64,000 bases of DNA, taken from Ulota crispa. Its lineage: Eukaryota; Streptophyta; Bryopsida; Orthotrichales; Orthotrichaceae. The notes beneath the pieces are model-generated. The model was not told the DNA's origin. It was given only the letters and a program-made list of their open reading frames with translations, and searched no databases. Location: NCBI GenBank assembly GCA_963920765.1, contig OY987243.1, positions 20,889,419 through 20,953,418 of the forward strand, read 5' to 3'. This document shows positions 1-64,000 of the stretch, piece after piece; within the stretch, counting starts at the first letter, position 1; every line of letters starts with the position of its first letter. The translations under genes and the position numbers were made by a program.

Positions 1-1039
1 CAGCAGCAACGTCTAACACTTCACAAACAGCACAATAAATCACTCCGTCTCAAGGCAAAAGCAAGCAAACAAAACGATTATGGAAGAAGGAGAAGGGCGC
101 TAGGGTTTATAAACGGAGGATTTCAACGGCAAGGAGCGCGTTCTCGGTAGGAAGAGGCCGCCGAACCAACGGGCTTGGATGATTCTTTGCACCTCGTTGC
201 TGAAAAAGCAAAGGAATAGGATGAGAATGGGTTGATGAATGTGGGTGATGGTTTCATTCGTTTGGAAGAGCGGTGTGACGTACCGTCGAGGCAATTGCTT
301 TTGTTTGGACGACGTAAGAAACTGCGAGAAGGTTGCAGAGAGTTCGAGATTGACGGTGCGGAGTTTCGGTGGAGATGCTGACGTATGCAAGATTAACTCG
401 AGTTGGTACTATTTTATCTCCTACTGTACTTGCTCTATTTAAGGTAGAAATACCATAAACGGTTAAAGTAAGCCAGTTTAGCCTGTAAGATATGGAGATC
501 TCTTCAGAAATTATGCTCAATCTGTGCAGGAATAAGGATAAGGAAGAGTGTAAAAAAGAAAAAGAAAATGACTCAAGAATGAATATTTTATGCAATATAA
601 ATGTGGGTTTAGGGTTTGGACCAATTCTGGTTTCATAAATGCACCTTAAACGGCTACCTCTAGTACCTTGTTCCAAAATAAGTTTGAACCAATCAAATGC
701 GAGGAAATATCATCTTCTTAGAATATTTCAGATGCAGCTATAGTTGGTTTCAGAACAGTCTACTTCTCCAAGTAGTGGTCAGTAACGGTTTTTGGTATTT
801 TTACCTTTGTAATGAGAAGAGCCACAAAAACAAGTTGTAATACTTCTAGAGAATTGCTAAAGCCACACCTGCAAAATTGCTAATGCCACACCCAGAGCAT
901 GCAATGTGAGTATTTAATGTTGGTTTCTTTTATTATATTAAAAGATTAGTTTCCCCTCTATCATTCTAAGAGGTTATATTCATAAAGAATGGAGGTGTTT
1001 GAATTTGAAATTAAAAATATAAGACTTCTAAATTACTTA
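1..1039. other. Left edge, no certain gene
   Basis: No coding region can be supported here. On the minus strand a TTTATAAACCCTAG stretch near position 105-118 looks like a TATA-type core followed by a pyrimidine-rich leader, so a promoter for a gene leaving the window on the left is possible. An open frame at 100-390 (minus) has no recognisable domain. The rest is AT-rich sequence without visible repeats. Confidence 0.25.
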
Positions 1040-1194
1040 CACTAGTAGAAAAATAGGTCCTAAACAACTAAGTGACAACAACTAAACCACAACTATATAA
1101 GTGAAATTGAGTCATTTTGTAGTTGTTATATAGTCAGTGCACTTGTGATGTAGTTGTTGTCACTTAGTTGTTTATTGCCCTTTTTCTACTAGTA
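1040..1194. mobile_element. CACTA-type MITE
   Basis: The element begins CACTAGTAGAAAAA and ends TTTTTCTACTAGTA, with longer inverted arms that include ACTAAGTGACAACAACT and its complement. The 3-bp sequence TTA stands directly on both sides (1037-1039 and 1195-1197), which fits the 3-bp target duplication of the CACTA (EnSpm) superfamily. At 155 bp it cannot code for anything. A second member of the same family, with the shared inner motif ACTAAGTGACAA, lies at 51040-51173. Confidence 0.8.
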
Positions 1195-1384
1195 TTAACC
1201 CTTGAACATCACAAAAGCCCTTTGTGGCCATATGTACAAACGTATTTGACCTGCTCTAAGGGCTTTCCAAAAAATTTATGCACCCACCATCATACAACCC
1301 TTCAATATGTATGGTTGTAACACTTAATTTCCAACTAATTCAAATTTCTGAATATTGGTTGCAACTGAATTTGGTACTATAGCT

Positions 1385-1423
1385 CTAGAGCCCAAGGGCC
1401 CTTTAGGGGTTAAAGTAGGAATA
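1385..1423. repeat. Isolated end of a TTTAACCCCTAAA repeat
   Basis: The stretch reads GAGCCCAAGGGCCCTTTAGGGGTTAAAG and closely matches the right end of the inverted-repeat element at 53113-53474 (GAGCCCAACGTTTAAGGGTTAAAG). No matching left end was found nearby, so this looks like a solo or truncated end. Confidence 0.35.
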
Positions 1424-2182
1424 CAACAAAAATTAGTAATGGTGCAATAAAAGTTGAACAAAAATTTCTCTATGTTCTTCTTTCCTTCAAGAAGGTGGTA
1501 ATGTTGTGATTGAATGAATGACTGACCACTTAAAAGAAACAAAATAGCATTAAATTCTTAAACTACATGCTCACAAAGGCACAGCATTAGCAATTTTGGG
1601 TGTGATTTTAGCAATTCCCTAATTTTATTGAATTTGTAATTAATATTGGGCGTTGATGTTGGAACTTTTGCAAGAGCCTAGAGGTTAGAACTGTTGGGCA
1701 ATATACTATTATATTTAAAAAGAACCACTACAATAAGTAGTGCAGTAAGGTTGTTCCACACTATTTTGCTAATGTTTCTACCACAACAAAAAAACAGTGT
1801 ATGTGCACATGTGTGTGTTGGTTTGATGAGTCCATTTTTAATTCAACATTCACTCAAGAATAGAGTAGAGCACAAGTTTAACCAAAGTAAAAAAAATAGT
1901 TCAATGTCCACTTAAATATAGAATAGAGTGCATAAGTAAAATTGCAAAAGTTATGTAATGGATATTTTTTTTGATATAAACCTTAATCTATGTTAAATGG
2001 AATTTTTTTTATAGATCTTATCCTATACTAAATGGAATCACCATCATTCATTTAACCTTGCTAAATTGGGCAACAAACTTATTACACTATGGAAATACAT
2101 GCTAAAATTTCAATAACTTTCATCAATAATTATAAGAATAAACAATCTATAAATGGTATAGCAACAAGGTAATGTGGAAAGA

Positions 2183-2366
2183 CAAACTAGCAAAGTCTAC
2201 AATGCAAACCATGTGAAATCTTAGTATCTAAAGAGTTATATGCGCCTCCAAGTGGCCAAATAGTAAGTCACAAGGTAACTTCTTAGAATAAGGTAACTAA
2301 ATCATCAAGGTAACTTAATTGTCAAGGCAACCTAAATGCACTATTTACTGTAAATAAGGAGTATGA
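2183..2366. repeat. Dispersed repeat, copy 1
   Basis: The sequence shares blocks in the same order with 11752-11927: AAACCATG, GCCTCCAAGTGG, GGTAACTT, CAACCTAA and TAAATGCACTATTTA. The copies are diverged but collinear. I see no coding capacity and no terminal inverted repeats, so the class is unknown. Confidence 0.6.
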
Positions 2367-2880
2367 CACCCCTATTTTAGCTACATGCAAGATTGTTATT
2401 TTCAGGAGAGAGGCTCAACAAAAAGGATTTCTAAATTAGAGCAAATTTTCAAAATTCACAATCCAAAAGATTGAATATTCATTGATATGATTGGTTAGTT
2501 TATATTTTAGGTTTGCTCTAAAAACTTGGCTTTCTATCTTCCTAGAGAAGATCAAACTTCAACGCTCTGCACTAACACTCTGATCTCTTTGCACATTCAT
2601 ACATTTGCAAATCAAACAACATACAAGTGGTAGCAAGTAGCAAGTAGCAATTGATTAACCTCAAGGAACATCCTAATCTGATACAATGGAGGAAAAAGCA
2701 GGGGGAAATTTTCAACCCCGCTCAAATTTGCCTTCAGTTCCCAACCTAATTTGAAACTCTAGCCTTACTAAACTTACTTATTAGTCCCTTTGACATCTGT
2801 CAGTCTCAAATCTTTCAGTTCTAACTTCCTTTGTCTGCTTCAACTGTGATCCTGATGGAGCTTTACTGCGGTGACACTAA

Positions 2881-2996
2881 GGGCCTCCTTCCATGTGGAG
2901 CCGGTATTGGTGGAGCTTGCCGATTGGTGAGATGGGAGCTCCAGAAAAATCGGACCTCACATCTCATTAATACCGGCTCCACATGGAAGGAGGCCC
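2881..2996. mobile_element. Tourist-type MITE (PIF/Harbinger)
   Basis: A perfect 28-bp terminal inverted repeat starts GGGCCTCCTTCCATGTGGAG and the element is 116 bp long. It is flanked by TAA on both sides (2878-2880 and 2997-2999). A TAA duplication plus a GG-starting inverted repeat is the hallmark of Tourist elements mobilised by PIF/Harbinger transposases. The unmutated arms suggest a recent insertion. Confidence 0.85.
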
Positions 2997-3005
2997 TAAG
3001 GGGTG

Positions 3006-3342
3006 GGGGCGGTTCAGACTATATCCCATGTCCCAAGTCCCACTTCCATCTGAGAATCTGATTGGTGGAGAGGCAAAAGATGGGACTTCACTTTTTAGAC
3101 TAAGTTATGCCTCAAGTCCCACATCCCACTTGCTTACATGGCGCCTATATGGCAGCACTTTTCCAAGTTTTGGCCCCAAAAAAAGTGAGACTTCACTCCA
3201 AGAGAGTCGAGCATTTTGGTAGACCCATCTTTTAACCCAATCCCATGTTTTCCCATCTTTTGTGGCCCACAAAGATGGAATTCCACACTCCAGTGGGACT
3301 TTGTAAGATGGGACGTGGGACAGTCATAGTCTGAACCGCCCC
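3006..3342. mobile_element. Inverted-repeat element next to the Tourist MITE
   Basis: The ends read GGGGCGGTTCAGACTAT and ATAGTCTGAACCGCCCC, a perfect 17-bp inverted repeat that continues imperfectly inward with CCCATGTCCCA/TGGGACGTGGGA. Inside are several related GATGGGACTT and AAGTCCCAC motifs. I could not find a clear target duplication, so the superfamily is undecided; hAT or Harbinger are both possible. Confidence 0.6.
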
Positions 3343-4253
3343 TTTAAATTGTAGGCCGATTGTCGTGCATTTCCATACAGAGAAATTGTTCTCGTAAAGT
3401 TTCGAATGTTTGTGATAAAGTGCTGATGTTTGGTGAGTGGCATCAGACAGTTGAGCGTAAAGCTTGAAGAAGGCAAGTGGAATTAGTCCTTTAAAAGGGG
3501 TGAGTTATGTGGTGCCAGTGTCGCGCTCTCTGTCCTCCATGGTCATTGCTGTGAAACTTTGATCAAACAAAAGCAAATGAACACTCCATGCTTGCCAATT
3601 CCGCCATAGCTTAAGTGAAAGAGGATTCAAAGAGCTTTGTCATGTATGCTTGAAAATAGAAATCTGCTGGCAAAGAGAAACAGACTTTGGGCCGTTTTAC
3701 ATTAGAAGTTCAGATGAGTTTGGAGCCCCGTTTGGAGACTACTAAGATCCCAATCCTTGTCTCTCTTTCTATGGATAACCGGACAAAAGACATTTACATA
3801 GTGAATTAAAGCCGAAATTCTGAAAGATACTTCAATATTCAAAAGATTTTCTTAGATAAGACTCCAACTCTCTAAGAATGGAAAGACAGTCTGTTGTTTT
3901 GAGACCATTGTTACATTTTACTTAGTGTAAAATTATTTTCGTAATTATATAAAAAGATAGGTTCATACATGTTGCATTGAAACTTTAACATCCCTTCGCA
4001 GTCTCCTTCATTAATTCTCTTCTAAAAAAATTCAAAGCTTGTTGTGCCTCAACTTTTTGAACTCAAGGCCTTTATTGCAAAAGAAAAGGCCTCCTTAACA
4101 CTCTTTTCAAGTTGAGTGCTCAATGCTCAAGGTGTTTCTTGGGACTATATGAACTTGTCTGGAATCCTAGTGTAGAAAGGCCTTTTAAGGAAAGCCGGAA
4201 GCCCTGCCCCATTTTTCTACCGAGTCAGAAAAGTCTGATGTCGGATTTTCCAA
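3343..4253. other. Intergenic, nothing recognised
   Basis: About 900 bp of AT-rich sequence with frequent stops in all frames. No repeat, RNA or coding feature was recognised. Confidence 0.5.
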
Positions 4254-6343
4254 TTATTTGATGTGCAACCATTTTGTCTGGCTCCCGACTGACCATGCTA
4301 ATAAAGTCAAACTGCACTTACCATTTTGTGGTTGATCTACTTCATCACTATTTGGATCACCAGTATCACTTTCCAAAACATCGTCCCTCATGATCATTCG
4401 ATTTTGGGGTTTCTGATAATCTGCGGTCTCACTTTTAACACGAATTGAGATTTCTTGTATCAAACACTAATGAAAATGATGTCATGCTCCAGCCAAAGAG
4501 TCTACTCACCTGGCTTGAAATTCGTCAGAGGAGGAACAGGTTATAATTTCGTCACCAGACAATAGAACCTGAGCTGGACTCAAAACCACCCTACCGACTG
4601 TAAAACCAACAGTTATTAATGTCATTACCTGTACCACAAGAGTTTTGTATCAAAAAGAAACTATTTTACCATAAAGGTCTCAAGTGAAAAAGGCAACTTA
4701 GAATGGGCAGAAGCAATCATGTCAAAGTCACGCTGACATGCCACTGGAGTTATCCACAATCCACTGACTCTGTCCAGTTCACTCTTTTCTCAGGCAATCC
4801 AGTCAACGAGTGGCAGGAAATGATAGACACGTTGAGTTGGGCTGTTGGGGTATCGTGAGGTTCTCAAAAGTTGCGGATATTCGTACCTCGTCTCCATTTT
4901 GATTGGCGTTGCACGTTTTTTTGACTCTTTTGAATCCAGCTGATGTCCTCACGATTGCTTGCGTTGACCTTGACTAGTATTAGAGAAGTAATAGTTGCAG
5001 GCAGAAAGGAACAGGAAGATCTACGGTAGTTCACTAAGCATGCACCTACGTACCAGAGGACCTCACTGAGAGATTTACGTGAACAGAGAAACTTCAGCAA
5101 AGCAGAAGGATGGAGAGAATAGCAACACTGGTACTAGCCCAGCATAACAATAGACAAGAGTGGTTTTACCTGCAAATGTGAGTCACCATCACTAGAGAAA
5201 ATCTTTAGAAGTTCTCTGTCTGAATTGAACTGTCACACAGAAATGATCTTCGGATGTTTTGGACATATATCCAAGACTTTCAGAATCAATCATTTGAAAT
5301 TCTTCTTAACATCCTTGGAAGGAGCTGGAAATACCTTGGATCCAATTACCAATTCAAGGAAGACAGATTACACAACATACTCTAAATTCTTGACATCTTT
5401 CTTAGATACAATTCTTTCAGATACTGATTTTCAGAAATGAAAGTGTTGCTATTTACAGCTCAACTAACTACTCTTGAAAAGGATAGTTACTACCAACCAT
5501 TGTGCAAAGTGAATAAGGTAGGTGAGCTTTGTTCACATTGAGCACAAAATTTAGACATCCAGACTAGTGTTGTGTGGATGTCATTTTTGACATACCTAGT
5601 TAATAAGGGTCTTAGATTTTTCTTACTAAAAAGTGAAATCCATCAGGTGAGAGTACAATAATATTTTCAAAATCTTCTTGCAATTGGATTTGTACATCTT
5701 TGGTGTTCCTGGATGTTGTAAGAAGACATGTATCTTGATTTTTTGGTATTTAGATACCCATCGGACACTCGCACCTATTGGTTATCATTATTGAAATATA
5801 AGAAGAATGATAAGAAAAGAAGAAGGTAAACCGCTTCATCACACTTTCCTTGAGATACACGAACCATATGAATCTATACAAGAAATTTCTAGTAAAGGTA
5901 TGCTCATGTCCATGAATTTTCTAGATAACTTACCAAATGAGTGGGGTTTACAACAGATTTATCACCTTTCTCTTCATGCAGGGGACTTGGCCAGGGATGT
6001 ATAAAAGTATTTTTCTTACCCTCCCAAGTTTGTGTTACATATACACGTACCTGAACAAGCCTAAGCATCTCCATTGCCAGCGGGTACAGTAGCAACTCGG
6101 CATAGCTTGACACGCTCTCCGTGAGTTGCCTCATGAAGAGAGATAACAGGACCTGCTAAAAGGCTGTACAAAGTGGCGATGAAGTGTTTACAAGCCCACA
6201 AGCATCGCTCTGGAGGTTGTTTTGAATCACCGTATGCGCCAAAGGTTTTTACAACCTGTTCAGACGTACGTGTTTGACACAGTACAAAAAATATACGTTA
6301 CAATGTTTCTCAGAAATGCAAGTTTCCCTCGAAGGTGGTTGGG
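4254..6343 (-). CDS. Unidentified multi-exon gene or gene fragment
   Basis: Eight stretches fit together as minus-strand exons with good splice sites and agreeing phases: 6302-6343, 6051-6152, 5934-5969, 5170-5229, 5046-5091, 4887-4973, 4510-4597 and 4254-4431, ending in a stop (212 codons). Introns run from 72 to 704 bp. The second exon encodes a leucine-rich amphipathic segment (LTESVSSYAELLLYPLAMEM), the fifth and sixth a basic segment (SLSEVLWYV, then DISWIQKSQKNVQRQSKW), and the last an acidic tail (DDVLESDTGDPNSDEVDQ). This layout recalls the C-terminal part of a helical-repeat protein, but I recognise no family. No start is visible, and there are only 172 bp between the first exon and the stop of the ADP-glucose pyrophosphorylase gene on the same strand. 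So it may be a 5'-truncated copy, or its first exons may be missed. Confidence 0.4.
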
Positions 6344-6515
6344 CTGAAATAAGCCTGATGCACAAAATTTGTCACCTAGGTTCTAGGTACAAGGGGTGAA
6401 CCAGGAAGAAAATAGTCCATGCCTCCGAGTAAAGGTAACATTTGCACTACGAGAGGACATACTTACAAGGGCGTACCTGTACCTTACCTCTAAGAAGACG
6501 AAGGAGAAGAGACCT

Positions 6516-9500
6516 CTAGATGATAGTTCCATGAGGAATAATTGCGTCCTTGAATATTGTTACAAGACCACTTCGGATGAAATAGCCATCTTTCAACCGA
6601 TCAGCCTCTTGAACGTCATCTACATTTTCTATCTGAAAGTCAAACAGTATTATCAGCCCAACTTCACTGGAGAATTGGGAAACAGCATTGTTAGGACTCA
6701 CAAGAAAGTGCACATGATGCTTCTACCTACCATGCACTCAATCTCAGCTAGAAAGACTCCAAAAACATTTGAACGATGGATAATACCTTGACGTTCTCTC
6801 CAATGCGTGCATTCTTGTCAACAATAGCTTTTCTTACAATGGAGTTCCTTCCAATGCCCATGGGTATTCCACCCGAAGACAGTAATTCACTCCGTTGCTC
6901 ATCCGTCTGGCACACACGCGGTAACGAAGACCTAGGCTTAGATGCATGCAATAGGTTTCGCCGGGATTGCCTGGCCATAGAGCAACATGAATATATGACG
7001 CTAGGCAGTAACGTGACTCGCTACATTAATGAACAGATCAAAGTATACCAATAAGATGTGAAGTTAAATTGTTGTTGCAAAGTTGCATTGCCTGGTTTCA
7101 TCGTTACTAATTATATTTCATAGCATCGCAAATTTTGTGAGTTTCAAGAATTCTTGGTCAAAAAATCAACACTTGCTCATAGAAAAGTTTGGTCCCATGT
7201 CAAATTCGGCAGTATAACTCAAGTCATGTTCGAAACTCGAAGACGGCACTGTTCGGTAATACCAAATCATGTATTGCATGTACGACGGATATTGAAAGGA
7301 ATGAGAAACACACTCACTTCGAAATAATCAGCACCCATTAGAAGTGAATCTTGTAAATGTGCACCGTCTGCTACCCATGACCGGAGGCCCAACGAACAAT
7401 GATAGATTTTGGCCTTCTGCAATTCAAATAATAGGATTACGCGCCAAAGAAGAACTTATATAGACATCATATTCAACCCATACTTGATTTGAATTATCAA
7501 CACGAAAAACATGATGTTTCAGGTGTACTTTCTCAAAGAAAATGTGTTCTATTTTGCACTATAATCGAGTTGTAAGATTGTTAGCGTGAAGTTTTCCGAG
7601 GAGCCGTGAAGGTCTCTGAAAAGAGTACCTGGATGACACAACCCTCCCCGATGACACTGTCCCTAATATCAGCATCCAACATCTTCGACGGTGGAAGAAA
7701 TCGAGCCTCTGTATATATTGGGGATTCCTTGTCAAAGAAACTGCAAAACAACCAGAAACATTATACACGTAACAGCAAATAATTCGAAAAGTAACTTTAA
7801 CTCTGCTATTTTGTATTCTACCTCATCATTGCAGTACTTTCGTACAGAATATTCAAATCCTTCACATAGAAGGATAAATCAACCTATGGAGATGAACTGT
7901 ATGAATAATGTTTTGTCCCGATTGAAACATTCCCAAGAAAGAATTTAGAGTTGAAATGCTCACCTAAAATCTGGAACAGGTTTCTTCGTGATTCCCAAGT
8001 TGGCATTGTAAAATGCTTGAACAGTTCCAATGTCTTCCCAGTAGCCATCAAACAAGAAGGCTTGCACCTGATGTGACCTGAGATTAATATTTAGCATACT
8101 GCAGAATCATGAAGAGAAAAAATACCACAACATTCTACAAACCGACTTGTTTACAAATAAATGATATCCACCTTGTTCCCGCGTCTTATATTTAATACAT
8201 ATGAGGTATAAACCTGTTACAGTATCTAATGATGTAATAATATTGTTAAAAACTCATCAGCTTATCGACATAAGTTCTCGTCTACAGACTCTATGGACAG
8301 ATTATCAATACAACCTTGGGTTGCCAATGAGGAACATATATATCGACTAATCACCAAAAGGGGAGCACATCTTGAGGGACCATACTTCAAGAAAGGTTAC
8401 AAGACAGAGGGTGAGATTACCTTCAGTCCCATCTTTGTGGCTCCAGGGATAATTTCACTTCCAAAGTCGTTTGCCTCAGGAAAGTCATTTTGCAGCAGTG
8501 ACAACATGGCTTCCTTGCGCACCACATAGATGCCCATGCTGGCAATGTAGGGTTTTAGTTTAGCTCTTTCAGCATCCAAACCCAACACAGTAGTATCCAC
8601 CTGCATATAGACTAGAACGTATGATGTGATCTGCTCTTACAACGAAAGTAATATGTGATGTACAGCCCTGTCTGTGAAAGACTGTCAAGCACGCACTATT
8701 GCCATACTAACCACGTCTTTCCAATCCTATAAGCGTTGGCCCCTAACGCGGGGAGTTATTATGCACCAAGTACTGTTCGAAGAAGCATAGTGAAGGAGTA
8801 ATACATCAAATGCGATTTGTGTTACGTTAATACGGCGCCTGTACCTGCATTGCCCTAAGCGCATCTCCCTTAGGCTTCTCTGCAAACTCATATATACGAC
8901 CCATATCATCAATCTTCATCAGCCCAAATGCTGTTGCACGGGCTTCATCCACAGGCAATGCTGCCACCGTGATATCCGCGTTTGCCTCGCGATGAACCTG
9001 AATAAATTTTTGGTAGTCCATGCGGTACAAGTGGTCTCCAGCCAGCACCAAAAAGTCAACAGCTTCAGCTTCTTCAAAGAGCCAGAGATATTGCCGCACA
9101 GCATCAGCGGTTCCCTGAATTATGCCAAAGAGGACAGAATATTTTAGAGATGAATAACCCTTGATCTTTTATTAAATGAAAAGCTATTTACATTTGCTAT
9201 CTTAGAGGTAAACTAAAGAACAGTGTTGCAATTGTTCAAATACTCAGGAATTCTCAGCTTCTTCAAATTATTTGGAATTTCACAACCAGTAAAGATTGTC
9301 TGAAACTCCCTCACCAAAGAAATGCAATTATTTGAGCCTACAAAGAAAGAGAGAAATGGATATCAGTACCTTGAACCAGTTAGGATTTTCAGGGCTTTGG
9401 TGAGCAGCCAGGATCTCTACAAAGCCCTCGTTCCTAAAACCCCCAATGTTGGTCGCATATGCTCGAGACACGTGCCTATTTAGTGATGCAGAGTTGTACT

Positions 9501-10541
9501 GAGTGAGAACATAGATTTTATTGATGTTGCTGTTGATGCAATTGCTCACTGGTATATCAATCAAGCGATAATTGGCCCCAATCGGCACAGCTGGCTTGGC
9601 GCGCTTCATAGTCAAGGGAAACAATCGAGTTCCTGCTCCTCCACCAAGGATGATGCCAAGCACACTCTGCGAATATGAGATCAGGTCCGGTCAGTTCAAT
9701 CCGTCGTCAGTCGAAGACGGAGAAGAAATCTGGACTGAGAGTTCATGCAGTTGATGACACTCCATGTCCTTGTGCATTCAGTGCAATTCAGCAGCACATT
9801 AATCAAAACCTTAGAGCACAATCGAGAATGAAATCAGGAGAAAGGACGAAATTCCACAATAATCAAACAGTCCACAGCATGTGAGAACAAAGCGAAAACA
9901 ACTTGCAATACATCAATGAAAACATACAAAGTGCACTCATCCTTTGAAATGAATTCGTGTAATTTATTATCCATTACTACAACAGCAAGGACAATCATCT
10001 CAAACAAGTCATCCTTGCAGAAAAGCCATTTACATCTCTTCACAGGAAGGGGTTTTGAAAGTCTTCAAACAAGCTGGATCTTAGATACAAAGAGTTTACT
10101 CGGCAAGAGCAGAAAAGGAGATCACTCCAATAGCTTCACTTGAGAGAATTAAAATCTCAAGGACGAAGAGAGAGGGACACCTGAGCTTCTGTCACAATAA
10201 CACCAGATTGTGAAATAGAAAATATCATGTTTCATGTAACATATATTGAGATTTTTTTTTATAATTGTCATTGTGATTGGAAAGTTTAAACTTACTCGAC
10301 TATAATCGAGGTGCAATGAATAATCACCGTCCACGGAATAATCCGAAGCAGCCCGCGCAAATACCGATCCTTTCCTCGAGCTTTGTTTTCTAGGGCTGGC
10401 GTTCCAGGAAACGTGCGCCATTCTCGTTCCTCTCAAATAAGACCACGTGAAACCACAGCAATTGGAGCCAGTGAATCTTGATACAGAAGGAAATTTGATG
10501 GCGGTTGGCACCACTACTGGTGATGCCCGTGCAACCGCCAT
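6516..10541 (-). CDS. APS1: ADP-glucose pyrophosphorylase small (catalytic) subunit, plastid
   Basis: This enzyme makes ADP-glucose and pyrophosphate from glucose-1-phosphate and ATP, the committed step of starch synthesis in plastids. It works as a heterotetramer with large subunits. Nine exons join in phase: 10296-10541, 9370-9666, 8845-9114, 8421-8600, 7964-8067, 7629-7740, 7318-7416, 6787-6906 and 6516-6632, giving 514 aa, close to the usual 515-520. Visible motifs are the nucleotide-binding [12 protein letters not shown] (about residues 90-101), the catalytic GDHLYRMDY, the substrate-binding FAEKPKG and the effector-site region DKNARIG near the end. [15 protein letters not shown] and the C-terminus GTII match small rather than large subunits. 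The first 80 residues look like a transit peptide. I chose the ATG at 10541; an in-frame ATG at 10592 would add 17 residues. The cysteine usually found just before [10 protein letters not shown] is absent (see findings). Confidence 0.93.
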
Positions 10542-10592
10542 CAAGTGCAACTCCTCCTCAAACCGGCAACAACTATTGTTTAGGAGCTTCAA

Positions 10593-11751
10593 ATGTACTG
10601 GAAACCCTTGCCCTTGCGGTGTAGAACATTAAAACTTACGACCACGAAGCAATCCTTTGCAACCTAAAACCTAACACCTGTGCAATTAAGGCTCGTTCAT
10701 GCTCGTGCGCCAACACCAGCTGCTGTCCTAAGCAACCATTGCTTGATATTGCAACAAGAAAGAGCGTATCATCGCATCACTTATAATAAAGTATCCAAAT
10801 CTCACCACAAAAGAAACGAGAATAATCAAAACGACACTCTCGTGAACATATCCTCGCATAAACATTGCATCCTTCGGCCTCAATTATCACACGGCCATGC
10901 TCAAAAATCATCATAAGAGCCATAAGCAATTAACAATATGACCGATCTCATTTCCATTCTCATAGACGCAACAGTCTCGTAACATTGCAATCATCTCACG
11001 TTCCTCGTCATCCCCGAGGCCCAAAAAAAACACTCTGGATTTCTTTCTTTCTTTCTTTCTTCTCATCAGGTCAAGAAACTGGAAGATGAAGAGACAATAA
11101 ACTACACCTGCTCCAATCTCGTCCAAATCGTCAACCAAACTGGATTAAGAAAGCAACAGAACAAGACTCGTGGCGTAATGCACAAAATGAATCGATCGGA
11201 TTGCTGAATTGGTTGCTTGATGCAACTGTTGCAGCGGAGTGCATTGCCAGCAATAGTGTATTGTTAATGAGAAATTAAGGGAGATTGAATTGGTAGGGTA
11301 AGCGATGATCGGAGGAAGTGTTTGTGAGTTGATCTTGAAAGAGGAGGAGCATCTCGTTAGCTCGTATGGAAAGATCGACGAGTGATGGCGGCAAGACGAC
11401 GGCAATTGAAGAAACAAGATCGTGAATCTATAGCAGAAGAGTGCCACGAATCCCAAGAATATTCACTTTCAAATGGCACCAGCGTCCACGTCGGATTCCA
11501 CGTGGAATAACAGACAGTCTTGGGCTGGAAACGACGTCCACGATGGACTCCACGTGGTTGCAGATTTGCAGTCCACTGTACACTGTACAGTACACAACAG
11601 TCCACGGAACAGTGCATTTGGATTGCTCCCATACTAGTTTCTCAACATTTTACTCTATATAAATACTTACTGATGCCACAATAATTTTCATCAATAAATA
11701 ATTCCTGCAATAATTTTTTTAAAGAAGAATAAGAACTTGGCATTAATAATG
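10593..11751. other. Intergenic region upstream of the AGPase gene
   Basis: This stretch holds the likely promoter and leader of the minus-strand AGPase small-subunit gene. A TTTC microsatellite lies at about 11041-11061. Two G-boxes are listed separately. A TATA-like CTATATAAATA occurs at about 11653-11664 on the plus strand. I see no coding region that can be supported. Confidence 0.4.
11496..11557. promoter_or_regulatory. Pair of G-boxes (CACGTGG)
   Basis: TTCCACGTGGAA (11496-11507) is a perfect 12-bp palindrome, and a second CCACGTGG lies at 11550-11557. CACGTG cores are bound by bZIP and bHLH factors in plant light, sugar and abscisic-acid responses. They sit about 0.96 kb upstream of the AGPase start and about 1.05 kb upstream of the NDUFS5-like start, so they could serve either gene. 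Function is inferred only. Confidence 0.35.
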
Positions 11752-11927
11752 CTAAAAAAAACTAGCAACATTTAGATTGTAAACCATGGGAAGTTCTAGT
11801 AACTAGAGAGTTGCAAAGGCCTCCAAGTGGTCAAGCAATGAGTCAAGAGGTAACTTTAAACAGTAATGCAACCTAATTGTTAAAACAAACTAAATGCACT
11901 ATTTAATGTAAATATGAATTACGGGAA
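11752..11927. repeat. Dispersed repeat, copy 2
   Basis: Collinear but diverged copy of the repeat at 2183-2366, sharing GCCTCCAAGTGG, GGTAACTTT, CAACCTAATTG and AAATGCACTATTTA. No coding capacity. The two copies lie on opposite sides of the AGPase gene in the same orientation. Confidence 0.6.
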
Positions 11928-12610
11928 TATATCACAACTATCAAAAACATCCACACGTATTTCCACAACATTAAATTAAATAAAGCTTAAAATTGAATGT
12001 ATTTCCAATACAAGATTGAAGTGCACTAATTTCATTTTCAATAAATCTTTATTCCAATTGCAAAATAATAGAGGTTATTCCTTCATTCAAATTCTAGTAA
12101 ATTCTTACTTAGTTGCAATAAATGCTAATAATAAGATTTGGTACGTACACTTTAAAGACTTGTCTCAAATGTGTGAATGGTTTCTTGTCCCTTTGCACCA
12201 AATTTGTTAAAATCTCAATTTTTGACAATTTCAAAACACATTGCTTCTAAATATGGGATTTTAAATATGACATTCCACACCAATTTTGTTCATGTGAATT
12301 AGATTTATGAACAACCCGGACTTAGTCGTGACTTCATATTCACCGTACATGATCACTTGTTCACAACCACTTGTTCACTACTTATCTGAGATATTTGAAC
12401 TCTCACTTGTCCCGTAATGTTTTGACTGAAAGACCAAAAAAACACCCCAAGAAAACAGGAAGAAATGACAATTCCAACCTTATGTTTTGAAACGGGTTAC
12501 CGGCTAGGGCGGTCGCCCGTCAGTCTCTTTCTCCTCTTCCACCAACGTTTCCTCACCTTCCCTTCATTTCTGTCGTCGCCGTTGTTCGTTGTGGTTGCAA
12601 ATTGGTGGAG

Positions 12611-14878
12611 ATGGCGTCGGGGTTTGGGATCACGGGCAAGAAGGGCCGCTGCTACGACGTGTGGATGGATTTCAGCGACTGTATGTCGCACTGCACCATG
12701 CCCGCCGAATGCACCTCCCGCCGCGACGACTACTTCGAGTGCCTACACCACCGCAAAGAGGTGCGTGTCTTTCTTCCCAGGAAAAAAACATCTTCACATG
12801 AATCCACTTGGTTTCAGAACTACAAACTTAGCGTTTAGTATTTTCATAAATCAAGCTTGCGACACTGTGCTTCAGAATTTTGGTTTTCGAAATGGAAGGA
12901 TGTGCTCATTGGATTATTAGGGTTTGGGGTGGAAGCGGAAATCGATTGTCGATCACGCTGTTTTAGGTTCAAGTGGTTTAGCTGGTTTCAGGCTTCGGTT
13001 GTGATGGATCTACTTGTGGAATTATGAGGATTTAGGATCGGATCAATCAAGTGAAATTCTAAGCTGTAATTTGGTTGCCGGGCCTCACTGTCCGAGTTTT
13101 AAGTCATTTACCGGGTTTTAGGGTTTCTGAAATAGCTATACGTAGGGGACGATATGTTTGAAGGTTTAAATAAACAGGGAAAATGCGTAATCTGAATAGT
13201 TGTTTCTCACGAGAGCTTGCTACTATTATTATTGAATTTGAAGTTTAGACCTTTTTGAGGATTTCTTTACAACTTTTCGCGTATAATTCCGAGGAAAAGT
13301 TCATGGATACCCCTGAAGTTTGCGATATTTGCATAGATACTCCTGTTTTTTCAGAAATTGCACAAATATCCTTGGACCATAATTTTTAGGCATTTATTTG
13401 TTGTGCTTGTACTTCCTTCATGACCAGGGAATGTCTACAATTAATTAAAAAAACTCACGTTGGCGACCTGTCTGTGCAGTCGTTTGTGATTGGTTACTTG
13501 TTGTCAAAAAGTAGTTTGTAACCTATGTTAGGTGGTTAGGTTGCCAGCAGTTATCTTCAATTTGTCTCTCCCATTCGTCTCTCCCACGTAACCAATGTTA
13601 GGCAATTTGGTTGCTAGTGAGGCTTTGTCTCTCCCACAATGACTTGGAAAACCTAGCAATTGTACTTGATAATTAGGCGGTCAGGTTGTGGATCTTTGCA
13701 CTTTTCTTTGTGCTTGCAAGTGAGGTTTTGGATCTTTGCATCTTCGATTACTTTGTAGCATTTATACTTGCTCGTTGGTGAGGTTCCATTACAGCAAAAG
13801 AGCATGTTTGTGTCATCAAATGCAACCTAAAAGGCAATAAGCTTAGGTTCGTTGACACTGCGCCACTACAATGACAAATGTAGTTTATCCTGAGTTGTTG
13901 CAGTAATGTAAGTTGGAAGTGCAACTATTTTGAATTAGAAACGTGAAACAAAAGATAACACAGACATTGAGAATGTGTTAAGGCATTCATTTACCTTGGT
14001 AAATGGGTTTACAAGACTTGTAATGAAACTAAAAGAAACAATGTGCGCACAAAGGAAGAAAGGAAGTGGCTTGCATAACAAAACAAACGCTCAAAAATTA
14101 TGGTCCAAGGGTATTTGTGCAATTTCTGAAAAAGCAGGGGTATCTATACAAGTATGGCAAACGTCAGGGGTATCCATGAACTTTTCCCTTCTTATTACAG
14201 ACTCATATGTGAATTTCCTCTCGCGCTGATCTGAGTTCATGACGCTGTCCCTCTCCATATTCCGCTCAGATAAAGACCTTACCATAATGTTTACATGTGC
14301 TGCATTACACCTGAGGTGCCCTCTAAGCTTCGGAAGCTGTGAATTTTAGCAACAGAATTACTTTCTTTGGCAGCTCTTTCTCGTTGTTTAATGTCTTTAT
14401 TACGGTTTAGCTTTTTCGACTTTGTGTTTTAAGAATATCTTATTTGACCTCAGTTTCTTAGATAGGGAAGAAGTTACTATTTGCATCATTTCAAGCATGT
14501 TAATGTATGTAGAAGAGTGATTTTTAAAAATGTATAGAGCTGCGAAGTTATAAATTTTACTACAAGAACTTACTCTGTCGATTTCGGTTTTTATCACTAT
14601 GCGTCTGACTTTTATGCAATATCAAGCTGAGGTTGTAGACTCGTTTTACACCTCATTCACACGGTTCTCATTTGCCGATTCTCTGCATGTATCTCACGAT
14701 CCACAGCTATTATTTCTTAATAGAGGTTCTAGGAATTTAATACCATGTTGTGATGATATGTGTATCTGGCTTTGTATCCTCGCAGTATTCTCGGATGAAT
14801 GCCATCAACAAGGAGAGGGAACGACAAGCGTTTGGAAACAAGAATGAAAAGTCACACGCCAGTGATGGTCATGAATGA
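12611..14878 (+). CDS. Complex I 15-kDa subunit, NDUFS5 family (twin CX9C)
   Basis: The product belongs to the small accessory subunits of mitochondrial NADH:ubiquinone oxidoreductase that sit on the intermembrane-space side and are imported by the Mia40 disulfide relay. Exon 1 (12611-12760) and exon 2 (14786-14878) join in phase after KE to give 80 aa, close to the roughly 83 of plant homologues. The start GFGITGKKGRCYDVWMDFS and the segment YFECLHHRKE are typical of the plant family. Two CX9C pairs are visible: Cys14/Cys24 and Cys34/Cys44, plus Cys28. The C-terminal exon encodes a charged helix (MNAINKERERQAF). The 2-kb intron contains a 0.9-kb inverted-repeat element. The donor GTGCGT and acceptor CGCAG are normal. 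Confidence 0.87.
13291..14188. mobile_element. Inverted-repeat transposon in the NDUFS5-like intron
   Basis: The ends form a long inverted repeat of about 90 bp: GAGGAAAAGTTCATGGATAC on the left and the complement of GGGAAAAGTTCATGGATACC on the right. The arms continue with ATAGATACYCCTG and TTCAGAAATTGCACAAATA. A shorter member of the same family lies in a phospholipase D intron at 23453-23762. The long arms and GGGAAAA ends suggest a Mutator-like non-autonomous element, but I found no clear 9-bp duplication here. The middle 700 bp is unrelated to the short copy and has no recognised coding region. Confidence 0.75.
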
Positions 14879-15969
14879 CGTACTTTGAACGTGGTTCTTG
14901 TAGTTTTTGGTGCTTTATTGAACCCGTTTAGGAGGTGAACCGCTATGATCTATAACAATGGATTCTATGCGTTGGGTTTACCCGAATTTATGTATCATCG
15001 TAGAGATAAGTTTACCTTGGATTTGTGATGTTTCTGGTTTGAGTTAGAGGGAGATACTGAATAGCTTCTGCAGCTATTATGTGTCCTCTTAGTTATCGGC
15101 TCTAATCTTAAAAGAGTGCCTCAATGCTCTGCCTCTCAGTTGTCATTGTCATAGAAATAAGGAGCCCTTTTGTTCTGTCTCTGTGCACTGTTGTCTGCAA
15201 GAAGTTCTGGGCTTCTTGTGCGCGAGTTTGGAACTAAATACTGTTTGTGTTGTTGCCTTCTGATTAGAATTGTCCGCTTTTGTTTTTCCTTCTTATGTGG
15301 GTCTTTGGAACTAAGTCACAGGCACTCATTATCAATAGTTTGCTGTACAATCTCCGAGTTCAAACGTCAATGTTGCTTAAGATTGTACCGCGAATTCGAG
15401 TGTGAAGAATGGAGAACAGCTCAGTGCATTAATGGTAAGAACGTAGAATATGATCAGAACGGCCTGTGTTTATGCTACGAAGGATTTATTGCTGAATAGA
15501 TAATGTCCTTTTGTACTTGAGACCCTTGATGTGCTCATGCCGTACTTGAACAATATTGTCGAGGTTAATGCTGAGGTTCTATAGTCGAGGGCTCGAGGCT
15601 GTATCAGGTGAACAGTACCTTTGTTTTCATGATTAGTATATGAGGCATAAATGTGATAAGAATGAGTTTGAAAAGTGTAAGATGGTTCTAAATGACGTTG
15701 CTCACTCTTACAACTTGGAGAGCCTCTTTCCGTGCAGGGTTGGTGGGCAAAGAAAGCAATAGAGGACTTACATACTATGAAGAGAATGAAAGGAAATACT
15801 TATGTTCATCTGACTTTCTTCTCTATCCATCTTCAATAGAGTTACCCACTATCTCTTCTCCATGCTTGTGGAATATGGTGGGAACAAGAGTGAAATATTG
15901 TCAATTTTATTTTAAGGTGGTAGGAGGCAATTCCGAATTGATAAACCTTCCAACTGTCCAATTCAGCGT
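14879..15969. other. 3' flank of the NDUFS5-like gene
   Basis: Holds the 3' untranslated region of the NDUFS5-like gene. Open frames at 15170-15499 and 15692-15976 are rich in Cys, Phe and Leu, have no recognisable domain and look like chance frames. Nothing else was seen. Confidence 0.4.
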
Positions 15970-16322
15970 AAGGTAGGCGCACCCATAAGCGTGGAAACAA
16001 GGGTTTTGGAGTAGGTAAAACAATTGACTAACTTTGAAAAAAATCTTGTATGTTAGGAAATGGAAACCAAAAATATTGGCATCAATTTTAGGGTTCCAAC
16101 TGCAAGCATTTGTTCACAAAGATTTTTCAAAGTCCAAAATCATTGAAATTGTAAGAATCATGTGTAAGAGATGCTAAAAACAAGGCTTGTTGGTTTTTAA
16201 ATAGTGAGATGGGTACTCCAAACCTCATGCTAGTCACCCACAATCATCACTTCATTACCCATAACCATCACTCAGTCACCCACAACCATTTGTTTTTTAT
16301 TAATTAGCTTTGCCATTGTCAG
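15970..16322. repeat. CACCCATAAGCGTG repeat family, copy 1
   Basis: Starts AGGTAGGCGCACCCATAAGC and shares long blocks with 21522-22047: AAACCAAAAATATTGGCATC, AAGATTTTTCAAAGTCCAAA, AATAGTGAGATGG, and tandem CACCCATAACCATCAC motifs near the end, finishing ATTTGTT...TTGTCAG. No terminal inverted repeat and no coding region were seen. The class is unknown; a Helitron-like or SINE-like origin is possible but not shown. Confidence 0.6.
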
Positions 16323-16518
16323 GTGACAGGGGGATGCAACGCTTGTGGATACTATATGTAAGTTTAATTTTAATTTTGCATGCAATCCTATCTTGCCAAA
16401 ATGTGAAAAATTCCACACTCTTGATATTACTTTTAGCTTCTAAAGGGCCCAGGAGGTTATCCAATTCTGAACATGCTCTTAAAAGGTTGCTAAGGTTATT
16501 TGATTCTAAACATGCTCT

Positions 16519-16753
16519 TAACCCCTAAACTTCCAAGAGGATGAAAATTGTCCTTTCAATGCAGAAAAACACCCTGAGGGTGGAAAAAGAAATTTTTTTC
16601 AAATTTTTTTTCTTGAAAGTGGTTAGAGAGATGTGGCACATGACTGAATGCCAAAAATAGCTGCTTTCAATTCCTTCATTTTTTTTAAAACACCAATTTG
16701 TAAAGGGATGTACAAGGTCCCCTGCTGCCCTTTTTGTGAGGGCAGCATACACT
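16519..16753. repeat. TTAACCCCTAAA repeat family, truncated copy
   Basis: Begins CTTAACCCCTAAACTTCCAA and is collinear with 53113-53345 through ATTGTCCTTT, a T-rich block and TTTTTGTGAGG. The right end is missing and the copy stops where the CACTA-type MITE at 16754 begins, so the MITE may have interrupted it. Confidence 0.5.
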
Positions 16754-16871
16754 CACTACAACAAAATGGGCATTTTATGACTCTAACTTATGATTATTAT
16801 GAGTCATTTGGAATTATAAATGACTCACAATAGTCATAAGTTAGAGTCATAAAATGCCCATTTTGTAGTAG
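16754..16871. mobile_element. CACTA-type MITE
   Basis: Ends are CACTACAACAAAATGGGC and GCCCATTTTGTAGTAG, with arms continuing through ATTTTATGACTCTAACTTAT and its complement. The arms cover about 40 bp each in a 118-bp element. The start fits CACTA ends; the last bases are altered and a 3-bp duplication is not certain. Confidence 0.7.
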
Positions 16872-19613
16872 CAACTATTGACTTTTCCTTCTTTTGAGGA
16901 GAATATTATCTCTCCTAGACACATGCCACATGCTATTCACTACCCATGAACAATGCACTCTTCTTGGTCAAAGCTACGGGTTTAGGTTCTAGGTTATCTG
17001 AATGTCCAAAATGTAAAAATGTAACATAGAGTGACAAAGAAGGATGAATTGTGATGGTTTCTAAATAAAAGATAAACTTATTGGTTTTATGCATAATTGA
17101 ATCTACCATTACACACACAAGTTGTTTTAATGATTGTGCCCCTCACTGTGTCAATCTTGCACTAACTTGTGAAGCGCACTAATAAGACAATTAATAGTGA
17201 TTTAAATATCTGAAATCAATTCAATAGATTGTGGGTTAGAGTATATAAATACTATCTCAAATAATGTGATTCAAGTGGTTAAAAAGTCAAGGAGATTTTG
17301 CAAGCATTTATCTCAACTAGAGAGTGTGTGAAGAATGCTGCATTACAAAGATTTATGAATAAGGATAAGATGCATGCCACACTTTCACATTATTTAAATA
17401 TTATTCATTTAAATTAGTGCAAAGGGGTTTTGTATATTTTTTCCTATGGTATTTTAATTAGCTACCTCAAAACTTATAAACTTTATGCTAATCAAAGTGC
17501 ATAGAGTAAGTCACAGTTTGTAAATTCTATTAACTCGATCAAGTTTGAAAATCAAGTCCTATAGCAGCCCTCTTTGTCCTAAGTTCCATGTCCAATTCAC
17601 ATAAAAATGCCTATTTAATAACACATTTTGAACATTTGGCACTATGAAACTGAGATTATCCTCTCTAAAAGAACCAAATCTTGCAAAAAAAAACTCAACT
17701 TGTAGATTAAATCTCAATTAATATTTTACAAAATCAATTTAAATATACTTTCTGATATCTTTTCTTTTTTTTATCTCCTTCTTTTTCTAACCTTTTATTT
17801 CTTGCCAAATTACAATTTCATAATTGCCTCCAAAATTTATCTTGCCAAGTTGTCCCACCCCGATTGGTTTCAAGTAACCAAGCTCAAAGCTAAGAACCAA
17901 TTATGAAAAAATAACTCCCCAAGGTGCTAAACAAATTTGAATTTCAAAATTTAGGGTAATGATCTGCTCAACCGGTAAGCTACCACAACTTGACTACTTA
18001 TGTCACCAATTATGTTCAAATTGTCATCGATTGTGTTCAATTTGTCACTAATTATGTCCAAAAAATGTTTGGAGAATAGTCATCGACTAAGTCTTGTGGC
18101 CATCAAGAAAATCTTGATATGACGGCCTTGATCCTCTTGACAACACCGGTTCTCCGTTGATATCCAGAGTCCTTGTACAGTACAGTACAATACTGTACAA
18201 CCACCTAATACATAGTTGGACTATGGTGTTTGAGATGTGCCTCGTAGGGGACATCGTGAGCACCGCCCGTTCAAAGATTACGCCCAGCATCCCCGCTGGT
18301 TTGAACTCTGAACGCACCTCTAGAGCTGCGGAGCAACCAAGACTCGGCCTCGACCTCAACAACACTCATTCCAATTTCCACCACCTGCGCGTCAGGCACT
18401 CAGTCCCTCGATCCTTGCAAGCATATTCTCCTTCTCCTCCTCCTTTGCCCATTTTACACAAATGTGAGTTTCATAAAACAAGCATATTCTTCTTCTTCTC
18501 CTTCTTCTTCTTCTTCTTTTAACCGTTATTGCAACAAAATGGAACCTACAGACAAAGCACATTCCAAGATCGTCGTCATGCCATTCGTAGCACTCCGCTG
18601 CACCCCATCAACGGCAACGACAGCCACCATCTGCGGAGTCCAAATCCCAAAACTCAACACCGTCCCTCCCACTCCCTCCCATTGCAGCAATCCATCCATC
18701 CTGCCACTTGTCCCCTTCTCGATCGCTACCTGCATGATGAATTATGACCTCCTGTCGTCCTTCGTCATCCCCGTCTCCTATAATCATGGCTATGGCTTCA
18801 ATGTATCACTCCAGACCAGTTCTTCTCGCAGTCTTCTAGTCACACCCGCCCGGTTGTATTCTTACTAAAACCAGTGCCAAGATCAAACCTTTAGCTGTGC
18901 TCGATCTGGATCCGAAAAGCACTTGGGTGTTAATCAGGAATTTCCTTTGGACGATACCGGGATGACTCCGGCTATGGAGCGCTCCAGTTAGTACCTCTTC
19001 AGGTAGTATTTGGGTATGGTTTCAACTCCCAAAGGGACACTTTCAAACGATTGTAGAATATACTGCATGTTGTGTTTGAGTAGAATCCACTGATCGACGC
19101 AATGAAGCGATACACTAGATGATCTTCACTGTTTCTGCATGAATCCCGCCTCGTCTTGACACTATTCTTCACAGGCCATTGAAATATAGTTCCGATTATT
19201 TAGGGTGACAGTTCTTTTCCGTTCAACTGCAGTCAGCTCCAGTAGTTGAGGAGCCGACGTCACAGTTTTAACTGAACTGCAAATGGAGCGCCACTTTGAG
19301 CTAGAAGCAACAAAAAACCCATCATACGACGCAAACCTCGTTTGGGGGTTTTGCTCAAATCTAAGATTAAACATTAGAACGAGCATGAAGAAGTGCCTCG
19401 ATTGCAGAGCCAGTTTTCAAGCTACTTCTTGAGATGGATTCTGTGTGAACTTTGATCTCTCGACCCTCGTTGCATATGTTGTTGGTTCAGATTTATTACT
19501 GCGACTTTTTTATAATATCTAATGTCGATCCATGGCGGTATGCTGAGTTTTCATGTGATGTTGAGAATTTTAGACCTAAGCGCAAGCGTTGGGGGAGAGA
19601 GAAGTGAGCAGCG
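16872..19613. other. Intergenic upstream of the phospholipase D gene
   Basis: About 2.7 kb without a supported gene. A CTT microsatellite lies at about 18483-18520. A partly palindromic block, TTGTACAGTACAGTACAATA and onward, lies at about 18172-18201. Open frames around 18157-18868 are Ser/Pro/Thr-rich, have no family resemblance and lie in a locally GC-richer stretch that may be promoter or leader of the next gene. Confidence 0.4.
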
Positions 19614-22600
19614 ATGGGGAACAGCTATGGCAAGTCCATGAGGAAATGCTGTGCGTGTATTCCTACCAGGGAGAAGAACAAACGTCTTCCAGGTCCGCCC
19701 GGAATACCGCCAGCAGAAGCGCCAGAGTCTGTTTTACTCCACGGCATTCTGGACATCACTCTCGATGAGATCGACACCTCCGGAATTCCCAAACTGTTCT
19801 GGGTACTCCTCTCACGCCCCTCTATTTGTCTGGAATACTTCTCTCTTTTACAAGGCCCTGTTTTGTATTTCAATGCTTTTGAAAGTGCACGAGTAATGTT
19901 CTGAATGGGGCCACTATCAACAGAAGCCAAGATAGGGCTAGATCGTTTGGGTAAAATCCTTGAAAGCCAGAACTCTTCCACACTGAAACTATGCAGTGGG
20001 CGAGTCAAAGCTGGAGCTTAAGTAGAGCAATCCATGCTATGCTCCGCAAGTGGTGAAGGGCATAATATCTCTACAACCAGGCTCCAATTCAAACCCCCCT
20101 ACTGCAACTTTTGCCTCTCCTGTACTATTCGTAGGAAAAGGGTTTTACGCCTAGGTATTTGCACTATTCGACATTATTTATGTATGCGTTATCTTTGCCC
20201 ACTATTCGGGCTGGTTGCACATTTCCATTATGTTCTTTTTATGGGAGCTGTTTTTGCTTTATTTGCATGATTCTACCATTGGATAGGGAAAATAACTGGT
20301 CATCAATATCCAGAGACTTTAGGTTTGAGATGTTTAGTATAATCCCAACGAGGATGCTTCAATCTTGGATGATTTGAAAATTGTGGAGTGGTGGACGCTG
20401 CTCCTCTTCTAAAATGGCAAACTATTACCTTTCAATTACAAGGCTTTTTTAGGTTTTGATCCGGTCAGATTTAGGCATGGTTGTCACATTGGACCGCCTA
20501 TCCGTCCGCTTGCCTGTCTGCCTGAAGTGCCCAATTGAGCTCATGTCTATCCATGGTAGTCAACTCATAGTTGACTTCAAAAAATGATTAAAATTGATGA
20601 AAAAAACTAACTTTGTACATCTTGGTGACATTCGTTGTTGACAACATGAACTCAAAACGTGGATTTAAAGCCATATCACATAGTAAAAATGAAAATAGTG
20701 TTTTGATTCATTCTTTTCTAGGTCAAAAACCCTCAATATGCCCTAAAAAACAAACAAGAGCAGACATGTCTGTCTGCCCGTGCTGTCCGATAGCAAAATC
20801 TTGCCCAAAGTAACAACCCTGGTTGTAGAGTATGAGAACGCATGGAGATGTTGTTGGATCTGATGCCAATCCGGGGCGTTGTTTTGTGCAGATGGTGGAC
20901 GACGCCCTGGGCGGCGTGATAGCCACCGTGGAGCTGCCACCGGTGCGAGTAGCGCGCACGCGGTCTGTGAAGCGAACCAAAAGGATCAGGTTCCAGGAGT
21001 CGTTCCGCATATTCGTGGGCCACCAGGTGGCGTCCATCAACGCTTTTGTCTACTCCGGAGCGATCTACATGGGCACAGCCAAGATCCCCATCACGGACCA
21101 CCTCCTCGCTGGCGAAACAATCGACGGGTGGTACGAGCTTGCAGGCGACTACGAGGGCATGGCCAAGTTCCACATCACACTGCAATTCAAGCCAGTCACG
21201 AGTGACAAGTACTGGAACGCAGGGGTTGCCGGTCAGTATCCGGGTTCATTCACATACCACAGTTATTCCTTAACCCCTGAGCGCCCAGTCCAAATTCATG
21301 CTGTGTTGTACCTCATTGCAAACAATATGGCACCGCAAGTTCAAAAACAATGTTTAGAAGAGTTAGCTGTTGATATTAGAAGGGGCTCAAGGTTCGCAAA
21401 TGTATGAAACATATGGTAAGCATGCATTGCATAGATCAAAAGATTATAACGGTCGAAGACAACAAATTGTTAAATATGCATGGAGAGGCTAGATCTGGGC
21501 CGCTGGGGCGCTCAAGGGTTTAGGTAGCAACACCCATAAGCGTGAAACTAAGGACTTTAGAGTAGGAAAACAAATTGATGAATTTTTTTTTTAAGTTGTT
21601 AAGGAAGGATGAGGAAACCAAAAATATTGGCATCAATTTAAAAGTTCCCCGCAAGCATTTGTTTACAAAGATTTTTCAAAGTCCAAAATCACTAAAAATG
21701 TATAGTTATGTGTAGGAGATGCTAAAAAAAAACTAGCTTACTGAAGTCTTTAGTGTGCTCGTACGCTCATAATACTAACTAGAATGGTTACTTTAATAGT
21801 GAGATGGAGCACTCATATAACTGTCATGCAAGATGACAAAATAGCATACTTAGAGTAGTTGAATGGTGTCTTCACCTCCTTTGTTTATTTACTCATGATA
21901 TTGCCAAATTATTTAATGTCATTCAATGAACTTATTTCTAAAACCATTGGCATTCAAATGAGATGCACTTGTCACTTATAATCATTACATTGTCACCCAA
22001 AACCATCACTTTGTCACCCATAACCAATTTTATTTTGTATTTGTCAGTAATGGATACAAATCTAGGTGCAAAAGTAGGTAACGCTGATGGGGACACTCAT
22101 GGAGAGGGGTGTCGCTACCTTACACATAAAGTTTTGTTTTGTAATACACCGTGACAACTTGCCTGAGTTGACAACTTGGGAGAGAGAATGTACTACTGGC
22201 TCATCTGAAACTAGCTGCTGCTGGTTCTTCTGTTCAATGCTCCAGGTGGTGCATTTGAGGGCGTTTCGCACACCCTCTTCCCAATGCGAAGGGGCTGCAA
22301 GGTCACACCGTATCAAAACGCCCACATCGACGAGACGTTCAACCCCAGAATCCAGCTTGACAACGGACAGTACTACACCCCAGAGAAGGGCTGGGAGGCA
22401 GTCTACCATGCAATGAATGACGCGACGAAGTTCATCTACGTGGCAGGGTGGTCAATCAATGCAACCATCTCGCTGATCAGGGACAAAGAGGGCAAGCCCT
22501 TACCTGGCAACTTGGGGGAGACGCTGGGGGAGCTGCTGGTGCGGAAAGCGAACCAGGGGGTGACGGTGCTGATGCTGGTGTGGGATGACAAGAGTGACAA

Positions 22601-25585
22601 CACGCATCTGCTCACGGGGGTGATGCACTCGCACGACGAAGACACGTTCGGGTACTTCCGCCATACAAAGGTGCACTGCATGTTGTGTCCTCGCAATCCA
22701 GAAGCCAAGGAGTTCCGGCTTGTGTCCGGGTTCATTTTCACTCACCATCAGAAGGTGGTGTGCATGGACGCGCCGGCGTTGGAGCCACGTCTGCGAAGAG
22801 TGCTGGCGTTTCAAGGGGGGATAGACTTGTGTGACGGACGGTACTGCTACCCGGCGCATCCGCTGTTCCAGCACCTGGATACGTTGTTCAAAAATGACTT
22901 CCACCAGGGTAGCATTGTGGGTGCGGCGTGGGAGATGGGCGGTCCCCGGGAGCCCTGGCATGATTGCTACTCGAAGCTGGAAGGGGAGATAGCGTGGGAC
23001 GTGCATGAGAACTTTAGGCAACGATGGATGAAGCAGTCGGGGAAACTAAGGGAGCATTTGCTGGTGGACATCACGAACCGGCAAGTTTTCACCCCGCCTA
23101 CCCCTGTCACGACGGAGGACGACCCTGACACGTGGAATGTGCAGTTGTTTCGTTCCTTTGATGAAACGTCTGGGGTGGACTTGCCCCAGGCCCAGATGGA
23201 GGTCTTCAAAGCCGGGCTCGTCAGGCAAGCCGCCGGGAACGTCACCGAGAAGAGCATCCAAGACGCGTACATCACGGCTATTCGGCGTGCTAAGCGGTTT
23301 CTGTACATCGAGAATCAGGTACTACTCATGCCATGATTTTGGTATGGCTGTTTTTTTACTACCAAACCGGCCAGGACCACTTCCTTTACAAGATTGTTTT
23401 AGTGTCGTTTCAATGTTTATTACATCCGTATGTTTTATTGTGTTTGTTTTTTGGGAAAATTTCATGGTTACCCCTGAAGTTTGCAGTATTTGCATAGATA
23501 CCCCTGGTTTTTTCAGAACTTGCACAAATATCCTTGGGCCAAAATTTTCAGGCATTTGTTTTGTTGTGCACGCTACTCCCTTCATGACCAATGTCAAATC
23601 GAGGAGTGCAATAGAAGCATGTGCACAAGGGAGAAAGAAGTGGCATGCACCATATAACAAACGCCTGAAATGTATGGTCCAAGGGTGTTTGTGCAATTTC
23701 TGAAAAAACAGGGGTATCTATACAAATATGGCAAACTTCAGGGGTATCCATAACATTTTCCCTTTTTTTTTAATACCAAACCGGCCAGGATCACTTTTCT
23801 TACAGGATTGTTTTTATTGTGGTTTCCATGTTGATTACATTTATGCTTTTTTTGTTGTGTTGAGATGGCACTGTACAATTGCTTAAGTAAGAGTTCTGCA
23901 ATGGCAGTACTTCCTCGGAAGCACCCACATGTGGGAGCCCGCGTTACGAGACGAGTCAGCAGCGCAGCTCATTCCACTCGAGATAGCGCTCAAGATTGCG
24001 AGCAAGATTCGAGCCGGGGAGGAGTTCAGTGTGTTCGTGGTGAACCCACTGTGGCCGGACGGTGCACCCACGAGCAAGTCGGGGCAGGACATCATGCTGT
24101 TTCACCGGAAGACGCTGGAGATGATGTACAAAATCATTTACAAAGCGCTGCAGGAGACTGGCCGACAGCACGAAGACTTGACGGACTACCTCAGTTTCTT
24201 CTGCCTGGGAAACCGGGAGACCGTGAAGCCGAACGAGTATGTGCCGCAGCTCCATCCCAAGCCAGACACTGACTATCACAAGTCGCAACAGAGTCGACGG
24301 TTCATGATCTACTGCCACTCGAAGATCATGGTTGGTGAGTTTGACATCTCTCAGCAGCCCCTTGTTGCATGAATTTGAGGGTTTAGGGTTTAGAGCTCCA
24401 CGGCTTTTGCGATTGCATGAATAAGAGGGTTTAGGGTTTTTCGATTGCATGAATATGATGGTTTCGGGTTTAGATGTTCCACGGCAAGGTAGGAAGCTTA
24501 TATTCCGCTCTGGCTCTAAAATTGTCCACCTTCTCAACTGTGCTCCATTCGTACATGCTGTTTTTCATAGCCTTGAACAATGTACAAGCAGTGCATTTGA
24601 GGAGGTGGATGGTTTTAGAGCCCTATGCCATTTCAACTTCAAAATTTTATTTTATAACTAATTCTGCAAAGCTCCAAAATATATGAAACAACTTGGGTTA
24701 GATGCCAATTCCTCTTGTCTTTCAAGGAAGTTTTACTGAAAAACATTTCAAGAAGTTCCACCTCCCAAAATTCAGTTTCAGCCCTTAGATGGTCGGTTTA
24801 TGAGCTTCCGTTTATGAACCTCCTATAGTATGAATGTGAGGGTTTAGGGTTTAGAGTTCCACGGCTTTTTTGCGATTGCATGAATGTGAGGGTTTAGGGT
24901 TTAGAGGTCCAGGGCTTTTGCGATTGCATGAATATGAGGGTTTGGAGTTTAGAGTTCCATGGCTTATGCGATTGCAATAATATGTGGGTTTAGGGTTTTG
25001 GGTTCCACGACTTTTGCGATTATCAAGCAATATGAAGTTGGGGTTTAGGGATTCACTGCATCTTTTGTTGACTTGCTCACTCATGAAATCTGGGCTTGGC
25101 TGAGAAAGAGAGATTCTGTGATGTTGTGTCCTTGGGCAGTGGACGACGAGTACCTGATCATAGGCTCTGCCAACATCAACCAACGCTCCATGGACGGAGG
25201 CAGAGACACGGAGATGGCAATGGGAGCATTCCAGCCGCACCACACGGCAGCTCAGTCCGTGGACGGCGTGCCCCGGGGCTCCGTGCACGGCTTCCGAGTG
25301 TCCACGTGGTTCGAACACTTGGGCTACCAGGAAGACGTCTTTGACAAACCCTGGACTCGCGAGTGCATGCGCCGCGTGAACGCCCTCGCCACTCGCTACT
25401 GGGACGAGTACTCCCGTCCGGAGCCAATTGTGGACATGCAGGGCCACTTGCTGCGCTACCCTTACGTCGTCTCCAAGGACGGCAGCAGCATCACCACCGT
25501 CCCCGGCCACGAGTTCTTCCCAGATTCCAACGGCCCCATCTTGGGCGCCAAAGAGCCTGCATTCCCCAGAATCTTGACTGTCTAA
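19614..25585 (+). CDS. Phospholipase D, alpha-type, C2-PLD
   Basis: The enzyme hydrolyses phosphatidylcholine and similar lipids to phosphatidic acid. Five exons join in phase: 19614-19802, 20892-21231, 22246-23318, 23908-24334 and 25140-25585, giving 824 aa (alpha PLDs are about 810). Order: a 40-residue N-terminal extension, a C2 domain starting at SVLLHGILDITLDEID, then two HKD motifs, THHQKVVCMD near residue 342 and YCHSKIMVVD near 671. Also present are GGPREPWHDCYSKLEGEIAWDV, ENQYFLGS, FFCLGNRE, IIGSANINQRSMDG and the C-terminal PILGAK...FPRILTV. All catalytic His and Lys are present, so it should be active. The N-terminus (MGNSYGKSMRKCCACIP) has Gly2 and Cys12/13/15, unlike ordinary alpha PLDs. 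The C2 domain seems to lack several acidic calcium ligands. Introns 1-4 carry repeats listed separately. Confidence 0.92.
20477..20822. mobile_element. Possible MITE in phospholipase D intron 1
   Basis: The stretch starts ATGGTTGTCACATTGGAC and ends GCCCAAAGTAACAACCCT; the ends are an imperfect inverted repeat of about 16 bp. Both halves also hold CTGTCTGCC-like motifs. No target duplication was found. It could be chance. Confidence 0.3.
21522..22047. repeat. CACCCATAAGCGTG repeat family, copy 2, in phospholipase D intron 2
   Basis: Starts TAGGTAGCAACACCCATAAG and is collinear with 15970-16322, but contains an extra roughly 170 bp in the middle. The shared right end is TTTGTATTTGTCAG. A third short match (GGTAGGAACACTCATAAGCG) is at about 57927. 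The insertion lies inside intron 2 and does not touch the splice sites. Confidence 0.6.
23453..23762. mobile_element. Short inverted-repeat transposon in phospholipase D intron 3
   Basis: Ends GGGAAAATTTCATGGTTACC and the complement of GGGAAAATGTTATGGATACC. Arms of about 90 bp are shared with the 0.9-kb element at 13291-14188, so this looks like an internally deleted member. The flanks are runs of T (TTGTTTTTT and TTTTTTTTA), so a 9-bp duplication is possible but ambiguous. Confidence 0.75.
24368..25045. repeat. TTTAGGG-bearing minisatellite in phospholipase D intron 4
   Basis: Two clusters (24368-24490 and 24829-25045) repeat a unit of about 47 bp of the form GCATGAATRTGAGGGTTTAGGG, then TTTAGAGTTCCACGGCTTTT and GCGATT. 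The 200-300 bp between the clusters lacks the unit. GGGTTTAGGG is the plant telomere motif read twice, but here it is part of a longer unit rather than a telomere array. Confidence 0.75.
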
Positions 25586-25744
25586 CCCCAAACCAAATCC
25601 CCTTCAAACTCCCAGCGCTGCTGCATCCCACTCTAGAAATTTGGCTGAAATCCCGAGTTGTGGCAACTGGCAACCCCTAATTCTTGTTATCTAGGAGTTG
25701 GCGGATTTGGTACTTGCAGAAAGCCAGAGCTGTGCAGCTTGTAA

Positions 25745-26115
25745 GAGCATCCGCAGCATCCGCACCCTTGTACGCTAAACAGTCCCTTAAAAGCAGTTGG
25801 CGTGTGCCTGCCCTGCTTGGCATGCCTCACCATAGATGTGCAATTGCCGTATGCTAACCAGGGTTGGAACTCTCAAGGTTTGATGAATCCTTAACACGCC
25901 CAAATCCATGACAATGGAAATTTGTTAGTTGGTCGACACAAGAGGCCCACTATTGAAGCTCAACACCTGTTCTCCATGATATGCATTCGCTGCTTGCTTG
26001 TACCTGCTTGAGTGCAAGGTGGGGCATCGGAGATTCGAGCAGGCCCGTGATTGCAAATGCACCTTGGACACCTCCTTTCAAGAGCTCTAGGTTGCATGCA
26101 AGGGTGCGGATGCTC
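25745..26115. mobile_element. Tourist-like MITE after the phospholipase D gene
   Basis: Left end GAGCATCCGCAGCATCCGCA followed by CCCTTG, right end CAAGGGTGCGGATGCTC. The inverted repeat is about 20 bp with a small duplication in the left end. Flanks are TAA (left) and TGA (right), so a decayed TAA duplication is likely. It begins 160 bp past the stop codon and may lie in the 3' untranslated region. Confidence 0.55.
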
Positions 26116-28000
26116 TGAAGTAGTTTGTAGATGCATTTGTGAAAAACTTTGTACACTACTTCAGTCATTGAACTATGACTTGTACACTATCGATTCATGT
26201 AGAGAGAAAATTTGAAAACTTTTTGGATCCTGCAACGTGATTGACGATGAGCTCCGGGACGAGATGGTGCAAAGGTTCGTGATGTGGTTGCTAGAAATAC
26301 TGTAAGCTTTTTCAATTTGTTTGCTTGCTTACTGTTATGGTGGCTTTTTTGTTCTTGCAGAGGACTGACGATTTATTTTCGTTGTAAACTGCTGAGTTCA
26401 AAGATACATGTTGGACTTTGAAAATAGAAGATGCGAAACTGGTAGAAATCTTAGTGCGCGTTGAAATGGGTGAATTTGAAGTCGTTATTTTCATTTGGGT
26501 GTACTATTGATTTGTAGTACATATTTTCTCTGTACAATCTTGTGTTCTGAGACGTGAGTCCATATGTTGTTTTGAAAGTGCGATTTTGATGTTATAAAGT
26601 AATAAGCGCTGTGAAAGCTATATATTGGGCGAGAGAAAATATGGATTATGGTGCAGTAGAAGAACAAGTATAGGGAGATTGTAGATTGAGATTGAAGAGG
26701 AGAAATTAGTCAATTTCTGAGTGATGTGAGGGTTTAGCATTTAGGGTCCCAAGTAGCCCCAAACCTCTTACAAATTCTAGTCTTGTAGTAACCTTTCAAG
26801 TTCAAACAAAAGCATGTATGAAAAAAAATAGAAACCCAAGTTTCAAAGTCACCAAAAACTTGTCAATAAAAGAGTCTAACCAAAGCAAATTTTAGTTTTT
26901 AAGAACATAACTAATAAGGATTTGACTTTGAAGGAAACAAACTTAAGACATTGTAGAACATGGAGCACAATGTCTTAGCCTTTTTGTTAGAGAGCTTTTG
27001 TGGTTGAGTCTCCAAACAATGACAATGGCCAATGACATTAGCATCATTCAACAAGTCAAAACCTTCTCCTAGAGTGTGCATGACCAAGTGTAGAACATCT
27101 ATATATATATATGAAAGAATTCCTCTAGGTTAGGGTTTTGATGAAGTTGCTCATTCTAAGGGCATCTTCACCGGTGGCTTGGATGAAAAGTGTCCAAGCC
27201 CCTCTCAAAACCCTCTCAAACTCTCTTATTTAGCGAGTCTAGCAAGGCACTCTTCAAGCCACTATTCATGCACTATTCACCCCAAGTTTAGTGAGTTGTA
27301 TCCTCTACTTCCCTATATAAGTGGTCAACTACTTGTTTATGGGATGTGTTGGAGTGTAAGACCACCTTTTCAAAGAGCATGGGTGGAAATTGAGAGCCTT
27401 TTGGTCTCGCCAAACTAGATGGAAAACTTTGAGCGAGCTTGGACCGATAGAGACACCCTAAGGAGATAGAGTTGTGGTGTAACTTCCAATGACCAACCAA
27501 AAGGGAAGAGAGGAATACATGCATAAAATGATTTACATTGAGTCCTTTTAGCAAAGGACCAATAGGGCAAAGAAAGGTACATGCGTAAAGTGGTTTACGC
27601 TTAGTCTTTACTTTAAATCAAATTGTTACTTTGATACAATGGGTACCTAAACTGATTATACAATATCAAAGTAACCAATGACATAACATCGTTCAACAAG
27701 TCAAGATGTTCTCCTATGACACAACATCATTCAACAAATCAAAATGTTCTATAGTGTGCATGACCATGTGTAAAACATTCTACAGTGTCAAGGGTGACCA
27801 GTGACGAGTCAAGATATTCTCCTATGCCAAGGTACGTGTAGAACATTCTACAAACGTCAAACCTCGAATAACAACACTTAGTTATTCACCTAAAAAACAC
27901 CCCATTTGCTGCAAAGAAGAAGAAAAGACTGTTCAGAAAGTGTGACTGCATGATGGACCTGCGCCGTCGTCGTCGTCGAATACCGTGCTGCTGCTGCAGC
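26116..28000. other. Intergenic with short direct repeats
   Basis: No gene is supported. A Tourist-like single end (TAAGGGCATCTTCACCGG) occurs at about 27158-27175 without a matching partner. A unit of the form CATTCAACAAGTCAA...GTTCTCCTA recurs at about 27044, 27691 and 27729, with GTGCATGACCA(A/T)GTGTA following two of them, so a local tandem or dispersed repeat spans roughly 27020-27860. Confidence 0.4.
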
Positions 28001-29292
28001 TTTACGGAAGAGAAACCCGAGCACTTCACCGACTTTACAGCGCACCAGTCAGTCCCATCTCCCACTCTAATCTGCCTGGGTCATGAGTCCATGCGGCGAC
28101 GACAAATGGGACGACCATGACCGTGGATCGCACGCCACAGCGACACAGAAAAAACAAACAAAGGCGCCTGTGCTCAACTCACGCACCAATCATCACTCAC
28201 CACTCACCAATTACCAATTACCACTCACCACTGCTCGAGAAGAACAAACCTGGCCAATGCAAAGCGCCGCTCATCCCGCAGATTCGCCACAGATTCGCCA
28301 CAGATTCTGCGATGCGGAAATGTCGCCGCTAGGTCCCGCGCGCCATCCGAAGTCGCCTTTGCGAGGCAACCCTTCAGCTTATCACGGGCATGCACGATTG
28401 GGAAAAAGCGCGAGCTCGGTTCACCGCCCGGTCTGAACACGAAAATCGTGAATGGACGTATGAGTGAGAGCCATGTGAAGTCTTCGGCTCTCTGTCCATC
28501 TCCCTTTTCCCATTTTGTTTCCTCACTGGATCGTGCAGGCTGCTCGGGAATTGCTTCTCACGCACCTCGTGTCGAGGTCGCGCAGCCTCGCAGCGGCTCA
28601 ATCCTCGCAAAAAGTGCACCACCTGCTGTGTTTTCTAAATTGTCGCGGTGTTGTGGTATGTTCTCAACCTTTGAAGATCATCGTTCTGTGACTTCTGTCT
28701 GTCTGTGATTACTTTAGCATCATCGTACATGCGAGCCGCTCGAGGTCGCGCGCTTGCTTCGGAGATCAATCGTTGGTCCGGTGGTGGATCTGAGAGCCGA
28801 GATCTGGAGTTCGTTGAATTGAGCTTCTTCTAATCCGGGATTTGACATTTGTCTGTTTCGTTTCGCTTTTCTAGCTTTGTGCGTGACCGGCATTCTTGCT
28901 TGTAGGCAGAGGTTTTTGCATTGAAAATCGTCGCTGGCAACTTTGAATGATAGCAAGGTTTAAGTCGTTTTGCCAGTCATCTCGATCTGTAGCTTGTTCT
29001 CTAATCGTTTGTGGTGTGAGTTCAACGCATGCTTGAAGAAAATTCTTGCTCTATCCTCTGTTCCTTGGATTTTGATGTTTCGTTTTTATAGGTTGAGTTT
29101 CGAATGTTTACATGGACTTGTCAGATTTTGAAAGTAAATGCTATGGATGGTTAGCGGTACTCTTAAACTAACCCTTTCAAATGACGGGCTCTTTAATTGC
29201 ATGTATCTTGAGAATCTGTCATGTTGCAATTGTGCGAAAGCTGAATGCTGTTAGTGGCTTGTGATTGCAGAGTTCGGTGAGGTAGTGCTACA
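28001..29292 (+). promoter_or_regulatory. Probable promoter and leader of the NADP-malic enzyme gene
   Basis: This stretch is clearly GC-richer than its neighbours (about 27950-28800) and leads into the malic enzyme gene. A leader intron is likely: TTGTG/GTATGTTC at about 28652 is a good donor and GTGATTGCAG/AGTTCGG at 29271 a good acceptor, 22 bp before the start codon. Short direct repeats (CAGATTCGCCA) occur at about 28278-28310. Frames at 28083-28436 are low-complexity and not convincing. Confidence 0.4.
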
Positions 29293-35999
<6,707 letters not shown>

Positions 36000-37066
36000 A
36001 GAGATTTTTGACACACAGATACTGCAGTAAGATGCAGGGAATAAGGATGTTTTTTGGGCTACGTTGCAGGAATTTTGGAAGCTCCTTTGTGAGTACTCTT
36101 AACCATGGATAAAAATGTTAATGGATATAGAAGTGCTTCTCAGGCTCTATGGTATTGTTTTCTTTGAGCACCAAGCTTTATGAGGTGCAAGTGTTTTGAA
36201 TAGTTTAGCCACTTGCCTTGCATGTCCAGTTTATGTATGAATGTGTGAATATCCTGGTTTGCACATTGGCCTTTGATATTACCAACCTATCTAGTCTGAT
36301 AAATTTGATGCATATAGAGGCTGACTTGAGACGAATAAGAGAATAGGCAGAAGTCCCAAAAAAAATAAGTGGATATACCACAGTAAGCTCTGTACCTTGA
36401 AACTTTGAAATGAAAATGTTTGGATTTGTTGTGATGTTCAAATCGTTGAACTTGGTCAATGTTAATTTTAGGTGTTTAACATTTGTTGTTTATTTTCATC
36501 CTATTGTCTATCTTTGTCTTCCATCGTTTTTTTTAACTTTCCTAAGTATATGGTAGAACTATGAATGAAATGTAGAATTCTTGTTTTACATATCAAGACC
36601 ATCTTGTTACGTTTGTTTGGGGTAAGGTTGAAAGGTGGACATAGTAAAGGTAGTATGTGGGTTCTTTATCTTTGCAAATATTATTCAAATCATTGCACAT
36701 CATCATACCTACTTGCCTTGGTGATGGACATATACTGCATAGCAAGCATGTTTTCCAATATACGCATCACTCATTCTACTAGCAAACAGTAAAATCACCT
36801 TGTTAAACAGCTTTTACTCAAACTTCAAATTGGTAGGTTCAAACATTATGCACCCTATTCTATCAAATTTTGTGAAGGTTTGCCGCTAAGTGTCAATTGT
36901 TTTTATATGTCTTTCATTAGAGTATATCATTACACTCAATGCTCAAAACCCTATAGTTGTAAGGCAACTATGGCTAAAGCTCACAACTTGGTCCCATGCC
37001 TAATGGGGTTTCCCTTTTTTTTTTCAGCCTAAATTTTTTTGCCAAATCACACATGTCCAGCAACTA
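36000..37066. other. 3' flank of the malic enzyme gene
   Basis: AT-rich sequence after the stop codon, including the 3' untranslated region. No repeat or coding region was recognised. Confidence 0.4.
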
Positions 37067-37902
37067 CACTAATAATGGTATTTAGTGTTATGGTACTAAT
37101 ATAGTTACCTGCACTTTAACTTCATTCACTCTAAATCTCAACTAGTTTGCAATTAGAGTTGTCTTCTTTTTGTGCACACCACTCTTTGTTGCCTCCTTCA
37201 AACTATGTGAACTTTGAGAACGTCATATGGGAACTTTAGGAAGGTCATGTGGGAACTTTGGGAACATCATGTGAGAACTTTGGGAACGTCATGTAGGAAC
37301 TTTGGGAACATCATGTGGGAACTTTGGAAACATCATTAGGGACTTTGGGAACGTCACATTGGAACTTTGGGAACTTCATTGGGAACTTTGGGAACATCAT
37401 ATTATAACATTAAATTAAAAAATTAACTTTTTTTTGAAGAAAAAAATTATGACCTTATTTAATAAATTGTAACAATTTATTTTATTTATTTTTTGTTTTC
37501 AAATTTTTGGATTTTTGGATTTTTGGATTTTTGTGGAATTTTTGGAATTTTTTTGGAAATTTTTGGAATTTTAGGATTTTTTTAATTATTTTTCATCAAT
37601 GAACAATGACAATGATTTTAATCTAATGGACAAACTCAATCCAGCCCAAGTTTGTAGTTTGTGCCAAATAGTTGTTTAGATATTAACTCATAAATCTAAT
37701 TTATATTTTTTTGTTGTAATAAAATTGAACCAATTTCTAACACTAAAAGTTAACTTGTGAAAAAAATTTACTCCCAAAAATTACAATAGTTGACAAATAG
37801 TGTATAGGTTGACATTTAGTATTGGTAACATTAAGGGGATTGTTGACATTTAGTGTTGGGGTTTGTAGTTAGTATTGCCAACACTAAATACCATTATTAG
37901 AG
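37067..37902. mobile_element. CACTA-like non-autonomous element with internal minisatellite
   Basis: Left end CACTAATAATGGTATTTAGT, right end CAACACTAAATACCATTATT followed by AGAG. The terminal inverted repeat is about 23 bp and starts as CACTA elements do. No clean 3-bp duplication remains. The interior holds a 21-bp minisatellite and an AT-rich block of GGATTTTT repeats (about 37508-37580), but no coding region. Confidence 0.55.
37196..37402. repeat. 21-bp minisatellite
   Basis: About ten tandem units of the form GGGAACTTTGGGAACRTCATG, between 18 and 22 bp long. It lies inside the CACTA-like element at 37067-37902. Confidence 0.85.
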
Positions 37903-38439
37903 TAGTAAACAATAAACAGTGGGACCTCCTCACATATGTCATAGGCTGTCAAATTCGTCACCAACTTGTCTTCTTTTTGCCACAAAAAAATGCTTTGATG
38001 CATAGGGCCCACAATATTATCACTATTCTATGCTTAGTTGCTTCAAGAACTCTACATTGAAATTTCAAAAAAATCTCGTTGGCAACAACAGGGTTGCTAG
38101 GAGGCAAGCTTGTGAGCAAGAGCCTGCAAGCCTGTGAGCGTGGAGTTTAGGGTCTGGAAATTTAGGAAAGGGCCTATTACCATGGAGGTATGTGGTTAGG
38201 GTCTTACAAAGAGGCCTAATACTGTGGTATCATAGGCACAAAGATTAATTTGATTTTTAGGGACATTTGCATAAACAGTCTAGAAACATAAAAAGTGTGG
38301 ACAGATTGGAGGGACACAATCTTATAAAAAAACATTAGAAATAATAAGGAAATGAGCAAAGATAAGAGGTGTTTAGAGATATGAAATCAAACAACACAAA
38401 GCACAAACATATAGAAAAGGAAAGGCAATACAAAAAATA
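37903..38439. other. Spacer before the methyltransferase-like unit
   Basis: No coding region, terminal repeat or target duplication was recognised. If the 38.4-52.1 kb coding units are one transposon, its left end should be in or near this stretch. Confidence 0.35.
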
Positions 38440-41400
38440 GCGCTGCATCCATATGAATGAGACCAAAAATGCTAAGCCTAACTAGACTCATTAGTAAAGT
38501 CACTGCGAATAAGGTCCACAGATGATCCCTGCCCAACCGCTGCCATGACATCCATAAACTGTAAGACATCAGTAGAGTATCTAGGGGCAGACAGAGAAGG
38601 CTTCTTAGTACCATAATCTTCATAAGCCCTTGCCATTTTCTGTGCATAATCAGGGTAGAAGATTTCCTTATCCGGACTAATCCACACAGCTGAGGTGGAC
38701 TTCACTTTGGTCTTCTTCTTTGTCTTCACCCTAGCTTGGCTGATTAAATAGTAGGTAGATAGTGTTAGATTAAAACAAGTGCGCAAGTTTAGGATAGAAT
38801 GTGAAGGAATTAAAGAATGACACTTATTTACAAGCTCTATTTTTCCGTTGGAACTCCATGGCAACCACAGGACCGTCCTCTAGATCCTAAGATGCCGGTA
38901 TCGCAGGCGGTTCTTCTATTTGCACTGGAATAGCCATAGGAGTAGGAATAGTACAGATCATTGGTTTCAATCTTGCCTTGAATATACCCTCGTCCGCCTC
39001 TAAAGCAAGCAAATTGCGGCCGCTCACACGGTAGGCTTTGATGGATGCCCCTGCACAAAGAACAACTTAGAGGCATCTACAAAAACAAAGAGAGCATCAT
39101 GTCTTGAGTTTCTTAAAGATTAAGGGTTTAGGCAAAAACATACCAGTTGATGCAATGCAATCAATAACAACATCCCTAGGGGCTAAAGCAACTTTGATGA
39201 GAAGCTGGTAAAACAAAGCACCTTTCTCCCTAGGGCCTCTCCAAGGGATGCTCCCATTAAGTGTTAAGCTCTTCTTTGCTACAAAATTAGTTAGCATATC
39301 ATCAATTCCAATGTTGAGGCCTATCGTTTGCATCAACTCACTAACATGGAAGGAGAAATTGGAAAGCTTGTCCTTCCCTAGATCTTTCACCACCAATGAA
39401 ACTCCAAACTTTTGGGTCTGCAAAAACAAGGAATTCAAAACATCTCATCAGTGATCACAAAATGGACAATGATCCATATTAAAATAGAGAATGGACATAA
39501 AATACTCACTGTTGGGTAAATTTTGATGGGAGAGGCCAAATGCAGGCAATTCATGGCCTGCCAATCTTTTTTCAACGTCATGCCATAGGTCTTGCAAAGT
39601 CCAGCAATGTAAGATATGGATGTCTTGCAGCAAGAGTATACAACTACTACAGCAACATCATCATGAAGCTCTTTCTCAGCAAATTCAAACGCATCATTCA
39701 TGAGGGCAAACTACTTGTTCAAATTCTAGAAAAGACTGTCTAAAGCGGATGTGGAGATACCAAGAACTGTAAGGTTCTCTAAGCAATCAATAAGCATAAG
39801 TTACACTAGAGCATCCACGTGCAGCTTCCCCTTGAAGAGCCGATCCTTGCCTTTGGCAACCTACATTAGCACATTGCAAAATAAAAATAAAAGTAAACCT
39901 CATTCATACGGAAGACGTGAAGCTGCACAAGTACATTTTAAGGAATAATAACAGTCCTAATTCAAAGATAATGTATAGTAATGACAATAAACACCTTTTT
40001 CAAGAAGTCAAGGGTGTCCGTATAATTGTTAGGGCCGTCGCAATCCATGTCGTCCACCACATCAGAGATAGAAACATTGATGATCAAGGCTTCCATGATA
40101 ACATCCAAACTAATATCCATAACCATTACATCTGTCCCTTCAAGAACAGTTTCCTCTTCTTGAGAAAGATCAAATGCCATGTTCTTTCTCTTCAAGCTGC
40201 TCTAAGATCAAGTCTCCATGTTGGAGGTACCTGCCATTGACATTGGGCCATGGTCTACAACATCAGCCGAACCCCCCTTTGCAGCCTTGCCTCTAGGTTT
40301 AGGTCCCTTCTCCTTCTCAACTACTTTTTCTTCGGCTTTTTGAATCTTTTCAGCCTCTTTTGAAGCCTTCAATGCAATAATGTTGGCCTTTTTCAGCACT
40401 TTCTTTCTATTGGCTGCGACCCTCTTCTCAATTGCTTTGGCTTTTGCCTCATCGTCTAAACCCCTAAACTCATCAACGTTAGGATCTATCACCCCAAGAC
40501 CTTCTAAAGAATTACGCAACTTCACCTCTGATGAGTGAGTAAACTCAATGCTACAGTCTAAGTACCATCCATTACTAGCCATTACCGCCGTGGTGTAGGT
40601 TCCTTGCTGAGCAGTCGTAAACATGAACTCCGCAAAACTAATGTCTTGCCAAGAAGAGAGGAAAGGAGGTAAGTCCTCACGAGAAATAGCTTGCTTAGCT
40701 AATAGTTCACGCTTCAAGTACCTTCAGGACAGGAAGTAAGGAACAGATTAAATCAACATAGACATTAGGGAGTTGGCTACTAAAGAGCACACCTACGCAC
40801 TAATAAACCTAGGAGTATTGGAATAATTGAGACAAAAATCTCAAGCCAACCGAGAGAGGGTATCACCAGATGAAAAAATCAGTAGCAAAGAACAAGCCTA
40901 CAAAGAAGACATCCTGTCGGGGTTGGAAGTGGCCTAGCAGTGATACAAAAGCTTTGAAGACTGAACCACAGAATAATGAATATTTTGCATGAAGTTCATT
41001 TACGTACCTGTGGAGTACCCTTTGAATAGCAAGTTTAGAGCCGTTGAATTTGCCGAAATTATCACCCTTCTTGAAATTCCCCCTGCATTTGAGGTATCCA
41101 TTGAACCCATGGTCCTAGATCTTACGGCTCCAACCTTCTACGTATTTTGAGAGGGGACTCAAGCTCCATAGGACCAGACATATTCACATTTAGACTATCT
41201 TTCTTCAAAACGCTGTCGAAGAAAACTGCAACACCATTTTCCAGCTGAAAAATGGGAAGGACGACCACATATTAGATTCATGATGAACTAAAATGGTGAT
41301 TGCACAAAAAAAATCCAAAGGTTTGATAGATTATTATTGAGCAATTCAAAAAGAGTAAGAAGGAATGCGTAATTACCCTGGCATACCAAATGCATTTTGC

Positions 41401-44400
41401 CAAAAAAAATTTCAGAAGCTCGTCCGGCACAGGTCTAGGAAGGAATCATCTTGCCTCACAAGAGGGCAATGATGAATTCCACCACCTCAAGAATTTAGTC
41501 TTATGAATAGCAGTGGTGTTGCAAGTGGCCACAATTTGCAACTTGTCCAAAATCATCTCAAGAGTTTCATTGGAGTTGTAATGGATCTCCACCTATAAAA
41601 AAAATACCCATCAGGTGATAAAAAGCAAATAAATAAACAACAAGTACAACAAACTGAAACCAAACATAAAATCACATGTTTTAAAAATCCTTGCCATTAG
41701 CAGGGTGCGCCATAGACACAAGCTTCATCATCTTTGTATAGAGCTTCCTCCTCTTATCTTTGGCACCTAACCACATAGCATCAGTAGTGCCAATATTTGT
41801 GCGGTCCTCAAATAATGTTGCTTCATTATACTTTCGGATACCGTGATCAGTAGCTGCAGCTATCTCTTGCTGGATAAAACTCATGACCACGTCATCAACA
41901 AATTGAAGAGTAATATAAGGAAAAACCTCCTAGAAATACCATGATTTTAATAGCCTTTGCCAAAGACAGTGCCCACCCTAACTAACTACATACTCTAAGT
42001 CAACAAAAATTTCACAAAACATGCACTAATAAATATGCAATAGCATCATGCAATGGTGAATAATAAATGTAAAAAACACACAGCAATAATGAATTCCACG
42101 ACCAGAAAATAAGACTCCAATTTGGAGAAGAAATCATGCATGTCAAGAATCCATCTAGAAAGCATCTATTAACAAAGTCAGCGCCAAAGAAAACAGACAT
42201 CCCAACTAAGAAATTGCTGGCCAGGCTGCACAGTCAAATCACAAAGCAATACCGTTGCCATGGTCACTTGAATGTGCATGCACAACCACCTCAACACAAG
42301 CTCCTAATGACCAACAAACTATGACATGACAGGATTCTACTAAACTAAAAGCACAAGCCAGGCGTGCATCCGTGCAACCTGCGGACCTTTTTCAAGTAGA
42401 AATAGCTAAGGGAAACCTGAAGGGCAACAATGCCATGCCTTCATGCTAAGGGTGGTGCGGATGTGCGCATCACTCGGAGCAGTGTTGGCGACAATGTTGC
42501 TCCAGGTGGCGCGTGCATCCGCGCCACCTGAGGTTCTTACTTGAGTGCGTATGTGCATTGGTAAACCAGTATGGAACTGAAGCCTTGCCCTCATGCTAAG
42601 GGTAGCGTGGATACGCGCGCCACCCGGAGCAACGTCGGTGACGACGTTGCTCAAGGTGGCGCGCGCATCCGTGCTACTTGAAGTTCCTACTCAAGCGCAA
42701 ATGTGCAAAAGGAAACAATTGAGACAACAGCGCAAAGTATTCATGCTTAGGGTGGCACGGATGCGCGCACCACCTAGAGCAGCATTGTTGCCAATGCTGC
42801 TTTGGTTGGCGCGCGCATCCGCACCACCTCAGGTTCTTACTCAAGTGCGTATGTGCATTGGTAAACCGGTATGGTACTAAAGCCTTGCCCTCATGCTAAG
42901 GGTGGTGCGGATGCGCGTGCCACCCGGAGCAGCGTTGGCAACGACGCCATTGCGGGTGGCGTGCACATCCGTGCCACCCCGCAATAGACCTTTATAATTT
43001 TTGGGCACAACGCGAGCCTTGTTTCAATCAAGCCTGAAATGGCTGCGGGGAGGTTGTACATTGAGGCACCAGGAAGTTGTTTCATACTAAATGAGAGACA
43101 GTACTAAAAACATGTTTGATGAGCGTCAGTAGTCTCTCGTCAAACCAGGGTAAACTAGTTCTGAACTTGGATACTTTAGAAGCAATCGACTAGGCTTGGC
43201 AGACTTGTGGATGTGCATTTTTGTCAGGTTTCATATTAACATTTTTTTTTCATAGAATTCTCCATTGCATTGCAAAGGTCAACAACGTTACCCAGAATAT
43301 GAACAACGTCAAGACTTCCACTGGAGTGGAGTACCATGTCTTCCTCATTGCTGTTTTGGAACATTTATTCACTATAGACAACCGCAACATCTCCACAAAC
43401 TTCTCTCGTGGGAGTAGCCCATACTTTTGGACTCAATAAATTGTGTGAACCAAATTGGTCTTCACGTGTGAGTCCTCTGTGTGCCTAGAACATAGACCAA
43501 CCATTTCATGATTAGTGCTTCAAACCTCACAAAGTTGGCTACATGTTTTAGCCACTAACTACATCAACTTTTGTGATAATATTTTAGTTGTGAAGATTCT
43601 CACTTGTTTATGTTGTGTATAACTTGCATTACAAGCTCATTTTGTTCTTTGGTTTCCAGTACAATTGCGTCCACTGAAATGTGCCATGCCAAATCCAATG
43701 GGTGATGCTTCTCAATATGCTTCATCCAAGCAATTCTTCTGTGATTTTTGTCACAAACAAAGAGCTTTAGCTTCATCAAATACTGGAGCTCCGGATGACT
43801 GGCAAGAGTCTCTTTGTAGACCGTGTCTTCAGCCTACCAAAGAGTCCCCCAAGACGCCATCTCCTCCAAAGTAAACTCACTTGTTTCACCAAGCTCATTT
43901 GTGGTGGAAATGTAAAATAATGCAGAGCCGTCTCTATATCCATGGACAAACTCATTTTCCAACTTTGTCAAATCACTGGATAAGGTTGGCTTTACCATTG
44001 GCATTGGTACCAACCGGATAAGAGGAACTCGAAGTTGAAACAGTGATTCCGGCTTCACTCACAAGCTCGCTATTGTGGCAACACTATCCACTTTTTGCAA
44101 CTTGCAAAAATCATTCTCCAATAACTTGGCCTCATCCTTGTTTGGCTCATTGTCCAGCATCATTTCTTCTTCACCTTCCTTAGTAAATTCCGGCTGCATC
44201 ATCTCTTCCGTAGGTGGTGCATTGCAACTATTCTTGGCCTGGCTTAGCCCAATGGGCGTGACATTGTCCATCATTGTTGTGTCCTCAATCGCCTCTGTCT
44301 AGCTGAGCTCCACGGGGGTCCTCTACAATAAAAAGTTAAGAAGTTAATACTGAGATAACAATAAGCATATGCAAATTTGATTATTACTAAAGCTGCTATA

Positions 44401-46525
44401 ACGGACCCTCAATAGGAGATATTTGACTCAATGGAAATGTTATGGGAAAATATGACTCTCACCTGCATTGGTAACCCAATAGGAATGCCCTGTTTGTCCA
44501 CAACTGGCAATTGAAGACTGGAATCCTTGAGGCCCACGTTGTCCGCTGTCATCATCTCTACGTCATCTAACTCACTTGGATTTTTGATTAGCCGAGGCAG
44601 TAGTACACTATCTCGCACCGCAGTAGCTTTCTTTGAGGGTCCATACGATCTCTCATCTTCTGACTCCAAATCCGATACAGCCTGGTTCTTGGAACTCCTG
44701 GTTTGCATCATTGTTTGGAGTTGGCCAATTGCCTACAAATATCAAAGCATGCGCTAAAACTCCAAATACATACTTTTTACTCTGATCCTTGCGATGGTCA
44801 CAACATGTACTGCTAATTTTTGGTATCAAAACTAAGATGGCTCATATTTCTTGAGCATATCAATTATTAGTTTTAACTCACTATCTTGTTTTTTTAACTC
44901 AACTTTGACCAAAAATGCATTCATTTCCAAATCCTCTCTTTCAATTTTGGTATTACTATTCAGCATCTTGCAAAGCAAAGAGACATTTCAAGAAAATTCA
45001 AATTCAAAGTGTCCACGGTGGACAAGAATGTGCAATCAGTTCTGCATGTTGGCTGCATTGCTCTAAACTAGTCTCAAACTCTAGCACTTACGGCATTGCA
45101 ATCGTAATCTTCCTAGATTTCACTACAATGAGTATGTCTTTGATTTTGACCTCCACTACAAAGATTAAATCTATGAAATTTAGGAAGTTGACTGAAGAGC
45201 TTACTTACCAAGTTTGCAAGGAAGAACCCTAATCCCAAGCCCCGGCCGGCAGTTCAGGTGGCGCCGGAGGTTGACCAAACATTTCTTGACTGATTTTACT
45301 ACACAATTGCAAACCTACTACACCCTAACCGGCGCACTCATTGAACAATGACGTAACTCAACCGCAATTTGAGTCAGGCTGAGGACCACTTAGTTTCAGA
45401 TGATCGGAGAAAGACAAAGGCATGGGACACGGGCATGCCAATGAAGCAAGGCAGATGTGGGAGGGTGACAAAGGGTTTTGTATCCCTAAACAGCAACCCA
45501 TCCACAAAAACGAGGGACGGAATCCTATGTCATCCGTTTACCCCGTCGTTTAGTAGGTCTTTAGAAGGAGGCCTATTTTGCTCAAAGTAAGGCTTCCTTC
45601 CAATTTTATGAACCCAGCTCCATCAGGTTTTGCCTGGCAAATACTCTTAGCTAAACGGGCATTATAGGGTGAGCTATCAATGTCTCTGGAGATTAGTTAA
45701 ACGTGCCTAAAATATTATACCCCACAGTTAACAAACCAGCATGGGTGGTCTACTACGGTGTATGGTGATTGGTTAGTTCTGGCTAAATCATATCATTCAA
45801 CCCAAATGCAAAGCAATGAACTTGATTATAGGGGAATGGTAGGATTTGAAATTTCTTATTCCAATTGCATTACATTAACCTTAACGTATGAGCTACTATT
45901 ACAGTATTACCCAGTATCGCCAAATAAAACCCTACACTGCATGCTACGTTGTTGTGGGCCCAGGATTATATAAAGCATCATCAAAATAAAGCATTACATA
46001 CCTTTTTGCATGTTTATGTTCCTTCCCTGCACCAAAATGAACTTTGGATACTAATTAACTTTGTCAAAAAATACTTCATCGGGAAGTAGAATTGTTATAT
46101 TATTGCATTTGAAGAAATGTCTGAGTTTTGTAGCTATACTTACTAATGAACTCTTGAAACAGGAGTACAAGCAAAAGCATGAAAATTCTAAAGATGGTCA
46201 GAAATCATGGTTACCAGCAGCATACCTCCTCTAGCGATATTGACTCACACAAAGTTGATGACTGACTTAGCTCTTTCTTGTCTTCAAAATTCTTCACGTG
46301 TTCACAATTGTGTTGTTGAGTTTCACTTGCACAATCAAATTCTTCAAATGTTAGCACTTTCTGGACCCTATCACAAGTTTGAAGAAGCTCTGAGATAAGC
46401 TTTGTGCGTCTCTTCATTCTGTGCTGAAACTTGAGTGGCATGTGTAGTAAGGCTAACAATTCCTCAATTGACAATTTCCTATTCAAGGTCTTTATAGATT
46501 CTATAACAAAGTGAAACAGCAGCAC
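38440..46525 (-). pseudogene. Decayed gene with ParB-like and DNA-methyltransferase-like domains
   Basis: Minus-strand coding pieces with splice-like borders run through this stretch. In order of reading: a charged coiled-coil segment at about 46226-46525 (RKLSIEELLALLH), a further heptad-rich piece at about 44840-44960, acidic pieces at 44059-44711, and a ParB-like segment at about 43670-44056 with CDKNHRRIAW, which resembles the DGNHRxxA box. Then come a conserved piece at 41681-41890, a Lys/Ala-rich basic helix within 40208-40717, and at about 38950-39440 a methyltransferase-like segment with IPWRGPREKGALF, VVIDCIAST and GRNLLALEAD, the layout of the S-adenosylmethionine site of N4/N6 DNA methyltransferases. 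No clear DPPY or SPPW catalytic box was seen. The unit looks broken in several places. Origin is unknown: a bryophyte gene family, a transposon gene or a captured viral gene are all possible. Confidence 0.5.
42411..42981. repeat. 150-bp tandem array with palindromic sites
   Basis: Four units start at exactly 150-bp steps (CATGCTAAG-type landmarks at 42442, 42592, 42742 and 42892). Units 1-2 and 3-4 share the linker GTGCGTATGTGCATTGGTAA, so the real period is a 300-bp pair present twice. Each unit holds two near-palindromes of about 24 bp of the form GGTGGCGCG-(N)6-CGCGCCACC, 54 bp apart, eight in all. The array is GC-rich in AT-rich surroundings and lies between coding pieces of the minus-strand unit, probably in an intron. 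Confidence 0.88.
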
Positions 46526-47500
46526 ATTGCTATTGTTGCGACAATGTATATGTTGCTTTGGTTTTCCTTATTTTTGTACCTTACTTAAATAAATAGCATT
46601 TAGATGAGTTATGGGAGAATGACATCTGTCAATGCATCTGCACTTGGAGTGGTTGTACTTGAACGGATGTTGTTACGTCCTACTTCTGGAAGCCCCTTCT
46701 GCATTTAATGGTCTAGATGTAGTATGCCTAGGTGACGAGGTAAATTTAAACGACTATGTAGCTTGTCATTATTCCTTGATATTGTTAGCCCTAACTTAGG
46801 CCACATGGACGACAGTGTTGGATCCTTGATTTTAATTCCATATCCAAATTACCCTCCTGTCAATCTGGCTAAGATCCATTTGTATCATGACACAAGTCAC
46901 TACACTCCACATGTACAAGGGTTCGCCTCCACATGATCTCTGCATATATGTTGTTGTCGCCTTCACCATTACAGCATTATCAGATATTACAAAATCATTT
47001 TTAGATGATTAACATACTCATAATTTTTTGCCCATCCCTTTCCATTAAAAGCATGATTATGTATATGGTTAATTTTGGTGCGATTCTTTCTTTGTGGATC
47101 TTGGCAGTTCACTATCAAAGTTTGTGCCCTTTGCCTGTGATGGTCTGGATTGTACTTGCCAATGAATATGAGACTATATTGAAGCAATTCAATTTGATTT
47201 TTGGCAGACACACTAAATTTCATCCCTTCACACTATAGATTGTTCATCACTTGCAACTCTTTCAATGAAATCCATCCTTACTTCTATCATTGGTTGCAAA
47301 TTTTTGGTCACTTACTCGTCTAAGTCTTAGAACTATTCACTATTACGTAGAGTACTGTCTCTTTTGCGTCGTTCACAAGATCATGTGTAGATGGTACTCA
47401 CTATTCCTTGTGCTCTGTCTTTGAGTTGCAGTGCTCCGTCTTCTTGTTCAGCACATAGTGCCTCTATTGTATGGGACTTGTTGTGTGAAGTGTGATCACA
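46526..47500. promoter_or_regulatory. Spacer between two divergent coding units
   Basis: About 1 kb without coding signal separates the outermost minus-strand coding piece (ending at 46525) from the plus-strand transposase unit (first ATG at about 47501). It would be a shared two-way promoter if both belong to one element. No specific motif was recognised. Confidence 0.3.
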
Positions 47501-49824
47501 ATGGCTTCACTACATGCTGACGGCAATGACATTCCATTAGTTCTTCAGGTGGATGCTCATGGTAAAACTAGAGTGTCAAACCACCTCCTTCATGTTCATT
47601 TTTAGTTTGCACAGGCATCTGTATATGTTGAGGAAGAGGTTAAATCAGTTGATGGCATTTTGCTTGAATGTATTCCAGTGGAGAAAATTGTAGAGGGTGC
47701 TACTGAGTTTTGGAACTTATACATTGGATCATTCCGGGTGTATGGTCTGCCAATGGCGATCGCTTCATTCTCTATTGAAAGGCCAAGTCGCAATTCTAGT
47801 GGGTCAAGTGTAGACATGCCTTACATATTCCCTATGGTTTGTCCAGTTGCGCTTGACTGTGAAGACCGTGTGGAGGCTACAACAATCCCTCTTAGAGAAG
47901 TCAAAGTAGAGAAGCTTTCTCCCATTGTTGAATTTTCTAGTGAATCTGATGGGGACACCCTTCCCATTAACGTTCTAGCACAAGTGTCACCATACAAGAA
48001 CTACCTCCCGGATTTGACCTTAAAAAACTCAAGACCCATTACACTATCCAACTCCGCAAATATGTCAAATAGTTCAAGACCTCCACTTCACCCCAATACT
48101 GAGCGTCTCAGTATAGTACAATGTCTGAAAAAGTTAACATGTATGCATTGCCATAGGAGTGAACTGTTGCTTCTAGATTACTGTACCATAAAACATCATT
48201 GTATAGATTATTTGCCTCCTTGCTATGATGGGAATGTGATTTTTGAACTTCCTCCCTGTCGTTTTGGTGCTGTAACAACAAGTGCCAAAAATTTGGAGGG
48301 GATGGAGAAAAGATATGATGGTCATTTGTGGTGTAAACTCAAAACTACAAATATCCACAATGACAGTAACTTGTCCTTTTGGTTCACTGTTTGTGTGGGT
48401 CATTTAGCATGTGCTAATGTAGACTGTGAATTTACAGCAAGAGTAGGTCATTGTAACGAGACGGAGTGGAGTAGAAACACAACATCTGCATTTTGGGAAG
48501 GAAAAATTCTGCCTAAAGATTGCACTATCATCTACAAAGTCTGCAAAAGTTCACCCATTTGTGTCAAATTATGCGATGCACAATTGTACTATGTATACAG
48601 CAAAGATGTAGAATAACTAGGGCCGCTATTCACTTAGGGAGTCATGATCATCCGGTTGCTAAGAATTCGTACAGGGATTCGTCCAATGAGATTTGCAATC
48701 TCATAACCTTCCAAGTAGCTAAGACTCCTAAAGCAACAACATTCACCATTTCTTTAGCTGCTGCCAATGAGTTCCTCTCTAGTCACTTGTTCCATAGTGG
48801 CAACAGCAAAAAAATTGTGCTTGATAACAACGATAGAGACAAAATTATGGACCAATTTCGAAGCCTCAATAGTTCTAATATTAGAAATCTTTTTTCTTTG
48901 TTAAGGTCAAATAACCAAGGAGGTATCATTGATAATATAATGACAATGAAACATATGTCAAAGTTTGAATTCATACATGACTGTGTATTTCCTGGCCAGG
49001 GTTGTGAGAAAGTCTACTTATTCAAAATGCTAATTGAGGGACCAGGTAGCGGTGTTGATTTAGTGCAGAGAATGCAGTTAGGATGTGACCTTCAATTATC
49101 ATGGATGATGTTCGACCACGTCAAGCAAATAGATGATTAGACAACGATGGCTTGCCATGTTTATGATTCCGGATACAAGAAGGTGATGACTATTACAACA
49201 TGTGATATGCAGTCCAAAAATACAAAAATCCAAGTACAGTTCTGGAAATCTTTGAATGCCGTCATGACAAAGTTTGGAGTTCAAAGTCCTAACTTTAAAG
49301 GATTCATGGCTAACAGCGCCATGGCAAACTAGAGAGTTGTTTGTAATGTTTATGGATCTAGAATTGCAGAGGAAATCATGCCAAATCAAGAACGGACATG
49401 TCTTTTGCATTGGTGCAGTTCACTAGTAAAACATACACACAAGTACATCAAGGAGGCATTGCAGCAATAGCACATCACACTTTGCAAACAACATAAAGAC
49501 TCCAACACAATGGATGATGCTGAGACACAATATTTGGCTATTTGATCATGGTGGCTATCCTCAGGAGTAGCATCAGAAGATGGTTTGACCCATTTGAACC
49601 ACTGGCTTGATTTCTGGCACTATCGATATAAGCAATGAGGTGGCTCTTCACAAATGGTATGTTTTCTGTGGACCAACTAGTGCAAATTGTTCATTTCTAT
49701 CTATATATTCTTTTTTCCATATGATTTTGATACAGTTTTTTGTTAACAAACTTGTACTCGGACATTCTTTGTGTTGTGAGATTTATTCAACATATAGTCA
49801 TTTGCTAAGGCAACTGTAACTCTT

Positions 49825-50500
49825 TGAACATTTGTCGAAGAATTATATCATGGAGTGTGGACTGTTCATGAGAATAAGTTATTTAATTTTTGTGGGAATT
49901 CCTTCTCCAATGCTCATATCATTTAAACATTCATCCAAGAATGATTTCCGAGAGTGTGTGTAGTCCGTGAAAATAAGTTACTAAGTTACAGTTCATTTTT
50001 CATTTCACATGCATATGTTATGTAAACATATGTCTAAGAATGATGTCCGGGGTTGTGAGAAGTGTGTGAAAGTATGCTTCTAATTTATAGTTGAAAATCC
50101 CTCTCCAATGTTTATATCATATGAACATTCATCCAAGAATGATGTACAAGATTGTAAGTAGTCCGTGAAAATAAATGTCTATGTTTAAGTTGAAGTTCCT
50201 TCTTCAATGCATATATCATTTAAACATTCTTCCAAGAATGATATCCCGTGGTGCCCGATGTCCGTGAAGAGTTGTATTCTGACATTCATATAAAACCAGT
50301 GTCCTAGAGCACCCACTTTTACCAAGATGACGACATTGATCATTATACATAGTATGACGTCCTTGTGTAGTACTTTTTGTAAATGAACTGGTTTAAAAAT
50401 TCTTCCAAGAATGATGTTTTAAAGCTGATAATCACAAAGAAATTATCGTCATCCTATCAAAGTGTAGTGCAAATGAACATTCTGCCAAGAATGGTGTTCA
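49825..50500. repeat. About 100-bp tandem repeat inside the transposase gene
   Basis: A unit with the landmark AACATTCATCCAAGAATGATG recurs at 49825, 49924, 50023, 50123 and 50222, steps of 99-100 bp, with two weaker copies near 50395 and 50478. Units also share AGTCCGTGAAAATAA and TTCCTTCTCCAATG blocks. It lies between the two coding halves of the transposase unit. Confidence 0.8.
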
Positions 50501-51039
50501 CAAGGTATCACTGCCCGTCACAATTTTTGTTGTGTTTTACATTTTGTAATGAAAATTCTCTTGTATGTGTTATATGTAGAACTTTAACCTAGAAAAGTTG
50601 GCGGAATTGCCTACATGCAATTTGTCAAAGACCATCCACAACAATTGGCTCCAGATGTCTAGAAATCATGGAGGTAATCTATTTGAAGCTACATGTGATG
50701 ATAGTGTCTGAGCATGGCAGCAGATGACAAACTTCAGGTTTTATCTACTTCATGGCAATGCTTCTAGCTCTAGTCCTTCAACTAACAAGTTGAGATTAAG
50801 AGCTGCCAAGCGGAGCAGAGACCCTAAAAAGTTAGCTGAAGCACTCAACACATTGGCAGGAGAGGACGATCTTGGAACACGTATTCCCCATTTGGAGGGC
50901 AAAGAAGTATTTGGTAGTACTAAGAGGAAGGCAATCATCCCTATTGGTGACAAGGGAGAATCTCATTGCCATGATAAGGTAAATTTTTTGGAACCACGTG
51001 TGAAAAGGAGGTCCATAAGCAGTTTCAAAGTCCCGGAAT

Positions 51040-51173
51040 CACTAGTAAAAAAACAAGTCCACAATGACTAAGTGACAATGACTGCAATGACTATACAACA
51101 ATTAAAAAATGACTGTACAATCATGGTTTAGTCATTGTCACTTAGTCATTGTGGACCTGTTTTTTTACCTGTG
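51040..51173. mobile_element. CACTA-type MITE inserted in the transposase gene
   Basis: Ends CACTAGTAAAAAAACAAGTC and GGACCTGTTTTTTTACCTGTG, with arms of about 45 bp (CCACAATGACTAAGTGACAA and complement). The 3-bp sequence AAT flanks both sides (51037-51039 and 51174-51176). Same family as 1040-1194. It interrupts the coding sequence of the host transposon, so it is younger than that element. Confidence 0.88.
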
Positions 51174-52106
51174 AATGTGGACCAAGTACTTTACGGGAGC
51201 CCACAACTTCCACCTATGTAGCTGTTTCTTTCAAGAGTGATCGTGACACATCAAAATGGCACATTGCTAGAATCAAGCCTAAGTCCAGCATTAAGTCTCA
51301 TGCTCAGCAGCGGAATACAAATATCAAATGTACTGCTAAAGTAGGAAAAAGTTCAAAGGGTACTCTTGCTCCAACTTACCATGGAAGGAAGGTCAATTAT
51401 GAACGTTGTGAGGTGACAACAACTTTCTGGTTTTGTGCTGATGACATTGAACATTGCGTAAAAGGCTCTAAACAACAGTTTGTCATAGATTGGCCCAAAG
51501 TTCCTTAAGTATGGCCTATTCTCTCTGGTACTAACCTTACTCATGAGGAGTTCATTCTATTGCAGCATGCGGGTTTCAACTTGCAAGAGAGGCCGTCATT
51601 GTCCCCACGTGAACTTTTCGGCATGGCCACTCACTTTGAGTGCACTCTCTATGATGAAGTGGACCCACCTAATCCAGACTCATACCCCCAAGATGAGGCA
51701 GAACTCCATGATTTGTTGTCTCACCAATGTGCCAACCCCTAAGCAGAGGAATAAATGGGAAAGTGCAAGGAATGTTTGTGGTTCAATCTTGGGAGCTACA
51801 ATGCTGCCTCTGCTTGCCTTAGGGGCAATTATTTCACTAAAAATAGGATCTGGGGTCCATCAAAACATTTACCAAATTACAATAGGAAATTTCCCTACTT
51901 GCAATTGCCCTGATTTTACCAGTGTGGCTACTGCTGCAATTGGAGGTCGCCCGCAGTACGTGAATTGCAAGCACCTGTATTACTTGTTTTGGTACCACTA
52001 CAAGAAGGACCTCGTGAAAGACACTTTTATTCATGCGCCTAGCTTTAGCTACTATGAGGTTAAAAGCCTCCTCTATAGAGCTGGGATTATAAAAGTGAAG
52101 GTTTAG

Positions 52107-53112
52107 ATGAACATGTGATTTTGCTAAATGCTATTCTGTTCCTCAGTAATGACATCAATGTCACTCCTTCATATTATAGACCAATGTTCTATAATCGATC
52201 CCACATTTGTATATCCAATGACAACAATTTTGCAACTGCTCTTCCTTTAAATATATATTGGTCAATGCATACTTTCTTGGTACGTAGTATATCATGTGCA
52301 CAAGCTTCCTTTTGTACATTCCTTTTAGTATACGTAGTGACTGATTTGCAATTTGAGTGTCACTATGATGGATGTACTGTGCAAGATCAAAATTCAAAAC
52401 ACATTCTTGAGTGGTACTTTTATTTTATTTATGTTGCCCCGACCCTATAACTTGACCGTAAACTACTAATCTTTTTAACCACACTATTGTTTTGTTCTTC
52501 CTAGGTTGTGATCAAATGACATTGCCAAATATTATGCCCTCATTATAGCTCACCCTAAACCTTCAACAACCCTAATCTCCCTCTGCAGAAGGTTGTGATA
52601 AACATTGCTAAGCCATAGCAAATCAACTTCTCTCAATTATTAAACCTCCTCATCATTTTCATCAGAATTATCAACTCTGCTTTATTGTTGCCATGTCATG
52701 TGTTAGAATGACATAGAAAACTTTTGAACCCATCACCCATGACCGTATTATCCACACAGTCATGGGTGCAACCCTTCATCAATGGTAATAGGACCCCATT
52801 TTTAATTTCAGTAATAATCCCAATTTTTTACCAAAAATGTTTAACTAAATCAATAAGATTTCCATATATACTTCAATTCTTTAGATTTAAGGCTCTACAC
52901 TCATGACTTTCCCGCTCATGACTCACAAGCTCATCGCTCGCCGCTCCCCTGATAGCGTCGTTGGGTTCAAACAATCAATAGTCTTTTAGTTTACTAAACC
53001 AAAAACAAAAACAAACAAAAAACAAAAAACTTTGTTTATTTAAGCATTTTGCAAATTGTATAAGAAAAAATAGTGTTTTGTAGGAATTGCCTTCTTTGCA
53101 ACAATTTTCTTT
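52107..53112. other. Spacer after the transposase gene
   Basis: AT-rich sequence with no supported coding region. The right end of the transposase element should be here but no inverted partner to the 37.9-38.4 kb region was found by eye. Confidence 0.35.
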
Positions 53113-53474
53113 TTTAACCCCTAAATGTCTGGAAGGATATTTTTTGTCCTTTGCCTCTAAAAAAACATTATGTATGGCAGAAGAAAGTAGATTTTTATCT
53201 AATTTTTTTCTAGAAGTGATCATAAACACATGCTCCATCATGGAAGGCAAAAAATAATTTCATCAAATACTCTCATATTTTTAGACAATCCAAATTGTGA
53301 GAAGGTCCATACTACCTTTCCTACAATTTTTGTGAGGTCAACTTGCAGTGTTCACTTTTGCAGCTAGCTGGACACTTGTTACACCAATCAAAGTTATGAA
53401 ATTCTTGAAAAGCACTGTAGAAGTCACTGTAGCGGGCGGACCACAGGGATGAGCCCAACGTTTAAGGGTTAAAG
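53113..53474. mobile_element. TTTAACCCCTAAA inverted-repeat element
   Basis: Left end TTTAACCCCTAAATGTCTGG, right end GAGCCCAACGTTTAAGGGTT then AAAG; the terminal inverted repeat is about 15 bp. Copies or ends of the same family are at 16519-16753 and 1385-1423. No coding region. Target duplication not clear. Confidence 0.5.
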
Positions 53475-54664
53475 GAGGCACAAAAATGGAACTTATAAGT
53501 CCAATTATTAAAATACACATTTCATCTAGAAGTTAGAATTTCCTAAGGTCTTTTCTACACAACTATGGAATGTCCTTTAGACCATGCTCACACCACTCCA
53601 AAATTTGGATTACAACTAGTTATTGTCTTTCATGTTGATTCAAATGTATACTAGTACAACTAACAAATAAATTACATCTACATATTGGAAAAAAGAAAAC
53701 AAGAGTATGTGAGGCCATTGTCTAAAGGGCAGTGGGACATGCTCATATATACAATGGTGACACAATAGTGACAAACCATAATCAAGACCATAATTGGAGT
53801 AGCTTTCCATAACCAAACAATCATGTATTATTCCTTGAGCAATTGTTCTCCTTACTCTCTTGATTTTAGAAAGCTAAATAAATCATATAAAATTTATAAT
53901 AACTTCTAGATTTTAGGCAAATAATAGAGAAATTATCCCTTTCTATGTTTTACAAACATTGTTAACATAAACCTATGACTTTGTGCAATTACTTCAATCA
54001 CCCACCTATCTAACCAAATTTTTATTTAAGCCAAATTACTATAATTTATAGATTATTTTACCTATTGAAGCATTTGTAAATGAGCATAAACCTCTTACCC
54101 AATCACTTGCAACCCCTCTTTCACTATCAACACAATCACCGGTACCTCTACTAGAGGGTATAGAAAATAATAAGTTGTTTTCATTAATGATATACAAATT
54201 TTTCTCAATGATTAATCTAGTTTTGATTTCAAGTAGTTACAAAATATTTTTATTTTTATTTTCAAAAATGATCAAGAGTTTGAGAGAGCATTAAACTTCT
54301 AATTTCACTAAATGTAAACTCTACCACCCTTTCAAGCAAAAAACCCTTTGTTTCAATTGAATCATTGTTACAATTGATGCTCTCCATGTCTCAAGTCAAA
54401 ATCTAGCAATTTTGCTTACAATTATGTAAGTTGTTTAATGCTAATGTGTTTGAGGCTTAGGCTTACATATGAGTCCCAAATTTTTATATTGGTGTGTTTA
54501 GAAGAGGTTGTAGAAGAAGACTAGCAAGTATTTGTATATATATTGGGTTGTATTTGCTTGACATTCACATCATTTTTTAGTTTGTAATGTGCAATTGCTT
54601 GTTGCCAATTTTGTGGTCTAGAATTTGGCCATTCACTTCAATTTTGTTCAAAATATTGGATGTG
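53475..54664. other. AT-rich spacer
   Basis: About 1.2 kb of very AT-rich sequence with no feature recognised on either strand. Confidence 0.4.
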
Positions 54665-54957
54665 CATTACAAAGAAAATGAGGCCACTAGAAGGCCCCCA
54701 AATCCAAGCAGCAAGTTTTGTAGAAGAAATAAAATTTCAAAATTTCAAAAAACAAAAAAAAAAAAAACTCTTTGCTATTAAAAGCCTGTTGTCCAGGCTG
54801 ATAGACAGTATGTCAGCCCAAATAGCAGGCTTTTAATGGCAAAGAGTTCTTTTTTTGGTTTTTTTTTTGTTTTTTGAAATTTTGAAATTTTATTTCTTCT
54901 ACAAAACTTGCTGCTTGGATTTGGGGGCCTTCTAGTGGCCTCATTTTCTTTGTAATG
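54665..54957. mobile_element. Foldback element with 125-bp arms
   Basis: The arms (about 54665-54787 and 54827-54957) are near-identical inverted copies beginning CATTACAAAGAAAATGAGGC. The centre is about 40 bp. GTG stands on both sides (54662-54664 and 54958-54960), a possible 3-bp target duplication. The ends are not CACTA, so the superfamily is open. The well-kept arms suggest a recent insertion; homopolymer length (A runs against T runs) is the main difference. Confidence 0.8.
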
Positions 54958-55289
54958 GTGTCTTCTACTCATAGACTTTGATAGTTTTAAGTGTACATTT
55001 GAATGCTTGGACTCCATTGCTTCTAATGAATGAAACAAACAATTTATATTATTGAAATCAATTTGGCACCTATAAGAGCCCACAAATGTTCTATGAGGTC
55101 TCTCCTTGAACCGTTATTTTGTATCCACATTCTCTACTCCAAATGTACCTCTCATCAAATCTTCAAAGCTCAAAATCCTTTGGTTGAAATGTGTGTTTGG
55201 GCTACTAGGGGTCACGTCCTTGGACTAGCTAGAGGCAATTTAATAATAGAAATTTGTGAAATGTGGAGGTAGGTTATAATGGAAAACTC

Positions 55290-56700
55290 TATTCATTGCA
55301 ATACAAAAGTGGGGTGACCACTCTCCATGACATCAATACTCTAATGCTCCTAAAGCCTCTATATCTTTAATTGTCTTGTGGAAGTTTTACCACAATCTTT
55401 CACTTGCATGGAGTGTTGCCACCCATGTTGTGCCTAAAACATGATCCCTACTACTTAGTTGGTCTGCAAGTCTTTCTTCAAGTCTAGTAGCATATATTTG
55501 CTAGAGAAGAAATGCCTTAAGAAGGTTCCATGATTGGTGTTGATAGACATGTTTTGTGTCCTCTCCTATATAACAAATGTCAAATTGGACTAATATAGCC
55601 AATTCATATCTAGTAATCTCAAAAGCATTGTTTTTCCTTGCTCCTTGATTGTAACAATGCCAAATTTCTTGGGTAAAGAGACACTTTCATAAAATGTGTT
55701 AGAGTATTTCTAGTGCTACAAGGGCAAAGTTCAAAACCCCTTCTAGGGGCCTGAAATTATCTTCCAAATTTTTGAAAATCTCATCAAACCCCTCAACATC
55801 CTTTTTGTCTTCTAGAATCATGTTATGCAAGATGCTACAAGTAAACATGATGTTTTAGATAACCTCCATATCCCAGTGCAAACATGGATTCTAAATAATG
55901 GTTAATTTTGCTTATAAAACTCCAAAATATCTCTCAATGCCTTTTCTATTGACATATAGGTAGTATTGGTTAAATTTTGAGCCATTGACAGTGATATGTA
56001 TGTCTTAGGTTTGGTGCTAAGCATATTCTACACCAATTGGCTATAATCAAATATGTTGTTGTCATTGTTTAACCCTGAGATACAAAAATATGCATGTTGC
56101 ATATGAAGGCCTCCATTTGCAATAGCCTCTAAGATAATCAATTTTACAATCCATATTTCCAAAATCACCTTGCCATCTACTTGGACAATTTTCCCACTTC
56201 CAATGTATACAACCAAAAGATGCAAATATACTAGGAAAACCATAATTGCAATTAATTGCCAATTGCTTCTTGAAATCTACTTTTGTAAGATGCATAAGGT
56301 GATTTTCTTCATATTTAATCCAAATTGCAATGCAAAAACATTTCAATGATTCCATTGCAACACTCTTGTTGGTCCAACAATACTTGCTTGTTACATTTGC
56401 ACAAATACCATAACAAAGCATGCATAAAGCTATTGTGATCTTTAGATGAGGTAGAAATCTCAAAAAACCACAAGTACTCCTTTTTGCGTAACGTAATTAT
56501 CATGTAGAGTACCTTTGTCCATAATTTTCAACATCAAATTTTATTGCATGATATAATATTTACAAAAAAGAACCTAAACCATATATAATTTGGTCTCAAA
56601 AGTAGTCTTGCAACATTTTTTGATGCACCTCATGTCTAAATCTCTCAATATTGGACTATTGGAGGCTCTCTATAGACATGAACCTCTCTTGAAATCCTAG
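55290..56700 (-). mobile_element. Decayed PIF/Harbinger transposase
   Basis: Read on the minus strand, the order of conserved blocks matches the DDE_Tnp_4 nuclease of PIF/Harbinger elements: LRFQERFMS, CMLCYGICAN, ESLKCFCIAI, GFPSIFASFGCIHWKWENCP, QHAYFCISGLNNDNNIFDYS, IERYFGVL, and NIMFTCSILHNMILEDKKD at about 55815-55860. The normal first catalytic Asp (in SxDCxHW) is Gly here, and the frame is broken by several stops and frame changes, so it is inactive. No MYB-like partner gene and no element ends were identified. It could still mark the family that moved the TAA-flanked Tourist elements nearby. Confidence 0.8.
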
Positions 56701-56905
56701 AAACATATTTCTTTTCATCAACCTCTCCACCCAATATCATATGTATTAATCATAATTATCCTCAAAACAAAGGTTTCCAGCAACCAACCACCTTTCCTTC
56801 CAAGCCTCCATGGCTTTGTTGAAGCAAAAACACGCAAATATATACCATAGACAAACAAGCAATGAAAAACAGCCTTGAGTGCCCTAGTCTTATCCCTTGT
56901 TTGCA

Positions 56906-57363
56906 TTAGAAAAAATATGAGCCCTCCACAAGGCCCCTAGGAACCCCTCTCAAGGGGTCTCCTTAATTGTTTTAATTTGTACTTTGGGACAAAATAAATT
57001 CCTTACACCCTACTATGCCTTTGAGTACAATCATGGCTCACATTGGCATGTCCAATTTTCATTGGGCGTCACAATTACATGTACATATTACCATGGTCCT
57101 TTTTCTCTATATTAAAACCTTTAACCTAGTACTTGTGAAGGTAACATTAGTTATGATTGTGTACAACAGTAGGAGAATAATTAAGAAATTGTGACATTGT
57201 ACTAGATTGCCATTTTCTATTCATAGTTTTTGTGATGTACAATAAAAAAGTCATACAAGGTAGAGACACTTCACACACGCTTTTAATGTACCCAGTTGAG
57301 GCCTAATAAATGTTAAGAGAGACCATTCTTAAGGACCTTGTGGAGGGTTCATATTTTTTCTAA
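56906..57363. mobile_element. Inverted-repeat element beside the Harbinger relic
   Basis: Ends TTAGAAAAAATATGAGCCCT and the complement, sharing about 28 bp through CCTCCACAAGG with one mismatch. Internal sequence is AT-rich and non-coding. Target duplication is uncertain. It begins about 200 bp above the transposase relic, so it may be a related non-autonomous element or one displaced end of it. Confidence 0.55.
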
Positions 57364-60300
57364 GGCTTGCTCTACAACTTTGTTTGTCCTATAACAAAGA
57401 GGCAATTTGACCACCCACGTCAATAAGAACTTTCCACATAAGCTCAAAATATCCAAATCCAAAACCATTGGCGTGGTTGAGTTGTAGGTGATAATAAGAG
57501 GCAAAACTATTGCTACAAATATTGCGGCAATATTGGAATGGTGCCCAACTTTTCATGCTCATCCTTTAGTGCAAAATGTTGTAGATGCTTTAAGGCCTTC
57601 TATGTGAGTTGTAGGTAGACTTCAAAATAGAAGGCACCTCAACAAAATTGGAGATGACCCAATCAATTTTGTGTTACTCTAAAGCCTTTGCAACTATTAC
57701 AATGGCAAGAAAATTGCAACATTTGAAAAGTCTATACCCTTGTGTGCATTTTGAAGCATGATCCTTCTATATGGGTGCTTTTCTTTTTAACATGTGTGCC
57801 TCCATACATCTAGTACGCATTAGACATGAGAAGGAGAGGATTACAAAACTCAAAAAGAAGAAAAAAGTCTTAATGTCTTGAACCTTATGATCATGTTGAA
57901 AGTAGAAGTACACAAATAGAACTAAGGTAGGAACACTCATAAGCGTCAGAGTCCCCATAACCATCACCTTTGAAATCTTGGAAAATTTGTGGAAGTGAAT
58001 AGATGTAATGACAAGGATGTACAACTTGTGAACATGAAATCTTAAAAGTGGTTATAGCTGCAACAGCAGTTTGCTCTTTAAAAATTCACAACTTAATCTC
58101 ACAATATCCAAATAATACATTCAAAAGTGCAAACTCTTTTTTTTTTTTGTTCCTAATAGGATCCTATAATTTGCTAGTTGTTTATTAGTAGGGCAGTTGC
58201 ATGGTTGGTTGACCAAAATGCATGTAACATTCAACTTTCAAGAAGATGTTTTGATTGTAAGGCTTATTTCTTAAAGAAGAAAGAGTTTGGAAGCATCCTA
58301 AATTAGTGAACATGTTCTATACTTGTTCATAAAACAAAATATGTAATCAGTATTTGTTAAAATTGATAATATTAGAAATAAGGGACTTTTCAATGCATAT
58401 ATCTGGACTGTCCTATTCACAGCATCTTACAAAAATGATAGACATAATGTATCAACTTAGCTTTAATGCATACATAGGAACTACACATGTGACTTAGCAT
58501 CTCTTAAGTATTTCAAAAACGTGCTATAATTTTAAACAAGTGGCATACAATAATAATCATGGACTTTTTAGTGCCCAAATTAAGGCTGAATGTTTAGTTT
58601 GCAATATCTTAATGATTTTAACATTTTTTTAGTTTTTTCTTTTTTCTTTTTGCAAAAGTCTTCCTAATGGCTACACGAACTTGACTTTTTTTTATAGAAC
58701 GCACATATTTGTGTAAAGGAAAAAAAACACTTTGTGATCCATACTCAAAGAAATTTCAAAATTTTGAACTTTTTATGAGGTCTTATCTGCTGTTTTTAGG
58801 TCAACCAACCATGGAACTGCCAATAATAATCATGTTCAAAACCCTTAATTTGATGTTTATGAGTGCTCCTACCTTACCATCTTTTGAGTTTAACTACCAT
58901 AGATATGCTTCTCTATTCAGAAATATAAAAGTGAGGAATATTATTTCAAATACCTTATAACCTACTATGCATATATTTATTAGGACACGTGAAGATTTTC
59001 ATTTGAAAATCTTAAAAATGTACATTGAAACACTATTTTTAAAATAGACAACCTATACCGCATTTGACTAATTCTGAATTTTCCCTAACAAATCAAGATT
59101 TGTGTAGGTTAATGGTGCAAAAATATTCGAATGTCACGCACATCTCTTAAACCTAAATTCTTCAAACATGAAATGACTTTTTATCAATAATCACCTCATG
59201 TAATTTATGAAAACCACAATATTTATGTTTGCCTTGTAACATGATTGTCTATTTTTTGGACTTTACAGTTTGCACTGTTCAACATTAACTAACCCTTGAG
59301 AGAACACACTCATTTTCCCAAAATCCACTAGAAATCTAGGCAATACGATTAGATGTGCATTTAAAACAAATATGGACCCAATTTGAATAATCCAACCTTA
59401 CAAATATGAAGAGCACCTTGTTTATTGCAATGTATCAAAATTTCAGCTAAATCTACTGTTGGAGGTGAAATATTGATTGAGTGAGCCGTATATGAAAAAT
59501 CTTTAGTCTTTCATACTTGTGTGGTTTTGAATGTTAGCGCTTCATGCAAGTTTTGATTGAGAAAAGCCTGACATTTCTAAAAAGCAGGCTTTCCCACCTT
59601 TTCAACAAGACTAGTTTCACTCAAAATAAACAAAAATAGCAATCACAATGTGTAGCTAAGTGGACAAAAAGGGTCAAAAATCCCGTTTTCTTTGCTACCC
59701 TAAAACGGTTCTACATGAAATTTGATAACTGTTACGGAAAATCCAATTGGTGAAATCAATCAAGAATTGGCCTTAAATGTAGGATGAACGTTTTTTTTAA
59801 ACAAATTAATAGCATCATTTCAATGGATTTTCAAATAGTACAATTGTACAACTACCGTATAGAGAAACGATACAAGCATATTCTTGAGCAATCTGAAGTT
59901 TTTAAAGATTGCACAATTGAAATGTGGCATTCTTCTTGGATGCTTGATGTATTGTGTTGTTGCTTTAATCCATCTTTGACCAAATATGGATACGTATTTT
60001 GAGGCCATGATGTATAAACACCTTTATTTATCAGCTCCCATATCCAATTCTATTGTTGATTTTTGGGTTGGATGCAAAATTCTTGTGATCACAAGCGTTC
60101 TTCAAGATTATTTTCCAAATTATTGAGCGATTTTTCTGTATAGGCCAAAAACTACTCTCCTGAACCAAAATATGGTTCGGTGGTCTCTAAAGGGTTAAGG
60201 CGGCATCGTCAAGATCTCTGAGTTGAGAACATATAATAGATGTAATCCATAATCCTATCTAAAAATGCAATGAAAATCAAGTCAGCCACTGCCTGGTAAA

Positions 60301-61007
60301 ATTAGGACATGACTTACAGTAATAATTGATATTTTCCAGTACCTTCAACTTCAACCGTTGAATATTCTTAACTAATTTAGTTTCTTTTGTGGACATAGAC
60401 TGCATGTTGGTGACCAAGTTCGGCATTTCTTTTACTCTGGAACATAAGATACTGCTTTTGTTGAAGAATAAGCTTAGAGCCAGCAATTGGTGCCAAATCT
60501 CCTTTCTGTAAGCTTACCAATAGACAGACAGACTTACACAGCACAGTTTCTCTCACAAGTTTGAATTATTTTGTCCCGAATTGTCCCTCTAGAGGGGGTT
60601 CATGGCAGCATTCTGAAATAAAAGATAAGTAAATCAACACATCCACTGTGCTCCCCTATTCTACCTAACGAGATGCAATTCAGGCCATGTCAGCATCTCA
60701 GTATTTAATACACGTCACCTCCACTTACTCAACGCCAATTCCTCCGAGGCCCACGTTATTCAACTCTTTCAAAATAATAGCAACTACCCTTTACTATGCT
60801 CCCCACTATAATTACATCTCCATTTGTTTCATTTCTTGTATTCTAGGCTTGTATGTTTATATGTTTGTTTTGAGGATGCTTTTTTTACACATATTTTGTG
60901 TTTTTTTATATTATCCATAGCATAATATCAACTTTGAGAGGGGGCTTAATCATCAAGGTCCAACCAAGCACTTACCAAAGCGTGTTGAGTCTCAATCATA
61001 GAGACTC
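57364..61007. other. AT-rich gene-poor stretch
   Basis: About 3.6 kb without a supported gene. A short match to the CACCCATAAGCGTG family (GGTAGGAACACTCATAAGCG, then CCCCATAACCATCACC) lies at about 57926-57968. Homopolymer T runs occur near 58136 and 58625. Open frames here are all under 90 codons and show no family resemblance. Confidence 0.4.
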
Positions 61008-61086
61008 TTAACCCCTCATTGCCTAAGCGGACAAATCTGTCTACAATTCCACTGTATTTTATGATCGGTTGGCAATGAGGGGTTAA
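61008..61086. repeat. 79-bp short inverted-repeat element
   Basis: TTAACCCCTCATTGCC at the left and its exact complement GGCAATGAGGGGTTAA at the right enclose 47 bp. The TTAACCCC ends resemble those of the 53113-53474 element. It could fold into a stem-loop. Function unknown. Confidence 0.6.
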
Positions 61087-62342
61087 CTTACATTAGTATA
61101 AAAAGATTGGATGTTTTCCATCTGGCAAAGGAATTTTTCGCATATACTTGGTGTGTATACACATTGAAAGGAATGGAGATTTTGTTAACAATTGAAAAAA
61201 AAGTTTTTGGAGATCATCTACCTCCAACATGAGTTTTAAACATGAATCTCAAACATGAGGTATCAAGGAAAACATTGATTACCTGATTATGTCCTTTTGG
61301 CCTAGTTAGTAGAACCACCCCTAAAGAACTCTTTATTCATTCATGATGGCGTTTTGGTTGGAAAGTGCTTTTGTATCTTTTCCTACATTTAAAAAAAAAA
61401 AAAAATTTGTCTTTCTTGAAAAAACAGTTAAATATCAACAAACTTTATCAAGCCCAACATTATACTACTAAAATCACACTGACGTTTGTAATATCACATA
61501 TCCAATGTTTGTGATATTATCACATAGATATAATATGAAGACTTATTGAAATTTTTACTTTGCATTCTATTTATCATATAAAGTCTTAACACAATTCTCA
61601 TAGTGAATGCATAGCATAGCAAGGGCCAACTACTAAACTCATTATAAAATTGTAATTATTGAAAAAGTCTCATGGTCATTTTATACTTGAATTGAGGTTA
61701 TTTTGGAATCAAAAAAAGGTTATAATCCTTGTCACTCATTGATTGAGGCATTTAGCATTTGAAAATGTCCGCTGTAGTAAAGGGAAGAACTTTGAATATT
61801 AAGTTAGTGTTTGAAAAAAACAATACAAACAAACTCCAACTCCAAAAATTGGGTTCACCAAGAACAGAAGGGCCAACCCATTGCCTCGAGGCAATTGTCA
61901 AGTTCTATTAAAAATAAAAATGTTGTAATTATTATTATTATTATTATATATTTGATAATTGCTATGGAACATATGCAAAATTTCCATGCTTTACACGATC
62001 TTTTTCTTTACTCCTCTTATGAAACTCTCAAGCCTAGTAATTAGGGTCCAAAACATTTTGGTTGTAAGGCCTTTGCACATAATGCGCATGATAGAGAGAA
62101 AAAGGCCCCCGTATACTTTTATTCAACAAGAGCTCCTATGCAATATATGACCAGTACAAACTTTAAAAAATTGGTCGAATTAGCCACAAATTTTGAACTC
62201 CTAGTAAACTTGGCCTTCACATTCTAAAATTTCAAATCTGCAGAAGAAAGGTTGACGGTGACTGACCGTCACAAGGACTCAAGGGACAAGGACAACGTGG
62301 CAAGAGCCAAGAGGGATGAGCTGCTCTTCCCCAAAAGTATAA
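61087..62342. other. AT-rich spacer with simple repeats
   Basis: Contains a poly-A run near 61390 and an ATT microsatellite at about 61927-61946. No gene recognised. Confidence 0.4.
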
Positions 62343-63489
62343 GGGAAAATATCAAAAATGGGCCTGACAAATGGCCGTATTTCGAAAACAGGCCTGACAA
62401 TTTCAAAATATCAAAAATAGGTCTCATCCGGTCCGGATCCAAGAAATGTTTGAGTTTTTGCAATTGAATTTCTTTGATTCCCAAACTAGTTTATCAAGGA
62501 ATTTTTCCATTATTTTCTTTATTTCATACTATAAACATTGGAAAACCAAATTTTTAATTGGCTATTTAGCCCATATTTACAAATTGCAAACGGTTTTTTC
62601 TCATTTCAACCGGCTAGCTTGGAACTAGCTGCTAGTTCTTCCCAGATGCCTCAACATATATGTAAAGTAGGCCTTGCAACTAAGGTGACCAAAATTTTGT
62701 GCATGTTTATTTATGGGAATTGATATGAGCACACCTAGAATATATGCACACTAGGGGAGGAATAAATTTTAAATGTTTATCATCAAAAAGCTAAATTTGG
62801 AAAATTTGAATTCATATTTGGATTTAGAGACCTTGATTTAGTCTAGAACCACAATGGACGTTACACTTGAACTATGCCCAATGGAAAATCTTAATTTTTT
62901 TTGCAAATAAGGATAAAGGAAATAATTTGCCCCCTATCTAAGCTTTTCCATTGGGCATAGTTCAAGTGTAATGTCCATTGTGGTTCTAGACTAAATCAAG
63001 GTCTCTAAATCCAAATATGAATTCAAATTTTCCAAATTTAGCTTTTTGATGATAAACATTTAAAATTTATTCCTCCCCTAGTGTGCATATATTCTAGGTG
63101 TGCTCATATCAATTCCCATAAATAAACATGCACAAAATTTTGGTCACCTTAGTTGCAAGGCCTACTTTACATATATGTTGAGGCATCTGGGAAGAACTAG
63201 CAGCTAGTTCCAAGCTAGCCGGTTGAAATGAGAAAAAACCGTTTGCAATTTGTAAACATGGGCTAAATAGCCAATTGAAAATTTGGTTTTCCAATGTTTA
63301 TAGTATGAAATAGAGAAAATAATGGAAAAATTCCTTGATAAACTAGTTTGGGAATCAAAGAAATTCAACTGCAAAAACTCAAACATTTCTTGGACCCGGA
63401 CCGGATGAGGTCTATTTTCGATATTTTGAAATTGTCAGGCCTGTTTACAAAATACGGCCAATTGTCAGGCCCATTTTCGATATTTTCCC
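62343..63489. mobile_element. Mutator-type foldback element with about 545-bp arms
   Basis: A 1147-bp element made almost wholly of two inverted arms (62343 to about 62886 and about 62946-63489) around a centre of about 60 bp. Ends are GGGAAAATATCAAAAATGGG and complement. A 9-bp flanking duplication, AAAGTATAA (62334-62342) and AAAGTATGA (63490-63498), matches at 8 of 9 positions. Long arms with 9-bp duplications are typical of Mutator-like elements. Both arms hold the same short open frames in mirror image, which are chance frames. The high arm identity suggests a young insertion. Confidence 0.88.
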
Positions 63490-63753
63490 AAAGTATGATT
63501 ATCTACCACTTGCACTTGTACTTGTACTTCCCCCCAACACCACCGTCATGTAAATTCTATTGAAATCAGGCTCACATACATTGCATTCTTCCAATGCCAA
63601 TCGGATATGGTACTCCGGATAAAATATTCTTCTTTACTCTAGAATGTCTGAAACAGCTCTCTAATTAATCCCTTACTTTTTTTAGTTGGAAGAAAAAGAA
63701 ATTTTAATTTCAGGAGAAAACTATTTACAGAGATCCCCACCGACTGGCCATAA
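63490..63753. other. Spacer between two foldback elements
   Basis: No feature recognised apart from the right-hand target copy of the Mutator-type element. Confidence 0.4.
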
Positions 63754-63893
63754 GAGCATCTCCAGTGCAGCACGCAGGCTAACCCGGAACACCCAGCTCC
63801 ACGAATTAAGAGCCATCAGACCACGGTCTGATGGCTCTTAATTCGTGGAGCTGGGTGTTCCGGGTTAGCCTGCGTGCTGCACTGGAAATGCTC
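63754..63893. mobile_element. Tourist-type MITE, near-perfect palindrome
   Basis: A 140-bp palindrome with ends GAGCATCTCCAGTGCAGCAC and complement, arms of about 69 bp with a single mismatch seen near the end (ATCTCC against GGAAAT) and a 2-bp centre. TAA flanks both sides (63751-63753 and 63894-63896), as for PIF/Harbinger-moved Tourist elements. If transcribed it would make a long hairpin RNA. Confidence 0.88.
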
Positions 63894-64000
63894 TAAGGTT
63901 GGTAAGCAGCCCCAAGCAGGGTTTTTTTTTTTTTTTTCATTTTCCAAGGGCAAAGCGATCAGCATGCAAGAATGCAAGCAGGTAAAAAAAATGAATAGAA
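63894..64000. other. Right edge
   Basis: A poly-T run at about 63921-63938 and nothing else recognised. Confidence 0.4.

Follow-up and report, generated by a model that had tools for sequence, protein, structure and literature searches.

A stretch of 64,000 nt of the Ulota crispa genome (contig OY987243.1, positions 20,889,419 to 20,953,418 of the forward strand; GCA_963920765.1), hereafter the window, contains a minus-strand unit with ParB-like and DNA methyltransferase (MTase)-like segments and, divergent from it, a transposase-like unit. This raises the question of whether the two form a single mobile element and what the second gene would do for it. An earlier, sequence-only reading of the window had linked the units by their position, and common ends at 38089 and 52963 now bear this out. 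The coordinates first given for the units fell in the right region but were slightly short, since the whole element of the window copy spans 38089 to 52963 (14.9 kb, decayed).

The left border at 38089 was common to 11 of 12 other copies, with Q as the exception and S judged by its end sequence, and the right border at 52963 was common to all 12. The termini of the window copy read CAGGGTTGCTAGG...GCGTCGTTG and include a short imperfect terminal inverted repeat, with CAGGGTTGCTA (partner CAACGACGCTA) at the left end (38089 to 38099, plus strand) and the right end at 52953 to 52963 (minus strand; TAGCGTCGTTG as plus strand); by eye, 7 of the 11 positions are equal. Directly inside the ends, most copies carry subterminal GTGAGC repeats. 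Exact target site duplications (TSDs) flanked nine of the 12 related copies, with a length of 10 bp in J, H, K, O, R, and S and 9 bp in I, Lx, and M. Copies N and P had a TSD with one mismatch, and the left-truncated Q had none. In some copies the TSD reached up to 12 bp if the ends were moved one or two bases inward. At the ends of the window copy itself, the search for a TSD gave no recognizable one. The interval from 46.5 to 47.5 kb showed no element border, and the alignment of copy B spanned the gap between the units, running from window position 46509 to 50048 at 73% identity.

Genome-wide, a transposase (T) was found within 20 kb at 83 of 109 ParB-like loci (merging distance, 1500 or 2500 bases), compared to a mean of 2.6 and a maximum of 7 linked loci in 200 runs of random placement, for which the length of contig C7 was an assumed value. 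The orientation was head-to-head in 82 of the 83 linked loci, and the MTase lay downstream of the ParB-like segment on the same strand in 71/74 (same-strand matches up to 400 bases apart were merged for this count, reducing 112, 150, and 118 to 109, 147, and 110). Because the borders are common and the recurrence is far above chance, both units almost certainly belong to one cut-and-paste (class II) DNA transposon with two genes. Units were also found alone: no transposase lay within 20 kb of 26 of the 109 ParB-like loci, both partners were missing at 37 of 136 transposase loci, and 60 MTase-like loci had neither a transposase nor a ParB-like segment as neighbor. Most of these separate occurrences are explained by decay and deletion, the 60 lone MTase-like loci perhaps not.

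The divergent transposase unit was recovered as a series of plus-strand exon regions between 47606 and 52103. Its Cys-rich N-terminal part, with CKVCK...C, is a 336-aa open frame (47606 to 48613) with relatives in L010 to L014 and in the distant copy Z. Near 48.6 kb the reading frame shifts to that of the core (48610 to 49680), a putative DDE region aligned across 10 copies (alignment A4) and marked by MFDHVK and FMANSAMAN, the latter with D in place of N in some copies. The core alignment had conserved Asp motifs and no profile match, and its AlphaFold model (10 rows) reached a pLDDT of 37.8. A WH_RGF3 match within the core was observed in 2 of 10 members (best, 5.7e-4; 0.025 in the window), and the Pfam scans of the transposase, MTase, and ParB-like pieces gave further weak matches to T4_deiodinase (0.011) and Imm63 (0.025). 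The third (50712 to 51068) and fourth (51146 to 51505) exon regions follow, and the last (51489 to 52103) contains a SWIM-like CxC (51900) and CxH (51966). The unit had been called SWIM-type; the CxC...CxH pattern at 51900 to 51966 stands, but the domain is weakly supported, Pfam SWIM (PF04434) scoring 13.9 bits in relative L018 and 10.3 in another against a cut-off of 19.6.

Profile scans of the transposase pieces, relatives included, matched no Pfam transposase family. More broadly, Pfam scans of the transposase, MTase, and ParB-like pieces returned no transposase, MTase, or ParB match, nor did family searches with the X-joined frames of the window, and nothing was confirmed in viral-contig searches with alignments A1 and A4. 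Kinship with MULEs, implied by the earlier comparison with VANDAL elements, was not supported by sequence. PF10551 matched at 54 places in the genome, none of them in the window; of the 53 compared (the one left out being the second piece of one locus), none was less than 10 kb away from a T locus (110 loci considered), and hhalign of the transposase against six MULEs of the same genome gave a probability of 0.2. KDZ was likewise rejected, as PF18758 matched twice at E up to 10, once above the cut-off (on C152) and in neither case at a T locus. As judged from these searches, the transposase appears to lie outside every family searched here.

In the minus-strand unit, all of the segments named earlier were present: e1 at 39965 to 40723, CDKNHRRIAW at 43603 to 44058, VVIDCIASTG at 39100 to 39444, and GRNLLALEAD at 38890 to 39066. 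The gene has a probable N-terminal exon at 46214 to 46567 (minus strand, as for all its parts), a candidate open frame, parts of which are 71 to 88% identical DNA in other copies. An acidic region (44062 to 44298) directly precedes the ParB-like exon (43603 to 44058), which carries the motif DKNHRRIAW; together the two have 63% protein identity to L027, and in the distant copy Z the motif reads DGNH...AW. The gene further comprises the charged, coiled-coil-like exon e1 (39965 to 40723) and a 3' exon region (38481 to 38879) with a ISPDKEIFYPDYAQKM... tail, this last region being conserved at the protein level in relatives. The name ParB-like comes from the motif and from no ParB profile in any search: no ParB match was obtained in Pfam, PHROGs, NCBIfam, PDB, or phages, the one plasmid match was unrelated, and Pfam ParB_N (PF02195) matched nowhere in the genome at E up to 10. 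The AlphaFold model of the exon (3 rows) had a pLDDT of 39.6. The suggested ParB assignment is thus one of the DxNHR...AW motif only.

The methyltransferase-like character of the other half was substantiated. In PHROGs, phrog_6952 was matched by 7/7 members (best, 4.5e-6), and in hhalign 62 columns of the motif-I half aligned with a probability of 96 and an E of 3.8e-9. With E limited to 10, a search of phage proteins yielded 158 records (best, 6e-3), and among 20 listed matches, 18 were labelled methylase or methyltransferase. Across the whole genome PF01555 had seven sub-threshold matches, two of them at MTase loci. This half consists of a motif-IV exon (39521 to 39860, ends approximate; LMLIDCLENL in the window, placed by eye), exon B (39100 to 39444) with GPREKGALFYQLLIK...DVVIDCIASTG, the SAM-binding motif I, followed by a GT-AG intron, and exon C (38890 to 39066) with ASIKAYRVSGRNLLALEAD after motif I. 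When exons B and C were spliced via the intron, VVIDCIASTG-ASIKAYRVSGRNLLALEAD was obtained; therefore, VVIDCIASTG and GRNLLALEAD, previously read as two segments, are one methyltransferase motif. Motif I lies downstream of the motif-IV region, which is the beta-class order, and an alignment with DpnA weakly gives the same order. On this sequence evidence, there is very little doubt that the MTase half is a real homologue of the beta-class N4/N6 DNA methyltransferases.

The catalytic residues presented a different picture. With motif IV positioned by visual comparison with VDLVLTDPPYNI of L055, the relatives read DLVLVDCPENL where DPPYN would be expected; the motif-IV half scored only 2.6 bits against DpnA, in an alignment that puts DCPE a few residues off DPPY. 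By eye, motif IV was D-C-[P/Q/L]-[E/K] in 7/7 aligned members of the W subfamily and N-V-A-D (ANVADG) in copy Z, so that in this placement the catalytic (D/N/S)PP(Y/W/F) was found in none of the seven W-subfamily members or Z. Visual comparison also indicates that most members retain motif I's second glycine (ASTG versus GSG) and the acidic position of ALE. Catalytic DPPY has apparently been replaced in the minus-strand protein, which would favor a protein that binds DNA but does not methylate it, or one whose chemistry has changed.

Purifying selection has acted on both genes. The median dN/dS was 0.15 for the transposase core, 0.23 for MTase exon B (21 pairs), and 0.23 for exon e1 (27 of 28 pairs), with dS mostly near 1 in the exon B comparisons between subfamilies. 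In the frame-shift control, conducted on one pair (the core of the window and L012), dN/dS was 0.14 in frame versus 0.86 and 0.98 in the shifted frames. The open frames are not due to chance, because dN/dS is low in frame and near 1 in shifted frames. The window copy itself is a dead fossil element, having six stops in the transposase core plus the frameshift near 48.6 kb and, in the minus-strand gene, three stops in the motif-IV exon, two in e1, and one in the ParB-like exon. The 12 copies fetched whole have kept their ends (Q without the left end). None of them retains the ParB-like exon or MTase exon B, and their transposase core is gone entirely or almost so, with about 0.3 kb still present in copy S. 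One deletion is common to 10 of these 12 short copies, and short copies without both gene cores have dispersed to several genomic places.

Within the transposase gene, between the core and the third exon region, is an array of six palindromic sites, ATTCTTNNAAGAAT (49830 to 50492). Pieces of 6/6 fuller copies contained four to six of these sites (up to 2 mismatches), and the 49 kb of window sequence flanking the element had none when at most 1 mismatch was allowed. The array sites differ by subfamily, being ATTCTTNNAAGAAT in the W group and CCTCGGATTCCGAGG in Z. Inside the minus-strand gene, a GC-rich palindromic minisatellite with a 150-bp period (42451 to 42978; six sites, up to 5 mismatches) likewise has matches in other copies. 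The claim of significant palindromicity for single arrays was dropped after a shuffle test, in which, where the ATTCTT site was the best palindrome, 3 to 62 of 100 shuffled units did equally well; the array of the window itself had a different best palindrome, which 21 of 100 shuffles equalled. One GC-rich array, from copy P, beat 100/100 shuffles.

Taken as a whole, the locus is likely to represent a dead two-gene transposon with an accessory working on the element's own DNA. The transposase would recognize the ends and move the element, and would act in trans on the short copies. The ParB-like part may find the element or load onto it, the palindromic arrays being one possible site, and the methyltransferase-like part would mark or merely bind element DNA; the second protein might in this way help the element to escape host silencing or to stay competent to move. 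Considered separately, an accessory role of the second protein, directed at the DNA of the element itself, stands at about even chances, and an anti-silencing purpose is put forward tentatively, as somewhat less probable than that. A far-reaching version, which we regard as doubtful, would make this a superfamily of plant transposons that have an addressing system of their own, in which ParB-like loading occurs on intronic, subfamily-specific palindromic arrays, a catalytically silent MTase-derived domain occupies DNA against host silencing, sites and protein co-diverge, and the transposase falls outside the Pfam superfamilies. Since the second gene resembles a phage DNA-methylating protein and recurs beside the transposase dozens of times, it appears that DNA machinery of the phage type has been taken over by a jumping gene.

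The second protein could instead be a transposition co-factor, serving excision, end pairing, or integration rather than anti-silencing. Such a role has been considered for the second genes of other transposons. The constant head-to-head linkage is consistent with it, the subterminal GTGAGC repeats of most copies could be candidate sites, and ParB-type domains have been tied to nuclease and NTPase activities (PMC5512222, in excerpt). Nothing specific speaks against a co-factor, and the same observations also fit the accessory reading; a co-factor is considered rather unlikely. An active DNA methyltransferase, which would place N6-methyladenine or N4-methylcytosine on the element and thereby mark activity or block host enzymes, a role that has been proposed for the algal proteins discussed below, draws support from the methyltransferase homology, from the purifying selection on exon B, and from the motif I second glycine and acidic ALE position, mostly kept by eye. 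The absence of Pro2 and the aromatic residue from motif IV in 7/7 W-subfamily members, and ANVADG in Z (by eye), argue against it, and activity of this kind seems unlikely. If the methyltransferase-like gene were a passenger, a captured sequence functionless for the element, then copies without its core could spread to several places, as they have, and gene capture is frequent in transposons; a dN/dS of 0.23 between subfamilies with dS mostly near 1, and an arrangement repeated at 82 loci, render this very improbable. The accidental adjoining in the window of two unrelated mobile elements or genes, as the sometimes separate units might suggest, is refuted at the family level by the common borders, the continuity of copy B over the gap, and the 82 head-to-head pairs, and has practically no chance of being correct.

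The accessory reading can be compared with several known systems. The sequence-only reading knew of no described plant transposon with ParB-like and DNA methyltransferase domains; in the open-access PMC literature none was found for land plants, but algal ones have been published. According to excerpts of PMC12477816, Sola1-1_Ec32 of Ectocarpus is a 21.5-kb DNA transposon with a ParB and N4/N6 methyltransferase gene opposite the transposase, ParB-methyltransferase accessory genes also occur in green and red algal transposons, and the authors suggest that the proteins bind and modify their own element. The arrangement is therefore already known from algal transposons, and the likeness, by description, extends to a large element with a ParB-like and N4/N6 MTase gene opposite the transposase. 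Unlike the algal systems, the present element has a green-plant, probably land-plant, host and palindromic arrays described here, its catalytic motif is apparently altered, its ParB part is at the level of a motif, and its transposase has no match among the Pfam, MULE, and KDZ models compared.

VANDAL elements, which are Arabidopsis MULEs, resemble it in being transposons with a second gene, VANC. As excerpted from PMC10398659 (see also PMC5735166), VANCs are reported to bind noncoding regions of their own element, which form fast-diverging tandem repeats; the arrays found here are likewise located in what seem to be noncoding parts, and those of the W group are unlike those of Z. The transposase here differs in having no MULE domain, and the second gene carries a DNA-methyltransferase-like domain instead. 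Similarities to MULE/Mutator elements include the TSD of 9 to 10 bp, within a MULE range given as 8 to 11 bp in an excerpt of PMC6446971, the CxC...CxH near the C terminus, and a C-x-x-H-like motif that, by eye, follows the second Asp, whereas PF10551 is not found near T loci and the terminal repeats are only short and imperfect. Fungal DNA transposons with TET/JBP also use a DNA-modification-type enzyme as an accessory, one thought to stem from phage-bacteria conflict, but in the excerpted account (PMC12730594) this is a dioxygenase, not a methyltransferase, and accompanies KDZ, hAT, EnSpm, and other transposases. Phage ParB-N6/N4 methyltransferase fusions exist (excerpts of PMC12704722 and PMC5512222) and combine the same two domain types in one protein, with phage MTases related in sequence to the MTase half here; the present protein differs in being eukaryotic, with introns, with its catalytic motif apparently lost and its ParB homology unproven by sequence.

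What appears to be new is the green-plant, probably land-plant, host, the unclassified transposase, the apparently altered catalytic motif, and the arrays. The accessory type, which the literature searched here reports from brown, green, and red algal transposons, is extended to a probable land plant, whose genome alone has over 80 linked loci. That purifying selection has acted on a domain apparently lacking the textbook catalytic residues raises the question of its role if it does not methylate, and the palindromic arrays offer concrete candidate sites for self-recognition, alongside the VANC and TET/JBP elements.

The genome (274.8 Mb in 157 contigs, with the window at C2:20889419-20953418) was searched with protein queries from both genes. 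The ParB-like, methyltransferase (MTase) and transposase queries gave 112, 150 and 118 hits, corresponding after merging of adjacent pieces to at least 109, 147 and 110 loci, respectively; a second transposase query gave at least 150 hits at no fewer than 127 loci, and the union of transposase matches comprised at least 136 loci. Each searched on its own, the two units recurred adjoining, in constant order and orientation. Among the matches listed, a transposase lay within 20 kb of 83 of 109 ParB-like loci, with 82 of the 83 pairs head to head, whereas random placement on the same contigs (200 runs) gave a mean of 2.6 and a maximum of 7. ParB-like and MTase matches lay on the same strand with the MTase downstream in 71 of 74 listed pairs, and 99 of the 136 transposase loci had a listed ParB-like or MTase neighbor. 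The sequence-only reading had joined the units by position; this recurrence and the shared ends at 38089 and 52963 bear out a single element, and we consider it almost certain that the family is a real two-gene DNA transposon.

The same reading held that copies of one unit without the other would count against the link. Most loci were paired, but among the matches listed partners were absent at 26 ParB-like and 37 transposase loci, and at least 60 MTase-like loci had neither a transposase nor a ParB-like match within 20 kb. These lone MTase-like loci, L062 (C4:16166660-16167650) and at least 59 others, many about 30 to 45% identical to exon B of the minus-strand gene, possibly represent a separate gene family or a different element carrying an MTase. 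Of the 74 MTase loci listed without a ParB-like match, 14 had a transposase nearby (13 divergent) against a random mean of 1.9 and maximum of 6; therefore, some subfamilies may lack the ParB-like exon or carry one too divergent to recognize.

All-against-all comparison with 12 other, shorter copies placed a sharp left border at 38089, common to 11 of them, and a right border at about 52963, common to all 12; copy S showed its left border through the end sequence plus a match of 50 bases, and copy Q lacked one. The ends, CAGGGTTGCTAGG... on the left and ...TAGCGTCGTTG on the right, form short inverted repeats that match imperfectly (by eye, 7 of 11 positions are equal), with GTGAGC repeats directly inside them in most copies. 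Target-site duplications were exact in 9 of the 12 copies, measuring 10 bp in J, H, K, O, R and S and 9 bp in I, Lx and M, lengths that presume CA...TG ends plus one extra G in copy I; with the ends moved one or two bases inward, a 12-bp match appears in J, H, O and R. Copies N and P had one mismatch and copy Q no duplication, and no clear duplication was seen at the ends of the window copy. A border at 46.5 to 47.5 kb would have separated the units; the alignment of the fuller copy B runs continuously from 46509 to 50048, and hence no border lies between them. The element is preceded, at a distance of about 0.7 kb, by a 22-bp minisatellite (9 copies, 37204-37402); a little to its right is a perfect inverted repeat of 99 nt around a 95-nt spacer (54665-54957). 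Elsewhere in the window are an inverted duplication (62272-63560) with near-identical open reading frames at 62398-62625 (+) and 63207-63434 (-) and, by sequence match, host exons for the chloroplast ADP-glucose pyrophosphorylase small subunit (9331-9690, -), NADH dehydrogenase iron-sulfur protein 5 (12491-12835, +) and phospholipase D alpha 1 (20829-21404, +). These matches show the host to be a green plant, likely a land plant and conceivably a moss.

The minus-strand gene comprises a probable N-terminal exon (46214-46567) upstream of the ParB-like exon (43603-44058), followed by e1 (39965-40723), the motif-IV exon (39521-39860), exon B (39100-39444), exon C (38890-39066) and a tail (38481-38879). 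The five from e1 onward were defined by splice sites together with comparison at the protein level. The proposed methyltransferase-like segments (VVIDCIAST, GRNLLALEAD) proved to be joined by a GT-AG intron between exons B and C, giving ...DVVIDCIASTG-ASIKA..SGRNLLALEAD. Spliced domains from seven copies all matched PHROGs DNA methyltransferase family 6952 (best 4.5e-6), and three matched family 3008 (best 3.7e-4). With one of them as query against phage sequences, 158 records matched at E up to 10, the best at E 6e-3 with 24% identity over 79%; among 20 listed, 18 were labeled methylase or methyltransferase, one was unannotated and one was of unknown function. Profile comparison with four phage MTases (PF01555 in all three scanned) gave a probability of 96 and E 3.8e-9, the 62 aligned columns corresponding to the motif-I half; DpnA headed the PDB profile search, though only at E 0.54. 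At the catalytic DPPY position, placed by eye against phage-enzyme VDLVLTDPPYNI, all seven carry D-C-[P/Q/L]-[E/K] (VDLVLVDCPENL) and the distant copy Z ANVADG; the motif thus appears changed, its loss being uncertain because a 2.6-bit DpnA alignment of the motif-IV half is offset by a few residues from this placement. The ParB label stands as a motif, DxNHR...AW (DGNH...AW in copy Z), but profile searches of Pfam, PHROGs, NCBIfam and PDB gave no ParB match.

Comparison of relatives defined conserved plus-strand transposase exon regions at 47606-48613, 48610-49680, 50712-51068, 51146-51505 and 51489-52103. In a 10-copy core alignment, FDHV was invariant and was read, with FM(A/V)(D/N), as the two Asp of a putative DDE site; at the second position the window copy and several relatives have N. 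The gene had been called SWIM-type; SWIM matches in relatives fell below the Pfam threshold, and Pfam scans of its pieces matched no transposase family. MULE and KDZ identities found no sequence support in genome searches and profile comparison. An RGF3 winged-helix Pfam model matched the core (49402-49584) weakly but recurrently (0.025 in the window; best 5.7e-4 in 2 of 10 members).

For the transposase core, the 18 of 45 pairs whose dS was unsaturated had a median dN/dS of 0.15; the median was 0.23 both in exon B (all 21 pairs; range 0.13 to 0.65) and in e1 (27 of 28 pairs); the ParB-like exon gave 0.19 and 0.25 (two of three pairs with finite dS). For the window-L012 core pair, the value rose from 0.14 in frame to 0.86 and 0.98 in shifted frames. 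Therefore, both proteins were kept by selection while subfamilies diverged. The window copy itself has decayed, with stops in both genes. In all 12 short copies exon B and the ParB-like exon are missing, together with the entire transposase core or almost all of it, and 11 (not S) retain e1 wholly or partly. Since 10 of them share a gap from about 38549 to about 39780, a single deletion derivative was probably amplified in trans.

An array of ATTCTTNNAAGAAT separates the transposase core from the exon region that follows, with 6 sites in the window and 4 to 6 (up to 2 mismatches; 0.15 to 0.30 expected) in pieces of all six fuller copies (window, B, C, D, F and G). At up to 1 mismatch, each of 13 elements held 5 to 14 sites, and the remaining 49 kb of the window none. 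The 14-bp core carried 1.66 bits against 0.44 outside it (122 instances, short copies), a value partly due to choosing instances by the core and drawn in part from tandem duplicates. Copy Z had a single chance-level match and, inside its ParB-MTase gene, eight sites of a different palindrome, CCTCGGATTCCGAGG, with no more than 3 mismatches and mostly spaced about 84 bp apart; the window minus-strand gene also holds a GC-rich palindromic array. In shuffle tests of single arrays, shuffled units were often equally palindromic. We propose that the accessory, minus-strand protein would bind such sites. In many short copies (K, M, N, P and others) the array forms two blocks, oppositely oriented where checked (J, P and R: L033, L047/L048, L050).

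The accessible text of related papers covers TET/JBP-bearing fungal transposons, with VANDAL cited there (PMC12730594), ParB-methyltransferase fusions (PMC12704722, PMC5512222), MULE features (PMC6446971), VANC (PMC10398659) and methyltransferases in retrotransposons (PMC5890265); that of PMC12695648 and PMC13317346 holds nothing on land-plant ParB-methyltransferase transposons. The sequence-only reading knew of no plant transposon with these domains, and no land-plant report was found in the open PMC literature; algal ones are known, Ectocarpus Sola1-1 among them (PMC12477816). In kind, the element is a variant of these algal ParB-methyltransferase transposons, differing in its green-plant host, its transposase outside the families searched, its apparently changed catalytic motif and its palindromic arrays.
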